Notes under the pieces: generated by a model | Seen by the model: only the letters and a program-made list of their open reading frames with translations | Databases searched by the model: none | What the model was told of the DNA's origin: nothing | Source: Cafeteria roenbergensis | Lineage: Eukaryota; Sar; Bigyra; Bicosoecida; Cafeteriaceae | Length of the DNA stretch: 64,000 nt | Reading direction: 5' to 3' | NCBI GenBank assembly: GCA_008330645.1 | Contig: VLTN01000047.1 | Coordinates: 186,001 to 250,000 of the forward strand | Shown here: positions 1 to 64,000 of the stretch, in pieces | Layout of the letters: each line of letters begins with the position of its first letter | Numbering within the stretch: the first letter of the stretch is position 1 | Translations under genes and position numbers: made by a program

Positions 1-2
1 TC

Positions 3-269
3 AACTATGGCTCGCTTCTCAAGACCATGCTGGACTTCCAGCTGCGCGGACACCAAAAGTACCTCGAGAAGTTCCGCCGCGTGTTCTCGCATGTCGACGC
101 CGATGGGAACGGCGTCGTGGACGAGCCCGAGTTCCGCCGGCTCGTCAAGGGCATCGATTCCTCCAAGAACGACGCCCAGATCGACAGCTTGGTTGCGCTG
201 GTTGACCCCTTCGGCCACGGTCACATCACCTTCAGCGACTGCGTCGAGTCGCTGCTGGGCCACCCGTGA
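3..269 (+). CDS. EF-hand protein, 3' terminal part (5' end outside window)
   Basis: The frame is open from the first bases of the window and ends at TGA 267-269, so only the last 88 residues are present. They hold one canonical EF-hand loop, DADGNGVVDEPE (about residues 36-47 of the fragment), with Asp/Asp/Asn at positions 1, 3 and 5, Gly at 6 and Glu at 12. A second, degenerate loop follows, DPFGHGHITFSD, lacking ligands at positions 3, 5 and 12. Calcium binding by the first loop is therefore likely and by the second unlikely. A basic/aromatic helix precedes the pair. The family cannot be named from this tail; C-terminal EF-hand pairs occur on calmodulin-like and on cilium-associated proteins. 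The gene converges on the ribosomal protein gene downstream. Confidence 0.75.
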   Translation, partial: NYGSLLKTMLDFQLRGHQKYLEKFRRVFSHVDADGNGVVDEPEFRRLVKGIDSSKNDAQIDSLVALVDPFGHGHITFSDCVESLLGHP

Positions 270-768
270 CCGGCTGCGCCTGCCCGCCCGTCCACCCCCA
301 CTGCGTGTGGAAGCTGCGTCGTTCTGCCTCGCCTTCGGCGTGACCTCCACGCGGGGCCTGCTTGTTTGTGCATTTGTGTGACGCGCTGGCATTCGAAGCA
401 GATGTGAGCGGCGCTCGGGCACGGCTCTTGCCTCATGGTTGCTGCGCTCGGCACGCCCATCGTGCAATGGCGGCGGTCCTTCCAAGCGCGCGCTTGAGCG
501 GGCCGTGCGATGGGGGAAAGAAGCCCATCGCACCTGGCAGCCGCGGGCACGCGAGTGTGCGTGTGCGTGTGCAAAGGCATGCGTGCAGCACCCCGCAACT
601 CAAGGTTCCCCCTCCCAGCAGCCCAGGCGGGAGAGGGGAGCGCCAAAACACCTCAGAGGCAGCTCCGTTCAAGTACCAGCAGCATACCTCACACCACGCG
701 ACCCTTGCCCACGAGCTGCCGCCTAGCCCAGCACGGCAGCAGCAACGACGGGGCTGGCAAAGAAACAC
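270..768. other. Convergent intergenic gap, no gene seen
   Basis: This 499-bp space lies between the stop of the EF-hand gene (+) and the stop of eS21 (-), so it should hold both 3' UTRs and terminators. It contains a short alternating GTGTGC tract near 555-580. Reading frames in it are arginine/alanine-rich and unlike any family, so I call none. Confidence 0.5.
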
Positions 769-1183
769 TCAGGCCTCGACCGCAGCGGCGTCGGCGCGGG
801 CGATGAGGGTGTTGAGAGCCTGGTCGGCCTCGCCCTTCTGGCGCACGTAGCCGCAGAGGGCAAAGGTGCGGAAGGTGCCGGCGTAGCGGCCAGTGGCGGC
901 GTCAACATCGCCCACGTTGATCTGCACGGCGGCGTGGTCCTTGGCCGTGATCAGGCGGTTGGTCCACGAGCTGCGGGGACAGGGCACAGGCGGGAACCAC
1001 GCAGAAACCTTGGCGCCTGCCCCGCTAGCAGCCTCCGGCCGGCCCTCGGGGGCGCTGCAGGGCGCGAAAGGGCGCCGCGCAGCACAACAAGCCCGGCAGA
1101 GTCCAGGCGGCCCCGCTTGAGGCCCGTGCTCACCACTTGCGCGGGATGTAGAGGTCCACGTTGGTGCCGTCGACGTTCTGCAT
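769..1183 (-). CDS. RPS21: 40S ribosomal protein eS21 (two exons)
   Basis: Exon 1 is 1134-1183 and exon 2 is 769-970, with an intron at 971-1133 (163 nt, GTGAGC...GCAG). The splice falls inside the Cys codon that follows IPRK. The spliced protein is 83 residues, the same length as human eS21. It starts MQNVDGTNVDLYIPRK and continues NRLITAKDHAAVQINV, then GRYAGTFRTFALCGYVR, all diagnostic of the family. eS21 sits on the body of the 40S subunit and takes part in late 40S maturation. The tail replaces the usual KNF ending with an alanine-rich one. The gene is head-to-head with ALG3, with 177 bp between the start codons, so the two probably share a promoter region. Confidence 0.97.
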
Positions 1184-1360
1184 GTCTGCTGCGGAAAGTC
1201 CGGGCCGGGAGGGGTCTGGGCGAGGTGAGACGGCGCTCGGGCGCCGAAATTCCGTGACGTCTGTTGAGCGATCGCTCGTTTGGGCGGCAGTTCGGCTCTG
1301 CCGGGCGTCGCTTGCCGCAATTGGCTCTGGCACGCGCGCCGGGTTGGCCGGGCGGGCATC
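1184..1360. promoter_or_regulatory. Bidirectional promoter region, eS21 / ALG3
   Basis: Only 177 bp separate the divergent start codons of eS21 (-) and ALG3 (+), so both core promoters and both 5' leaders must lie here unless a leader intron exists. I see no convincing TATA box. The placement is inferred from gene layout only. Confidence 0.5.
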
Positions 1361-3126
1361 ATGGAGGCTCTCCGGTGGGCCGCAGACGTGCTTTTCTCGT
1401 GGAAGCGGTTCCACATCCTTGCTGCGGCGGTCATCGCGTTCGAGGTGATTGCCTGCGCGGCCGCAATTCGCTTTGTGCCGTGTGAGTCTGGCATGGCCGC
1501 GCGCGGCGGGGCCGCCTGGCGGCCGGCGCTCCGAACCCCAACCGCAGGCGTTCGCTCCAGAGGTTGTGACGCGCCGGGTCCTCTGCGTCGCCTGGGACAC
1601 GGCCCTCCCGGCGCTCTCTTGCCGGGGCGCGGCGGCCGCCCGGGCGACGCGGTCCCTGCCCCGGTTGCACTCCGGTGCCCCTGGACGCCGGGCCAGCGCC
1701 GCTGAGCCCGTTCCCACGTCCCATCACGCCGTCGCTGCCGCGCCCGCAGACACGGAAATCGATTGGAAGGCGTACATGCAAGAGGTGGGGGGCTTCCTCG
1801 GCGGAGAGCTCGACTACATGAATCTGCGCGGCGGCACGGGTGAGCAGCACCCTGGCCGGAGCGGCTTGGGCACGGGCGAGCGCGCAGCCAGCCCGTCGCG
1901 CGCCCTTCCTGTTCTGAATGGCACGGTTTGGAGGCTTGTGGCGCTCTGCCGCGACGCGAACCTCCGCAGGGCCGCTCGTGTACCCGGCCGGGTTCGTCTG
2001 GCTGTACAGCGGGTTCTACTACCTGACGGGCTCCGACCCCCAGGGCGAGGGGGCGGACATCTTCCTCGCGCAGTGCATCTTTGCGGTCCTGTACGTGCTG
2101 ACCACCGCGGTGACGCTCGCGGTGTACGCCAAGGCACGGTGAGTCGTGCGGACCCGCGCCCCTGGCTGGCATGCACGTGCGCGCGAGCTCCATGCTCCAG
2201 TCCCCTTGAGCCCCTGCCTGGCCGCGGCGGAGCGCAGGCCCGGAGCACCGTGGATCGTGGTGGTGCTGGTCCTGAGCAAGCGGCTGCACAGCATCTTCGT
2301 GCTGCGCCTGTTCAACGACGGCCCCGCTGCGCTGCTTGCCCTGTGCGCTGTCCTGGCCTTCCAGCACCGTCGCTGGGTGCTGGGCTGCGTACTCTATTCC
2401 CTCGGCGTGTCCGTCAAGATGAACGTGCTCCTCTTCGCGCCCGCCCTCCTGCTGCTGCTGCTCCGCAACACTGGCGGGTGGCCGGGGGCCATCTTCCACA
2501 TTGGCATCTGCGCCGCCATCCAGGGAGTGCTCGGCGCACCCTTCCTTCTCTCGTTCCCAAAGTCGTACATCGTGAAGTCCTTTGAACTCAGCCGAGTTTT
2601 CAACCACACTTGGACGATCAACTACCGCTTCCTGGACGAAGAGACCTTTGTGGACAAGCGCCTGGCCCTGGCGCTCCTCGCCTGCCACCTCGGCTTCCTC
2701 TTCTTTCTGTTGGTCCGCTGGTTCGGCTGCAGCCCGTCGCGCTGGATGCGCGCGCCGGCGGGCGGCGACTCCCCCCGAGTTGTCGCCCTGACGCTGTTTG
2801 CTGCAAACTTCGTCGGCGTCGTCTTTGCAAGGAGCCTCCACGCGCAGTTCTGGACGTGGTACGCTCACTCGCTGCCCCTCCTGGGCGCGGAGTCGGTGCT
2901 CGGCATGCCCTTGGCGCTGCCGCTGCTCGCTGGAATGGACTACGCGTTCGGCTACGTGTGGCCGACGTCGGCGTTTTCCAGCAGTGTGCTGCAGGCGTGC
3001 CACGCGGCCTTGCTGCTGGCGCTCCTGGCGGTGCCGCTGCCCACTGGGGCAAGCGACCCCGCCGACAAGCCGGAGGGCGCTCCTCCGACGCGGGCACATT
3101 TGCGCAAGGGCAAGAAGCAGGAGTGA
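1361..3126 (+). CDS. ALG3: ALG3, Dol-P-Man:Man5GlcNAc2-PP-Dol alpha-1,3-mannosyltransferase (four exons)
   Basis: Exons are 1361-1481, 1750-1839, 1970-2138 and 2238-3126. The introns are 268, 130 and 99 nt, all GTGAG...GCAG. The 422-residue product has the usual ALG3 length. It shows the family signatures VPYTEIDWKAYMQEV (the acidic ER-lumenal loop), TGPLVYPAGFVWLYSG, and LSKRLHSIFVLRLFND, followed by repeated hydrophobic membrane segments. ALG3 adds the first Dol-P-Man-dependent mannose on the lumenal side of the ER during N-glycan precursor assembly. The C-terminus ends in KKQE, a fit to the KKXX dilysine signal for ER retrieval. Each splice restores both the frame and a conserved motif (VPY-TEIDW and G-GTGP), so the model is firm. 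Confidence 0.95.
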
Positions 3127-3382
3127 CCGGCTCGGGCTTCGCCTCAAGGTGGGCGCTGGTTGCGCGAGCCCGTTGCTCCAAGCCACACGCTCCTGAAGCC
3201 AAAGCAAACAAGAACACCGGCAACGCAGTGGACGCCGTGTGAGGCGCAGGACGGGCCAGCCTGGGCGGATGGAAACGGAAATGGGTTCGAGACGCAACAT
3301 GGCATTGACACACACGAGACGCAACCCCACCCGAAGAGCCCAATGCAGCGCACGATCCCCATGCTGGAGCCGCACGCAATCG
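3127..3382. other. Convergent gap between ALG3 and the USP gene
   Basis: These 256 bp hold the 3' ends of two convergent genes. The stretch is slightly AC-rich around 3300-3340. No gene or RNA is recognised. Confidence 0.4.
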
Positions 3383-6300
3383 CTAGCCAAGTTTGGCCCA
3401 CAGCTTCCACTCCGCCTGGCTCTCCAGGACGGCCCGGCGACCCAGCGGCCCGGAGCACGCAATCTCAATGAGCGCTGCCGACAGGTACGAGAGTGCCCGC
3501 GCCACCGAATCTCGGCGGCCATAGTAGCGGCTCAGCTGCGTGCCCGTCGAGACCAGGCGCTCGAGCCCGCCCATTCCGTGAAGCCTAGTCTCCGTGAGGC
3601 TGTCCTGGATGGACAGCACCGCGGCCCAAGCGCGAACGAGCGGGCGGACGCGCGCGTCAATCGCCCCGTCCATGGTCATTTTGGTGAGCGCCACCAGCTC
3701 AGCGTCCAAGAACCGCATGGTCGCATCGGTGAGGCGCATGCTGCACCAGCAGAGGTGCTGCACCATGGGAATGCCGGCCGCCGTGTGGAAGTAGAGTATG
3801 TTTGCCAGGGAGCGTGCGTGCATCGCTGGCTGCAGGAAGCTCTGCGGGACCAGGGCCAGCTCCCCGGGGGACGACGCAAGCGGGGAGCCAGCTGCCGCAA
3901 CGCCTGCGCCAGCGTCCCCGCCGCCCTCGTCGCCTGCAGTGACGTTGCAGGACCTCACCACGAGCGAGAGCGCCTCGGCCACATGCGACCTCGACGGACA
4001 TTCCACCAGCTCCGGCTTGGGCGCGAGAACTGGCTGCTCGTAGGGATCAAGGCGCATCATCTCGAGCGATTCCAGCTGCATCCCGAGCAGCTCAGAGCCG
4101 ACCCGAATGAATCCTGCGGTGGCCAGCAGCCCGCGCTCAAGCGGCCCCGTGGTCGCAACGCCCCGCAGCAGCAGCAGCACCTCGCCGAGGCGGGGCACCT
4201 TCGTTGCGTCGCTCTGAGCAGCCACAACGTCGGACAGTAGGGCGCGAACAAAGGCCCCGGCTGGCGAAGAGAGGGCCTCCCGAGTGCTGGTCTCCACGCT
4301 CTCTGACAGCGAATCGGCCTCAGCAGCGTCCACCGCGTCGGCCCCAGCAGCCACACCGAAGCCGCCGAGGGCCGACACGCCCATCATGTACGAGTCAGTG
4401 CCGTCCGGGTCAGCTCCCGCCCTGAAGGCGCGCAGCATCAGGCCCGCCGCCGACTTGCGCTGGTGGGCGTGAGGGCAGTGCAGCACGGCACGGCGCCTCA
4501 TTGCGGCGTCCAGCGCCAGGCGCGACACGAGAGACCTGGCTGCAGTGGGGGACGCGTCCGTGGCCAAGCGGAGGGCTGGCAGCCAGGCGCGCGCTCCCAT
4601 CTTCCGCGCCAGCTGAGGCGACGCGCGGGACACTACGTCGAGCCACCCGCGGAATCCGACCGCCAGCGCGCCTGCGCGCACGTCTGGCGGCGTCACCCAC
4701 CGTTCCAACTTGGCGGCCACCGAGGCCGCAGCGCCGTGCAGGCGCTTCGCCTCGTGCCTGCGGATGCTCTCTGCTCTTGCATGTGCGGCCTTCTGCAGCT
4801 CCGACGGAAGGCTGGCAAGCGCCCACACGAACGCCGTAAAGTCGGGCGAAAACGTGAGCGAGGTGATGACAAACTCGCGACTGGCGGCCCAGACAGCCTG
4901 CGTCACATGATCGGGTAGCTGCCTCCGAGGGCGGGTGCCCTGGGACGTGGCCCGCAGGAGCGGCGGCTGAGTGGGCTCGCCACCCCCCAACCCACCGCCG
5001 CATGCAGCGCCGCCGGCCCCATCGCCGGTTCCGCCGCCGCGGCCTCCCTCTCCAGAGCCGTCGCCTGCCACCGGCTTCGCGTGGCCCATCGCAGGAGAGC
5101 CTAGGTCCAGTTCGCGCATAGCGGATCGAGGGTCCTCGTCCGTTTCCTCGGCTGCGCAGCCGCCATCGCTGTGCGGGCTGCTGCCGGCAGCGCGATCGGC
5201 ACCGCCGTGGGCCGCACCTCCGCCTGCCTCACCGCCGCCGCCAGGCGCCGCGCCAAGGGCGCTGGTTTTGGACATGGGCCTGCCCCGAGCCCCACCAAGC
5301 GGACCCATGCCGCCGGAAACGAGCGCGGGGGTTGGCAGGGCAGCCAAGTGTGGCGTGTCCTCCGGGCCGAGCGACGCCCCGAGCCACCCGGCGAGCGACT
5401 CACCCCTGCTCCGGCCCGACACGTGGCTCTGTTCGCCAGCAGTGTCCGCGCTCGCCGCACGAGCCAGGGCCGCAGCGTCGGCTGCCCCGGTCCGCGGCTC
5501 CAAGGGGTTCGAGCCGACTCCCCGGGAAGCGTCAGGCTCGGGGGGGGCGACCCGCTCGTAGATGAGAATGTAGGCGTTCAGGATGCGCTGGCGCTGACTC
5601 TTGGGCAGAGCTGCCTCGGCGGCAGCCGCACTGCTGGCGTGGGAGTGCGTTCCCGTGGCACCTGCCGCAGGCGCGGCCGCGGCAGCATCGTCCTCGAACC
5701 CGCCGAAGCAGAGCTCAGGGATGCGAGTCGGGTCGATCGGGCGCACAAGGCGGTCGTTGAGCTCCCACCAGTCGTCGCCGAACTCGCTCGCGGTCGTCGG
5801 GGCGGCGCTGGTCGATGCATCGGTTGCCCCAGCGGCGGATGGGGCCGCGCTGCCGCCGGATGCCTGCGGGGCACGGCTGGCAGGGCGGCCTTCGCAGCCG
5901 CTGAGGCGCGAGCCCTTGACAAAGGAGAAGTAGTGGCCTGCGTCTGCGCTGCCCACGTGCAGCACCACGCCCGTGAGCTCGTACTGGTAGTACCATGGCG
6001 GCCGCGCAGGCACACCCGCTGACGCATCGCCGTCCGCCGACTCCGGCCCGACTGCCACTCCCTCCGCGCGCTCGCGCTCCTGCACGCCCTCCAGGCAGTA
6101 AGGTCGCATGTCCAGGCGGGGAGGGAACGCGACGTAGTCGTTGACCTTCTTGCGGCTCAGGGTGGCCAGGTCAAACTTGAGGCGATTCAGGTGCAGCATG
6201 AGGCGCGGCGGCAGGTCGCGCGGCAGCGACCGCTTCTTGGCTTCGACGGAGCGGCCGTCGGGCAGGCGGTAGCGGTTGTCCCCAGACAAGATCTCGCCCT

Positions 6301-9300
6301 CTCCAAACGCCTCGAGCGCGCGCTGGATGCTGCCGTGGCCCTCCACTTCGAGGGACAGGAGGGTGAATGGGTCCTCGCGCTGGGAGACGTACGGAGTTTC
6401 AAGGCTGATGATCTGGCTGGCCACGGTGCCGCCGAACGTGCGCTTCACTACGTCTCCCATGGCTGGCGAGGCGGCCTCGAGGCGGTCGAAGAGCAGCGTG
6501 AGGAACTCGAGAGCGTCCTTGTGCTCGCCTCGGCGCAGCGGGGAGCCGTCAAGCTCCTTGAACGCCGAAGCGAAGGCTGCCGTGTCGGCCCAGCGGCGCT
6601 GGCTGAGGGCCAGGAAGCCAATGAGCTCTTGCAGCGACTGCAGAACCTCCGCGTGCTGCCTGCCCGGCTCGGGCAGAGGGGCGTGAAGCAGCGCCTCCCT
6701 GAAGGTGGGCGCGCAGAACAGCTGTTGCAGCGTGGAGTTCATGTAGCAGGTGGCGCCAAGGTTCTGCAGCCCAACGAAGGGCCGGCCACTGCGCTGGACC
6801 TGCGTGGGGTCGACCAGCCAGCGCTCAGCCTGGACCGTGTCGCCCGTCTCGCCGTCCCCTACGCCCATGACCACGCCGCCTGACCGCCAGGCATCGTCCA
6901 TGCACTGCAGCAGGAGGCGCGAGCGGTCAGCTGGGCCCAAGCCCCCCAGCTCGAAGCGGTCGAGCGCGCTGCTTGCCGTGGCGCGGGCCGGCGCCACGGC
7001 AAGCCCCCCGGCCTCTGCAGCGGAAGCAGCGATGGCCCGGGCCATGTCGGCTGCCTCTTGGCCGAGGGCTGGCGCCGGCCGGAGCGTCGCCAGCGGGCCG
7101 GGTGCCGGGGCGACGGCGGCCAGCACAGGCAGGCGGGGTCGCGGCGCCCCCGACACGTACGCCATCGCGTCCGATGCAGCAGCGGCCGCTACTGCCAGCC
7201 GCCTCGGCGGTCGGGACCAGCCCGCCGTGAGCAGCGCCGAGGGGTCCTCGGCGACGAGTGCCGGTGGCAGCCAGGAGTCCATGTTGTCCGCATCGTCGCA
7301 CTCGAGCGGCTCCAGCTCCGGGTCCGGGGCAGCGAGCTCCAGAAGGAGGGCGTACGCCACGGACCGGGTGCCGGGCGTGACTGCCAGGGGACCGAACCTG
7401 GCCGAGGCGCTGGCGGCTTGCTCCCACGCAGCATCCTCCTCTTCTTCCTCGGCATCCTCCATCGCATCGCCGTTGACGCTGCAGTCATCGAGCGCAAACG
7501 GCAGTCCAGGCGTAGCAGCTGCCGACGGCCCAGAGACTGAGGCAGTCGCGCCGTGCCGGGGCGGCGTGGCCAGACCAGCGCTGGCCTGCTTCTCGAGCAG
7601 CGCGCCGAGGTCGGCCTTGTCTTGGTCATCGTCCGGTCCTGCCTTGGAAGCGAGCGCAGCGTCATTGCCGCGCTCAACAGGAGAGCCCGAGGCAGAGGAC
7701 GGGGCGGCGACATCGCCCGGTGTGCCATCTCCGCCCTTTTCCGCGGACGCTGGCGCGTCAGGCAGTGGCTGCACGGGCGGCAACTCCTCGGCCGCAGAGG
7801 GGGCGGGGAACAGGACAGTGTGTACGAGGAATGGGATCGCCCTGGCAACCAGGGGGGTCCGCCGGACAAGCGGCGCCACGCGGGCCACGATTCGGGCCGC
7901 CCGCATTGCGCCTCGGAGGCAGTGGTCGGCGCCGATCTCGCCTGCATGGGCCGACTCATGCGACGAGGTGGATAGGATCTGCCCCACCAGCCGACGGAAG
8001 AGCCAGCCCAGCCCCTTGAATGTCAGCGCGGCCTCAATGCAGCGGGCCGCAGCACGCGCTGTCATCTCGTCCGCCTCTTCCCCGTCGGACACGGGCGAGG
8101 ACGCGGAGGAGTGACTGACACGCTCACGCACGTGGGGACCGCTTCCGCGGGACCTGGTGGGCGTCGCTGGCGCGGCGAGAGGGTCGCAGCCCTCGGTTTG
8201 CGCAACAGCGGGGATGTCGGCCATGGCAGCCGCCACCTCAGTCTTGGAGATGTCTGCAGCAAGGCCAGCCACGAGAGAGTAGAGGTGCCCGCTGCGACGC
8301 TGAACAGACCGCGAGTGCGCCGTGTCAGCCGACGGAAGCATCGGCACCAGCATGCCGAGCAGCACGGCCGCCGGGCCGGGGACGGCGATCCCAGCGCCCG
8401 CTGCAGCAGCCTTGAGCCCAGGAAAGCTCAGCACGGCTGGGAGGAAGGAGCTGATCCGGAGCAGGCCCTGGCACACAGCGAAGCGCTCGGGTGACGCCGC
8501 GTTGAGGCAGAAGTGGCGCAGCCACGGCGTGAGCGCGCGGTGCCCGAGAATCGCAGGGATGCATGCGGCTGGGTCCGTGGCCACGCAGGAGACGAGCAGC
8601 TGCATCCCTTGGATTGCCGTGCCGCAGCCCGACCAACCGGAGTGTGCCGACCCTGGGATGGGGCCGCGGGCTCCGCCCACGGACCAGGCGCGCCTGTCCG
8701 CTGCCCGCTGCCTGCCGCGGTGAAGCATCTGCTCAATCACCGCCGTGCAAAGCCCAGGCAGGTTCACGCGGCGCAGGACCTGCCCCGGCATGTAGTTGGT
8801 GACAGACCGCATCGCCCACGCGGCCCGCGGCCGGCCGAGCGCGCGCGCAGCCCCCGCCATTCCGCCCGTGCCCAGCGGGCCGGGGACGGGCAGCTGCTCC
8901 CACACATCCGTCCCTCCCAAGGACCCGCCGCCTGCTGCCCCGGCGCTTGCCCTGTCGTCTGCCGCTTCGTCCGCCGTCGAAGGCACAATGTCCACCGGCG
9001 AAAAGCTCGGGTCCAGCGAGAGCAGCGTGTGAAGGATGCGGAGCACGACGGCCGCGCAAGCGGGCCCCGCTGGCCCACTGAACTTGGTTCTGAGCGCCAG
9101 CTGCTCCAACGCCCGCGCACCCCCCAGCCTGACCATGTCCGAGCAAAAGTTGAACCGGATCAGGGTGCCCTGCGGCACCCCGTCGCACATCTGAGAGCGG
9201 ATGCGCCGGTCAAACTGCGTCTGCGTCATGCCAGCCGGCTTGGCGCCGTGCACGAACACGTCCACTGCCTGCAGCGTGTACAGCAGCCCGAACAGAGAGG

Positions 9301-12300
9301 GCGGGGACGCTGGCAGAGCGGGCGGTGCCGTGAAGTCCCGGCTGGCAGCCTCGCCCCTGCCGCTGAGCGATGTGGCTTCCTCTTCGGCCAGCGAGCCTTC
9401 GTCCAAGGCAGTGGTGCCACGCCCGGTGGTCAGGGGGTGGAGCAGCTCCTCCCACTTTTGCGGGGCGCCGTCCCTGTTGGCCAGGCGAATCGCCTGCAGA
9501 GTTTGCGGGTTCGTCGGAAGCAGCTGAATCGTCTCCCAGGCAGCCGCCGCGGCCCACTCGATGGCGTCACTGTCGCTGGGGCGCGATGTCGGCGAGGCGC
9601 GGATGCCGGCTGGCGCCATGGAGAGGAGCGCGAACAGCTGCGCAAAGGCCTGCCTGGCCAGGCCGCCTTCTACGAGGCTCATGCTGCTGAGCTGCTCGAA
9701 CGCGCGAGCGTCGGAGCCGACCAAATTGAGGCCCTGCACAGAGAGCCCCAGCTGAGTCGGCGGCACGTTGCCGCGCGAGAGTTGCGTCGAGTTGGCCGCG
9801 TGCGGCACGAGCGCGAGCATGGCCGCATCGGCCTTGGCAGGAGGAAGGTCCGCGCCAACTGCCCACGGGTTGGACCAGGGATCAAAGTCGTGGGCCAAGC
9901 GAGGCCGAGCAGACACGAGCGCGCCACAAGCCAGCTCCGGGGCAGCAGCGGCCGAAAGGTGCTCAGAGTCGGGACTCGGATCCGCGTCGGGAGGCTCGAG
10001 GCCGCCTGCCAGGTCCACCGCCCGGCGGGGCCGCCCGAACAGCCCTGAATCCAGCGCCGAGGGCGACAGAGCGCGCGGGTCCGCTCGCAGGGGAGGGCTT
10101 GCAAGCGTAGAGTCAGGCTCCCGCCACCAGCCGTCCTCTCGCGCGCTGCTGCCTGGGCGGGCGTGCAGACCCCACCGCTCCAGCTCGGCCTCGCCCGCCC
10201 CCACGCTCCCTTCCAGTGACGAGCCGGCGATGCGGACGTCCCCCGCGCCCATCCCTCGCTTGTGAAGGGCAGTAATCTGCACGTCCTCCGTCGACCGCCC
10301 TGCCTCTTCCACCAGCGGTGTGACCATGGAAAAGAGCAGCCGCCCAGGCGCTGCGCTCGGGCCGTCGCTCTCCAAGCGCAGCACGATGGACTCGGGAGCC
10401 CAGCCGGAGAAGCGGGCGACTCGGCGGATGAGCATGGCAGGCGTCAGCTTGGCTGTCAGCTGGCAGCTCCAGTGGCGCCCCTTGCCGGGCGCGCTGCCAA
10501 GCACAGCCGGCGGAAGCGGGTCGCAAACCACGATGACACGGCGGGTTCCCACGGGCTCTCCGAGCTCCGCCGCAGTGTCTCGCCCCGACAGGTCGGTGAG
10601 CACGTCTGCCCAGTCGGAGCCAGAGGTGGCGGCAGCCCCGCCGGTCTGCGTCGCGCCGCCCCCTCCGGCTTCCGCGCCCGCAGCGGCAGCTGACGTGGCA
10701 GCTCTCGCGGAGCCCTTCCCCGACGTTGCTGCGGCGCCCCTGAGGTCGGTGTCCTGGCCAATCACGCCCTGGAGGAGCTCGCGCATGGCCGCCACCGCAC
10801 GGACCACCCCTGGCAATGACGACACGCTCCACCTGTGCATGGCTCGCTGTCTGGCCAGCTCGCCCTCTTGCCAAGCAAGCGCCTCGGCGTCCGGCTCAGG
10901 AGTCGGGGCCCCGGGCTCAGCCTTGGTGCCCTGGCTCTTGTTGCGGCGCGGCGCGGCTCGCATGGCTCCAAGGGGCGGCGTGGGCGGCACAACCCCAGAC
11001 TTGGAGTCTGCCTGGGAGCTTCCAGCTCCAAGAGCACCGCCGCCGCCGCTGTTTGCGCTGCTGTGGCGCGGTGCAGGGACCGCGCTGGCACTGTAGGTTC
11101 CCTCAAGCACGCCTCTGCGTAGCTCGACCGCGGACTCCACGTAGCGAAGAGCCTTCACGACGAAGCCACGGCGGAGCGCTGCCCCCTTGCCCACGGTGCT
11201 TTGGGAGAGCGCGGTGTGCAGTGTGACGAGCATGCTCGTGGCAGCTCGGCCGACGGTGGCATCGGCTGCGTGCACGGCAAGGACCCACAAGGCGTCGATG
11301 CCCGGGAAGTCAACGGGAGCCTGCCGCTTCATCGCGCCTGTCACTGGGCGCGACGCAGGAGGAGCCCGAGGGCGGGCGAGGACCGAGCTGGACCCGCTGC
11401 TGGCCCCGAAGGTCGAGCTCCACGCCTGCCGCGCGCCGCAGGCCCACGCGTTCTCCGCCGGGTCAAGCGCAACGACCATGCCGCCGATCACCACGCGCTC
11501 GGCATCGCGAGGGTCCTGCAGCGCTGCCCGAGCAATCGCTTCGTCCGCCTCCGCCGCGGCCTTGGCCTGTGCAGCTGCCGCTCCGCCCGCCATCGCGTCC
11601 AGCGAGGGCTTCCACTTGAAGCCCTGCGGAGGCTGCCGGACGGGCTTGACGGACACGTTGCCGTCCTGCGCCGCCACGAGAGTGAGCAGCTGAGCAAACG
11701 TTCGGAACCCTACGGGCGTCAGCCTGAACACGGCCTCCCCAAAGGAGCCGAGTCCCGTGTGGGCCCGAGTCTTGCCCTCGGCTGCGCCCCCGGCCGCAGT
11801 GGCGGACGGAAATCGCAAGTGGGCCCCGTCAGCGCCTTGTGCGGGCGCAGCAGCAATTGCTGGCGGCCCAGTCGCCCCCGAAGAGTGCAGGCCTCGCCGA
11901 CGAGATGCTGCCGGCAAGCCTGCGGACCTGGAGGGGCGGTGGCTCGCATCGCCGTCCGCGCTGGCGCCCAGGATCCAGCCACACATGCGCGAGAGCAGCT
12001 GGCGGGCCACACCCACGGGCAGCGCGGCCGCCGCCCCGTTGCTGTTGGGTGTGCAGGCACGGGCGATCCACGCAAGCGCAGTCTCCAACGACGAAGTGCC
12101 CACAGCGCCGGACACGCAGCAGTGCCAAAGCACATCCGCGACTCGTCGAGCGATGGGGCTGCCGTCCTCGAGCGCCACAGTCCCGCTGTTGAGTACGAAC
12201 TCCAAAAAGTCCAGGCGTGCTTGCAGTTGCAGGGCGTGAGGTACGGGCGAGTCCGGGAGTCGCAAGTCGGCATCGCTAAGCAGAGTCGTTGCTGCGCCAT

Positions 12301-12338
12301 GGTCGCCGCCAAGGGCCTCTGACGCGCTTGTGCTGCCT

Positions 12339-12370
<32 letters not shown>

Positions 12371-15300
12371 TGATGCAGCTGATGCAGCTGATGCAGCAGC
12401 ACCACGGTCCGAGGTCGACACCGCAGCGCCACGCGCGCCCACCGGCACAGCGCTATAATCCGTCATGGCTCGCTCGAGGCTAGCCCTCTGGCCGAGTCCC
12501 GCGGCGGCTGTGCGAGACCTGTCCCCGCCGGAGTCTGCACCAGAAGGCGCTCCGGCTCCCATCAAGTCTTGGTCCAGTTGGACGGCCAACGCCCCTGCGA
12601 CACGTTCTGCGTTGTGCGAAGCAACTGACCGGATTGCTGCAGAGTAGTGCAGCAGCTCGTCCAGGAGAAGCGCCAGCAGCGATCCGCCACCAGCTTGGGA
12701 TGTGCGGGACCGCGGCACTGCGTCCAGGCGCAGCAGCTCGCTGTCCAGCGTGCGGCCGAACGGCTTTTCCTTGCCCCGAAGCCAGCCCTTGGGCTTGGCT
12801 GCACGAGGCAGGGACGCGAGCACCCGCCGAAGGATGATGACCGACTGGCCTGCTGAGCCGGCGCTTCCGGAGATGCAGAGCAAACAGCGGTCCACGAAGT
12901 GGCCTGTCAAGTCCTCGGCCTGCTTCGCGAAGGCCTCCAGCGTCTTGACCCGCGCAGCGGCAGCCTCTGCATCGTGCCTGGAAGCGTTTGCGTGATCCTC
13001 CTCGGCAGCTGCGAGCTGCGCTGCTGCTCCGGTTCGAAGCCTGGCCAGAAGCTCCACGAAAGCGTCCACAGCTGCCAAAAAGAGCCGCTCCGTCGGCGGG
13101 CGGCAGCCCTGAGCGGGGTCAAACGCGTCCGCGCTCGACGCTGGCGAAGCGCCATCACTTGCTCTAGGCTGGTGCGTAGCGGCCCCGCCCCGGTCTTGGA
13201 CAAACTGCCAAAGGAGGTCCGCGCCGTTTGGCAGTCTCGAAGGCCTCCTGGGCGGGGTTGAAGCCCCGTCCTGCGGCTGAGTCGCCTCGGCCATTTCGGC
13301 AAACGCGGCCTCGAGCGTGAAGTCGCGCACCGTCGCCACGACGCGCTCCGTCCAGGCAGAGAAGGGCGTGGCGCTGATGACGCCAGCCAGCTCCTGCCGC
13401 ATGGCCGGCGACAGGCTGGAGGTCAGGTTGACAAGCGTTACGAGAATGGACCTCTCCGTGGCAGCATGGCGCCCTGCCGCAGCATGCCACGCCACCCGTA
13501 GGTCTGACGGGGTGATGCGGGAGTGCTCGGCGAGGAACGCCAGGATGGGCCCAGCCCGCTGCACCACTTCCGAGTGGGCGCTGCCTCCGGAGCTGGCTCG
13601 CGGGGCCGTGGCGGAGGCATCTCCGGTGGCCAGCGCTGCTCCTGCAGCTGCCTGGGCCGGCGTTGCGTCCGGGCTGGAGGACGCCCCGAAGATGGCGGAC
13701 AAGACGTGGCGATCGCACAGCCACTCGGCCATTTCCGGCGCCTGAAGCCCGCCGCTGGAGTTCTGGGGCGAGTCTGCCACGATTGCAACGCCGGCCTTTA
13801 TGCGATCAAGAGCCAGCACCTTCTTGTCCAGCTGGTGAGCCCGCAGCAGCTGACCCCACAGCTCAAGCTCCGCTCGCTCCCGCCATGCGGCCGCATCACT
13901 GCGCCGCAGCCGGGGGGCGCGAAGCGCTGCCTCGTCGATCGCATCGGCGGCTTGCATCAGCCGGACAGCAGGGTCGACAGCCGCGGGCGACTTCGGCGAT
14001 GAGGCCTGCGAGGCGGGACTCCGCACATCCGCCCCATCGCCGCCGGCGGAGGAGCTGGTCGGGAGTGACTCTGCAGGCGACGGCGCGCGAGAGTCGCTGG
14101 GGCTCGGCGTCGACGAGGCGGCTTCCCCAGCGCCCTGAGCACTGCTTTCCTGCGCGGCCGGCTCGGCAGCATGGTCAGCGCAACGAGCGGCGTCGGCTGC
14201 TGGCTTGGCTGAGTCGCCCAGCGCGAGAGCTTGCTGCTCGGCCGACGCTGCGTCGGCCGCCGCCTGGGCCTCGAGCAGCTCGTCCAGCGAGCCAGCAAAG
14301 GGCAGCTCGCTGCCCACCGGCGGCTCTGCCAGCATGGCAGTCGGGATGAGGCAAGGGCAAGGCTGAGGGCGCGGCAGCGCCGCGCCAAGCTCGACGAGGG
14401 AGACGGCCAGTGCCGAATGAACCTTGATGTCCGCGACCCCCCGACACAGCGACTCGACGTTGGCCAGGCTGAGGGAGCTGTACCCGTCAGGAGCGGCCCT
14501 CCTCACTGCACAGGTGGCTGCCGCTGCGATGGCTGCTCCAAGGCGGTGCACGACAAGCGGACGAGCCGTGCCTGCAAGCCCGGCGAAGAGGTCCATTGCA
14601 GCACAAATGAACCACAGAGGAACAGGATCCCGCGGCAAGGACCCGTCGGCGCCCTCGGCTGGCGCGGGCTCAGCACCGGCGGCTGGACTGTCGGCCGAGC
14701 GGCCAGCAGCGCCTGCGGCAGCAGGGTGCCTGGACGTCGTCGACGGGCTTGCGGGGCCTGTCGCCCATTCGTCGGTACACGAGGGGTCGGCCTGGGCAGT
14801 GCCAGAGGCGAGCCGCCACATCACCGCGTGGAGGGCGCCGCAAAGAGCAGCCTCGTTGACGAGGTCGACCCGTGACTCGCCAAGCCGGGCGATTGCCACG
14901 TGGTAGTCGCGAGGGTGGGCCCCGAGCAGGCCGCTGATGCTTTTCCGGAGCGCGGCCACCTGCGTCCGCCGGGAGGGCAGCGGCACAAAGTCTCGGCTAT
15001 CTTCCGGCACAGGCTCCAACTCCGGGTCTTCAACAATCCGGCCCGAGCTGTACGCTCCCGGCTTGGGCTGCTCCGGCACGAAGACAGCGAGGTCAAACGC
15101 GATCCGGATTCCAATTGCTTCGAGCTCCCGCAAGGGGTGATGGCACCTCTCCCTCGTGTCAGCGTACTCGATGGAAACCGTCACCCTCTGGCCGAGCGGA
15201 AGCTTGGAGAGCTCGTCCACGGCCGCGGAAGCTGCCTCATGGTCCGCAACGCTCCGTGCGTACTCGGCCGCCACTGTGTCAGCAGCTTGCGGCCTCGTAT

Positions 15301-17518
15301 TGAGCCCCGACGCTGCAGCCGAAGCTGCTTCATCGGCGAGGGGGCGCTCTGCAGTCGCGCCGGCGAGCTCGGCAGCAGCACGCTCCTTGTGCGCGCTCGC
15401 AACCTCTAGCCGATGCTGCGCCGGCTCGAGAGTGTCCGACACTGCAAGGACCGTGCCGCTGCGAAAGCTCCCCATGCGGCCCCACCAGACCTCAACCGAC
15501 TTGTTGACATCATCGCGCGTGCCGGTGAGGGCGCCAGGAGCCATTTCTGAGTGGAACTCGTACCAGTCCACGACGTCAGAGAGCGGAAGCCAGACGCAGC
15601 CGCCAGGAGGGCATGGGGTGAGCCCGGAGGCCGGCAGCTGGGGCGTCCCTGCGTCCGGTCCACGAGCTGCCTTTTGCGAGCTCTCGGTGCCGTTGTCCTC
15701 GGCCTCTACCCCGCAAGCTGGGCCCGTGCTTGCTGTTGCTGCGCTGGTCTGGCCAGCCGCATCCGCCTCGAGAGACGATGCTTTGCGGTTGTCAGTTTTC
15801 CCTTCACACGCTGGAGATCCCCCAGCATCTGGATCCCCAGCGGCAGGCGGGTTTGCGCCCTCGGCAGGCGGGTTTGCGCCCTCGGCGGGCGGGTCTGCGC
15901 CCTCGGCGGGCGGGTCTGCGCCCTCGGCGGGCGGGTCTGCGCCCTCGGCGGGCGGGTCTGCGCCCTCGGCGGGCGGGTCTGCGCCCTCGGCGGGCGGGTC
16001 TGCGCCCTCGGCAGGCGGGTCTGCGCCCTCGGCAGGCGGGTCTGCGCCCTCGGCAGGCGGGTCTGCGCCCTCGGCTGCGCCGCCTGAAGGCACCTTCTCC
16101 CCTGGCACCTGGGGTGGGGCGACATCCACGGGCGTTCCGACCTCTGCCGTCGCGGGCAGTCCATCCAGCGGGCTCGCTGCCGCCACAGAGGTAGGGGAGG
16201 GCAGCTCCACCTCCGCGGGGGCCGGGCTTGCCGTCCGCTGCTGGCCGGCGACTGGGGGTTGGCAAGGTGCGTCGGCTGCGCGCCCCGGCTCCTCGGCCTC
16301 GGCCGCTGCTTCGCCCACTGCCGCAGCCGGAGTGGGCGCGGCGGCTTCGGGTGGCGCAGCAGCCGCGGTGCTCTGGGAGGCTGGCGCCCTTGCTGCGCGC
16401 TGCTCGGCTGCGAAGCGGGTCGCCTCGTGGCCGGGCGGGAACGGCGTCCAGCCCTCCGATGCCGCGACGTCGGCGGCTGCCCTGTCCTGCACCGCAGAGA
16501 GCACGTGTGCGTACACCCAGTGACGCTCGGCGTCGTACTTTGCGATGCGCATTCGGACCCGGCGCTTGGATTTCCCACCAGCAGCATCCGCGGCTGCCCC
16601 CTGCAGCCTTGCAAGAGCGTCAGGCTTGAGCCGCGCGCTGAAACAGCGGCCCACAACGTGCGGGGCGAGCGAGTTGTGCATGCTCGCGAGCTCGTCCGGC
16701 CAAGCCAGGCACGGGGCGCGGCCGGGGATGGTGCGCTGCACGTAGTGGCCGTAAGAGACGGCGAATCCGGAGGTGAACTGCACAGCTGCGCGGCCAGTGC
16801 CTGCGAGCCGTCGGGTCGCCTCGGCCGCGCGCTTGGCCTTGTTGTGGTGGGTGTTGACGACTTTGTCTGGCGAGCCTCCAGTCAGCATCGTCAGGAGGAA
16901 CATGGCGTCGCGAGCAAGCGCGTCGTCGTCGCAGGCCGCAAGCGCTCCCACAACTGGCACCGCCCTGCGCAGCAACTTGTGCAGCTCGCGCTGGTGACCG
17001 CCGCCCCAGCATTGCGTCGAGTAAACTGTCACCAGCAGGTCCTTGAAGTACCGCCGCAAGAAGCGCTCCAGCCCCGCTGGGAGGAGTGGTGGTTCCGCAT
17101 CCGTCGAGTGGCTGGCCGCAGACGCCTTGCCCGAGTGCTCCCTCAGAGGCAAGCTCCGGCGCGGCCCGGGCCACGAGGCCAGCCTTGACAGCCGTGAAAG
17201 GCCTCGCCCTCCAGCCGCGGCGCTGCCAGCGCCGGGTGATTCGGCAGCAGCGGCGCCATTCTCCGATTTGGTCAGCCGCGCAAGCCACGCCTCTGCAGCG
17301 CCCAGGACTGCCTCGAGCGCGCACGAAGCCCGCGCCCAACCATCAGCCGCACATGCGTCCCGCAAGCTGGCCAGCGACAGGCGGTCCAGGCTCTCGTGAT
17401 CGGCCTCGTTCAGCGCGGAAGCAAGATCCATTGCCAGCCTTGCTTGCCTGTGCCCCCTGGGATCCCCGCCAGGCGCCCCTTGAAGAGCAGGACTGGCTAC
17501 GAGAGCCGGATACTCCAC
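3383..17518 (-). CDS. Giant ubiquitin-specific protease (USP9X/USP24/USP34-like), 4711 aa
   Basis: A single 14.1-kb open frame runs from ATG 17516-17518 to TAG 3383-3385. The C19 peptidase domain spans about residues 3580-3945. The Cys box is GLQNLGATCYMNSTLQQL (catalytic Cys about 3591). The His box is SADAGHYFSF (His about 3862). The third catalytic residue lies in WWELNDRLV (Asp about 3922). A ubiquitin-like segment sits near 2320-2420, and a split Tudor/agenet-like module (VEVWWGRMGSF... and SIEYADTRERCHHPLREL) near 650-810. The rest reads as helical repeats broken by alanine- and proline-rich spacers, including a seven-residue tandem repeat. A large helical scaffold with a UBL ahead of the USP domain is typical of the USP9X/24/34 class, which removes ubiquitin from substrates. 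The start codon and absence of introns are not certain. The start lies 211 bp from the divergent WD gene. Confidence 0.85.
12336..12401 (-). repeat. CAG/CTG trinucleotide tract in the USP gene
   Basis: On the plus strand this is a run of about twelve CAG units followed by three CAGCTGATG units. In the sense direction it encodes a polyalanine tract of about 12 residues flanked by Ser-Ala-Ala repeats. It stays in frame, so it is a low-complexity linker that is likely to vary in length. Confidence 0.85.
15841..16071 (-). repeat. Coding minisatellite, 11 x 21 bp (EGADPPA repeat)
   Basis: Eleven head-to-tail 21-bp units lie in frame inside the USP gene. Nine encode EGADPPA and two encode EGANPPA. 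On the plus strand, units 1-2 carry GCAGGCGGGTTTG, units 3-8 carry GCGGGCGGGTCTG and units 9-11 carry GCAGGCGGGTCTG. The variants are grouped in blocks, as expected from recent unequal exchange or replication slippage. The product is an acidic, proline-rich linker between the N-terminal region and the Tudor-like module. Confidence 0.95.
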
Positions 17519-17729
17519 TGGGAGTCAATGGGGCAGCCTGTTCTCGGGGAGGCGGAGTCCCGCGAGTGATTCAGCGCCACGGCCTTGCGCATGTTCGCGG
17601 AACTGGGCAGCGCAGTCTCATTCGCTCTGCTCTCGGCAAAGCAAGGCTTGGGGTCTATCCGAGGCGCACAGCGGGCGAACACGCGCTGCATCTGCGCCCC
17701 CGGCACTGTATCGCTCGCTCTGGGCCGAT
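17519..17729. promoter_or_regulatory. Bidirectional promoter region, USP / WD40-like gene
   Basis: A 211-bp space separates the divergent start codons. No TATA box or clear element is visible. The call rests on layout only. Confidence 0.4.
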
Positions 17730-19442
17730 ATGCGGGTCTCGGCCACGGCGTGGCAGCGGGTTGACACCGTGCTTCGCACGGCCGAGTGCATCGCAGCCCT
17801 TTCGATGCCGCCGGAGGCAGCCCCGGGGAGGGCCTGGTTCGCAATCGGTGGCGCTCGCAGGGTTGTCACAGTTGTGTCTGTGGGCCCGGCGGGGGACGCC
17901 CGGCTGGAGGCCTTTGCCCCGCTGCCTTCGGGACCGACCGGCCCGGCCGGACGCGCCGCCGATGCGCGCGACTCCGTCGTGGCAGCGATTTCCGCTGGAG
18001 GATGGGGAGGCTGGATTGCCGTTGCAAGGGGCTGCGGCGCCGGGGTGATGCGCCTGAGCGTCGGCGAGGCAGGGGCGAAGCTCGAAGTGGCGGCGTGGTT
18101 GCCGCAGGCTGCGGAGAGCGCAATTGAAGGTCTTGCAGCGCAAGGCAACGCGGAGAGGCCTGTCCTGGTCTGTGGCGACGAGTGCGGCAGTGTTTCATCC
18201 TGGCGGCTGGCCCCCCTGGCGCGCCTTGGCCTCGAGGCCTCAGCACCAGCGCCGGCCGACCCTGCTGCGGAGCCCGCCGTGTGGACGCCGCTTCACCGCG
18301 CACCACGCGCTCACGGGTCGCTGTGCAGTGCCCTTGTAGGCCTGAGTCCACCTGTTAGCGGCAAGGGTGCGGCGCCGGCAGCGCTGTCTGTGACCGGCGG
18401 GCACGACCAGCTCGTTCGAGTGCACGCGCTCGTGCCAGGCGCAGCCCCCATGACGCCGCTGTCTCTGCAGCAAACCCCGGAGGGTGCCCCGCGCGCGGAA
18501 GGCAGCGCCCCTGGAGCCGCCCCCGCCAGCCGGATGGCCAACCCTCCATTCTGCAACGCTTTGTCGGCGGACTCGGGCTCGGGTCTGGTGGCAGCCGCTG
18601 CCGGCGACGGCTCCGTCTGGCTGCTCTCCGCTGGGCCCTGTGCCGGCAGCGCGCTGTCGGCGGCCCGGGAGGCGGGGCACGGCCTCCGGCCCATCCCCGT
18701 TCTCGTGTCGGGTGGAGCCGCCGACGCCCTTCGCGCCAGGGCGACGCCACCTGCGGACGGAGCGGCGGCGGCGGCGGCCTCCGCTGCTGACGCCACGCTC
18801 GAGTCCGAGCCCGAGGGCTCGGGTGCCGGCGGTGCTGCTGCCCCTGAGGCGGTCTCGGGGGCAGGCACGCCAACGCTGGCGCCAGTGCCGGGGCCGGACG
18901 CGCGGCTGGGTTGGACCCAGAGTCGCGGCCGCGTTGAATCGCACTTGAGCCCTTGCGTTGACGTGCGGCTGGTGGAGTTGCCTGGCGCACCACGCCCCGC
19001 CCCGCAAAAGCCAGCGTCCAGGCCTCGCAAGCCTGGCAAGCGTACTTCCAAGCCCTCGGCCTCCTCGAGCAGCACCAGCGGGAGTAGCAGCCTGAAGGTG
19101 CTGCGCCGGGTGTGGGCTTGCTCGCTCGCTCTCGACGGCGAAGTCTCGTTGTGGGACGCCTCGGCTGCTGCCTCCTGGGCGGAGGCGGACGCAGCGGCGG
19201 AAGTGGCATCCGCCAGCGCAGCGGCCAAGGCGAGGGGGAGCGGGAAAAAGTCGAAGGCCTCTCAATCCGGCTTCCGGCCTGCGTCGCTCTCGAAGCCCTG
19301 CGAAGTGCCACTGCTCGGACGGTTTCGGCTCGATCGTGCGGTCAACCAGGCGGCATTCGCCACGACGGGCGAAGGGGCCCTAGTCATGGTTGTGGCGTGT
19401 CCAGATGCCTCGCTTGGCGTCGTGGTTGTGAGGGGCGAGTGA
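17730..19442 (+). CDS. WD40-like beta-propeller protein, 570 aa
   Basis: A single-exon frame runs from ATG 17730 to TGA 19440-19442. Weak WD40-type blades can be read, for example LVCGDECGSVSSWRL (about residues 145-165), LSVTGGHDQLVRVHAL, GLVAAAAGDGSVWLLS and ACSLALDGEVSLWDAS. The spacing and the small-residue/strand/Trp-Leu pattern support a propeller, but the Trp-Asp dipeptide itself is nearly absent. A basic Lys/Pro/Ser stretch near residues 420-450 could be a nuclear localisation signal. An alanine-rich insert separates the last two blades. I cannot assign it to a named WD family. It is followed in the same orientation by the anthranilate synthase gene. Confidence 0.6.
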   Translation: MRVSATAWQRVDTVLRTAECIAALSMPPEAAPGRAWFAIGGARRVVTVVSVGPAGDARLEAFAPLPSGPTGPAGRAADARDSVVAAISAGGWGGWIAVARGCGAGVMRLSVGEAGAKLEVAAWLPQAAESAIEGLAAQGNAERPVLVCGDECGSVSSWRLAPLARLGLEASAPAPADPAAEPAVWTPLHRAPRAHGSLCSALVGLSPPVSGKGAAPAALSVTGGHDQLVRVHALVPGAAPMTPLSLQQTPEGAPRAEGSAPGAAPASRMANPPFCNALSADSGSGLVAAAAGDGSVWLLSAGPCAGSALSAAREAGHGLRPIPVLVSGGAADALRARATPPADGAAAAAASAADATLESEPEGSGAGGAAAPEAVSGAGTPTLAPVPGPDARLGWTQSRGRVESHLSPCVDVRLVELPGAPRPAPQKPASRPRKPGKRTSKPSASSSSTSGSSSLKVLRRVWACSLALDGEVSLWDASAAASWAEADAAAEVASASAAAKARGSGKKSKASQSGFRPASLSKPCEVPLLGRFRLDRAVNQAAFATTGEGALVMVVACPDASLGVVVVRGE

Positions 19443-19711
19443 CAGCGTCGCCGTTGGGAGGTGGCTACCCAGCGCACCGGCAAGGACTGGTTGTGCACCG
19501 ACTTGCGTATCCGCGCCATTCGCCTTGAACGGTCGCGCCATCCAGGCTCGGCCCGGTGACCTGCACGGTTGCCTTCGACGGGGCATATCCGCAAACCACA
19601 CGCGCCGGGGCAGGCAAACAAGCGGCGCGCAGATGTTCGGTCCAAATATTGAGAGTTCAACAACGCCCTATTTGGCCGCGAGCGCGGCCGCCGAAGCACT
19701 CGCCCGGCGCC

Positions 19712-21882
19712 ATGGCAGCCGAGCCGCATGCCGTCCCGGCCCTTCCTGAGGGTAGCATCCAGCCTTCCGTCGCGGAGATCCGCGAGGCTTGTTCGAAGGA
19801 TGGGGCCTCGTTCACGGCCGCTGCGGTGTTCTGGTGAGGACAGGGTCGCCGCTGTGACCCGTGGCGTCGTGGCCAGCCGTCCGCGGCTTGGGCCCCATCT
19901 TGCGAGGCGCAACCCGCGCGCCTGCGGTGGCCAATCGCTCATCCCCTGCGCAGCGAAGTGATGGCCGACATGGAGACCCCTTTGAGTGCCTTCCTCAAGG
20001 TGCGCCGCGGCAGCTACTCGTTTCTGCTCGAGAGTGTCGAGGGCGCCGAGCGCGTCGCGCGCTACAGGTGAGGCGAGCGCGCCGGGTTTTGGTTGTGTTA
20101 GCGCCCGTGGCAGCCGCAAGCTGCGTGGCTTGCCATGGTGGCTGCTGCTGCGCGGGTGCAAATGCACGGCGGGCAGCAGTTCCGGATTCACGCCAACGCG
20201 CCGCCGCTCGGCGTCTTGGCCGTCCCGCAGCTTCATTGGAACTGAGCCCGACGAGGTGATCCGCATTGGCGCCGGCCTTGACGCTGAGGGCGACCCCATG
20301 ACCGTGCTGGAGGCCAAGCTTGCGGTCCAGCGCCTGCTTCCGGCCAAGGGCGTGCCTCTGCCCCCGTTTCGCGGCGGGGCCGTCGGCTACGTGTCATACG
20401 ACGCGGTGCGGCACTTCGAGCCTCGCGTTGCGGCGCGCATTGAGGCGCAGAAGGACCCCCTCCCGGTGCCTGAGGCGGTGTTCATGATGACGTCGTCCAT
20501 GCTCGTGTTCGACCGGGCGCGGCACTCCATCAAGGTCGTCGCCCACTGCCCGGTGCCGCAGGGGGGCGCGTCGGAGTCGGACGAGGCGTGGGCTGCCGCC
20601 TATGCCAGCGCGGGTGCGCGCATCGCAGAGCTGGTCGCCCGGCTCGCGGCCCCCGTGCCTGCCGGCAGCGGCTGCCGCACTCGAGTTGTGTCCCCGTCCC
20701 TAATCGCCCCGCCCAAGGCCACTGAGGGGTCGCTGGAGAGCGCCGCTGCTGCAGGCGGCAGCACGGCCGCCAGCGCAAAGTCGGCCTCCATGGACTACGC
20801 AGCCTGGGAGTCGCGCTCCAACGTCGGCCGCGAAGGGTACGAGGGCTTCGTTCGCTCGCTCAAGGAGAGCATCGTCGCTGGCGACATCATCCAGGCGGTC
20901 CCGTCCCAGCGGATGCGCCACGACCTGGCCCCAGGCGTGACCGCGGTGGACCTGTACCGCCAGCTGCGCCGCACGAACCCGAGCCCGTACATGTTCTTGC
21001 TCGAGCTGGGCGATGACGGCACTGGCAGCGCCGGACTCGACTCGGCAGCCCAAGGCGGCCCAGGGGGGCTGTCGGTCGTCGGTGCATCGCCGGAGATGCT
21101 CTGCAAGGTCACGTCGGACGGCGAGGTCGAGACCCACCCCATCGCCGGCACCCGCAGGCGCGGGCGCACCCCGGAGGAGGACGAGGCCATGGCCCGCGAC
21201 CTGCTTGGCGACCCCAAGGAGCGTGCCGAGCACATCATGCTGGTGGACCTTGGCCGGAACGACTGCGGCAGGGTCTGCGCGCCCGGCTCCGTCAAGGTGG
21301 AGCGGCTCATGGGCATCGAGCGCTACAGCCACGTGATGCACATCGTGTCGCGGGTCACTGGACGCCTCGCCGAGGGACGCACCGCACTGGACGCGTTCCG
21401 CTCCATCTTCCCAGCGGGCACCGTGTCCGGCGCGCCCAAGATCAGCGCCATCGACCTCGTCGCCTCGCTCGAGCCGGAGCGCCGCTATGTCTACGCCGGT
21501 GCCGTGGGGTTCTGGTCATTCGACGGCGCGCTGGACACTGCGATCGCCATTCGGTGAGTCCGTTGGCATTGCGGAAAGTCATTCTTCGTTGCTCTTCTCG
21601 TTGTCGCGCCTGTGCTGTTGCCAGCTCCTGGCGCTCTCCTGCCCGCGCAGCACGCGAGCTCGCTCCCTCATCTCCCGCCATGCCCGCTTCCCCGTTTCGC
21701 GCTTCTGTTTTTCTACCCGCCTGGCTCGCAGCACCCTGTTCGTGTCGGGGGGGAGCGCCTACCTGCAGGCGGGCGGCGGGATCGTGCACGATTCGGATCC
21801 GGCCTCGGAGTACATTGAGACGATCAACAAGCTTGCGGCGTCGATGAAGGCGGTAGACACGGCCGTGGCGGCGGCCACCTGA
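19712..21882 (+). CDS. trpE: Anthranilate synthase component I (four exons)
   Basis: Exons are 19712-19833, 19954-20067, 20231-21553 and 21732-21882. The introns are 120, 163 and 178 nt, all GTGAG...GCAG. The 569-residue product matches the length of eukaryotic TrpE/TRP2. It carries the feedback motif LLES (about residues 65-68). Chorismate-binding signatures follow: GDIIQAVPSQRM, GASPEMLCKV, THPIAGTRRRG (about 381), a DLGRNDCGRV metal region, FPAGTVSGAPK (about 471), and the terminal GGGIVHDSDPASEY. The enzyme makes anthranilate from chorismate, the first committed step to tryptophan, normally with a glutamine amidotransferase partner that is not fused here. The LLES region is where tryptophan binds in family members, so allosteric inhibition is likely. 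Splices restore conserved text at each joint (CEVMADMETP, RYSFIG, AIAIRTLF). No transit peptide is obvious. Confidence 0.95.
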
Positions 21883-22268
21883 GCTGGCGACAGCCTTTGC
21901 TCGCCTGCCCCAGCTCCCCCAGATTGTTGAGGCACCCGGCAGCCCACCCCTCGCCGAGGCCGCTGACCGGGCCCACAGCCAACCAGCCGCAGCTTTGCGC
22001 ACGGCGTCGACGTGCTCGCCATGCACCGAATTCAGCCCCGCACAGATTGCCAACGCCGCGGCACGCAAAGCGATCAGACGGCCGGAGGGCGCGAGTGCGC
22101 GCCGCGGTCCCCCACGCCACCCACTTGAGCTCCTGCGGCGGGTCAGCAGAGTGGCCTCGCGAAGGCACGGACGCGCACGTGCATGCGCGCTGTCTTTGTC
22201 TGCAACAGCGAACACACAAACACGCCTGCGCCTGTTCGCAGTCCCCCCCCCCCACTCCGCCCCACTCC
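21883..22268. other. Convergent gap between trpE and a minus-strand gene
   Basis: These 386 bp should hold two 3' UTRs. An 11-base C run lies at 22243-22253. I see no gene, RNA structure or recognised repeat. Confidence 0.4.
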
Positions 22269-24443
22269 TCAGGTGCCTCCGGTTGCCATCTTGCGAATGG
22301 CTGCGGCGCTAGGAACAGTCACTCTGATCCGCTGGCCTGGCTTGATCATGGCCCTGGCCCCAGATCCGGCCCCACTGCTTGTGAGGCGCCCCGCTGCTGC
22401 CACACGGGCACTGGCTGAGCTTCCGTGGCCCCCGCCAGCCCCGGGCCTCGACGACGTTCTGGGGCCTCCAGACCTGTGGATCAACCTCGGCGCGCCCTGT
22501 CCAAGACCAGCGGTGGCGGCGGCAGCGGCAGCGGCTCCCGGCGCTGGCGCCTGCTCGGCAGCACCCGGCCCGCTGGCCGGTGCGATTGGCACGTTCTGCG
22601 CGTCTGCGCGAGCTCGTCGCCTCGAGCGCAGTGAGCCACGGAGCGGGCTTGGATTCCTCGCGAGGCCCGAAAGCGTCGTCCGAGGCGCCTCGTCCGCAGC
22701 GACGTCGTGAGCACGACTTCTCCCGGCCGGAGCCGCCCGCCGCTGCAGCCCTCCGGCAGCACCGTGGCCAGCTGCTTCAGAGGCGATGCCTGGCGGCAGG
22801 CCTCGGCTCTGCGGGGCCGCGGCCAAGTGCCCCGGGCCCGACGCCTCCGCCCCTGCCACAAACGAGAGCCATGCCTCGTCGACATCCATGCCCTCCTCCG
22901 CGTCATCCGCCGCCTGGCCGCTGCCCGCCCTCGTCACCGACAGCCACGCCTCCCCATGCAAGTCCAAATCGGAATCGGGGGCAGCCGCAGTCCGCCCCGG
23001 CCTGCCGCCTGCCAACCGTGGGGCATCGGGCTTTGCCGCGAAGCCTGTTCCTTGGGGCCGCGAGCGAGCGGACCCAGGGCGGGGCGCCCTGCCACGGCGT
23101 GCAGCGCCCCCGGCAACGGGCGCAGAGTCCTGTCCTTGGGCGAGAATGCCGCCCACAATCCGCCGGAACTCCTCGGCCTCCTCCTCGTCTTGTATCGCTG
23201 CCTCTGCCGCAGCTTCCGACCCGCAGCTCCCTGGAGCATGCCCGCTCGGTGGCCCCGCCCCGCTGCCGGCGGAAAGAACCCCCGTGCGTTGCGGCTGCCT
23301 CTTGTACGACGCTGTGCCGCGCCCGGCCCCCTGCCCGACCAGGGAATCGTCTGCCCCGCCAACCTGAGGGGCCAGAGCGACTGGCCGCGCGTCCGCCCCA
23401 GCCGCCGAAGCCGCACCGGCGCGGTCGGGCACGACCGGCGGCTGAGCCGCGGCTGGGCGTGGATCCCTGCGACGGCGCTTGCGGGCGGCAGACCCGGGCC
23501 TGGTTGAAGCCTGAATCTGCAGCCCCAGCAGGCGGCTGAAATACTCGCCGTCTCCGCCCGGCCCAGGGTCACTGGGGGGCTGCTCTGGTGCAAGGGGTGT
23601 GGCCGTGGCGACCCCGAGGAGACCGTGCATGGATCGAACGGCGGCGGGTTGAGCTGGGCGGCCACGCGACGAGGCGACCCGTCTGCTGCCTGCAGTGCCG
23701 GGGACGCCCCCACCCCCGGTGGTGGTCGGCCTGTCCCAAACCGTTGCCGCCATGGGGGCGTCGAGGCCTGCGCCTGCTTGCGTGTCGGCAAGCAAGGACC
23801 CTCCCTGGGTCATTCCGGCCGCGGCAGCGGCATGGCCAGGGGGCAGTCCTCCCCGAGGGGGGGTCGCGGGCCGCGGGCCGCGCGGGGCACCGTCGCCGTG
23901 GCAGGGGCGGACGACGGTGGGCGCGGATGCCGCGCCTCCCCGTGTGCGATGGGGCCCGAGCGCAGCGCGTGGCTTCCCCAAGCCGGTGGGCTCCGCGGCC
24001 AGAGGAGTGCTCGAGGAAATGGCGGCGGGTGCGGGGCGCAACACGGAGGACCGCATGGCTTGCCGCAGGAGCGTCAGCACATCGGCGCCGCCACTCCCGG
24101 TGCCGCTGCTTCGCACAGCGGCTCGCACGGCCTCGGGGATGGCAACCTGCCGTGCAGCCGGCGCCTGAGCCAAGGCACCAGCTGACGGGACTCCGCTGGC
24201 ACCACCCGATGCCCCTCCCGAGCGGGACTGGGGGCGAGATGCCGTCCCGCTCTCCGCGCGACACTGCGTCTCAACGCCTTCAAGGGCAGGGCCGCTGGGG
24301 CGCAGGGATGCCGCGGCGGGCGGGGGCGGGGCGGCGGCTGAAATCTTCGCAGCTTCGTCGCGCATCCACTCCGACGACAGCCGGGCTCCGCTCGGCGGCG
24401 GACGGAGCAGCAGGATGCGCTTCCGGGCTGAGACTGAGAACAT
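22269..24443 (-). CDS. Unknown disordered protein, up to 724 aa
   Basis: A long minus-strand frame ends at TGA 22269-22271. The first ATG is at 24441-24443, giving a protein that starts MFSVSARKRILLLRPPPSG. Most of it is Ala/Gly/Pro/Arg-rich and probably disordered. Three stretches look structured or functional: AIPEAVRAAVRSS... near residues 100-130, the basic cluster ARKRRRRDPR (likely nuclear signal, about 320), and the acidic helix EEEAEEFRRIVGGILAQ (about 425). A short motif EAWLS occurs twice about 27 residues apart, each followed by acidic residues. The extreme C-terminus (GQRIRVTVPSAA) is more ordered. The region just upstream has a pyrimidine-rich run ending CTCAG that overlaps the ATG, so this could instead be the last exon of the gene to its right. 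I do not recognise a family. Confidence 0.55.
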   Translation of the reverse strand: MFSVSARKRILLLRPPPSGARLSSEWMRDEAAKISAAAPPPPAAASLRPSGPALEGVETQCRAESGTASRPQSRSGGASGGASGVPSAGALAQAPAARQVAIPEAVRAAVRSSGTGSGGADVLTLLRQAMRSSVLRPAPAAISSSTPLAAEPTGLGKPRAALGPHRTRGGAASAPTVVRPCHGDGAPRGPRPATPPRGGLPPGHAAAAAGMTQGGSLLADTQAGAGLDAPMAATVWDRPTTTGGGGVPGTAGSRRVASSRGRPAQPAAVRSMHGLLGVATATPLAPEQPPSDPGPGGDGEYFSRLLGLQIQASTRPGSAARKRRRRDPRPAAAQPPVVPDRAGAASAAGADARPVALAPQVGGADDSLVGQGAGRGTASYKRQPQRTGVLSAGSGAGPPSGHAPGSCGSEAAAEAAIQDEEEAEEFRRIVGGILAQGQDSAPVAGGAARRGRAPRPGSARSRPQGTGFAAKPDAPRLAGGRPGRTAAAPDSDLDLHGEAWLSVTRAGSGQAADDAEEGMDVDEAWLSFVAGAEASGPGHLAAAPQSRGLPPGIASEAAGHGAAGGLQRRAAPAGRSRAHDVAADEAPRTTLSGLARNPSPLRGSLRSRRRARADAQNVPIAPASGPGAAEQAPAPGAAAAAAATAGLGQGAPRLIHRSGGPRTSSRPGAGGGHGSSASARVAAAGRLTSSGAGSGARAMIKPGQRIRVTVPSAAAIRKMATGGT

Positions 24444-24542
24444 CCAAACAGCCTGCGAGGCCCCACAGCAGCAAGCAGCGTAAAAAGCGAGCGCTTGCCG
24501 ACAGGCGCCGCTTCGCGTCCAGCGGCCACTGGCCTCAGTCGG

Positions 24543-25258
24543 TCACCGGGCAGCCGGCGACCTGCGGATGGGCTTCTGCGCAACCTTCTCCGTGATGCAG
24601 CTTTGCAGGAGCTGAGCGCTGGCGCGCTTGCGCGGGCAAGTTCGCTCACGGCCATAAATGCCTCGTCTCCATTTTCCAGCGCAGCGCCCCTCAGCCGCAC
24701 CGAGACCGGCCAGTCCGAATCAGGGGGGACAACAAGCACGGTCCCGGAGCCCAGCGCCGGCGGCAGCTCCAGGATGAGCTCAGCACCTCGGCCAGCGGGC
24801 ACCAGCACCACTCGCTCGGGCGCAGTGCCGCCGTTGCGCACGGAAAAGCTGCCCTCCCATTCCGCCACCCCGGCCTCAGCCACCTGCGGCGGCTCGCAGC
24901 GCAACAGTGGTTCGTTCGGCCCGATGCAGCCTCGGCCGGGGGCGACGCAAAACGCCTACGGGGCGAGGGCCGAGAAGCGCGGCAAAGCACGGCATACCTT
25001 GAGGGTCACAGTTGACGGCACAACCCCGAGTTTGGACATGCGCGGCCTGCCACCTTGGTCAGGAGTTGCAAAACTCGAGGCTGGGGACTTGATGTCGCTC
25101 CGCCTGCGGGCGTCCGCGCCTTTCCTCGCTGGAGTGGCCCAGGTCTGAGTCCGATTGACTGCCGGCAGCAAAATATTTGCCCAGTGGCGGCAAGCATCGG
25201 TAACCGCCAGTGGCGTGCTCGGGTTGCGCGCCACAAGGACTGCCGCTCGCACAAACAC
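24543..25258 (-). CDS. Small protein with a beta-sandwich (ASH/MSP-like) segment, tentative model
   Basis: A tentative spliced model has exons 24998-25258, 24650-24883 and 24543-24611. Intron 1 (24884-24997) is 114 nt, GTATGC...GCAG. Intron 2 would be only 38 nt (GTGAGC...TCAG). The model encodes 187 residues and may really begin at the internal ATG 25037-25039. Joined across intron 1, the text PSTVTLK-VAEAGVAEW... followed by SFSVRNGGTAPERVVLV and SDWPVSVRLRG looks like an Ig-like fold of the ASH/MSP/PapD type. That fold is found in centriolar, ciliary and ER-contact proteins. The C-terminal piece LLQSCITEKVAQKPIRR is good helical text. The alternative is that these exons join the downstream 724-codon frame. 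Function is unknown, and the exon ends are uncertain apart from intron 1. Confidence 0.4.
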
Positions 25259-25264
25259 TCACGG

Positions 25265-25315
25265 TCACACATACAAACACACACACACACACACACACAA
25301 GCGCACACGTGCACA
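25265..25315. repeat. (CA)n microsatellite
   Basis: A CA-rich dinucleotide run, purest at about 25277-25299, sits in the roughly 120-bp space between the 3' end of UTP15 and the start of the minus-strand Ig-like candidate gene. It is therefore in, or close to, that gene's promoter or leader. Confidence 0.9.
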
Positions 25316-25378
25316 CGAACGGGTCAGCATCGGCTGCGGCTGCGGAGCGTCCGTCCCAGCGGCGAGTAGGGGACGTGC

Positions 25379-25478
25379 CTAGGCTTTGCTGCCAGCCCGC
25401 CTCTGGCGCTTGGCACCTGCCCGGCGAGCCGAGCCGCCAGCGCGCGCGATGCCGGACTCAGCGGGGGCCGGATTGTCT

Positions 25479-25509
<31 letters not shown>

Positions 25510-27907
25510 CGCGCTTGGGCTCGGAAGCTGCTGCCGCAGCGGCAGAGGGTGGCGCAGTCGCGTCGGCGTCGCCGTCGAAGCTCACCCTGCGCTTGCGTGA
25601 ACCCGCAACGGACGCGCTGGCCCTTCCGGAGGGCTGGGCCGAGGTGGAGGATGACCCCGAGTCTGCGCCTGGGAGCTCCGGGAGCACTGCGGAGGCAGCC
25701 AGGACGCCTGTGCTGGCGGTGATGCCAGCGCCCCCCACGGTCTTCGCCAGGTCGTCCAGGTCGTCCAGCTCTGCCCCGCCGGCGGCTGCCTCTGCTGCTG
25801 CCGCGGCCGCGGCACCGGCCGAGTTCAGGAGCATGTCCAGCGCGCCCTGCAGCCGCAGGAGCTCGCGCTGGACGTTCATCTCGCCCCGCGCGCGGCTCTC
25901 GAGGGCACGCAGCATGGTGCGCATGCGAGGAGAGCGGCCGATCACAGGGCCGTACAGGTCAAGGATGGCGTGGGCAACGTCAGTGAGCAGTCCCGTGTAG
26001 CGGGGGGTGGCTGCGTGCTTGACGATGAAGGCCAGCATCGGCTCCAGACTGTCCGCGTCGCGGCCCGCCAGGGCCACGCGGATGCCGCCGCGCTGGGCAA
26101 GCTCCTCGAGCGTGGAGGAGACGACGACGCCAGTGCCGTTCTCCAGCGCGGCGTCCAGGGCCGCGCCGTACTTGAAGGCCCTGAGCAGGGTGTCGTGCTT
26201 CTTGAGCTTGGGCTTGCGGTCGGGGGGCGCGGTGACGTCGCCCTCACCGGCGGCCTCGCCGGCGCCACGAAGGAAGAACCGGTAGGTTCCGCCGCGCACG
26301 GCAGCCGAGCGCGCGCGGTCCACGACAGCCTCGGCGGCCTTGACGGCGCGCTGGCGGACGGTGAGCGTTCCGTCGGCCGTGCCGACGACGAGGCGGGAGA
26401 GGTCGGGGGCGAGGGCGAGGGAGGTGATGGCCCCGCCGTGCTTGAGGCCGAAGACGGGCGTGAAGTCGCCGACGCCGTACACCTTGACGTGGCCGTCGAG
26501 GCCGCCGCTGAGGAGGCGGTCGCCCTGCGCACTGAGGCAGAGGGTCGTGATGGTCTTCTGATGGGCAGACACGGTCTGGAGGAGCTTGCCCCCAGCCGTG
26601 AGGTCCCACACCTTGAAGTAGTTCGACCCTGCTGTGACCAGAAGAGATCCGCCGGGGAGGCACACGCAGGAGCTGACAGGGGCGCCGTGGTTCATCTTCA
26701 TGGCGCACTCGGCACCGGGCCCCGACGCGGCTGCGGCGCCTGCCCACGAGGACTCCGCCGAGCGGGCGCCGCTGCCTCGCAGGTCCCACAGGCAGACAGT
26801 GTGGTCGTACGAGCCGGTGACCCAGAGAGAGGGGCCCGTGACGGCCTGCGCTCCCGCGCGGATGTAGTCTGAGTGGCCGCGGACGCAGGCGACCTCCCGC
26901 CCAACCGCCACGTCGAAGAGGCGCGCTGTGCGGTCGTCGGAGGCGGTGAACACGGAGTCTCCGTCCGTGCTAAAGCGAGTTAGGTGCACGGGGGCGGCGT
27001 GCGCCGTGAACTGGCGCATGGGCGCGCGGGTCTTGGCGTTGAACACGCGGACAAGGCCGTTGTCGCTGCCCGAGACAATGAGCCGACCGTCCTTGCGGTA
27101 CACGCCGCTCCGCGCAAGGTCGCGAAACGAGGGGAGCTCGCGACGCACCTCGGCAGTGCGCGAGTTGTAGATGGACACACTGCGGGGAGCGGGCCGGCGT
27201 TCGAGGGACCATTGCCACACATGCGCGCATTGCTGGCGGCCCTTCAGGCAGGGCGGGCCGCCGACAGGGGGACGCGAGCGCGGGAGCGCTGCCGTCGGCG
27301 ATCCGATGGGCATGTCCCCGTGCACCAGGGCGCCGCGATGGCCCGGTCGCCGTCTGCTCACCGCGGGCCGCTCGTGACGGCAATGTCGTAGGGAGCCACC
27401 GGCGAAAAGTCCGCGTGCGCCACGATGCCATGCTGCGCGAGGTGGCGGACGGAAAGTCAAACGCCGGACGCGCGCCACCGTCGGGCCCAGCGCTTGTGCT
27501 TGCGCTTGATTGCTTTCTCTTTTTGGGGGGGGGAGGAGGGAGGTGGGATGCACGCGGCCCGAGCGGGCGCCGGGGAAGCAGCGCGTGGCAGCAGAGCAAA
27601 GGGCTCACGTGGTGCTTCACGACGGGGACGCGGAACCGCTTCCAGAAGCGGGCTGCAGAAGCGCGTTAACGGGGAACATGGGGCAGGCGCAAGCGGACTG
27701 GCTGTGCGGCAGCGCCTCGCATGCGCAAGGGCAGCACGAGGGCGGCAGACAGAGCCGCAAGCGGCGCCCTCGCCGGCCCGCCAGCCAGAGCGGCGGGCCT
27801 GCCAGGAAGCGGCGCCGGCCTCCAGCCGAGCAAGTCGCACCTTCGTCCGCCTCTGGAAGCTCCGCCTCAACGGAGCGCTGGAGCTCCATCTTGACATAAT
27901 CGGCCAT
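25379..27907 (-). CDS. UTP15: UTP15, U3 snoRNP / SSU processome WD40 protein (four exons)
   Basis: Exons are 27841-27907, 27609-27652, 27362-27432 and 25379-27179. The introns are 188, 176 and 182 nt; the first begins GTGCGA, the others GTGAGC, and all end GCAG. The first three exons are tiny but recover the conserved N-terminus: DEARFWKRFRVPVVKH, then ADFSPVAPYDIAVTS, then VSIYNSRTAEVRRELPSF. WD40 blades fill about residues 60-340 (for example SGSDNGLVRVFNAKT, TGSYDHTVCLWDL, SNYFKVWDLTAGGKLL). The UTP15 C-terminal helical domain lies near 395-512 (IRVALAGRDADSLEPML). Length is 660 residues, longer than the 513 of yeast because of an Ala/Ser-rich tail ending in a basic nuclear-type signal. 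UTP15 belongs to the UtpA/t-UTP complex in the nucleolus, which initiates pre-18S processing. The ATG lies 146 bp from the divergent upstream gene. Confidence 0.95.
25478..25505 (-). repeat. (GAC)n tract encoding polyserine in UTP15
   Basis: About nine GAC units on the plus strand read as TCG/TCC-type serine codons in the sense direction. They form a run of nine serines in the C-terminal tail of UTP15, near residue 620. Confidence 0.85.
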
Positions 27908-28053
27908 GGCGACCCTCCCAAAGTGCAGCCCTGTCGAATCGCCTCCTGGCTCTGCCAGCCAGCGGCGCCGCGAAAAAAAACAATCAGTGTTGCCAATGGC
28001 CCCGCAATCAGCCTCCAGGAACGTCATAGGCGACGTCCCATCGCCCCACGGTC
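27908..28053. promoter_or_regulatory. Bidirectional promoter region, UTP15 / unknown gene
   Basis: The start codons of UTP15 (-) and the 276-aa unknown (+) are 146 bp apart, the shortest divergent spacing in the window. An A8 run lies at about 27973-27981. No TATA box is convincing. Confidence 0.4.
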
Positions 28054-29166
28054 ATGAACTCGCCGTTTCCGCGTCGTGCTCTCGGAGGTGAGGGGAGACC
28101 CGTCCGCGTGTGCGCTGCTTTTCGCCGGCCGCTCGGGGCACTGTGCGCCGTACAACCTTGCCTGCGCCGCCAGGTGCGCGCTCGCTCTCAAGCGCTTTGG
28201 CTGCACACCCAGCCATGCGCGCGCAAACCGCAAGGCTGCAAGCGCCAGCCCGCCTGGCGTCGATTGCAGCCTGAGCCGCATGGACTGGGGCGGCAGTTGC
28301 AGCAGCGCGACGCAGAGCAGCGGCGCCGCGGTCACGCATCAACTCCGGGTCGCGCCCACTCGCCCTCAGACGAAATGTGGCAAGCTCAGTCGCCGCCGCC
28401 CAGCCGTTGTGTGTCAGGCACCCGGTACTCGGACGCCAGACATGCGTCCGGCGCGCTCGGGTCCGGCGCCGGTGACTGCCCAGGCACCGCGGACACAGCT
28501 GCGACCGTGCGGCGCTCAACTGCGCCACGCCGAGCTGCCCTGCCGGCACCGGCTTGCGAAGTATCGCTCCACCCTCTGCTGGGCTCTCCCGGCGAACAGG
28601 AGTCGCAGCTCCTTGCGGCGGCTGCGCGCGCGGTTGCCGCAGCGTCGCCCCCTGCGCTGTGGCGAAGGCGTGGAGACGCGCCGCGGCCGCCGCCAACCAC
28701 CTGCTACAGAGCCCCGTCTCCACCGCCACCGCCGCCGCAACATCCCGCGTTCTGCGCGCCGAAGCAGGGCGTCTCTACGGCGCCGAAGCTCTGGCCCTTT
28801 GGCTCTGAGGCGCCCTCCGGCTCGGATACCGACGCGACTGCTGTCGCCTCCCCTGCCATGGCGGGGAGGTGTGCAAGCGACACACCAGTTGACCCGGCCA
28901 GCTGCTACGCCATAGCATCAGACGCGCGGGCGCAGCACGCGGCCAGGGCCTGCAAGCGCGCGCGAGACGCGCACGAGCTGGAAGATTCTCCCGTCGCGGA
29001 CACGCCGGACGCTAGCGGGAGACGCTCCCGGCCCCGCCTCGCTCTGCCGAGGTGCGAGGCGTTGTGGCCCGAGAACTCTGGCCCGCCCTTTGCCTGGCAG
29101 GCTGAGCCGCCTTGCCCTCCCGCAACGCTGCGACTGCTCGGGCGGCAAGTCACGGGGTTCCCGTAG
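28054..29166 (+). CDS. Unknown protein, 276 aa (two exons, tentative)
   Basis: The preferred model has exons 28054-28087 and 28370-29166 with a 282-nt intron (GTGAGG...CTCAG). The joint gives RRALG-DEMWQAQSPPPS. The unspliced frame is also open for all 370 codons, but its 28088-28369 part is Arg/Gln-rich and looks non-coding. The protein is Pro/Ala/Ser-rich and probably mostly disordered. It includes one helix-like stretch (ESQLLAAAARAVAAASP), a proline run (about eight), and a basic patch ACKRARDAHELEDSP that could be nuclear. I recognise no family. The close head-to-head pairing with UTP15 suggests co-expression but does not show a shared function. Confidence 0.5.
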   Translation: MNSPFPRRALGGEGRPVRVCAAFRRPLGALCAVQPCLRRQVRARSQALWLHTQPCARKPQGCKRQPAWRRLQPEPHGLGRQLQQRDAEQRRRGHASTPGRAHSPSDEMWQAQSPPPSRCVSGTRYSDARHASGALGSGAGDCPGTADTAATVRRSTAPRRAALPAPACEVSLHPLLGSPGEQESQLLAAAARAVAAASPPALWRRRGDAPRPPPTTCYRAPSPPPPPPQHPAFCAPKQGVSTAPKLWPFGSEAPSGSDTDATAVASPAMAGRCASDTPVDPASCYAIASDARAQHAARACKRARDAHELEDSPVADTPDASGRRSRPRLALPRCEALWPENSGPPFAWQAEPPCPPATLRLLGRQVTGFP

Positions 29167-29432
29167 TTGACCAGCCTCCTGCTTCGCCTCAGCCCCAATT
29201 GATCGGCCGACGGCTATTGAGCAATTCCATGCGTGCCAGAGAGTGCTTGCGCCCTCTCTCGCGGATGCGCTTGGCCGCGAGCGAGCGTGCGACTTGTTGC
29301 TTGAGTGACCAGCGCGTGCGTGCCGTGTATTGTGCCATCCCCGCTGTCTTTGCGACGCGCTGCGCCTTTGCCCTTCGGCAATGCTCCCGCCGGTGAGCGC
29401 TGCGTCTTCACCCAGCGAACCGCTTGCCCAGC

Positions 29433-31667
29433 TCAAATGCGAGCCCCTGCTCTCACGGTCACCGCCCAGTCGCCGCTTCCGTCGTCGCTGGGCGGCCCCG
29501 ACGGCAGCGCTCCCTCGCCGGCCTTGTCGCCCACTGATCCAGCTCCGTCGCCTGCGTCCGTGTCTTCGTCCAGGTCGCTCTCGCTGCTGCTCCACGCCTT
29601 GTCGTCGGGCACGCCCATGTCGTGGTCGACCTGCGCCCATACGCTGCGGCTCTGCTGGGGCTGCTCCCATGCAAGGTCAGACATGGCCGTGTCAGCGCCG
29701 TCCTCATGGTACGACGCCGTCTTGGGCAGGCTCTCGGTGAGCGGCGAGGCCGCCGAGGCGGCGATCGCGGCCGCGAGCTGGTCCCGTCCCGAGGACCCGG
29801 TCTGGAGGTGGCCGAGCCCGGTAATCACGCCGCGAGGCGGCTGCGGGCCGCTGCCTGCCGGGTCGAGCTCCGTTTTGTCGCTGTTCCGCGGGGTCGCGAT
29901 CGACTCGGAGACCAGGCTCGCAGACACTTGCGCAGATTTGGGCCAGTGACCGTGCCCCGTGGTCCGCCGCCGCACGGCTGCCGACCACTCCCCGGCCCCA
30001 GCGTCGAGCAACGCGGCCGCCGCGCTCGCCGCCTCGGCCGCCTCGCTGAGCCAAGCGGTGGCGCCGTTGGCGGCGCGCGAGCCGTCGTCTGACCCGGTTG
30101 CCGCGGTGCCAATGGCCACGCCGCCCCCCTCCTCCTGCCCGTCCTCCCCCCGGAAGGCCGGCACCAGCTCGCAGCGGAACCCCGCCGACATGCTGTAGTC
30201 CGGCTGCGTCCAAACCGTCCGGTTCCACGGCGAAAACGTCGTCACATCGAACCCAGCGTGGCCGTACGGCCTTCGCGCCTCCCCCCGGTCTCCGCCGCCC
30301 CCGCTGACGTCGCCGCCATCAGTCCCGCCGCCGGCCGCGTCGCTCCCTGTGGCGATGCTCGCCCCCGCCCCGCCGACCTCGCTCTCCGCGTCCGCGTCCT
30401 CCAGAACGCCTGCGCCGAGCGCGAGCGCCGCCGCCACCCTAGCCTGGTGCGCGAGGCGCGGGAAGGCAGCTGCAGCGTGGCAGCTCAGCAGCAGCGGCCC
30501 CGCGCGCTCCTCGCTTTCAACCGACATCCAGCCCCCGATCGCGGGAAGGATCGACACCGACGCCTGCGGGGCGACTCCAGGGCGGCGTGCCGAGTCTGTC
30601 GGGCGCCCGGCCGTGGCCCGCGAGGCCGAGCCTCCACCCCTGCCGGCTGAGGTCGCCGCCGCCGTCCCCGCTCCAGTTGCCGCCGCCGTCGAAGCGGCGT
30701 CGCGGCCGCGCACGGGCTGCGGCGACCCTCCCGCGGAGGGCCGCCTTGCGGGGTTCGGCGCGTGCGGCACGCCGCTGCCGGAGCTGCCGGAGCTGAAGCT
30801 CTGCTCCCTGCGAAGCTGTGCGTCGAACAGCGCCGTCGCGGCAGCCATGGCGTTGTCGGCCGCTCGTCCCAGGGAGCGGGCGGCGTCTGACCACTTGGTC
30901 GCGACATCCCGCGCCTCGGCGCTCGAGGCGTCCGCTGCTCCGCGGCACACGGCCACCACCGAGCTCGACCCCTTGCCGCGGCGGTGCGTCGCCTTGGCGG
31001 GGGCAGGCAGGGGGGGCAAGCCACTCGCCGCGGTCGTCACGTCGGGCTCGCTTGCGTCGCGCGAGGCGCTGCCTTGGCGCGGCACGGCGCTCAGCACACG
31101 GCCAGCAATTGCCCAAGCCTCGGGCGTGCCCCGAACCACCGCCGCCGACGACCCCCCCGCGGCGCCGCACGCGCCAGCAGACAAACGCGCAACCTCGTCT
31201 CGCGCCCGGGAGACCACGGCGGGAAGCTCCTCCCGCATGTCGTGCAGCCAGCGCTCGGCTGTCCAGTTCGGGTCCGCGCCCCAGCGCTCCACGTCGCGCC
31301 CCGCCGACCGCGCCAGCGCGCGAGCCGCCAGCCGCATGGCAGGGCCCCACACGGTGCCGAGCGTGCTGCCGTGGTGCGCGGCCTCGGCGGCCTCGGCGCC
31401 CTTGCCCCCGGACAAGTCGCTTGCGTGCGAGAGAACAGCAACAACCCGAAGGCCGGCGGCTCGAGCCATGCCCAGAGTCAGTCCGTGAAAAGACGCCACG
31501 CTCGGCCCGCAGGCGATGCTCGAAACGCCGCACCGCTCCACGAAGGAGACAACAAGGCCGGCCCCGGCGGCGGTCAGGGGCGCGACCGTCGACAGCTGGG
31601 CGAGGATGCGGCCGCCATTGGAGAGCAACAGCATGGAGAGCCCGGGGACGGACGAGTCCGTGGCCAT
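29433..31667 (-). CDS. Unknown protein with longin-like N-terminus, 744 aa
   Basis: The frame extends further upstream, but I chose ATG 31665-31667 because the text before it is Arg/Pro-rich and overlaps the 3' region of the exonuclease gene. The N-terminus SMLLLSNGGRILAQLS followed by VSFVERCGVSSIACGP and LRVVAVLSHASDL alternates hydrophobic strands in the way of longin/roadblock-type domains (MON1/CCZ1, Fuzzy and relatives). This is a fold-level impression only. The middle (about 230-370) is low complexity. A second ordered block (ASVSILPAIGGWMSVES... PLLLSCHAAAAFPRLAHQ) lies near 375-430. A Trp-containing segment (FSPWNRTVWTQPDYSM) follows near 480, and an acidic C-terminus (SSSESDLDEDTDAGDG) ends the chain. 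Function is not known. If the longin reading is right, it would act in membrane traffic or ciliary assembly. Confidence 0.6.
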   Translation of the reverse strand: MATDSSVPGLSMLLLSNGGRILAQLSTVAPLTAAGAGLVVSFVERCGVSSIACGPSVASFHGLTLGMARAAGLRVVAVLSHASDLSGGKGAEAAEAAHHGSTLGTVWGPAMRLAARALARSAGRDVERWGADPNWTAERWLHDMREELPAVVSRARDEVARLSAGACGAAGGSSAAVVRGTPEAWAIAGRVLSAVPRQGSASRDASEPDVTTAASGLPPLPAPAKATHRRGKGSSSVVAVCRGAADASSAEARDVATKWSDAARSLGRAADNAMAAATALFDAQLRREQSFSSGSSGSGVPHAPNPARRPSAGGSPQPVRGRDAASTAAATGAGTAAATSAGRGGGSASRATAGRPTDSARRPGVAPQASVSILPAIGGWMSVESEERAGPLLLSCHAAAAFPRLAHQARVAAALALGAGVLEDADAESEVGGAGASIATGSDAAGGGTDGGDVSGGGGDRGEARRPYGHAGFDVTTFSPWNRTVWTQPDYSMSAGFRCELVPAFRGEDGQEEGGGVAIGTAATGSDDGSRAANGATAWLSEAAEAASAAAALLDAGAGEWSAAVRRRTTGHGHWPKSAQVSASLVSESIATPRNSDKTELDPAGSGPQPPRGVITGLGHLQTGSSGRDQLAAAIAASAASPLTESLPKTASYHEDGADTAMSDLAWEQPQQSRSVWAQVDHDMGVPDDKAWSSSESDLDEDTDAGDGAGSVGDKAGEGALPSGPPSDDGSGDWAVTVRAGARI

Positions 31668-32191
31668 CGCGATGGCCGGCTCTCGCGCCCTTCCAGACCC
31701 GGGTCCGAGCTTCCGCGCTGAGGGGGGCGGTCCCCGCGCCTCGGCGGGCGGCTGTCGTGGTGCTTGCTGGCCCCGGCGATGCTTCCGGCTTGGGCAACGA
31801 CCTGCAGAGCACTTGGCCGGGCAAATGATTCTGCTCGCGGCCCGCCTGGCCGGGCGGCAAAAGGGTGGGCTTAAGCCGGGAGGCGCAGAAGGGGGTGCTA
31901 GGCGGGTCGGGCAGCTGGCAAAGTGGGACCCCTGTGCGTGCGCGTCGTGTTGTTGGTTGGCAAAGGGCGGTGGCGGCCTGGGCGAGGACAGAACTGACTG
32001 GAGCAACTGCAGGCAGGCAATGCTTGATGGCCGCGGGCGCACTGGCGGCATGGCCCGCACACTCGACGCCTGGCTCCGCAGTCGCAGCTTCTGGCGAGGC
32101 GTGGGCGCACTCATGCGCTCTCCACACACGTGGGGGACCCGCGAGCCGCACACGAGTTCTGCGCCGTGTGCGGCGGTTTCTGCGGCGGGCC
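31668..32191. other. Gap between two minus-strand genes
   Basis: These 524 bp separate the stop of the exonuclease gene from the chosen start of the longin-like gene. They should hold one 3' UTR and the next promoter and leader. The only open frames are arginine-rich shadows. A short T/G-rich patch occurs near 31945-31965. Confidence 0.4.
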
Positions 32192-33313
32192 TCACGCTTC
32201 GGTCGCAATTGCCGTGGCAAAGGCATGATCGATCGCGCCCGCCTTGAACATGCCCGCAACGATGGCCGACCCCGCCCACGCGTCCACTGCCGCGTACACG
32301 ATCTGGTCCGACGCCAGTGGCAAACGGCCCCAGTTGCTGCGGCTGATCCTGCTCTTCCACGACTTGACCCCGCACCAGTGCTCTGCCAGCCTCGCCAGGC
32401 CGATGGAGTTCACGCGGAGCATGGTGCTGCGCCTGGCCACAGTCTCGGCTACGTGCGGCAGCTCCAGCACGCTGCGCAGCACGCCGTCTTCAGCGGGTGG
32501 CGCCTGCTCCTGCCGCGGCTGCTGCTGCAGCTGCTGCAACCCTCCCGTTGGAAGGCCATCGCCGCGGCGCATTTCGGCAGGGAGCTGCAGCCAGTGCTCT
32601 GGAGACGTGATCTGTCCCAGGTCGTGCTCCGGCCCCAGCAGCCCCGACACCACCAGCACGGTGTGGGCCAGCGAGATGTCGAGCAGCGATTTGCAATGCA
32701 CGCCGTGGTCCTCCACCATGGTGTCAGTGTCCCGCAGCACGCCGACCCCTGCCTTGAGCAGCACAGGCGTCTCGAGCGCAGCCGTCACCAGCCGGGGAGG
32801 GGCCCGCCCTCTGCGCACTGGGCAGAGCAGCACGTCGTCCTCCACCGCAAGCTGCACCAGCGCCGGGCCGTCGTCCGGGCTCAGCCGCAAAAACTGAGGC
32901 GTGTCTTCCGAGTCGAAGCCGACCACCGCTGGCGCGTCGGTGGCCTCAAGCTCGCAGGCCAGCGCCCGGGCGGCGCCGTCAACAGCGTGCGTTCGGCCCT
33001 GCATGGCGAGCGGCTCACGGGGCGCAAGCCAGCACTCGTCCGACGGGACTTGCCCCTCCGTGAGATAGGCACTCGCCGCCTTCTGGGAGAGCAGCCGGCG
33101 CGCGACCCACTCATCCGCTTGGCGATTCGAGTAGGCCATGGTGGCGCGCACCGGCAACCCTGCAGCCTCGCCGTCCGACCCCGCAGCGCTCAGCGGCGCC
33201 GGGTAAGAGCTCGCCTGTTGGAAAATCAGCGGGCTCACGGCCCCCATGCTGCTCGCAGCGCGACGGGGCACGGCGCTCGCCAGCTGCCTCGCGGGAAGAG
33301 CGGCTCTGCGCAT
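32192..33313 (-). CDS. DEDDy 3'-5' exonuclease domain protein, probably mitochondrial, 373 aa
   Basis: I chose ATG 33311-33313 because it starts a typical mitochondrial presequence, MRRAALPARQLASAVPRR, which is rich in Arg and free of acidic residues. The exonuclease fold runs from about residue 110 to 365. Motif I is GFDSED (Asp about 133, Glu about 135). Motif II is KAGVGVLRDTDTM (about 185-197). Motif III is YAAVDAWAGSAI, with Tyr about 338 and Asp about 342. This DEDDy set is the arrangement of WRN-type, EXD2-type and RNase D-type nucleases, which remove nucleotides from DNA or RNA 3' ends using two metal ions. A glutamine-rich loop (LQQLQQQPRQEQ) interrupts the domain. The exact subfamily cannot be fixed by eye; EXD2/WRN-exo-like is the closest in motif style. 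Confidence 0.8.
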   Translation of the reverse strand: MRRAALPARQLASAVPRRAASSMGAVSPLIFQQASSYPAPLSAAGSDGEAAGLPVRATMAYSNRQADEWVARRLLSQKAASAYLTEGQVPSDECWLAPREPLAMQGRTHAVDGAARALACELEATDAPAVVGFDSEDTPQFLRLSPDDGPALVQLAVEDDVLLCPVRRGRAPPRLVTAALETPVLLKAGVGVLRDTDTMVEDHGVHCKSLLDISLAHTVLVVSGLLGPEHDLGQITSPEHWLQLPAEMRRGDGLPTGGLQQLQQQPRQEQAPPAEDGVLRSVLELPHVAETVARRSTMLRVNSIGLARLAEHWCGVKSWKSRISRSNWGRLPLASDQIVYAAVDAWAGSAIVAGMFKAGAIDHAFATAIATEA

Positions 33314-33811
33314 TGCGTCGCCGGCGACACCGCGAAGCTTGCACGAGAGCGGCCGTGTCTGCTGGGGGGGATTGGACCAAAAGCGGCCACGCGCGCTGTG
33401 TTGTCTGAGGCCCTGCTGGGTGCGGCTGCGGTGTGCCGCACACGCATTGGCAGCACCAGGCCGTGCAGAGCCTGCTTCGGCAAGGCGACTATCGGAATTG
33501 ATGTGACTGGCTAGATGAGCACAGGGGGGCAGCGCATCGAATGGCTGGGGGAGGAAGGGTAGCCTGTGCGCCACCCCACGCTCCCTGGACGTGTGAGGGC
33601 ACAGGGGTAGCGGGTGACGAGCGCTGGAGTGGTGGCCAAGGGGCAACGCGACGAATTCCTCGCTCGCGCTTGCCGGGATCACACATCAAGCTCCCGGAGA
33701 GTTCGTCGACCTTTTTGTGTGTAGGTTTCCTTCGATATGGCCAACAACGGCGGGCCTCGGGATCCGGAGCAAAACCCTCGACGACCCAGGGCCCGCTCCG
33801 CAGCGCCAGGC
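33314..33811. other. Gap between MFS transporter and exonuclease genes
   Basis: This 498-bp space should hold the 3' UTR of the MFS gene and the promoter of the exonuclease gene. The segment 33700-33740 is locally AT-richer than its surroundings. No gene is seen. Confidence 0.4.
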
Positions 33812-35857
33812 CTAGGCGGACTTGTTCTCGGACTGGGCTGTGGCTGAGGCGGCCTTGCCCTCCGCGGGCGTGCCCTCCGCGGGCGTGCCCTCCGTGGGCT
33901 TGTCCCCCGCGGCCGTGGTCGCTGCAGCCTCCGCCTCGAGGGCGCGCGCCGTCGCCTGCTGCTCCTCGAAGAACTTGGGGTTCACGGGGCGGACGAGCAG
34001 GTGCGCTGCGGTGGCGGCAACCATCACCCCCGCCATCGTGTGCATCGTGGAGTCGTACAAGAAGGGCGTGGGGTCCGGCGTGCCGGGCGGGCACACCTCC
34101 AGCAGGCTGGAAAGGGTGAGCCTCTTCGCTTCAAGGAGGCGGCCGGCGTCCTCGATCGGGGCGCGGAAGCGATCCGCAAAGGCGGCAGGATCGGCCTTGG
34201 TGAGCAGATCGTCGATGGCGGCAGAGCTTGCGCGCTCGCGCAGCGCCATGAGCGCGCTGGGCCCCGCCATGGCCGCAGCCGTTGAGGCGAGCAGCATCCT
34301 GCCGTGGTTCGCGCCTACGTGCTTGGTGCCGAAGAGGTCCGACTCGTAGGCCGGGAGCAGCGCGTACGTGCCTCCCATGAAGGAGATGGCAAGCGTGCAC
34401 GACGCCGCAAACGTGGCCAGCGCGGCGGTGGAGTTGTTCTCGATGACCTGGGACACAAGCCAGGGGGCGGTGAGGTAGAGCGGGATTGAGCCAGCGGTGA
34501 AGAGGATGAACGTGTTGCGACGGCCCACCTTGTCAGAGAAGGCGGCCCAGCCGAGGCGACCGGCGAGGTTTCCCGCCGACAGCAGGAGGAGGAACGTGGA
34601 CGCAAAGCCGGCCGTGGCGGCGCCAGACGAGACGAAGACGTCCCGAACGAGCGGCTTGGCGACGGACAGGAGCGCGATGCCGCCGGCTGCCACCGCGAAG
34701 AAGGTGGTGCCGAGCATCCAGAACTGGGGCGTGCGCAGCACAGTGGCGGGGTTCACATTGCCCAGAGGCGCCGCGGTGGCGCCTGCAGCGGGAGCGGGCT
34801 TGGAATCGCTCCCCGCGGCGCCGGCGGCGTCGGCGCCGGGCGCCTTGTCAAACTGGGCAGGGTCGAAGCCGCGCCAGGGGGTCCGAATGGCGAGCGCTGA
34901 TGCCGCCATGATGGCGCCGTAGGCCCCGCCAAACACGGCTAGCGACTCTGCCACTCCTGTGGTGCCGGTTCCCACGTAGTAGTAGCCCGCATCGAGCGTT
35001 GCAAGGCCGGCCTCGGCAAGCGAGGCGGACGTTGCTTCCACCACCTCGCGGAGCTTGCCGCCGGCCTCGCTCACGAATGTGAGGCCGTCCTTTTCCACCA
35101 AGGCGGTCGTTGACGGGCTTCCGGCGAACTCTGGCGGCTGCTGGAACTTGGCCATGAGCCACTGCGCGGCTGGCGCGAAAACGAGCGCGCCGCTGCCAAA
35201 TCCGGCAATCGTCACGCCGGACGCGAGGCCACGCCGGTCGGGGAACCACGAAATCAGTGTCTGGATGGGCGGGGTGTACCCAAGGCCCACGCCAGTTCCG
35301 CCCAGCACGCCGTAGCCCAAGTACAGCAGCGGCAAGCTGTGCATTGCGACACCGAGCGCTGACAGGCCCAAGCCGCCCGAGAAGCACGCCGCCGCAATCA
35401 TCATGGACGCGCGAGGCCCAATGTTTGCAAGCCATGGCCCGGCCACCGCAGCAGCCACGCCTTGTGCGGCGAAAACGAGCGAGATGGGCAGGGTTGCCTG
35501 CGCCAGCGACCAGTCCGCGGCGGACGCTGCAACGACGCCCAGCTCACGCGTCAGCGGGCTCGACATGACTGACCATGCATACGGGTGACCAATGCACATG
35601 TGGGTGAGGAAGGCGGGCGCCATCATCGCCCAGCGCACGCCTGGCCCGCTCGCCGACGCCCGCTCCTTGTCGCCACCAAACACGGCGACGAGCCTGGCGG
35701 TGACCCGCTCCATGAGGCCCTGAACTGGCTCGGCGGTTGTCTGCTGAGGTCCTTTGTCCTCCTCGCCGCCGGATTGGGCAGCCATTCCGCGCGCCAAGAA
35801 GGCTGGGCCAGCGGCAACCCTGCGGGAAGCGGAAGGCCGCCACTTGCCGCCAGTCAT
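33812..35857 (-). CDS. MFS transporter, oxalate/formate antiporter (OFA) type, 681 aa
   Basis: The frame ends at TAG 33812-33814. The start was set at ATG 35855-35857, but the frame is open to 36259. The text just upstream (ARFSTGKAAARALRG) looks like a mitochondrial-type presequence, so the true start or a first exon may lie further out. ATG 35783-35785 is another choice. The transporter begins APAFLTHMCIGHPYAWSV, the signature of OFA-family members. It then has GTGVGLGYTPPIQTLISWFPDRRGLASG with the GxxxD/RRG loop 2-3 motif. After a long central loop, the second half starts NPATVLRTPQFWMLG and contains SDKVGRRNTF. Twelve membrane segments are plausible. The C-terminal tail (about 70 residues) is Ala/Glu-rich with a GTPAE repeat. 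Substrates of OFA carriers are small carboxylates; the substrate here is unknown. Confidence 0.85.
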   Translation of the reverse strand: MTGGKWRPSASRRVAAGPAFLARGMAAQSGGEEDKGPQQTTAEPVQGLMERVTARLVAVFGGDKERASASGPGVRWAMMAPAFLTHMCIGHPYAWSVMSSPLTRELGVVAASAADWSLAQATLPISLVFAAQGVAAAVAGPWLANIGPRASMMIAAACFSGGLGLSALGVAMHSLPLLYLGYGVLGGTGVGLGYTPPIQTLISWFPDRRGLASGVTIAGFGSGALVFAPAAQWLMAKFQQPPEFAGSPSTTALVEKDGLTFVSEAGGKLREVVEATSASLAEAGLATLDAGYYYVGTGTTGVAESLAVFGGAYGAIMAASALAIRTPWRGFDPAQFDKAPGADAAGAAGSDSKPAPAAGATAAPLGNVNPATVLRTPQFWMLGTTFFAVAAGGIALLSVAKPLVRDVFVSSGAATAGFASTFLLLLSAGNLAGRLGWAAFSDKVGRRNTFILFTAGSIPLYLTAPWLVSQVIENNSTAALATFAASCTLAISFMGGTYALLPAYESDLFGTKHVGANHGRMLLASTAAAMAGPSALMALRERASSAAIDDLLTKADPAAFADRFRAPIEDAGRLLEAKRLTLSSLLEVCPPGTPDPTPFLYDSTMHTMAGVMVAATAAHLLVRPVNPKFFEEQQATARALEAEAAATTAAGDKPTEGTPAEGTPAEGKAASATAQSENKSA

Positions 35858-37332
35858 GCCGCGAAGAGCCCGCGCCGCAGCCTTTCCCGTGGAGAAGCGG
35901 GCCGCGGGCACACTGAGGGACTCGGCACCTGCGAAGGAACCATCGCGGGCGGAGCCAGAGCGAGCGCGCCAGGCCCGCGGGCGGCTGCTGTTGCTCGCGG
36001 GCGCCTCCAAGCCGCGCGCGTGCGGATCCCATAACGCCGCAGCCCTCCAATGGCGCCCCGCCGTCGGAGAGACCTCGCGTCTGTAGACTGCCGTTGGAAT
36101 GCCGACCGTTGCGGCGGGCGCCCGAGCAGATGCGGCGGGCGGAAAGCAGGCCGCAACCGGCCGCGGGTCACTCCCTGGGCGCGTCACGGCCCCACCCTGC
36201 CCTGCGCGCACAAGCCAAGCCAATTGCCCGCGACACGGGCGATTCGCGGTGACGCCCATGGCTCACGGACAAACACATGCCGCGCGGCGGAGCGCATGTC
36301 CCTCCGGCACCGGCCGGCTGTGGCGGGCAAGCAGCAAGCCGGCGGAACAGAGCTCGCAGCGTTCGCGAGCCCTTGGCACCGCAGTTCACCGTCCGACGGT
36401 TCGCCAGGGCCCACCGGCCCAGCGCACTCCACCAGGTCCCGCCCATGCGCTTGTGTCGCGCATCGCTTGCCTTCCGCGCCATTGCCTCCCGGGCCGGGCC
36501 GAGCCCGCGCGCGATCGCGCCGCCAGCTGACCCAGACAGGCTGCGGCTGGCAACGCCTGGCTTCCCTCCGCCTGGAAATTGCCGTTTGACGCGGAGCGCT
36601 GCGCCAAAAGGCTCCGCAGGGCTCAGGGACAACGCACTTGCACGCTTCGGTAGCACGCCACGCTCGCCGAATCAGCTGCTTGAAGTCTGCGCGACGCTGG
36701 ACGAAACCGGTCACCAACCTGCCCGAGCTCGAACACCCAACAGTGGGATTGGCTCTTTCTTTGCGGGCCATGCTTCAGAATGACAATCGAGGGGGCACCG
36801 TGCGGCTGTTTCATGACGGGCACGCTGACCAGCTTGAGTTCGTCGCGTTGCGACGCATGCCAGGGAGCGAGTTCATGTGGCCGAGACGGGAGCAACCGAA
36901 ACCCCACACAATCGTGTCCTGATGCGCTGGGCAGACGTGCGCCCCGCTCTCCCCCCCCCCCCAGGCAACGGGTTCGCGTTTCGGGCCGCGAGTTGTTCGC
37001 GAGCAGCCAGGTGGCAGGGAGACGCTCTCCATTGCGGCGTTCCAGACGCTCTCTCACCGCACTTTTGTCTGCATGCCTCGACCCCACACACGGCAGGAGC
37101 TCCAGCATCCCGGAGAATGTCGCGGGCCTCACGACGGCAACAGACGCGGCCGACCGGCTCAGGACGAGGAGGCAGTCGCACGGCAGGGTGGGAGCTGCAG
37201 AGCCATTGCTCGCGGTCGCGTTCGCACCACAGCTCCGGCATTTCGTCGAGCCCTCAGCCCGCAAGGGCGGCGCGGGGCTGACCCTGCAGCGGCGAGAGAG
37301 GAGGAGAGCGAGCGCGCGCTCTTGCCTCCCCG
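35858..37332. other. Divergent intergenic region, MFS / GT4
   Basis: This is the largest gene-poor stretch, about 1.1-1.5 kb depending on the true MFS start. It should hold the N-terminal extension or first exon and promoter of the MFS gene and the promoter of the GT4 gene. A 12-base C run lies at 36951-36962. Frames on both strands here are Arg/Ala/Pro-rich with no recognisable domain, so none is called. I found no tRNA-like structure. Confidence 0.4.
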
Positions 37333-39936
37333 ATGCCTGCGATGCCGCGCCGAGCCGGTGCCGTCGCATGGGCGCTCTTTTCTGCGGCCGTGGCAATGGG
37401 CGCAATTTTGCACCCCAACGCTGTCCCGCGAGTGTCCGACAAGCCCCAGGTGCGGATTGCAGGCAGGGACGACGGCACCGTTGCCACGTTTCGGGCTCTG
37501 GGTCCAGACGGCAAGGCCACAGGCCACTCCCAGCCTGTGACGGTGACGGCCGCTGCCCGCACCAACGCATCCGGTTGCTACATGAGCCTGAGGGCCACAA
37601 TTTGGTCGGCAGCGGTGAACCAGGCGATCGCCAGCTTGCAACCTGGGATCAGCGCTGTCTCGTGGCTGCGCGCGGACATGCAACCCCTCCTCGGCAGCTG
37701 CTCGGCCCAGGCCGTCGTCTGGTGTCCCCGGACCGTGGCCGCGGCGTTTGGCTGGGCCCCGGTGGCGGTGGGCATCCCGCCCCCCGAAAACGATGACGAC
37801 CACGTCCTTCATGGCTTGGTTCCTGTTGCCTCGGACGAGAGCATGTTTGAGGCCGTTCGCGTGGAGGCCCCGCGCTTGAGCTCGGTGCAGCAGGCCCTCG
37901 CGTCTCGGCACCGCGCGAGGTTTGGCGGGGCCAGCCCGCTTGGCGACTTGGCGCCCCTGCTGGATGCGTACATGTGGGGCAGCGCACAGATGGCACCGCG
38001 ATGGGGCCAAGGACGAGGCGCTGAGTCGAGCGCCGCCCAACAGCCAAGCGCGAGCCCGCCTTCTCGTCGGCCCAAGGTGTGCTTCTGGGGCACTTTCAGC
38101 ATGAATGGCGTGACCACTGGCTGGGCGAGCATCGTTCGTGGGTGGAACGAGCTCCACGCCCGCCAGCAGGCCGGCTCAGCAAGCGAGCAAGGTGTCGTCG
38201 TCCCGATCGCGCGAGTAATTGCTGCGACCTTCCGCGACCTGGCGGCGCTGGAGCTGTTTCGAGACGCGGGCGCCGAAGTAGCAGACTGTGGCCGGGCTAC
38301 ACGCACGTGGGTGGGACCGATGCATCCTGAGAGCGACGTGCAAGAGAGCTTGCGCCTCCACGCCACGCTTGTGGGGCCTGAGCTCTCAGAGTGGTGGCAG
38401 TCCCAGTTTGGCGTCAACGGCTCGACGGCGCACCGCAGAGTCCACAAGAGCACCTTGGGCCCGGGAATCGACGAGTTGGACATGTCCGCGTTTGGCCCGA
38501 ACTGGCCTGACGGGTCGGCAGAGGCGGTTTTGCGCAACGCACTGCGACGCCTCTGCACCTGGAATTTCCACGGTCGCCCGTGGCGCATGAACCAGCCAGT
38601 CTCTCCCCGTGCCGACGGTGAGCCAGGGAGAATGCGCCTGCCGCTTGGCGCGTCCCTCTGGCCAGGCATGGGCCGCGATGCCAACCTGCTGAGAATGTGC
38701 GAACAGAACCACCCCTGGCTGGAGCAGTACGTGGGCTGGCTGCTGCGGGGACAGGCGATGGCGGCGACGGCGCTGGCTGGGTGTGATGTGCTTGTGTCGA
38801 CGTCAGACGCCGGGCAGGACTCCGCGTACTTTGCTGTAAGCGCCTCGCTGGCCGGAGTGCGCGCCAGTGTTGTGGATGCCATCTCCGTGACAAGGCACAC
38901 GGACAACGAGCGTCGCCGCATGTGCGACACGGCCGCCACGGCGCTCGTGTCCTGGTCGGGCCTGACGCGGGACCTGACCGCGACTCGGTGCGCGGTGCTG
39001 GGCGTGCCCGTGTGCCGTGCGGGCAGCACTGTGCTTGGCTGGAGCGGCCCGTCGGCGCGAGAGACAGCGTCGGCGATGGTGTCGTCGGGGCGGCCCATTC
39101 TCGGGCTCGATCCTGGTCTGTTCGTTGGGCTCGCGCCCGATGACCTGGGGTCCTGCGATGTGCCGACGCGGCACAACAGCGTGGCAATGCCGGCGGTGAT
39201 TCTTCCCGTCGGGATTCCCCCCGTGCCTGTGCTGCGGAATGCCACGGCGCGTGGCCTGGCGTCGCCGCGACGAGTCGGGTTCGTCGGAAGGATCGCCTCC
39301 GAAAAGAGCGTTGCTCTCGCCGTCCTGGGCGTTGCTGCGGCGCTGCGGCCGAGCGACCCGCCAACGGAGATGCTGATCATTGGGAAAGGAAGCCTAGCCT
39401 GGCAGCTGCAGAACATGGTGGACCGCAAGCAGCTGTTCCGGCCTCCCCACTCGTTCCGCATGACCGGCTTGCTCACTGGAAGGCAGCTCGCAGAAGCCAT
39501 CGCCTCCCTGGACGCCATGGTGTTCACTTCGTTGCGGTTCGAGTCGGAGACCTTCGGGCTGGTCCCGCTGGAGGCGATGGCTGCGGGTGTGCCGGTGGTG
39601 GCGTACGGCACCGGCGGTTCGTCAGACTTTATTGTAAACGGCTCGACGGCTGTCGTCCCAGCCGCTCCGGACGCAGAAAGCCTCGCCCGTGCGGTGCGAG
39701 TGGCGCTGTCCCCCGAGGGCGAGCAAATCGCGGCCACGGCCAAAGCCGTCGCTGACTCCGCGCTGAGCGAGGAGCGGGCCGCCGTGAAGTGGGCCCGGTT
39801 CCTTGGCTGCCTGGCCGGCTGCCCTGAGGGGGGCATGGAGGGCTTTGTTGCGCTGACCGAGGCCGGAGCCGCGTCACCCGCTTTGGTGGCACACCGCGCT
39901 TGCGCGAGGGAGTGCGCCATGCATCAGTCTGGATAG
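37333..39936 (+). CDS. GT4-type glycosyltransferase with signal peptide/anchor, 867 aa
   Basis: Single-exon frame from ATG 37333 to TAG. Another ATG follows three codons later. The N-terminus has basic residues, then a hydrophobic stretch (AVAWALFSAAVAMGAIL, about residues 10-27), which acts as a signal peptide or a type II Golgi anchor. The C-terminal half is a GT-B fold of family GT4. RRVGFVGRIASEKSVALAV (about 650-668) starts the nucleotide-sugar half. EMLIIGKGSL and the EX7E motif in ESETFGLVPLEAMAAGVP (Glu about 739 and 747) follow, then GGSSDFIVNGSTA. The N-terminal half carries FWGTFSMNGVTTGWASI, a phosphate-loop-like start of the acceptor half. Several N-x-S/T sequons fit a lumenal protein. 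The sugar donor and acceptor are unknown. It probably modifies glycoproteins or polysaccharide in the ER or Golgi. Confidence 0.85.
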   Translation: MPAMPRRAGAVAWALFSAAVAMGAILHPNAVPRVSDKPQVRIAGRDDGTVATFRALGPDGKATGHSQPVTVTAAARTNASGCYMSLRATIWSAAVNQAIASLQPGISAVSWLRADMQPLLGSCSAQAVVWCPRTVAAAFGWAPVAVGIPPPENDDDHVLHGLVPVASDESMFEAVRVEAPRLSSVQQALASRHRARFGGASPLGDLAPLLDAYMWGSAQMAPRWGQGRGAESSAAQQPSASPPSRRPKVCFWGTFSMNGVTTGWASIVRGWNELHARQQAGSASEQGVVVPIARVIAATFRDLAALELFRDAGAEVADCGRATRTWVGPMHPESDVQESLRLHATLVGPELSEWWQSQFGVNGSTAHRRVHKSTLGPGIDELDMSAFGPNWPDGSAEAVLRNALRRLCTWNFHGRPWRMNQPVSPRADGEPGRMRLPLGASLWPGMGRDANLLRMCEQNHPWLEQYVGWLLRGQAMAATALAGCDVLVSTSDAGQDSAYFAVSASLAGVRASVVDAISVTRHTDNERRRMCDTAATALVSWSGLTRDLTATRCAVLGVPVCRAGSTVLGWSGPSARETASAMVSSGRPILGLDPGLFVGLAPDDLGSCDVPTRHNSVAMPAVILPVGIPPVPVLRNATARGLASPRRVGFVGRIASEKSVALAVLGVAAALRPSDPPTEMLIIGKGSLAWQLQNMVDRKQLFRPPHSFRMTGLLTGRQLAEAIASLDAMVFTSLRFESETFGLVPLEAMAAGVPVVAYGTGGSSDFIVNGSTAVVPAAPDAESLARAVRVALSPEGEQIAATAKAVADSALSEERAAVKWARFLGCLAGCPEGGMEGFVALTEAGAASPALVAHRACARECAMHQSG

Positions 39937-40156
39937 CGTGGGAGTGTGGGCGTTTGCGTGTGCGTGGCCGCAGCGCGGGAGGCCGTCAGGAGCATGATGC
40001 GGTCGCTTCTCGGGTGTCCTCGCGGGCGCCAACGCTGCGGGAACCAAGGCACGCTCCGTTGAGGAAGGCACACACAACACAGAAGCTGCTTGCGACCTCC
40101 CCCCCGGCGTGCCCAGCGTCGCATAGAAGAGCCGCGCGCTCGCGGATCACTGTGCC

Positions 40157-43100
40157 TCAAGAAGATGGCGATGAGGCCGCGCGAGACCGTGCCACCAGCA
40201 TGGCCACAAGCCCAGCGGCCCCGGCAGCGACAGCAAGGCCGCCGGCCACCCACGCTGCAGTTTCCGCCGTAACGGACGGAGCGTCCTTGGAGCCAGTGTC
40301 GCTCTTGCTCGCATCGTGCGCGGACGTCGAAGCTCCAAAGGTTCCCGGCCCGACTGAGAGGCTGGACTGGCGCTGCAGCGCGGCCGAGCCAGGCGACCAG
40401 GGCCCCGTGACGACCTCTCGGCGCCACTGGAAGCGCTCCCCGTGCACGAAGCGGAGCAGCGGCAGAGCAGCCGAGTCCGGGCGGAGCGTGATGATCTTCG
40501 TCTGGCCGTTGAGGATCTCGCCGAGCGTCACGGTGACCGGAGTCCGCTCGGGGAGGCGAGAGGTCACGTAGAGGACGTCATCCAGCGTGGGAACGGGGGT
40601 CTCGTTGATCTTGAGGACCCAGTACGCCTGGCCGAGCTGGGCAGAGGCCTCCGACCCGCTCTCAGTGAAGCAGCAAACGACGCCGGCGGGAAGCCGTGCC
40701 TCCACGTCCACGCGTTCAACGCCATCCGCCTGAGCCTTGCCGCGGGCGGACGGCACTGCCTGGAGGCCGGAGCCCTGCATGGCGATCGCGGCTCGCTCTG
40801 CAGCCGGGGCCTTGTGGGGCGTGGACGCGCCGTTGTTCCAGGCGGACGCTGCGGCGGACGAGCGGTGGGGCGGCACGCCTACCCAGGGGACGCCGCTGCG
40901 CCGCAGGAGGCCGACGTCGGGGGGGGTCATGGTCATCCCCTGCCACTGCACCACGACCTTGGACGCGCCGCGGACCTCGACGGGATCGGTGCGCGCTGTC
41001 ACGCACACCTCGCGGCCATCGCGGAGAACGCGCAGGCGGACCGAGCTGCGAAGCCTGCAGCGCAGAATGACGTCGGCGGCGCTGCGGATGGGGAGGGGCT
41101 CGGTGAGGTCGTCCTTGTAGGTGGGGCGCGGGGGCGAGGCGCTGGCCATCCCCAGGGCGGCCAGCACGCTGCGGGCCAACGTCGGCTCGGCGGAGGCGGC
41201 CGCCGTGACGGCGCGCTTGGTCGCGGCTTCGCCGTCTTCGCTGGCAGAGTCGCTGTCGCCGATCATCATGGACGTTGGGTCGTCGTCCGGCTCGGGCCAC
41301 GAGTCTGGGAGCACCTCGAGGAGCACGTCCCGCTCGCGCAGGCCGAAGCGCTCCCCAGCAGCAGAGCCAGCGACGACCTGGGCCACAACGATGACCTCCG
41401 ACTCAACGGTGTTGTTCATGAGGGCGGCGGCGCGGCGGGCGGGCATGCCGAGGGCTGCCTGCGCGTCGGCGAGCGCCACGAACTCCAGCTGCACTCCCAG
41501 GTCGCTGAGCGTGGCGGAGGTGCCCTCCTTGATGCGGCGGATGACGCGAGTGACGGGCTCCTTGAGCCACTCGGCCGACACAGCCAGCGGGGAGTCGCCG
41601 CCGACCTCGGAGATCATCGCTACAATCTCGCCCTTGGCGTTGACTGCGATGCCGGGCTCGGACATGACGCCGTACCCGACGGTGTTGACGATGCGGTAGG
41701 CTTCGAAGGCCTGGCCGGCGTACTCGGGCAGGGCGGTGGCAACGTTTTGCGCGGCCTGGAAGACGTCGTCCTGCGCTGCGTTCACGCCGCCAGTCTCGTC
41801 GAGAGAGAGGAACCAGACGGCGTCCTTGGCGCCGGCCTTTTTGGCCGCCTTGCGCTCCAGGGTCATGTCGCGCAGGCCAACGTCGTCGCTGCCAAAGTGG
41901 ACGGCCTTGATTGCGTCAGCCAGGCGCAGGCCGCCGCTCTCGGAGCGGCCGCTGAGGTCGGCCTGGATGAGCGCAAAGGTGGAGGAGGGGCTGACGAAGA
42001 GGACGCGCGCGGGCACGCGAGCAACGCCCATCACGACGTGCACGATGGCCATGAACACGGGAACGATGGCGCGGTCCACCAGCACGATGCCGAGGTCGCT
42101 GTCCACCACAACGCCGCGGCCGTGGCTGACGTTGCCCGCCGCGGCACTGCCCATGCCCATCATGGCCTCGAGGCCCCCGGTTTCGACGCCGTCGATTTGA
42201 AGCGGAAGGCGGCACTCGATACCGACCAGGGCCATGGCGGCGTCCTGCACGGGCTTGGGCGCCTTCTCGAGGCTGGCCAGGCGCTGCTCCCGGATTGCCT
42301 CGGCCATTGCCTTGGAGTCCTCTGCCGTGGCGCGCTGGGCCGGGCGGCCGCGGGCCTTGGACGCGCCGGCCATCGCAGCCTGCGCCTGCGCCATGATGGC
42401 GTCCACCATGGCGCCGATGCCGTCCTCCCCGTCATCCTGGGACTGAACGCCAGCCTGGTCCAGGGCCTTGCGCAGCGCCCCCTCGAGCTCCGCGCGGGCG
42501 GCGGGCCCGCCCTTGGTCGCGGCGGTGGCGAGGAGCGCTCCAGGATCGAACTCAAAGTCGATGTCCTCGCCCTCCTCCTCGTCCTCCTCGTCCTCCTCCT
42601 CGTCCGCATCGCCGCTGGCGGGGACTCCGTCCTCGCCATCGAGGCTGCCCCCATCTCCCTCGTCGCCCGGGCTGGAGCCAGTTGCCTCGCCGCCGTCGTC
42701 GACGTCGCCACCCTCGCTACCGTCGTCTGGGACGCCGTCAGCGAGGCCGCCGCCTCCAAGCGCCTCCGGGCTGAGGTCGTAGTCGCCTAGCGCGTCAGTC
42801 ACGGCCTCCATCACGAGGGCTCGCGCTGCCGCGGGGAGCACGGGGCCCGTGCCAGGAAGGCTTGCCGCGTCGTCATCGGTGGCCGACACAGGGACCTCGG
42901 CCTCGCCGTCGGCTCCCGCGATGGCGAGCTGGAGCGAAGGCATGGCGGTCTCGAGCCAGCGAGACGGCGAGTCGCCCTCGGCCGCGCAGTCGTCAGCCAC
43001 GTGCCTGGAGAGGATGCGCGCCGGATGGAAGCGGCGGGTCATGTAGCACACAACGGAGCGGCGCGCGCCTGCAGGGCTGTGCAGGTCTGAGACGGTGACG

Positions 43101-45132
43101 CTGAAGTAGCTGTCCTCCCGGACCACGGCCAGCGCGGCGGCGGCGTCGGCGAGGCAGGTCACTTCGTGGCCGTCGATGCCGCGGAGCACCACGTCCTTGC
43201 CCACGTCGGCGAAAACAAAGCCCGGCGGGTTGATGACGCAGACGCCTTGGGGGTGGCCGTTGTTGATCGAGCGGATGACGGAAAGCTCGGCAATGCCGGC
43301 CCCGCCGATCTGCAGGACGCGCCGTGGCACAAGGGCGTGAGCGTCAACCACGGGGATGTCGACGTCGAGGATGCGGCCCGCGCGGACGATGGTGAAGCGA
43401 ATCTTGCCGAGGGCCTCGCGCCCGTTGGAGGCCGCGGCGGGGTGCCCGGCCGGGCAGTCGGGGTCGTCGGCGGTGGGCCGCGGGCCCGTGGCGGGCGCGT
43501 ATGCGGTCTTGGGGGCAGGAAGGGACGTGGGGCGCGCAGTCGCCGTTTCCCCTGCCGCGTTGAGGGCACGCAAGAACGAGTCGTCGTCGGCTGCCACGGG
43601 CTTGCGAGGGCCGCCGTCCTCGACGCCGCTGTCGTCGGCCTCGCCCTCCTCCGCCTCGCCCAGGAGGCGCACCGAGGTCCAGGGGGCCTGGAGGGCATCG
43701 CCCTCGTCGTCTTCGTCCTCGCCCTCATCGGTGCCGCGACCAGCTGCGGCTGCAGCGCCGGCCCCCGTGGAGCCTCGGCTGCGCTTTGCTGAGATGACGG
43801 CTTCCTTCTCGCAGAGAGCCTCCATTGCTGCGTCCATGGCCTGCTCGACGGGCCAAAACGCGCTCACGACGGTTCCGTTGACCTTGAAAACGACGTCGCC
43901 GGGCTGCAGAAAGCCGCGGCGCACGCCCACCTTGTCATAGGCGCGGCTGCCCCTCGCCGAGACCCCGCCACGGAGCACGTGCGAGACCTCGAGCATGCCG
44001 GTCGCGCCGGCATCCGCGTCCCCCTCGCTGCCCCCGGCCTCCACGTGAGCGCGCATGCCGGCCTCCTTCACTTCGGTGACCACCTTGGGGGGCACTCCCG
44101 AGCGCAGCACCTCGTGGAAGCGCTTGTGGGTGAAGATGGTGTGGCAGTCGCCACGGGGGACGTACTCGCCGCGCCGCAGGCGCTCCAGCGCGCGCACCGC
44201 TGGCCACAGGGGCAGGTACATGGCGGACGCGGCGCTGGTGGCGCCGCCCGCGTTGATGCCCACGGCCTCGCCGCGGATGTTGAGCACAGGGCTGCCGCTG
44301 GACCCGCCACTGGTGTTGGACGCTGCGCCGATGTAAAAGGTGTTGGCGTCGTTCCAGCCCAGGCGGCCGTAGTTGGGGCAGTTTCGGTCCAGCCGCGCGA
44401 TTGCGGCCGAGAGGACCTGGCGGCGCTCGCCGGCGTCGTTGCCGATGATCCGGATCTCTGCGCCAACACGGCATGCCTCTGGCCGCAGGGGGATGGCGGC
44501 AGGCACCCCGAACTTGAGGTTCGCGGGGTTGAAGCGCAGCAGCCCGAAGTCGTGAACCGGGTCGCGGTAAATGGGCGTGACGTCCACCTCCTCGTCGCCG
44601 ATCTGGGCCGTGAGGGACGTCACCCCGATGGTGACGATGTGTCTGCGGCGGGGCCGCGGCGGGCGAATCGGGCTTGGCGCGCGGAACTGTCGCCCCCATG
44701 GCGCCAGCAGGCACGCGAGCTCCGGCGCTGAATCTGGATGCCCCGGCAACTGCGCTCGGCGCAAGCCACGCGACCCCCAACTCCCTCCCCGATGCCGCCG
44801 CGGAGATGCGAGTGGCACGCCACGCACCAGCCGCGGCGCGGGGGGGCGGGGGGGGGCGCGGGGGCGCGCGCGCGTGCGCCAGTCTGGCACTGCGGGTGTA
44901 TCCAGCGCGCGGAACATCCGCCTCACCTGTTCGTCAGAATCAGCCCGCGCTCCGAGTCAACAATGAAACCCGTTCCCTCGCTGACGTAGGCCTGCGGCCC
45001 GCCCTCGAACGCGTGGCGGACGAACATGCGCACCACGCAAACGCTGGGCGAGACCCGGTTGATCATGGAGCTCCAGGCATCGTCCGAAAACGCCGAGGCC
45101 ATCGGCGCAGCGGCGGACGCTGCGGCAGCCAT
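40157..45132 (-). CDS. NMA111: Nma111-like HtrA/PDZ serine protease with C-terminal membrane segment (two exons)
   Basis: Exon 1 is 44927-45132 and exon 2 is 40157-44642, with a 284-nt intron (GTGAGG...GCAG). The splice completes the catalytic His motif ILTNR-HIVTIG. The 1563-residue protein has the HtrA triad His70, Asp100 (DPVHDFGLL) and Ser184 (GGSSGSPVLN), so it looks active. PDZ-like blocks lie near 270-335 and 505-570. A second, degenerate protease domain lies near 900-960 (GRGVVVDSDLGIVLVDRAIV), a hallmark of the Nma111 class. More PDZ-like blocks follow near 1150-1230 and 1380-1440. Differences from yeast Nma111 (997 aa) are a strongly acidic tract near 750 and a terminal hydrophobic helix (about 1535-1555). 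The helix is followed by ARSRAASSPSS and suggests tail-anchoring. Nma111 is a nuclear protease linked to apoptosis-like death; location here may differ. Confidence 0.85.
44840..44864 (+). repeat. G-run cluster inside the Nma111-like intron
   Basis: Runs of 7, 9 and 5 G on the plus strand, split by one to three bases, lie in the 44643-44926 intron. The transcribed strand therefore carries matching C runs. The tract could form G-quadruplex DNA on the plus strand. Confidence 0.7.
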
Positions 45133-45525
45133 TCTGGAACGGCTGAAAGCACTTTGGCGGTGAGCTCGGACCCGAGGACCAGCTCTTGCACGCGGACCTG
45201 CGAGCGTTGCAGTCCCGGCAGCGCGAGTGCGTGCGAGGGACTGCGTGGTCGCGATGGCGCGAGCGCAGCTGAGACTGGCTGCTGATGGCCGGCCCGGGCA
45301 GAGCCCCCCTCCCTCCGCTGCCCGCGCTCATGCGTCTTCGATCCGGCCGCCGCGGCCCCGTTCGGCGCGGAGAGGCCGACGGGTGGCCGGGGCTCGTGGC
45401 CCCGTCGGAGGCGCGTTGACTTGCTGCAAGCGCGTCCGTGTGTGTCGGGCTTGTTGCAGTCCGCGTGTGACGCCGCGCGCCGAGGCGGGGATTCGGGCTT
45501 CCCGGGGCAAGCGCCGCGCAGGCCT
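45133..45525. other. Gap between PSMD5-like and Nma111-like genes
   Basis: These 393 bp lie between the PSMD5-like stop and the Nma111-like ATG, both on the minus strand. They should hold a 3' UTR and a promoter. No gene, TATA box or repeat is recognised. Confidence 0.4.
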
Positions 45526-47796
45526 TCAGTAGGTGGCATCCGTAGCAACCACCGGGTCGGCGGTCGCCGTCGCCGGTGCCCCCAAGCTCACAACACGTCG
45601 CACGCGCGCGGCCAGCTCGGGTCCGAACGCCGCATCGAGACGAGGGCAGCGCGCGGCCGCCTCCGCGACGGCCCGGCGCACGTCGTTCGCCCCGGGCTCG
45701 TCGCTGGCATCGTGGCTGATGACCAGCTCCGGCAGCCCGGCCGCCGACCGCATCGCCAGCAGACCCCAGCCGCTGGGCTGGCCGGCAAGCGCCTCGCAAA
45801 CCGCCAGCGCGGCCTCGCGGTCCTCCCACACTGCCGACTTGACAGCCCTGAGGAGCGCCGCGGCCGCAGCGGCGCCGCCCAGCACACCCCACAGCGCCTC
45901 GTGAACTGGAACTTCGGCCGCCTGTGCGGTTTCGCCAGCCGTCGCGGGCGCGCCTGCGGAGGGAGCGGCGGAGGAGGAGCCACCGGTGCCAGCACCGCCG
46001 TGCTCGGCCGCGCCATCGCCACCACTGCCGCTGCCGCTGCCGCTGCCGCTGCCACTGCCGCCGCTCCCAGTGCTTCCGCCGCCAAGCATATGGCTGGCCG
46101 CGTCCGCCGCTGCGGCGTCCCTGGCCGCAGCCTCTTCCTTGGGCATGCCGCGCAAGTGTTCCGGCAAGTCGCGGCTTCCGAGCGACCACGCCGCGGCTCC
46201 CAGCGCCCCCTGCCCTCGGATATCAGCTGGCGGCGGGACAGACGCAGCGCGGAGCACCTGGCTCATCGCCAGGCGACCAGACCGCCGAAGGATATCCGTG
46301 GAGGACGAAAACGTCTCCACGATCGCCGTCCGCCGCGCCCGGGCCAGCGCGCGCTCCATGGGGGTTGCCCCGCCGTCCGCCGAGTCACGGGAGCTCAGCA
46401 CCACCCGGAGCAGCTCCGGGTCGGCCGCCATCACCATCGCTGCAACCGCGGCAGAGTGGGCTTGCTGCCCCTCCGACGGCGACCCGAGGCCGTCCATCGC
46501 CGCCATGGCTGCCACCACGGCGGCGCTGCCCACTCGGAACTCGCGCAGCCGAGCGGCCTCCTCCTTGGCGCCCAAGCCGGCCGGGCCCTCGTGAAACCGC
46601 AAGCGCATCACCCTTGCGAAGATGCTGGCGAGCGCCTGGGCTGCCGCCTCGCTGCACACCGCGTCGGGCTCCGTGACGGCGATGCCGGCCTCCTCGGCGG
46701 GAGCGGCCTCGGCCGGCGACGGGGCGGCCCCAGCCGGCTCGGGCGGCAAGACGGCAGAGAGGCGCGCCTCGAGCGCCGCGGCGGCGGGCGCAGTGGCGAG
46801 GGTGAAGCCGCCGACCGCTGGCGAAGCAGGCCAGCCGGCCAGCTGCTCCATGCGCCCGAGGATGCCGCTGCGGCGAAGCCACGCGGCGCCGGCCGCTGTC
46901 CCGCACAGGAAGGAGAGGCTGCCCATGAACACGAGCCCCGACATGGGGTCAGCGTCCAGCGCGGCGCCGGAGAGGCTCTCGGCCGACACTGCCGCGGGAG
47001 CGCCCCCAGGGAGCGGGCGTACGACCGCGAACAGGGCGGCAGGGTGGCACCCGGCAAGCCGGCAGAGCACTTCGGTGGCCCTAGCAGCCTCCACGCTCCC
47101 GTCAGATCCCGAGCCGGAGCTGCGCGCTAGGGCCGCCCTCACTGCCGCGATGGCAGCCGAGAGGCGGGGAAGTTCCGTCAGCCCCTCGCTGGGTTCAGCG
47201 GCGGCCGCAGCAGCGGTGGCCGAGGAACCGGCTGACGCCTCGGCGTCTGCCAGCGCTGCCAACACCGCAACAACGACATCGCCGGCGGCGATGGCCACGG
47301 CGGGCTCCTCCGCGCCAACCAGGCCGCAGGCGGCCTCGAGAACGCGGGTCACAGAGCTGCTCGCGCTGCCGGCATCGGCGCTGCTGCCTGCGGGAAGCCA
47401 GCGGGAGGCGATCCATGGCGCGCCCGCCTCTGCGCATCGCAGCGCGGCCTCGATTCGCGCGCACCCCGTCTTGCTTGCGGCCCCACGCGCGGACGCGGTG
47501 CTCTCGATTGCGTCGGCCAGCGCGGCAAGGTCGGAGTCGTCCCCGCGGATCTCGGCCACGGCGGCGAACGCTTCGCCCGCGTCGCGAGCCGAGCGATCCG
47601 AAGTCATGGCGAAGAGCATTCCCAGGACAAAGCGCGGCGCAAAGTCCGCCGCGAAGCGCGTGGCATCAACAGCAAGGCGCCGTTCCAACCCCTCGATGCC
47701 CGCCGTGGAGGTCACTGCCAGGCGCCGGGTGGCCACGAAGCCGCGAAGCTCCCCCCAGGCGCGCGCATCCGCTGCCTTGTCTCCTGTCGCGGCCAT
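45526..47796 (-). CDS. PSMD5: PSMD5-like proteasome regulatory-particle assembly protein, 756 aa
   Basis: Single-exon frame from ATG 47794-47796 to TGA. The chain is helical and alanine/leucine-rich throughout, consistent with armadillo/HEAT repeats. The end is the clearest part: VWEDREAALAVCEALAGQ, then GWGLLAMRSAAGLPELVIS, then NDVRRAVAEAAARC. These match in order the last two PSMD5 repeats (residues before QPW, the segment after it, and the KY.LV.AL helix). A middle segment DPMSGLVFMGSLSFLCG followed by AAWLRRSGILGRM matches the PSMD5 pattern of a helix pair before gil..l. PSMD5/S5b is a chaperone that holds the RPT1-RPT2-RPN1 module while the 19S particle assembles. A Gly-Ser linker near 590-610 and an alanine-rich insert make it longer than the roughly 504-residue human protein. 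Family assignment is by pattern only. Confidence 0.6.
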   Translation of the reverse strand: MAATGDKAADARAWGELRGFVATRRLAVTSTAGIEGLERRLAVDATRFAADFAPRFVLGMLFAMTSDRSARDAGEAFAAVAEIRGDDSDLAALADAIESTASARGAASKTGCARIEAALRCAEAGAPWIASRWLPAGSSADAGSASSSVTRVLEAACGLVGAEEPAVAIAAGDVVVAVLAALADAEASAGSSATAAAAAAEPSEGLTELPRLSAAIAAVRAALARSSGSGSDGSVEAARATEVLCRLAGCHPAALFAVVRPLPGGAPAAVSAESLSGAALDADPMSGLVFMGSLSFLCGTAAGAAWLRRSGILGRMEQLAGWPASPAVGGFTLATAPAAAALEARLSAVLPPEPAGAAPSPAEAAPAEEAGIAVTEPDAVCSEAAAQALASIFARVMRLRFHEGPAGLGAKEEAARLREFRVGSAAVVAAMAAMDGLGSPSEGQQAHSAAVAAMVMAADPELLRVVLSSRDSADGGATPMERALARARRTAIVETFSSSTDILRRSGRLAMSQVLRAASVPPPADIRGQGALGAAAWSLGSRDLPEHLRGMPKEEAAARDAAAADAASHMLGGGSTGSGGSGSGSGSGSGSGGDGAAEHGGAGTGGSSSAAPSAGAPATAGETAQAAEVPVHEALWGVLGGAAAAAALLRAVKSAVWEDREAALAVCEALAGQPSGWGLLAMRSAAGLPELVISHDASDEPGANDVRRAVAEAAARCPRLDAAFGPELAARVRRVVSLGAPATATADPVVATDATY
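46010..46085 (-). repeat. Gly-Ser repeat tract in the PSMD5-like gene
   Basis: A short tandem GC-rich hexamer array (CCGCTG-type units) encodes alternating glycine and serine, about six GS pairs. It acts as a flexible linker before the conserved C-terminal repeats. Confidence 0.8.
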
Positions 47797-48233
47797 GGTC
47801 TCGGGGTGCAGCAGGCGCCGCGTGTCGGCCGCAAGTGCCCCAACGCAGCCCGCTCAGCACATCGTTGCACGGGGGCAAATATTTCCGGTCGGGCGCCCGC
47901 GCCGGTGTGGGACTTTGCGAATGGCGCAGCCAGGAGCGGTCCGCGCCTGGGCCTCGTTGGTGGGAACCACGAACAACCGCCCTCGCCTGCGGCACGCCGC
48001 CTGTTGGGGCACCGCTCGCGGCGTGCCCCGAAGCGACTGACGCCACGCAACGCCGGTGGCTCTGCACCGCCGAGACGACACTGCGCACGCCCTGGTTCGC
48101 GGCACGCCGGCTTGCCAGGTGCACATCCTCTGGAAACAGTGTTGACAGCGGTGCCTCTGCTGGCGCCTGGCACACGACGCCGCCGGGGTGGGGTGGGCTC
48201 TCGGAGGGAGCGAGATTGGGCAGCAGCGCGTCC
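47797..48233. promoter_or_regulatory. Divergent promoter region, PSMD5-like / GT41-like
   Basis: A 437-bp space lies between the start codons of two divergent genes. A locally AT-rich patch (ATATTT) lies near 47880-47885. I infer promoter function from layout and cannot define elements. Confidence 0.4.
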
Positions 48234-51200
48234 ATGCGACTGCGTGATGCTGCGATGGCGCTCGCGGCCGTGATTGCCTCCAGCCTCCTCGTGAACGGCA
48301 GGATTTCGGCACCAGCCCCTGCAGCTGCGAGTGTCGACGCGGAGTGCAGGCCGCTCGCGTCCCGTTCAGCGATGGCCGGGTCCTTGCACCGCCGCGTGCT
48401 GGGATGCGCTCGCGTAGCGCAGGAGCTTGCAAGCGAGGCCTCGACTGCTGGGACACCGATGGTTGCTCGGGCAGCTCGGCTGCTTGCGGCGGCGCAGGGC
48501 CTGTACTCCATCCTGCAGCCTGACCAGGTCTGCCAGAGCGTGGCCGACTGCTGCGAGCGCTCGCAGCTGTGCCTGCACCCGCAAGGCGTGAGCGCAATCC
48601 ACAGCTCCAGGTTGGCTATTGGGAGCGTTGCGCTGCGCGTGGGGCGCGAGGCATGGGAGTTGCCGGCAGGGGCCTTGCCGGAGCAGGAGCGGCTCGCTGC
48701 TGTGGCCGCCGCTTGGGCTGCAACGAGCCTGCTTGCGCTGCCCTCAAGCGGCCGCTTGACGGGGCTAAGGGGCTCACTGATGCCGATGGTGGAGGCGGCC
48801 GACTCCTCTCCCTGGGCGCAGTTCCTCGTGGCGAATTGCCACGCCGAGGCGGCAAGCAGCCTCGACCGCTGCGGTCGCGCCGCCCGCGCGCTTGTCTCGC
48901 TCGGGGTGATGGCTCGGTCGGGCGTCCGGGTCACGATGGAGATCAACGTCGCCGACTGGGTCCGGCCCCAGTCGCCTCCCGGCTCCCTTCAGTTCGTCGA
49001 GGAGGCGGCGCTGGCCAGCCGCCTGGCGGCCGGGATCGCCACGCGAGACGACTTCGTGACGACGCTCCTCCTCGCGGAGAAGGGCAGGGCGGCAGGCGGG
49101 GTCCTCGGCTGGCTTGCGGCAGCCGCGTCTCGCACCTGCGCTTGGCTCGCTGGCGCAGAAGAAGGCAAGGGCGTCCAAGAGCTCAAGCTGGCGTGGTCCC
49201 TGCTGGAGCAGCACGGGCCGGCGCCCCGAGCCATCATGGCCAGCGGCAGGAAGGCTTACGAAGTCGCAACGAAGGACATGGTGGATGCGATCTGGGTCAT
49301 CACGGACGAGAAATCCCCAAACACGCCCGACAGCGCCGTCGCCATCAGCGTCGCCTTGCGAGCTGCGAGGTACTCCGTTGGTGCCCTCGGGGCCGAAGTC
49401 CGCAAAGCCCTCGCGACCAGGCAGGCTCTGCGCGTCCGATCGGGGCTGGACGCCGGGTGTCGCCTCAATGCCTCCCTTGCGGCTCACCGTGGGTTCGTGT
49501 TTTGGGATGGCGGCAAATGCCCCGGGGCCAACTCCAGGGCCTTTGTGCCGCCTTCAGGCGCAGCGCTTACCGCAGCAACGGTGCGCTGGACAGCAATGCG
49601 GGCTCCTAGCCTCGCGTGGAGCGTGGCCCAGTTCCCCTCGGCACCCCGGTTCACCCTCTCAGGAGAGGACCGGTGGTGGTGCGACGCCTGGGCCAAGGGC
49701 GCCGCGGCGGTGACCGGCGGCGCAGGCAGCGAGGCACCCACCCTGCCGTGCCCTTGCTCGCTGGTCTTGGAAGGTGAGATCCGCTCCGACCCCGGCGCCG
49801 TGGACCCGTTTTGGATGACCAGAACGGACCATTGGGGAAGCGCCGAGGAGTCGATCGGGCTGTGGCGCCGAAACGTCGCCGCTGCTGTGGCCGACGGCGC
49901 GGGGGCGCTTGCTGCAGCTGGCGCTCGGAGGACTGGCCGCTACGCTCCCGCAACCGGGGCGGCCGGCAGTAGAGCGTGGTGGGGGCGCCTGCCGAGCTCC
50001 GCATGCCAATTTGATCCTTCGACGACTGCAAGCGTGGCCATCGTTGTGCCTGGGACTGCCACCATCACGATGGTCAATGGCTCCGTTGCGTCTGCGGCAC
50101 CTCAAACGACATGGGCGACGGACTTTGGCATTGAGCAACGGTTTGTGTACAAGCGCCCTGGGAGGGCCCTTGCGCTCAGCGCACGCTGGCCGGGCATGCC
50201 CATGGACGTCGGCCCAAGCATGGCCCAGATGGCCGAGGAGGCAGCGCTCGCTGGTCTCGCGTGGTCAGCTGGCGTGACTGAGGCCGATGTCCTGCCAGAC
50301 CCATCGAGGCCGCCTCTTTTTGAGCGCTTGAAGTCGCTGCATCCCCTGCTGGAGCCGGGCCTGATGCTCGAGAATGAGCTGCTCTCCCACCGCTTGCCCG
50401 ACCTCGTCGTTGCCGCCTCCGCGGCGCGCTGGAGCGCGGTCAACCTGCTCAACCACGTCAACCCCAACGCAACACTGAGCTCGGCGTTCGCCTTTGCTGC
50501 CGGCTTTCCTGAGGGCTCCAGCGTCGCTTGGAGCGTCATTTGCTTCGCAATGTTCAACAACGGACACCGTGGCTTCGGGCTGCTCGCATCAGCAGCAGGG
50601 GTTCGCTGGCGCCCTTGGCACTGGAACACCCTCGTCAACACCGGCACTTTGGCCGCGCACGGCTCCCTCGAAAGCGCAAAAACTGCGGCCGTCCTTTCCT
50701 GGGCAGACGCCCTCTCCCGGGCGCTCGAAGCTCCGGCTGAGGGCCGGTCTCTCGCGGACGACACCCTCGCGTCTGCCCCGGTGGCCGTGCCCTTCTCTGA
50801 GGCGCTTCCGCTCCGCCAGTACGGAGCGGGTACGCCCTGGGGCGCCGTTACCAAATCCCCAGTGGCCCCCGTCCAGGGCACAGTCGACCGCCGCGGCTTG
50901 GTTCGGGCTCGCCGGCCGGGAGACGCAGAGGATCGGAAGGTCGGCGTGCCAGTGGACGACGCGACAGGTCCCCTCGTTGCAGCCGCGTCAGTCTTTCCCG
51001 ATGCTGATGCGGCCGCTGCTCTGACGAGGGCGGGCATCCCCCAGAGCCCGGGCCCGCTGGTGGCCTGGAAACCCGAGCTCGACGAGATTCATTCACTGAA
51101 TGAGCCCGGGGAGTGGCTGTGGATCTTTTCGCCGGGGGGGGGCGTGTCCAACACAAGGCCCGTTAGCATCACTGCCCGCGAGCAGGGCGTGCCGCCGCTG

Positions 51201-54200
51201 CCTGTTTTGCCCGCCGGAAACCTCTCCGAGTCAGGAGGGCATCGAGCGTGCGACTGGACAGACTGTACCAGCCATGGGCGCAGGCTGGCGAAGCTTTCAA
51301 GGCGGCTCTTGCAGGCGAGAAGCGACACTCGTCCTCCCGGGAGCGGACCAGAGCCCGACCCGTGCGAGGACACTGGCAACGCCGACAGGCGCGACCTCGC
51401 GGCCCGGCTTGACAGGGTCGCAAGCCTCCTCTTTCATGTGCTCGCTCCAGTTGATGCAGTGTGCCCCAGCGACGTGGTGGAGCGTGCGTTCCCACCCACG
51501 ACCGACAGGGCCCTTGCGCAGCTTGGCTCCAGAGCTGCGCTGCGGGCAGCCAACGCAACGCTACGGCTGCTTGAGACGCTCGGATACGGCCGCGTTGCGG
51601 CGTCGGTTGCCGAAGCGACGGGAGCATGTGCCCCGCCACCGCCGACACACCAGCGCACCGCGCACGGACACTCGTCCGACGACGTGCTGACTGCTGCACT
51701 GGACGAGGCGGCCGCCACCATTCGGGGCCCCGCGCTCGACCACCAAGCCAGCCAGTGGCAGTGGAGCCAGGACGCGGTGACGAGCAACCTGCTGGCTCGC
51801 GGCCGAAGCGGCGACCAAGTCGCGGCATACTGGCGAGCATCGCAGATCGCGCTGGCATCACCGCCCAGCATCGGCGCGGTTTCGGCCAGCATCGCGATCT
51901 GCCCTTCCATCGTGAGCAGCAGGCAGGAGGTGGCCCCCACTCGCGCGGCGTTCGCTGGGACGATGGTGCAGCTGCTGCGTGCCCGCCTCGCAGCCAAAGC
52001 CTTGGAGGAAGTCCTCCGGCAGATTGCGCCGGCCAAGACTGCCGGAACCTCGTCATCGGCCGTGGCGGATGCGGTCGGGCGCGCTGCCGAGGCTGCAAGC
52101 TCGAGCAATGCGTGGGTCGCGCGCCAGTCCGAGCGGCCGTTCTACATTAGTTACCACGGCCGGGGCATCGGGTCTGCCCTCATTGTGCGCCTGTTCGAGC
52201 TGGCAGCGGCGCCGGATCACCTGCCTGCGGGGCCAGCCGCCGAGCGGCTGCGCGCGGCGCAGTGCGCTGCCGGCCGCGAGCTGGGCGGCAAGCGGCCAGC
52301 ACAGCGGCTGTCGTCGTGGAGCCCCACTGTCGAGCTCGCCGCCAAGACCGCCGTTGCGATGGGGCGGTGTGCCTTGCGGCCGGCCGTCGCTGCTGGCGAT
52401 CTCCTCGACATGCGCGGCGCAAGCGTTGCGCTCGCCATGCGTGCGGGCGCTCGCACCAACGAACGGAGCTTCGTGACGCTGCCCAACATGCAAGGCAAGC
52501 TCGCCGCGAGTATGGCGGTGGAGGGCTTGTCGCTGCCGTGGTGGCGCGTCATCCCAGCAGAGGCGCCCACGGTGCCACCGCAGCTTGCGCTGCTCGCAGG
52601 GTCGGAGCAACGGGCCGCTCAGTCGCTGGGGCTGAGGAACACGACGAAATGGGTGATGCACCAGCTCAAGCTGCCCGTGGACCCCGGCGCCTCGGCTTCC
52701 CCTTCCTCGTTCAGTGAGACGGCGCTGGCCTCCGCGCAAACGGCCTGGAAGCCGCTTCCCAGGCCGCTCGGGCTGCTGGAGCGGGCTGCCCTCGCCGCGG
52801 GCTCAGACCCTTGCCTGGCCTTGGGCCTCCGCAAGGCCCGAGTGGGATTCATCAGCAGCTTCTTCCGCGTGGAACACCCCCACGGGCACGTGCTGCGCGC
52901 GGCGGCCGCCGGCCTGGATCGCTCCTTCTTCGAGGTGGTGTTGATCCGGCTCACGCCGTTCATCGACATCGACCCAAACATCACGCTCATCGCGGACAGC
53001 GTCGTTGACGTGTCTGCTGACAAGTTGGAGGGGGCGCTCCGGGCCGTGAAGCTGCTGGGACTGGATGCCGTCATCTTCTCCGACCAGCTCGCCACAGCCG
53101 CAGGCTTCATGCTTGGGTCGCAGCGCTTCGCCCCCGTGCAGGCTGTGTTCGGCGGCGACCCCATGACCTCTGGGCACTCGAACAGCCTGGACTACTTCAT
53201 GGGCGGGGACCGGACCGAGGGGGACGGCAGCGACGTGCGCGCGCCGGAGGACCTGTCCCAGCAGCCGGTGGAGGAGCGTTTCGGCGCCGCGCTCTACGCC
53301 GAGCAGCTGGTGCGGCTCGAGGGCCAGGGCTACTCGTACGACCCTGCGCCGTCTGCCGTGCCCCCGCTGAGCCTTGCAGAGAGGCTCAAGCTGGCACTGC
53401 CCCAAGGCGGAGGAGATGGCGTGTCCAGTCCAGTCCTCATCGGCTGCATCCAAAGCTCCTTCAAGCTCAGCCCGTCGCTCGACGACGTCTTCGCGGCGGT
53501 GCTGCGGTCCTTGCCCAAGGCTCAAATTTTGCTCATCGCAGCGCGGCACCCCAGCTGGCAGGCCAAGCTCGAGGCCCGCTGGGTCCGCGTGATGCCGGAC
53601 GTGGTCAACCGCATGTTCGTCTCGCCGCGCACAGCCCCCGGCGAGCCGTTCATGAAGCTGATGGCCTCGGTGGACATGGTGATCCATCCCTTGCCGTTTG
53701 GGGGGTCGCGAACGGCCGCCGACTCCCTGGCAGCCGGAGTTCCCTTTGTCTCAATGCCCTCGCGGCTTGTCACCGGGCGCATGGCTCGCAGCCTGCTCGC
53801 CTCTATTGGCGCTGACGCCCTGATGGCGACGTCGCCATCGCACATGGTGCGCATTCTGCTGCGTTTGGCTGCGAGCCCCGAGACGCGCAGGGCCCTGGGC
53901 GAATCCATGATGCATCGCTCACACCTCGCCTGGAATCGGCCAGAGGTTGCGATGCAGTGGCAAGCCTTTCTCATGACGGCACTCAGGCTGCCAGTGCGCG
54001 ACCGCAGGTGGACCCAGCGCCTGATTGCTGCCCAGCAGGCGGCCGATGCAGCCGCCCTGCGAGAAGCGGTTGCCTCCGACCCGCATGGCGATCTCCTGGG
54101 GCGGCCGCTCCAAGGCTGCTCAGACCAGCCTCCGTCGCCGGAAGAAGCCCTGCGCTGGGGAGAGGGCGTCGCGGCTCGCCTGGCAGGCGAACACACGCTG

Positions 54201-54242
54201 TTCGCAGCTGGGGCACCCGCTGTTGCAGATTGGGAGCGATGA
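48234..54242 (+). CDS. Secretory-pathway protein with C-terminal GT41 (OGT/SPINDLY-like) domain, 2002 aa
   Basis: The frame is open further upstream, but ATG 48234 begins a clean signal peptide (MRLRDAAMALAAVIASSLL, then small residues), so I start there. The last roughly 460 residues are a GT41 GT-B fold. ARVGFISSFFRVEHPHGHV has the conserved His (about 1548). RFAPVQAVFGGDPMTSG then LDYFMGGD match the OGT motif around RPAPIQ...GTSG...DYI. IGCIQSSFKLSPSLDDVF has the nucleotide-binding Lys (about 1744). DMVIHPLPFGGSRTAADSL and GVPFVSMP close the UDP site, although the usual HTT there is RTA. No TPR array is evident; the long N-terminal region is alanine/tryptophan-rich with many N-x-S/T sequons. 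GT41 enzymes normally glycosylate Ser/Thr in cytosol and nucleus, so a signal peptide is notable. Donor and substrate are unknown. Confidence 0.75.
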   Translation: MRLRDAAMALAAVIASSLLVNGRISAPAPAAASVDAECRPLASRSAMAGSLHRRVLGCARVAQELASEASTAGTPMVARAARLLAAAQGLYSILQPDQVCQSVADCCERSQLCLHPQGVSAIHSSRLAIGSVALRVGREAWELPAGALPEQERLAAVAAAWAATSLLALPSSGRLTGLRGSLMPMVEAADSSPWAQFLVANCHAEAASSLDRCGRAARALVSLGVMARSGVRVTMEINVADWVRPQSPPGSLQFVEEAALASRLAAGIATRDDFVTTLLLAEKGRAAGGVLGWLAAAASRTCAWLAGAEEGKGVQELKLAWSLLEQHGPAPRAIMASGRKAYEVATKDMVDAIWVITDEKSPNTPDSAVAISVALRAARYSVGALGAEVRKALATRQALRVRSGLDAGCRLNASLAAHRGFVFWDGGKCPGANSRAFVPPSGAALTAATVRWTAMRAPSLAWSVAQFPSAPRFTLSGEDRWWCDAWAKGAAAVTGGAGSEAPTLPCPCSLVLEGEIRSDPGAVDPFWMTRTDHWGSAEESIGLWRRNVAAAVADGAGALAAAGARRTGRYAPATGAAGSRAWWGRLPSSACQFDPSTTASVAIVVPGTATITMVNGSVASAAPQTTWATDFGIEQRFVYKRPGRALALSARWPGMPMDVGPSMAQMAEEAALAGLAWSAGVTEADVLPDPSRPPLFERLKSLHPLLEPGLMLENELLSHRLPDLVVAASAARWSAVNLLNHVNPNATLSSAFAFAAGFPEGSSVAWSVICFAMFNNGHRGFGLLASAAGVRWRPWHWNTLVNTGTLAAHGSLESAKTAAVLSWADALSRALEAPAEGRSLADDTLASAPVAVPFSEALPLRQYGAGTPWGAVTKSPVAPVQGTVDRRGLVRARRPGDAEDRKVGVPVDDATGPLVAAASVFPDADAAAALTRAGIPQSPGPLVAWKPELDEIHSLNEPGEWLWIFSPGGGVSNTRPVSITAREQGVPPLPVLPAGNLSESGGHRACDWTDCTSHGRRLAKLSRRLLQARSDTRPPGSGPEPDPCEDTGNADRRDLAARLDRVASLLFHVLAPVDAVCPSDVVERAFPPTTDRALAQLGSRAALRAANATLRLLETLGYGRVAASVAEATGACAPPPPTHQRTAHGHSSDDVLTAALDEAAATIRGPALDHQASQWQWSQDAVTSNLLARGRSGDQVAAYWRASQIALASPPSIGAVSASIAICPSIVSSRQEVAPTRAAFAGTMVQLLRARLAAKALEEVLRQIAPAKTAGTSSSAVADAVGRAAEAASSSNAWVARQSERPFYISYHGRGIGSALIVRLFELAAAPDHLPAGPAAERLRAAQCAAGRELGGKRPAQRLSSWSPTVELAAKTAVAMGRCALRPAVAAGDLLDMRGASVALAMRAGARTNERSFVTLPNMQGKLAASMAVEGLSLPWWRVIPAEAPTVPPQLALLAGSEQRAAQSLGLRNTTKWVMHQLKLPVDPGASASPSSFSETALASAQTAWKPLPRPLGLLERAALAAGSDPCLALGLRKARVGFISSFFRVEHPHGHVLRAAAAGLDRSFFEVVLIRLTPFIDIDPNITLIADSVVDVSADKLEGALRAVKLLGLDAVIFSDQLATAAGFMLGSQRFAPVQAVFGGDPMTSGHSNSLDYFMGGDRTEGDGSDVRAPEDLSQQPVEERFGAALYAEQLVRLEGQGYSYDPAPSAVPPLSLAERLKLALPQGGGDGVSSPVLIGCIQSSFKLSPSLDDVFAAVLRSLPKAQILLIAARHPSWQAKLEARWVRVMPDVVNRMFVSPRTAPGEPFMKLMASVDMVIHPLPFGGSRTAADSLAAGVPFVSMPSRLVTGRMARSLLASIGADALMATSPSHMVRILLRLAASPETRRALGESMMHRSHLAWNRPEVAMQWQAFLMTALRLPVRDRRWTQRLIAAQQAADAAALREAVASDPHGDLLGRPLQGCSDQPPSPEEALRWGEGVAARLAGEHTLFAAGAPAVADWER

Positions 54243-54511
54243 GTGGCTGCTTTACATGTCCAGCCGGCGCCCGACCTAGCAAGTGGAGGCAAAGCGTCGA
54301 TTGTCGCGGCGAAAACCAAGACCGCACTCCCGGAACCACGCGCTCAAACGAAGAGGGGACGACATCGCGGGAGCAAACACACTCTCGCGGCGAGCAGAGC
54401 AAACGAACACAAAGGGAGCGGAACGGACGGGAGGGGTGCTTGGCCGCGCGCGGCCGAAAGCCCAAGACTCCCCGGGGGCAGGGAGACGGCGGGGGGGGAC
54501 GTACACGGCAG
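54243..54511. other. Convergent gap between GT41-like and RING receptor genes
   Basis: These 269 bp should hold two 3' UTRs. The stretch is locally richer in A than its surroundings (54290-54430). Nothing else is recognised. Confidence 0.4.
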
Positions 54512-57500
54512 TCACTGGGAGTGACCGCCACCCCCGGTGCTTGCGGAGGCAAGCGGGTTAGTGCAGCTCGTCACCGGCTGGCTTGGGCCGCGAGAAGGGG
54601 CTGCTTGGGGGGCTGACTGCAGCGCCGTTGGCCGCGCCGGCGGTGCAGGAATTGGGCCTGGCGCTGGCCGCATCGGTGACGCGAGCGGTGACCTCAAGGC
54701 CCGAGCGTGCCCAGCCGCGGCCAGCGGGTTCTGCGCGGCAAAGCGCGAGGAAGCCGACGGCGGGCGGACAGCGCTCGACGCCCCCGCTGCGCTCAGAAGC
54801 GCCGCTCGGGCGCCCGACGAGGTGACCTGGTGGTGGCGCTGGCCCGTCGCCGGCGCGCCAGGAGGGGGTGGGACGAAGAGCGGCGACGGCAGTTGGGCGG
54901 TCAACGGCCCGGCACTGCGCGGCGGGGGCGGCGGCGGAGGCATCCTCGGCGGCGTGCGCCTGGTTGCGGACAGCGGGTTGCGCAAGCCGTCGGACTGGCC
55001 GCCGCCTAGCAGGCCGGCGGACGACGCTGCTCGGTCCCGTTTTGCCGACGCTTGCGCTCCGGTGCTGCCGTCGGAGTCGGCGGAGTCTATGCTCGCGGGG
55101 TCGTCGTCGGTGCCAGCGCGCGAGTGCGCGGCGGCCGGGTCTCCGTCTTCGGAGTCAGACTCGGTGTCCGAGTACTCCAATGATTCCGCTGCGGCAGGCG
55201 GTGCGCGCCGCACAGCAGCGAGGCGCCCCCCCTCGACCATCTCAACGTCAGGGCCGACCTTCAAGGGGTCCGGCAGCCCCGACTCGACGGCGCTGAGCCT
55301 GGCCACGTGTCCATCCACCACGTCGGCCTTGCACAGCGGGCAGACTCTGTTGAGCTTGAGCCAGTTGTCCACGCCCTGCCGCGCAAAGGCGTGCTTGCAA
55401 GGCAGCAAGCGGATCACCGTGACGCCGTCTTCAAAGGGGTCGAGGGTGATGGGGCAGACGAGGTCGTCAGGAGCCGTGCCAACAAGGGGCGTCTGGTCCA
55501 CCAGCGCGCTGCGGAACACGAAGGCAGGGAGCATGGCCACGACCACTGCCGGCGTCGCCGACCCTTCCTGCCTCGCCCGAGTGGCCGCCTCGTCGAAGGA
55601 CTCGTTGTCCACCTCGACGTCGAAGCCAAACTCGATCTGCCGCCTGCGAATCATGCGGCGGCGGATCCGCCGGCCCACCAGGAAGCCCATGCAGCCGAGC
55701 CCGAACACCACAACGGTCAGGCCGACCACGAAGTACACGTCGAGCGGCCTGTTCTCGCGGGCCGTGAAGGACATGCGGAAGCCAAGCGGCAAGCCCTGCT
55801 CGCCCGCCCCGCCCCGCGTCGTCTCGATGCTCGTTGACAGCGCCCGGAGGCTGCCCGCTGTCGCCGCGCCCGCGCCGCGCAGGGTGACCGTGATCGCGCC
55901 AGTTGTGGCCGCAGCCACCAGCAGGCCGCCTGACGGAACGCCATCGCCGTCAGCTTGCGTCACTTCCACGTATCCTTGCGCCCACGCGACATTGAGCTCG
56001 TTGGCCCTGCCCTCCGCCCCCGCCAGGCTGCTTCCCGTGATGACCAGCATCGGCCGCCCCGCCGTCGCCGAGCTACCGTCGACGAGCTCGAGAGAGTCGC
56101 CGATGGCCAGGTCCACAGCCTCGATGACGGCGTACAGCGTGGGGAGAGTGGTGGTCTCGTACACCACCTCGCCGGTGGACGAGGACTGGCCGCTACCTCC
56201 GCCCGAGACCGACTTGATGGTCGACGTCAGGGGGCGGGGGTCGATCACCCACGAGCAGACCTGGCCTGAGCTGTAGCTGACGTCAATCCCTTGCGAGTCG
56301 GGCGAGGACGCGTTCGACGCCGAGGCCCTCGCCGCCGTGAGCACACGGGCGCGGCGCAGCGAGGCCACGGCAAGCGCGCGCGCCTCGGCAGCCGTGGCAG
56401 GGGACGCAGAGCCCTGCGACACGGTGCCGCTGAGCTGCACGATGCGCGTGGCGGAGCTGGCCGAGCAACGCGAAATGCACGTGTGCCTGGTCAGCTGCCC
56501 GAGCGTGGCAATGGCCGAGCAGGAGCTGCTGGCCACATCCATGGCGCCGCCCGTCGGCTTTGCGGCGTCGAGCAGGCACGTGCCTTGCCCGTTGTTGCCC
56601 AGGTCGCACCAGGAGCAGAAGGCCGAGGCCTGGCAGTCCCCGCACTGCGTGAGAGCCGCGCATTGCTCCTTCCGCGAGAGCGGCCGCGCGGGGCAAACCG
56701 GCTTGGACGTGCCGCTTCCGGGCCCGACCCAGCCAGAGGAGCAGCTTCCCAGCGCCGGAGCGGTGCCGTCGTCGCTGGCAGACACGCAGCTGCCGGTGGA
56801 GTTGCAGTAGCCGCAGCCGAGCTGCTGGCCGGTGCAGCCCGCGCAGATGGTCGCCGGGATGGCCGCAGGCGCCAGGGGATCCTCCCCGTCGTCCAGAACA
56901 AGCGCGGCCTCCCCGAGGTCGAGGCAGGAGAGCTCCCGGCGGAAGAACCAGGACTGGGTGCACTGCCCTGAAATGGGCCCGAAGCTGTTGCCCTCCATGC
57001 ACGAGCCAGCGGCCACGACGTCGGACCTCGTCGGCCCGCACCAACCGCACATGGAGTCGTCCAGGCAGTGGCTGCGAACCGACCCCGAGCGGGTTGGGCA
57101 GCGCTGGGACGGGCAGATGCGCTTGTCGTCCGCGATGGAGGCTTGCGGGCAGGCGCCGTTGCCCACTCGCGGCGTGTCAACGAGGCCAAGAGCGTGGACG
57201 GACGAGCACTTCTGCGACGAGCGGCAGAAGCGGCAGTCCGCCCGGACGGTGCAGGAGTCGCAGCCACTGAGGGCCGAGCAGGAAGGCAGGCACTGGGACG
57301 ACGACACGGGCAGCGCCGTCGCTGCGAGGGCGTTGAAGTACTGAGCCTTGGACTCGGGGAGGAGGTCGAGGGGGCCTGACCCAGTGGTGCCACCAGAGGG
57401 GGTCAGCACGGGACAGGTCACTGAGCCGAAGCCGAACTCCGTGGGTGTGCCTGGTGCGCAGGCGTCGCGCGTCGGGCAGTAGGAGCAGGCTTGGTCCGCG

Positions 57501-60500
57501 AGGCAGTCCGCGCACGACACGGGGGACTCGCCCTCTGCCCTGCAGCCGGGAGCCGCCACGCTGGTCACGCTGCCCGCAGCGGCAGTGCCGAGGCCTGCAG
57601 GGCGAGCGAGCTCCATGACGCCCATGCCACGGACCGCCGGCGCGTTGGCAGCCGCGGCGGCAGCCAGCGTGGCGACAATGTCGCTCTCGCTGGCCCGAGC
57701 TGCCGCCGAGAGCGAGGCCTGCTGCTCCACGGGCAGGGAGCTCAGCGGGGCAACCGCCACGAGAACGGTGAGCACCGCGGTGGCCACGCTTCCGGGGGAG
57801 GAGGGGGCCGCCTGAACGGCCTCCAGGTCGGTGAGGCGCGCGGAGCGCAGCGCTAGCCGCGGCTGGAGCGAGCTGTCGATTCCCGCGGCTGCGGCCAGCT
57901 GGCGGAAGAGAGAGCCGATTGCGTTGCCAGCCAGTGCCACCGGCGTCCCGGGGCCGAGGAGCGCAGAGATGGCAGCCTCCTTGGCAGCCGGAGACGCGCT
58001 CGAAGCCAGCCCGAGGTCGGAGCTCAGCGCCGCCGTGGCCAGCGGGACGTCAGGGTACGGTGAGGCCGGTGCCCCCGACGCTTGGGAGATCCCGAGCAGG
58101 GCAGTCGACCCGCGCGCCACGCGCAGACGCAGCACGAGCGGCTCCCCCTTGACGCCGGAGCAGTCCGCGCCCTCCCAGCCTGCGCTGCACCCGCAAATGC
58201 CGTTCCACGGGTGGCACGCGCCCAGCATGGGGACGCACTGCGGGACGCAGGGCTTTGGGTCGTCGGTGCGCGACGAAACGGCGTTGGAAAAGTTGCCCTG
58301 CAGCGTGGTCCCGGCGAAGAGGCGGATGGTGTAGTTCGTGGACCAGGTGAGCCCGGTCACGTTGGCGACGAACCACGTTTGCGGAGAGCCCGGCGGGGAC
58401 CACGCCGCCGTTTGGTTGGCTGTCGCCTGGCGCGTGCTGACGGTGAAGTACGTGTTCTGCTGCACGCCGTTTATGAGCAGGGAGCGGAAGTAGTTGAACA
58501 CGGGGGGGCCGCCGGTGTCCGCGGGAGGCCGGAAGCGGACCCCGAGCTGCACTGCAGTGCGCCACTCCGGCACCAGAGCGACGTCCCGTGGCGGCGTCGC
58601 CTTCTGCGCGCTAGTCTGCACCTGCACTGCCTCGCTGGGAGGGCCCCATCCCGCCAACGTGCGCGCCCGGGTGTACAGCCGGTACCGCGTGTAGCGCTGC
58701 AGCCCGGTGTTCCACTCCATCAGGGGCCAGCCGGCGGCTTTGCGCAGCGTGAAGGTGGAGGGAGCGGTCAGGTCGTCCAGAAACGGCGACGTTGACGCCG
58801 CAAGACCCGGCGGAAGCGGGAGCGCCACGGCGCCGGACGAGCGGTTTTGCAGCGACGCCTGCAGCCAATCGTCGCGCCACTGGGGCTCGTCCTCCCACCT
58901 TGTCGCGTTGACGGCAGTGGCGTATCCTTCCCAGCTGGACGGGTCGCTTGCGTCGAAGAAGATGCTACCGCCAGGCTCGCCGGGCTGGAGCACCTGCCGC
59001 TCCCGCTGCAGGACAAGCTCAGCCACGCTGCACCCCCCCGTCGAGACCGGAGGCCTGGCGAGCGGGAGCAGAGCTGTGCTGCGCGCAGTGCTGAGCTCTG
59101 GCGCCGCGGCCGCCCCTGGCGGCACCGCCGGGGTCACCAGCACCCCCACGTCGCTGGGCGCGGACACGAAGGACTGCTGCGCGACGACCCGCCACGGGCC
59201 TGCCGGCAGCGCCCCTGCCCGCCAAGTGCCGTTCACGCTGACGCACTGCGCCGACGTCGCCGCAGCAATCGCAGCGGCAGCGGGCACAGTGCAGGAGCCG
59301 TTGCCAGCCGGGGGCGTTGCCGGGCGCAGCGTCTGCCCGTGGCAGTCGCACCAGCTCGGCAGCCGAGCAGACTCGCTCGCTGTCGCCTGGTCCGCCGCCA
59401 GGTCCATCGTGATGGCGCGAAACCGCACCCGGTAGACGCTCGCCGCGTCCAGCAGCAGCGGCACTCGCACCTGCAAGCCGCGGGCTTCGGCGTCGGGCGG
59501 GGCGTCCGCCATCAATGCCGCCTGCTCCCGGCTGATGCCCCCACCGGCCAGGGTCCACGCCTCCAACGCGTCTTCAGCTGCTGCGGCTGCGGCGTAGGCG
59601 TCGTCAACTGCGGTTGCGCCGGGGCCGCCGCCGCGGCCCGCGGTGGGCGACGGTGCCACTGGGTCTGCCCTCAGCCATCTGGCCAGCGGCACCACGCCAG
59701 CGCCGGCGTCGGTCGCCCAGCCCGGGAGCATGGGGCGGATGGCCTCGGCAAACGCCGCAGCGGGCTCCGCCGCAGCAAGCATCGCCGTCGCAGCAGCCTC
59801 GTCGAGCGGCAGCCCGTCGGCGCCATCCGCCCCAGGCGCCGGCTGCGGCTGCAGCGTCGTCGCTGCCTCGGCGGCGAGCGCGGCCGTGGCGTTGCGGCCG
59901 AGCCCGGCGGACCACGAGAGCGTCCACTGCGAGCCGGTGGCGTTCGTAAACGTCCCCGATGCGGAGTGCGAGGCGGCGGCGAGGGCCCAGGGCCGGAAGC
60001 ATGTCAGGCCCAGCCACGACCAGCGGACGCCACGGGTCCCGACTGCGATGTTCCCCGAGCCCGAGTCGACCGTGTTGGGCTTGCTGGGGATCTCGGTGGA
60101 CTGTTTCAGCTGGAGGGCCTGCTCCAGCCCCGGGCTCATGTGCGCGCCGATGCCGGTTCGGTAGGCGCTGTTGGCCACGGACGGGGAAGTGGCGTTCTGG
60201 TCCGGGAGGCGGAGCCAGGGGCTCCGCACCTCCCGTCCGAAGGGCAGGTCCGGCACGCTCGGCACATCCGAGAGCGGAAGCGGGTCGCTGACCACGACGT
60301 CGATCTGCGCAGCCCATGAGTCGGCCTGGCTGTTGCCGTCGCCGAGGGCCAGGCCGTCTCCGCGAACGCCGGGAGCAGTCGGCATGCCTGCCGTGCCCTG
60401 CAGCGGGTCGTATCCGATGCGCCTGCAGGTGTCGAACACCCGACCGTCGAGCGCCACCTCTGGAATCAGACACGTCACACCCAGGCCGCCGAATCTCGCG

Positions 60501-61609
60501 GGCAGCGCCACAGGCACGCTCGCCCGCACCACGGAAGACCAGTGCCGCGAGGATTCGGCCTGGGGGGGCGCCATGCCGACCGCATCCGCCCCTGCCAGGC
60601 GGTACCCCGGGGCCACCTTTGAAAAGAGCACCTTGCCCGCTGATGTCGCGCTTGCGGCCGCGGCTGTTGTGCCGAGCGGGCCGACGGTGTCTACCCTCGC
60701 GGCCGACGTCACTGCCAGGGTTGGGGCCGAGGGCGGCGCGGCCGCGGCGAGCTCAACGTCGACCGCGTGAGGCAGAACGGCAATGCCAGTTCCCAAGGCC
60801 GTCCCCGTGCCGGTCGCCAGCGCTGCGCTGAGGCGAGCGGGCTTGCCCGCGCGCAGCAGCGGCAGCGGCAGCATGATGGCGATGCGCGAGTTGGCTCCGA
60901 CGGGGCACGAGTCCTCAGCGAACGAGTACAAGCTGTCGGGGTCGCGTTGAAAGGTTGCGTTGCAAGAACGGAACGAGGGGTATGCCGCCTCCACGGCACT
61001 CAGCGCGCGCGAGATCGCTGACTCGGCGTCAAGCCAGCCCATTGCCCGCCCGCTGGCGGCGCCGGGGGAGTCGCCGAGGCGAAGCAGCGAGACTTGCAGG
61101 ACTTGAGCGGAAGGAGCGTCTGCCGCCCCAGCCAGGGTCGTCCCCTCGAGGGACACCACGGCGCGGTGTGACACCACGGCGGGGTCGAAAGGCACAGTCC
61201 AGCTCGCCAGGCCGGGGGCCGTCCGCCTGTGTGGGAACTCGCTGCCGCCGCCGACGCCCGCGGGCGACCCCCTCATCCACACCCGGAACGGAGCCGCGGC
61301 CTCGGCCACCACGTCGCCCGTGGAGCAGACGATGGTCTCAACTGTGAACGGCTGGGCAGCGACGCTGTTGGCGCGAACTCCCGCGGGGAGCCCGGACAGC
61401 TGCGAGCGCGAGTCGCTGCAATTGACGGGAATAGCGAGTACGGCCTGCTCGGCTCCGGCGTCCACAATCGTCAGGCGGCGCGGCCACGCGCGCTGGGGCA
61501 CCGCCTCGGGGCCGGGAGACGCCGCAGCCATCCGCGGCCCGCGGCTGCCCACGGGCCGGGCGCTGGAGCACGCGGCCAAGCCGAGCAACACGCCGAAAAG
61601 CAAGCTCAT
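54512..61609 (-). CDS. Type I membrane protein with FN3/EGF/PSI/CUB-like ectodomain and degenerate cytosolic RING, 2365 aa
   Basis: Although the frame opens further out, ATG 61607-61609 starts a signal peptide (MSLLFGVLLGLAACSSA), so I begin there. The ectodomain has FN3-like modules about 935-1100 (YRLYTRARTLAGWGPPSEAV). One EGF-like module follows at about 1120-1157 (GACHPWNGICGCSAGWEGAD). Cys-rich PSI-like modules span about 1370-1680, and a CUB-like block about 1690-1900. A transmembrane helix (VYFVVGLTVVVFGLG, about 1956-1978) is followed by a basic stop-transfer RRIRRRMIRRR. The cytosolic part has a RING-like motif at about 2050-2097: CPITLDPFEDG, LPCKHAF, WLKLNRVCPLC. Three usual zinc ligands are replaced (Thr, Ala, Gly), so it binds fewer zinc ions or is U-box-like. 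The tail is proline-rich. It resembles a surface or endosomal receptor coupled to ubiquitylation; ligand unknown. Confidence 0.75.
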   Translation of the reverse strand: MSLLFGVLLGLAACSSARPVGSRGPRMAAASPGPEAVPQRAWPRRLTIVDAGAEQAVLAIPVNCSDSRSQLSGLPAGVRANSVAAQPFTVETIVCSTGDVVAEAAAPFRVWMRGSPAGVGGGSEFPHRRTAPGLASWTVPFDPAVVSHRAVVSLEGTTLAGAADAPSAQVLQVSLLRLGDSPGAASGRAMGWLDAESAISRALSAVEAAYPSFRSCNATFQRDPDSLYSFAEDSCPVGANSRIAIMLPLPLLRAGKPARLSAALATGTGTALGTGIAVLPHAVDVELAAAAPPSAPTLAVTSAARVDTVGPLGTTAAAASATSAGKVLFSKVAPGYRLAGADAVGMAPPQAESSRHWSSVVRASVPVALPARFGGLGVTCLIPEVALDGRVFDTCRRIGYDPLQGTAGMPTAPGVRGDGLALGDGNSQADSWAAQIDVVVSDPLPLSDVPSVPDLPFGREVRSPWLRLPDQNATSPSVANSAYRTGIGAHMSPGLEQALQLKQSTEIPSKPNTVDSGSGNIAVGTRGVRWSWLGLTCFRPWALAAASHSASGTFTNATGSQWTLSWSAGLGRNATAALAAEAATTLQPQPAPGADGADGLPLDEAAATAMLAAAEPAAAFAEAIRPMLPGWATDAGAGVVPLARWLRADPVAPSPTAGRGGGPGATAVDDAYAAAAAAEDALEAWTLAGGGISREQAALMADAPPDAEARGLQVRVPLLLDAASVYRVRFRAITMDLAADQATASESARLPSWCDCHGQTLRPATPPAGNGSCTVPAAAAIAAATSAQCVSVNGTWRAGALPAGPWRVVAQQSFVSAPSDVGVLVTPAVPPGAAAAPELSTARSTALLPLARPPVSTGGCSVAELVLQRERQVLQPGEPGGSIFFDASDPSSWEGYATAVNATRWEDEPQWRDDWLQASLQNRSSGAVALPLPPGLAASTSPFLDDLTAPSTFTLRKAAGWPLMEWNTGLQRYTRYRLYTRARTLAGWGPPSEAVQVQTSAQKATPPRDVALVPEWRTAVQLGVRFRPPADTGGPPVFNYFRSLLINGVQQNTYFTVSTRQATANQTAAWSPPGSPQTWFVANVTGLTWSTNYTIRLFAGTTLQGNFSNAVSSRTDDPKPCVPQCVPMLGACHPWNGICGCSAGWEGADCSGVKGEPLVLRLRVARGSTALLGISQASGAPASPYPDVPLATAALSSDLGLASSASPAAKEAAISALLGPGTPVALAGNAIGSLFRQLAAAAGIDSSLQPRLALRSARLTDLEAVQAAPSSPGSVATAVLTVLVAVAPLSSLPVEQQASLSAAARASESDIVATLAAAAAANAPAVRGMGVMELARPAGLGTAAAGSVTSVAAPGCRAEGESPVSCADCLADQACSYCPTRDACAPGTPTEFGFGSVTCPVLTPSGGTTGSGPLDLLPESKAQYFNALAATALPVSSSQCLPSCSALSGCDSCTVRADCRFCRSSQKCSSVHALGLVDTPRVGNGACPQASIADDKRICPSQRCPTRSGSVRSHCLDDSMCGWCGPTRSDVVAAGSCMEGNSFGPISGQCTQSWFFRRELSCLDLGEAALVLDDGEDPLAPAAIPATICAGCTGQQLGCGYCNSTGSCVSASDDGTAPALGSCSSGWVGPGSGTSKPVCPARPLSRKEQCAALTQCGDCQASAFCSWCDLGNNGQGTCLLDAAKPTGGAMDVASSSCSAIATLGQLTRHTCISRCSASSATRIVQLSGTVSQGSASPATAAEARALAVASLRRARVLTAARASASNASSPDSQGIDVSYSSGQVCSWVIDPRPLTSTIKSVSGGGSGQSSSTGEVVYETTTLPTLYAVIEAVDLAIGDSLELVDGSSATAGRPMLVITGSSLAGAEGRANELNVAWAQGYVEVTQADGDGVPSGGLLVAAATTGAITVTLRGAGAATAGSLRALSTSIETTRGGAGEQGLPLGFRMSFTARENRPLDVYFVVGLTVVVFGLGCMGFLVGRRIRRRMIRRRQIEFGFDVEVDNESFDEAATRARQEGSATPAVVVAMLPAFVFRSALVDQTPLVGTAPDDLVCPITLDPFEDGVTVIRLLPCKHAFARQGVDNWLKLNRVCPLCKADVVDGHVARLSAVESGLPDPLKVGPDVEMVEGGRLAAVRRAPPAAAESLEYSDTESDSEDGDPAAAHSRAGTDDDPASIDSADSDGSTGAQASAKRDRAASSAGLLGGGQSDGLRNPLSATRRTPPRMPPPPPPPRSAGPLTAQLPSPLFVPPPPGAPATGQRHHQVTSSGARAALLSAAGASSAVRPPSASSRFAAQNPLAAAGHARALRSPLASPMRPAPGPIPAPPARPTALQSAPQAAPSRGPSQPVTSCTNPLASASTGGGGHSQ

Positions 61610-61960
61610 TCCTTCTGCAACCTCCCAGGAATCCTGCTGCCACGGGCCGGCCGGCCGGCCGGGTGCCGCGCGGCGCCGCTGGGGGCCTGGAGGCCGCGCC
61701 CGGGGCGCAGACGCGCGCCTGGAGGACCGGTGGCGGGGCCTCGGCGGCGGGGCCTGGACTGGCCCTGGAGCTGGCGTGCCGAGGGTCGCGGGTTGCTCAC
61801 TGCCGAGTTCGCTCACAACTCAAACGCAGGGCGAGGGCCGCGAATATTTGCAATCGCCCGCGGGACGTCGATCGACCAAACGCCGCCCGGCCAGCCGCGA
61901 ACCGCAGGCAGGCGGCCGCATCACTCACGCAGCCCGGCGAAGGGCTGGGGCCCGCTGGCC
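61610..61960. promoter_or_regulatory. Divergent promoter region, RING receptor / secreted protein
   Basis: A 351-bp space separates the chosen start codons of two divergent genes that both begin with signal peptides. It contains a short palindrome GCCGGCCGGCC near 61649-61660. Promoter function is inferred from layout. Confidence 0.4.
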
Positions 61961-64000
61961 ATGCTGCTAGCGGCGCTCGTCTTCGCGGCCGCGCTTTGCG
62001 GCGGCGCCGCGACCGCCTCGCAAGGAGGGGCGCGCGCGCTTCGCAGCGTGAGTGCTCCGGGCTGCAGAGCGGCACCGCGCCTGCGCCCGGGAGGCTCGGT
62101 GCGCCCGCCCAAGCCGACGCTGCGCGTCGGGGCGTGCCGAGGGGCTGTGCGCCGATGCCCACGCGGAGGCTGCAGTCGAGGGGGGGGGGGGCGCCCCGCG
62201 CTCGCGCCCTTGGCGCCGGTGCCGCGGCATGCCCCGCGCTGGTCAGTCGAGCCTGCCCGCGCTCCTGATCGCTCCGCTTCCCGCCGCCGCTGGCCTCCCC
62301 CGCACCGTCCCGCCCCGCCCGCAGAAGGCCGCGCGCGAGCCGCTGGCCGGGCAGGCGCACCTGACCTTCTCGCGCCTGGCTGTCGACAGTGCCGGGCTCT
62401 TTCACGACATGGCCAAGCGCGCCGTGCCGGACGGCGGCTTCACGCGGCCGCCCCGCGCGGGCGCGTACATGCCGGACGGCACCCCAGTCGTCCTCTTTTC
62501 GGATGCCTGCCTTGCGCCCCTGCTGGCGGGGCGTGGCACGGGGTCGACGGCGGCCCCGCTGGCCGCCGGCTGCCAGGCGGTCTCCTCCGGCGACTTCCAG
62601 GCCATGCTGGCGCAGGTGTCGAGGCAGCTGTCTCACGGAGCAGGGCCCGGGGCCTCGAACGCTACCTCCCCGGGCCAGACGTACCTGTGCGAGTGGCGCC
62701 ACGAGTCGCACACGGTGGCGTGCGTGCTTGAGAAGCACCCGCGGCTTGTGACTGTGGAGGAGACCATTCCGCTGGGCCCCAAGCCCAGCTGCAGGCGCGA
62801 GCCTCCCGCGGACGCCAACGCAACTGCTCCGCACGCAGCGGCGTCCCGCTCGGCCTCCGAGGGCGACCTCGTGGTTCGAGAGGGCCCCCACCGCCGGGCC
62901 ATGCTCCACTTCCTCTGCTCGGAGAAGCTGCCGGCCGAGGCGCGCACCGGCTCGGAGCTGCGCAACGACACGGCGCCTCGCGCTCCTGCCGGCTCCGACA
63001 ACCCTGAGGCCCCCTTCCACGGCAGCGCCAAGCTCCGCCCCTACGTCACGGTGGAGGAGGAGGCCAAGCTCCGAACTGCGGCCCGCAAGATGCTGCGCGT
63101 GCTCGGCAACGCGGCCTGCCATTGCGCCGCCGACCTCTCGCGCGGCTCGCTGCACTGCACCTGCGCCCGCACGCGCCAGGGCCCAGCCGCCTCGGCGACG
63201 GCCGGCGAGGCCGGCAGCGCCGTGTCCACCGACGCGGAGCACTCGGCCCTCAACGGGCCCGTCTCGCACTCCGCAGCTGCCCTCGCGAGCTCCAACGTTT
63301 CGGCCGCCCTGGAAGCCGTCCACCGCGGCCGCCTGGGGCTCCGCTCCCGCATGTACGACTTCTGGTCGGTGATGCAGGAGTCGCGCTCCGTGTCGGAAGG
63401 CCGCCTCGCCCACGCTCGCTCCGTCCTCGTCGAGGCCAGCCGCTACACCCTGGCCGCCATCCCCATCGCCGGGGGGCCCTCGGGCATCGTGTCGGCGGGG
63501 CCCCTTGTTGACGGGGCCGCCATCGCCGCCGCCCAGGCGGAAAACGCGGCCGCCGGCGGACCCCTCGTCCACGGCGTCTACCCGGGCTCCCTGTCGGAGG
63601 CAGCCAAGGCCGCGGGGTCCCAGCCCGGCATGGCCACGGAGGACCTTCCGGCCGGAGTCCTGGCCATGCCGTACCGCGACCTGGGCCCGCAGCTCCCGAT
63701 CCTCGTGGAGGAGAGCCCGGTGCTGCGCCCCGTCGTCGCCGCGGTGAAGCGCAGCCTCGCGGCAGTCACGCCCCCGCACACAGCGTCCGCGGCCGCCGAG
63801 GCCGTCACCATGACCCTGCTCGCGAGGCGCCTCCGGGCCACCGCCGCCGAGCTGTTTTCCGTCTACCCGCCGGCCCTCTCGTCGACAGCGGCTCTCCGTG
63901 AGTTCTCGCAGCCGGTGGAGGACGACTCCTCGCCCCTGCCGCACCACTTTGACCGCTCGGGCATCGACCGCTCCCCCGGCCCCATCGTGGCGGCCCGCAC
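61961..64000 (+). CDS. Secreted or lumenal unknown protein (two exons seen, 3' end outside window)
   Basis: Exon 1 is 61961-62047 and exon 2 runs from 62325 past the window end. The intron is 277 nt (GTGAGT...GCAG) and the joint is ALRS-KAAREPLAG. Exon 1 is a signal peptide (MLLAALVFAAALCGGAATA). The 587 residues visible contain eight or more cysteines (SDACLAPLL, AAGCQAV, TYLCEWRHE, VACVLEKHP, PSCRRE, HFLCSEK, ACHCAADL, LHCTCAR), two N-x-T/S sequons near the first cysteine cluster, and a helical segment YVTVEEEAKLRTAARKMLRV. This pattern fits a folded, disulfide-bonded protein of the secretory pathway. The continuation is alanine-rich with Pro-Ile-Leu-rich strands. I recognise no family. Confidence 0.7.
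62180..62191 (+). repeat. G12 homopolymer in an intron
   Basis: Twelve consecutive G lie within the 62048-62324 intron of the secreted-protein gene. The run is in the sense strand and would be transcribed into the pre-mRNA. Confidence 0.85.

Follow-up and report, generated by a model that had tools for sequence, protein, structure and literature searches.

A 2002-residue Cafeteria protein with a divergent C-terminal GT41 domain and a signal-peptide-like N-terminus

A 2002-residue protein encoded in the window (the whole 64-kb stretch of DNA analysed here) of Cafeteria, a marine flagellate and model host for a giant virus and a virophage, is probably a lumenal ER/Golgi glycosyltransferase of nucleocytosolic GT41 (OGT/SPINDLY-type) descent, judging from its sequence. 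O-GlcNAc transferase (OGT) normally acts in the cytosol and nucleus. In the Cafeteria protein, a signal peptide, presumably cleaved, would bring the chain into the ER, where the C-terminal two-lobed GT domain would draw on a nucleotide sugar that has been transported into the lumen and transfer its sugar, probably a hexose lacking the N-acetyl group, to passing proteins or glycans. Recruitment of acceptors may fall to the long N-terminal part, much as it does to the TPRs in OGT. Seven genes of this proposed kind, its own included, were found in the genome, along with a single canonical OGT of the cytosolic type.

The frame runs uninterrupted from its ATG to the stop codon at 54240-54242 (Table 1). 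In a codon log-odds scan with 360-bp scan windows, in which the six frames were compared, it ranked first in all 32 scan windows starting at 48315-53895, with the weakest support at about 51.0-51.55 kb, and was not the sole leader in the five starting at 47415-48135, the one at 48135 being a tie. In-frame ATGs lie at 47415, 48234 and 48255. Since 47415 falls inside the divergent minus-strand ORF, which has no Pfam match up to E 0.01, the gene likely starts at 48234 or 48255, codon statistics being the one line of evidence for this predicted start. Both starts retain the hydrophobic segment, MRLRDAAMALAAVIASSLLVNGRISAPAPAAAS.

Table 1. Positions of the predicted features in the window
Feature	Position	Strand	Remark
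Whole coding frame, 2002 codons and stop	48234..54242	+	frame open throughout
Divergent neighbouring ORF	45526..47796	-	bounds the upstream region; separate from the enzyme
Signal-peptide-like N-terminus, residues 1-33	48234..48332	+	home-made score 2.55
Cys-containing helical segment, residues 30-167	48321..48734	+	Cys 38, 58, 100, 106, 107, 113; AlphaFold blocks
Long middle region, residues 168-1533	48735..52832	+	no recognised domain, no TPR detected
GT41 catalytic domain, residues 1534-1930	52833..54023	+	Pfam PF13844, PDB OGT/TtOGT matches, identity to L015
His1548	52875..52877	+	aligns with His of human OGT NHP motif
Lys1744	53463..53465	+	aligns with Lys of human OGT YKIDPS motif
Donor-site segment F1822-G-G-S1825-R1826-T1827-A-A-D1830	53697..53723	+	aligned with human C-N-G-H-T-T-G-M-D

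The first-pass annotation had assigned the C-terminus to GT41, and a profile search, chosen beforehand as the result that could overturn this assignment, did not place it in another family. With the frame taken from 47415 as the query, the C-terminal domain matched Pfam PF13844 (E 5.5e-12, 45.1 bits, cut-off 25); the same domain scored 33.1 bits in a six-frame search of the genome, and the sole other Pfam family listed for the frame, PF13524, lay under its cut-off (E 0.036). The C-terminus also matches GT41 structures (human, Thermobaculum, Xanthomonas and SPINDLY, SPY). Taken together, these matches indicate that the domain is a divergent member of GT41. The single-sequence AlphaFold model of residues 1440-2002 was unusable (mean pLDDT 38.5).

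The conserved His and Lys already recognised in the annotation align with human OGT as H1548 and K1744, and the Asp after the UDP-site motif is retained (D1830). The human HTT motif, which had been read as RTA in this protein, pairs with S1825-R1826-T1827 (SRT); the earlier reading was wrong by one alignment position. In human OGT numbering, the nucleotide site is changed at H901 (to F), R904 (to L) and T921 (to R), so that the domain could be inactive. In the structure-database alignment, F1822 pairs with TtOGT Y419, whose position is that of SPY Y744 and HMW1C F517 (PMC9715652).

We compared the protein with the known enzymes of this type. Human OGT is alike in the catalytic domain, with the aligned His and Lys and the Asp after the UDP motif, but it is nucleocytosolic and carries TPRs and an intervening domain, whereas in the Cafeteria protein the start resembles a signal peptide, only a short linker joins the lobes and no TPR was detected. 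The UDP-GlcNAc determinants of the OGT/SEC type (HTT and C917) are replaced by S-R-T and F. The GDP-fucose residues of Arabidopsis SPINDLY, K689, A731 and Y744 (PMC10027727, in part), pair with I1768, L1809 and F1822; the aromatic residue at the sugar-size position and the non-basic residue at A731 are alike, but the guanine-binding K689 has become Ile, and the pattern is not that of SPINDLY. On a constant offset to the human numbering, SPINDLY H728 and T748 would correspond to Phe and Arg. The NCBIfam model of NGT, a bacterial cytosolic N-glucosyltransferase, gave 14.6 bits (cut-off 1000). The UDP-glucose-dependent HMW1C/NGT enzymes are alike in the Phe at the sugar-size position (F517 in ApHMW1C; PMC9715652, in part). 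An intermediate TPR-GT group from prokaryotes and stramenopiles shares the mixed three-residue specificity pattern and, presumably, a stramenopile host; it was drawn from TPR-containing proteins, and the passages on it make no mention of secretion (PMC10027727). The best reading of these comparisons is a donor specificity that is neither OGT-like nor SPY-like. The change of donor use suggested at first remains plausible from the substitutions, though the motif given for it was misaligned by one position.

Protein is the acceptor for most GT41 enzymes characterised so far, which argues against a sub-case of the lumenal reading that we regard as possible but doubtful, namely an active enzyme that elongates glycans or a surface polysaccharide and does not initiate protein O-glycans. 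GT4 genes with signal-peptide-like starts are present in the same genome, in line with such a role, and HMW1C, with the same Phe at the sugar-size position, joins glucose to glucose in addition to its other activity (PMC9715652, in part).

The proposed entry into the secretory pathway depends on the N-terminus. By a home-made signal-peptide score (not SignalP, and with imperfect controls), the predicted start of the 2002-residue protein was equalled by 0.3% of 372 internal Met positions, consistent with the signal peptide reported in the annotation. Inspection of the C-terminal sequence revealed no ER-retrieval signal. The many sequons, cited earlier as support for secretion, were discarded as a sign of the secretory route: the protein has 7 against 3.5 expected from shuffling, but a ubiquitin-hydrolase (USP-like) control frame of the window is similarly enriched (10 against 5.5).

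A family search identified at least eight GT41 genes in the Cafeteria genome, seven of which have signal-peptide-like starts, the exception being the canonical TPR-OGT. Their scores were equalled by 0.3% to 4.6% of the 372 internal Met positions, the closest paralogue, L015, lying only in the top 4.6%; in L012 it is the third Met that gives the signal-peptide-like start. Under the rule that any of the first three Met scores at least 1.84, a threshold chosen after the data had been seen, all seven genes passed, compared with 9 of 29 other genes (Fisher p 0.0014; p 0.0066 with the canonical OGT entered as a miss). These controls are mechanical open frames, several of which may lack the true first exon and yield false negatives, and some of the positives among them may genuinely be secretory. 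Without L021 and L035, in which the first Met falls inside the domain or less than 100 residues ahead of it, 8 of 27 passed (p 0.0012). L021 and L026 (ALG-like) were withdrawn as negative controls, as their open frames seem N-terminally incomplete. The GT4 frame L022, with a plausibly complete N-terminus, lacks a signal-peptide-like start; by eye, it resembles the cytosol-facing PIG-A. At the level of the family, the seven starts support the lumenal lineage first suggested for this protein.

It is unlikely that this GT41 protein is cytosolic or mitochondrial, with a hydrophobic N-terminus that does not function as a signal peptide or with a true start elsewhere. In this 70% GC genome hydrophobic stretches rich in Ala occur often, 9 of the 29 other genes passing the lenient rule, and the N-terminus of the protein contains two Arg, a residue that mitochondrial presequences carry; however, the signal-peptide-like start is common to seven of the eight GT41 genes, the PIG-A-like L022 is without one, and the coding statistics set in near the proposed start.

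In an unrooted tree of the eight domains, all of them from the Cafeteria genome, a 100/100 branch divides two clans of four genes, and signal-peptide members occur in both. An independent gain in each clan is not demonstrable, since the tree has no root and a single change is enough to account for the labels. The His is kept in 8/8 domains and the Lys in 7/8 (Arg in L011), as counted in blocks cut at anchors of our choosing, with the Lys block of L014 uncertain. The GT domain of L015 is 45% identical to that of the 2002-residue protein over 437 aligned positions and retains its site pattern (SKT, F, K, H), as would be expected if a working site were under selection; together with the retained His, Lys and Asp, this makes a secreted or lumenal pseudoenzyme, serving as a lectin or scaffold without donor binding, improbable despite the swaps at H901, T921 and R904. 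With two short peptide patterns each, a narrow search, no relatives of the GT41 domain were found in viral_contigs or genome_contigs; the canonical OGT domain had no relatives in viral_contigs, and a bacterial GT41 DNA pattern had no match in genome_contigs.

The absence of visible TPRs, pointed out at the outset, was borne out for this member: Pfam found none in the 2002-residue protein up to E 1. An HMM of ten TPRs from the genome's own OGT likewise found none and adds little, being too narrow (the Pfam-positive L011 scored only -0.5). L011 carries TPR_19 (E 6.6e-9) behind its signal peptide, so the missing TPRs are a trait of the 2002-residue protein and not of the whole set, and lumenal TPR-GT41 proteins may exist too. 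Residues 30-167 resemble L015 weakly (7 of 500 shuffles did as well), the similarity taking in a CCER motif, and single-sequence AlphaFold gave blocks around residues 50-89 and 130-159 whose mean pLDDT was 71-79. Residues 168-1533 had no Pfam match up to E 1, and residues 170-1533 showed no significant similarity to L015 in four segments (21, 91, 61 and 63 of 200 shuffles did as well). The model of residues 30-1149 was unusable (mean pLDDT 38.8), and we draw nothing from its lack of Foldseek matches at E <= 0.001.

Eukaryotic GT41 enzymes, SPY among them, are treated as nucleocytosolic in the literature (PMC10027727, PMC9715652, both in part), and EOGT, which shares the lumenal site of action proposed here, belongs to the unrelated GT61 family (PMC8724618, in part). 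We tentatively suggest, as a reading of the gene set that may yet hold, that Cafeteria has moved the OGT/SPINDLY family into the secretory pathway and expanded it there to seven or more lumenal enzymes. These would fall into two clans; some would carry TPRs, and one would be joined to a possible second glycosyltransferase domain. Their donors would be neither UDP-GlcNAc nor GDP-fucose, and the secretory glycosylation system that they make up would be one that the literature searched does not describe. If so, the division between nucleocytosolic GT41 and lumenal EOGT would no longer hold, and a multi-gene lumenal GT41 family would show how a cytosolic signalling enzyme is put to new use within the secretory pathway. 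Its members would provide natural variants for testing the residues that set GT41 donor choice, and a lead into the surface glycosylation of this marine grazer.

The C-terminal domain of the window GT41 protein, placed in this family by the first-pass annotation, was matched by Pfam Glyco_transf_41 with E 5.5e-12 and a score of 45.1 bits, above the cut-off of 25 (query, frame from 47415). Among PDB structures it is closest to human OGT (2e-10) and Thermobaculum OGT (3.8e-10); the alignment with the second runs in a single piece over most of the domain. A two-member profile with the closest paralogue, L015, additionally matched Xanthomonas OGT, SPINDLY and, more weakly, HMW1C. These similarities firmly indicate descent from GT41. 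The His and Lys described earlier as conserved also align with human OGT, His1548 with the His of the NHP motif and Lys1744 with the Lys of YKIDPS. Whereas an intervening domain separates the lobes of human OGT (accessible text of PMC4683255), the window protein has only a short linker.

The donor site differs from the initial reading, in which the human UDP-site motif HTT became RTA: the pairing of PFGGSRTAAD with LCNGHTTGMD gives SRT instead (SKT in L015). In this alignment, L866, H901, R904, C917, H920 and T921 of human OGT are replaced by I, F, L, F, S and R, respectively, and T922 and D925 are retained. The human residue numbers are those we take these positions to have, anchored to residue pairs in PMC10027727 section 7. 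According to the accessible text of PMC9715652, the position of F1822 corresponds to Y744 in SPY, Y419 in TtOGT and F517, likewise Phe, in the UDP-glucose enzyme HMW1C, and an aromatic residue there, by that paper's argument, disfavours GlcNAc; our PDB-search alignment agrees in placing TtOGT Y419 at F1822. The nucleotide base is not predictable, since the SPY Lys and the OGT Arg are both absent.

A six-frame family search of the genome (36,303,456 bases, 167 contigs) found at least 12 GT41 matches in at least eight genes. Scored over their full length, L013 and L014 do not reach the Pfam cut-off (22.8 and 21.1 bits). The six-frame search carries L013 over it (25.9 bits), and L014 only together with an adjoining stretch (25.2 bits). 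L015 falls short in that search (23.2 bits) and passes as a whole protein (26.0 bits); among the paralogues found, it is the closest to the window protein (45% identity, 437 aligned positions). In an unrooted tree of the eight domains of this genome (267 columns, blocks cut at anchors of our choosing), one 100/100 branch splits L009-L012 from L013, L014, L015 and the window gene, the last two pairing at 95/97. The tree blocks keep the His in all eight and the Lys in seven (Arg in L011), the second half of L014 being uncertain.

GT41 genes of the genome and other frames of the window
Feature	Location	Strand	Description
Window GT41 gene	48234-54242	+	open frame, 2002 residues
Divergent ORF	45526-47796	-	overlaps upstream extension of GT41 frame
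GT4-type frame	37333-39936	+	867 residues; Glycos_transf_1 E 8.2e-22
HtrA-like arrangement	40157-44926	-	1589 residues; trypsin-like domain E 8.4e-14, several weak PDZ matches
RING frame	54512-61816	-	2434 residues; RING domain E 8.3e-8
Ubiquitin-hydrolase frame	3383-17518	-	4711 codons; ubiquitin carboxyl-terminal hydrolase domain E 4.2e-37, USP9X/USP24-type ARM match E 6.9e-7
L009	C24		canonical OGT, 489 bits, at least 10 TPRs
L010	C6		GT41 gene (family search)
L011 (/L016)	C35:182k; about 177.7-185.4 kb		GT41 gene (family search); open frame, 2571 residues
L012	C11		GT41 gene (family search)
L013	C16		GT41 gene (family search)
L014	C20		GT41 gene (family search)
L015	C35:116k		GT41 gene (family search)

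The window GT41 frame remains open 5' of 48234 (2385 codons altogether, in-frame ATG at 47415). By codon log-odds (trained on other genes; 360-bp windows, six frames), it ranks first in 32/32 windows starting at 48315-53895, and in none of the five starting at 47415-48135 is it alone first, the last being a tie. Because these log-odds fail upstream, where the divergent ORF overlaps, ATG 48234 or 48255 is the most likely start. The log-odds reach their minimum around 51.0-51.55 kb, and an in-frame intron may lie there; a gene cannot be taken to have a single exon, since Cafeteria roenbergensis genes average 1.67-1.89 introns (PMC6972860, accessible text, which gives 70.1% GC for strain BVI; the window has 66-76% per kilobase).

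Our simple score for signal-peptide-like starts looks for a hydrophobic window of 11 residues without charges, close to the N-terminus, with a small-residue cleavage site after it. Among 372 internal Met positions from 11 window frames and the eight GT41 proteins, the fraction scoring at least as high was 0.003 for the window gene, L010, L013 and L014, 0.011 for L011, 0.024 for L012 (third Met) and 0.046 for L015; the score found no such start in L009, whose frame may lack its first exon. At a threshold of 1.84, chosen once the scores were known, one of the first three Met qualified in 7/7 GT41 proteins excluding L009 versus 9/29 control frames (3/11 other window frames, 6/18 other GT4 frames, 16 of these 18 passing the Pfam cut-off; Fisher p = 0.0014, or 0.0066 with L009 as a miss), a contrast flattered by mechanical control frames, some probably without a true N-terminus. 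Dropping the control frames L021 and L035 gave 8/27 and p = 0.0012. The score agrees with the signal peptide proposed from sequence; the sequons once read as a lumenal sign lend it nothing, their excess (7 versus 3.5 expected) hardly exceeding that of the ubiquitin-hydrolase frame (10 versus 5.5). In the RING frame, possibly a membrane protein, the start at the first Met is signal-like and very hydrophobic (2.62), and sequons number 16 versus 5.7 expected.

The usual orientation of GT4 enzymes in eukaryotes is towards the cytosol. The window GT4 frame starts signal-peptide-like (2.03), and the score found no signal peptide in L022, PIG-A-like by eye with a seemingly complete start. Since 5/18 other GT4 frames (L027, L029, L030, L032, L033) start signal-peptide-like from their first Met (1.84-3.03), re-targeting may reach beyond GT41.

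No TPR was detected in the window protein, as the first reading had it. In L011, TPR_19 (E 6.6e-9, 36.4 bits against 25) sits between signal peptide and GT41 domain; its C-terminal stretch weakly resembles a second glycosyltransferase, Glycos_transf_1 (E 0.0012, under the cut-off). Single-sequence AlphaFold gave helices at residues about 50-89 and 130-159 of the window protein (block pLDDT 71-79), the model being unusable past them. A Cys-Cys-Glu-Arg motif near the N-terminus recurs in L015; with 7/500 shuffles aligning equally well, this similarity is only suggestive.

According to the accessible texts of PMC8724618, PMC9715652, PMC3188802 and PMC10038220, GT41 enzymes are cytoplasmic or nuclear; the first of these calls EOGT unrelated. 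In the open-access texts that we consulted, none of the GT41 enzymes of eukaryotes was said to be lumenal or secreted; the main text of PMC10268365, on flagellate gene expression, mentions neither GT41 nor O-GlcNAc. According to the accessible text of PMC4683255, species with a signal peptide predicted on OGT or OGA were left off a shortlist, so earlier work may already have come across GT41 proteins predicted to be secreted. The window gene may belong to the intermediate TPR-GT group, prokaryotic and stramenopile with mixed specificity residues, of PMC10027727 (section 7).

Because the signal recurs in seven members of a diverged family, the window protein likely enters the secretory pathway. 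The best explanation of these sequence features is a putative lumenal glycosyltransferase with a donor preference of its own, whose role could be protein O-glycosylation or, as another option, glycan elongation.
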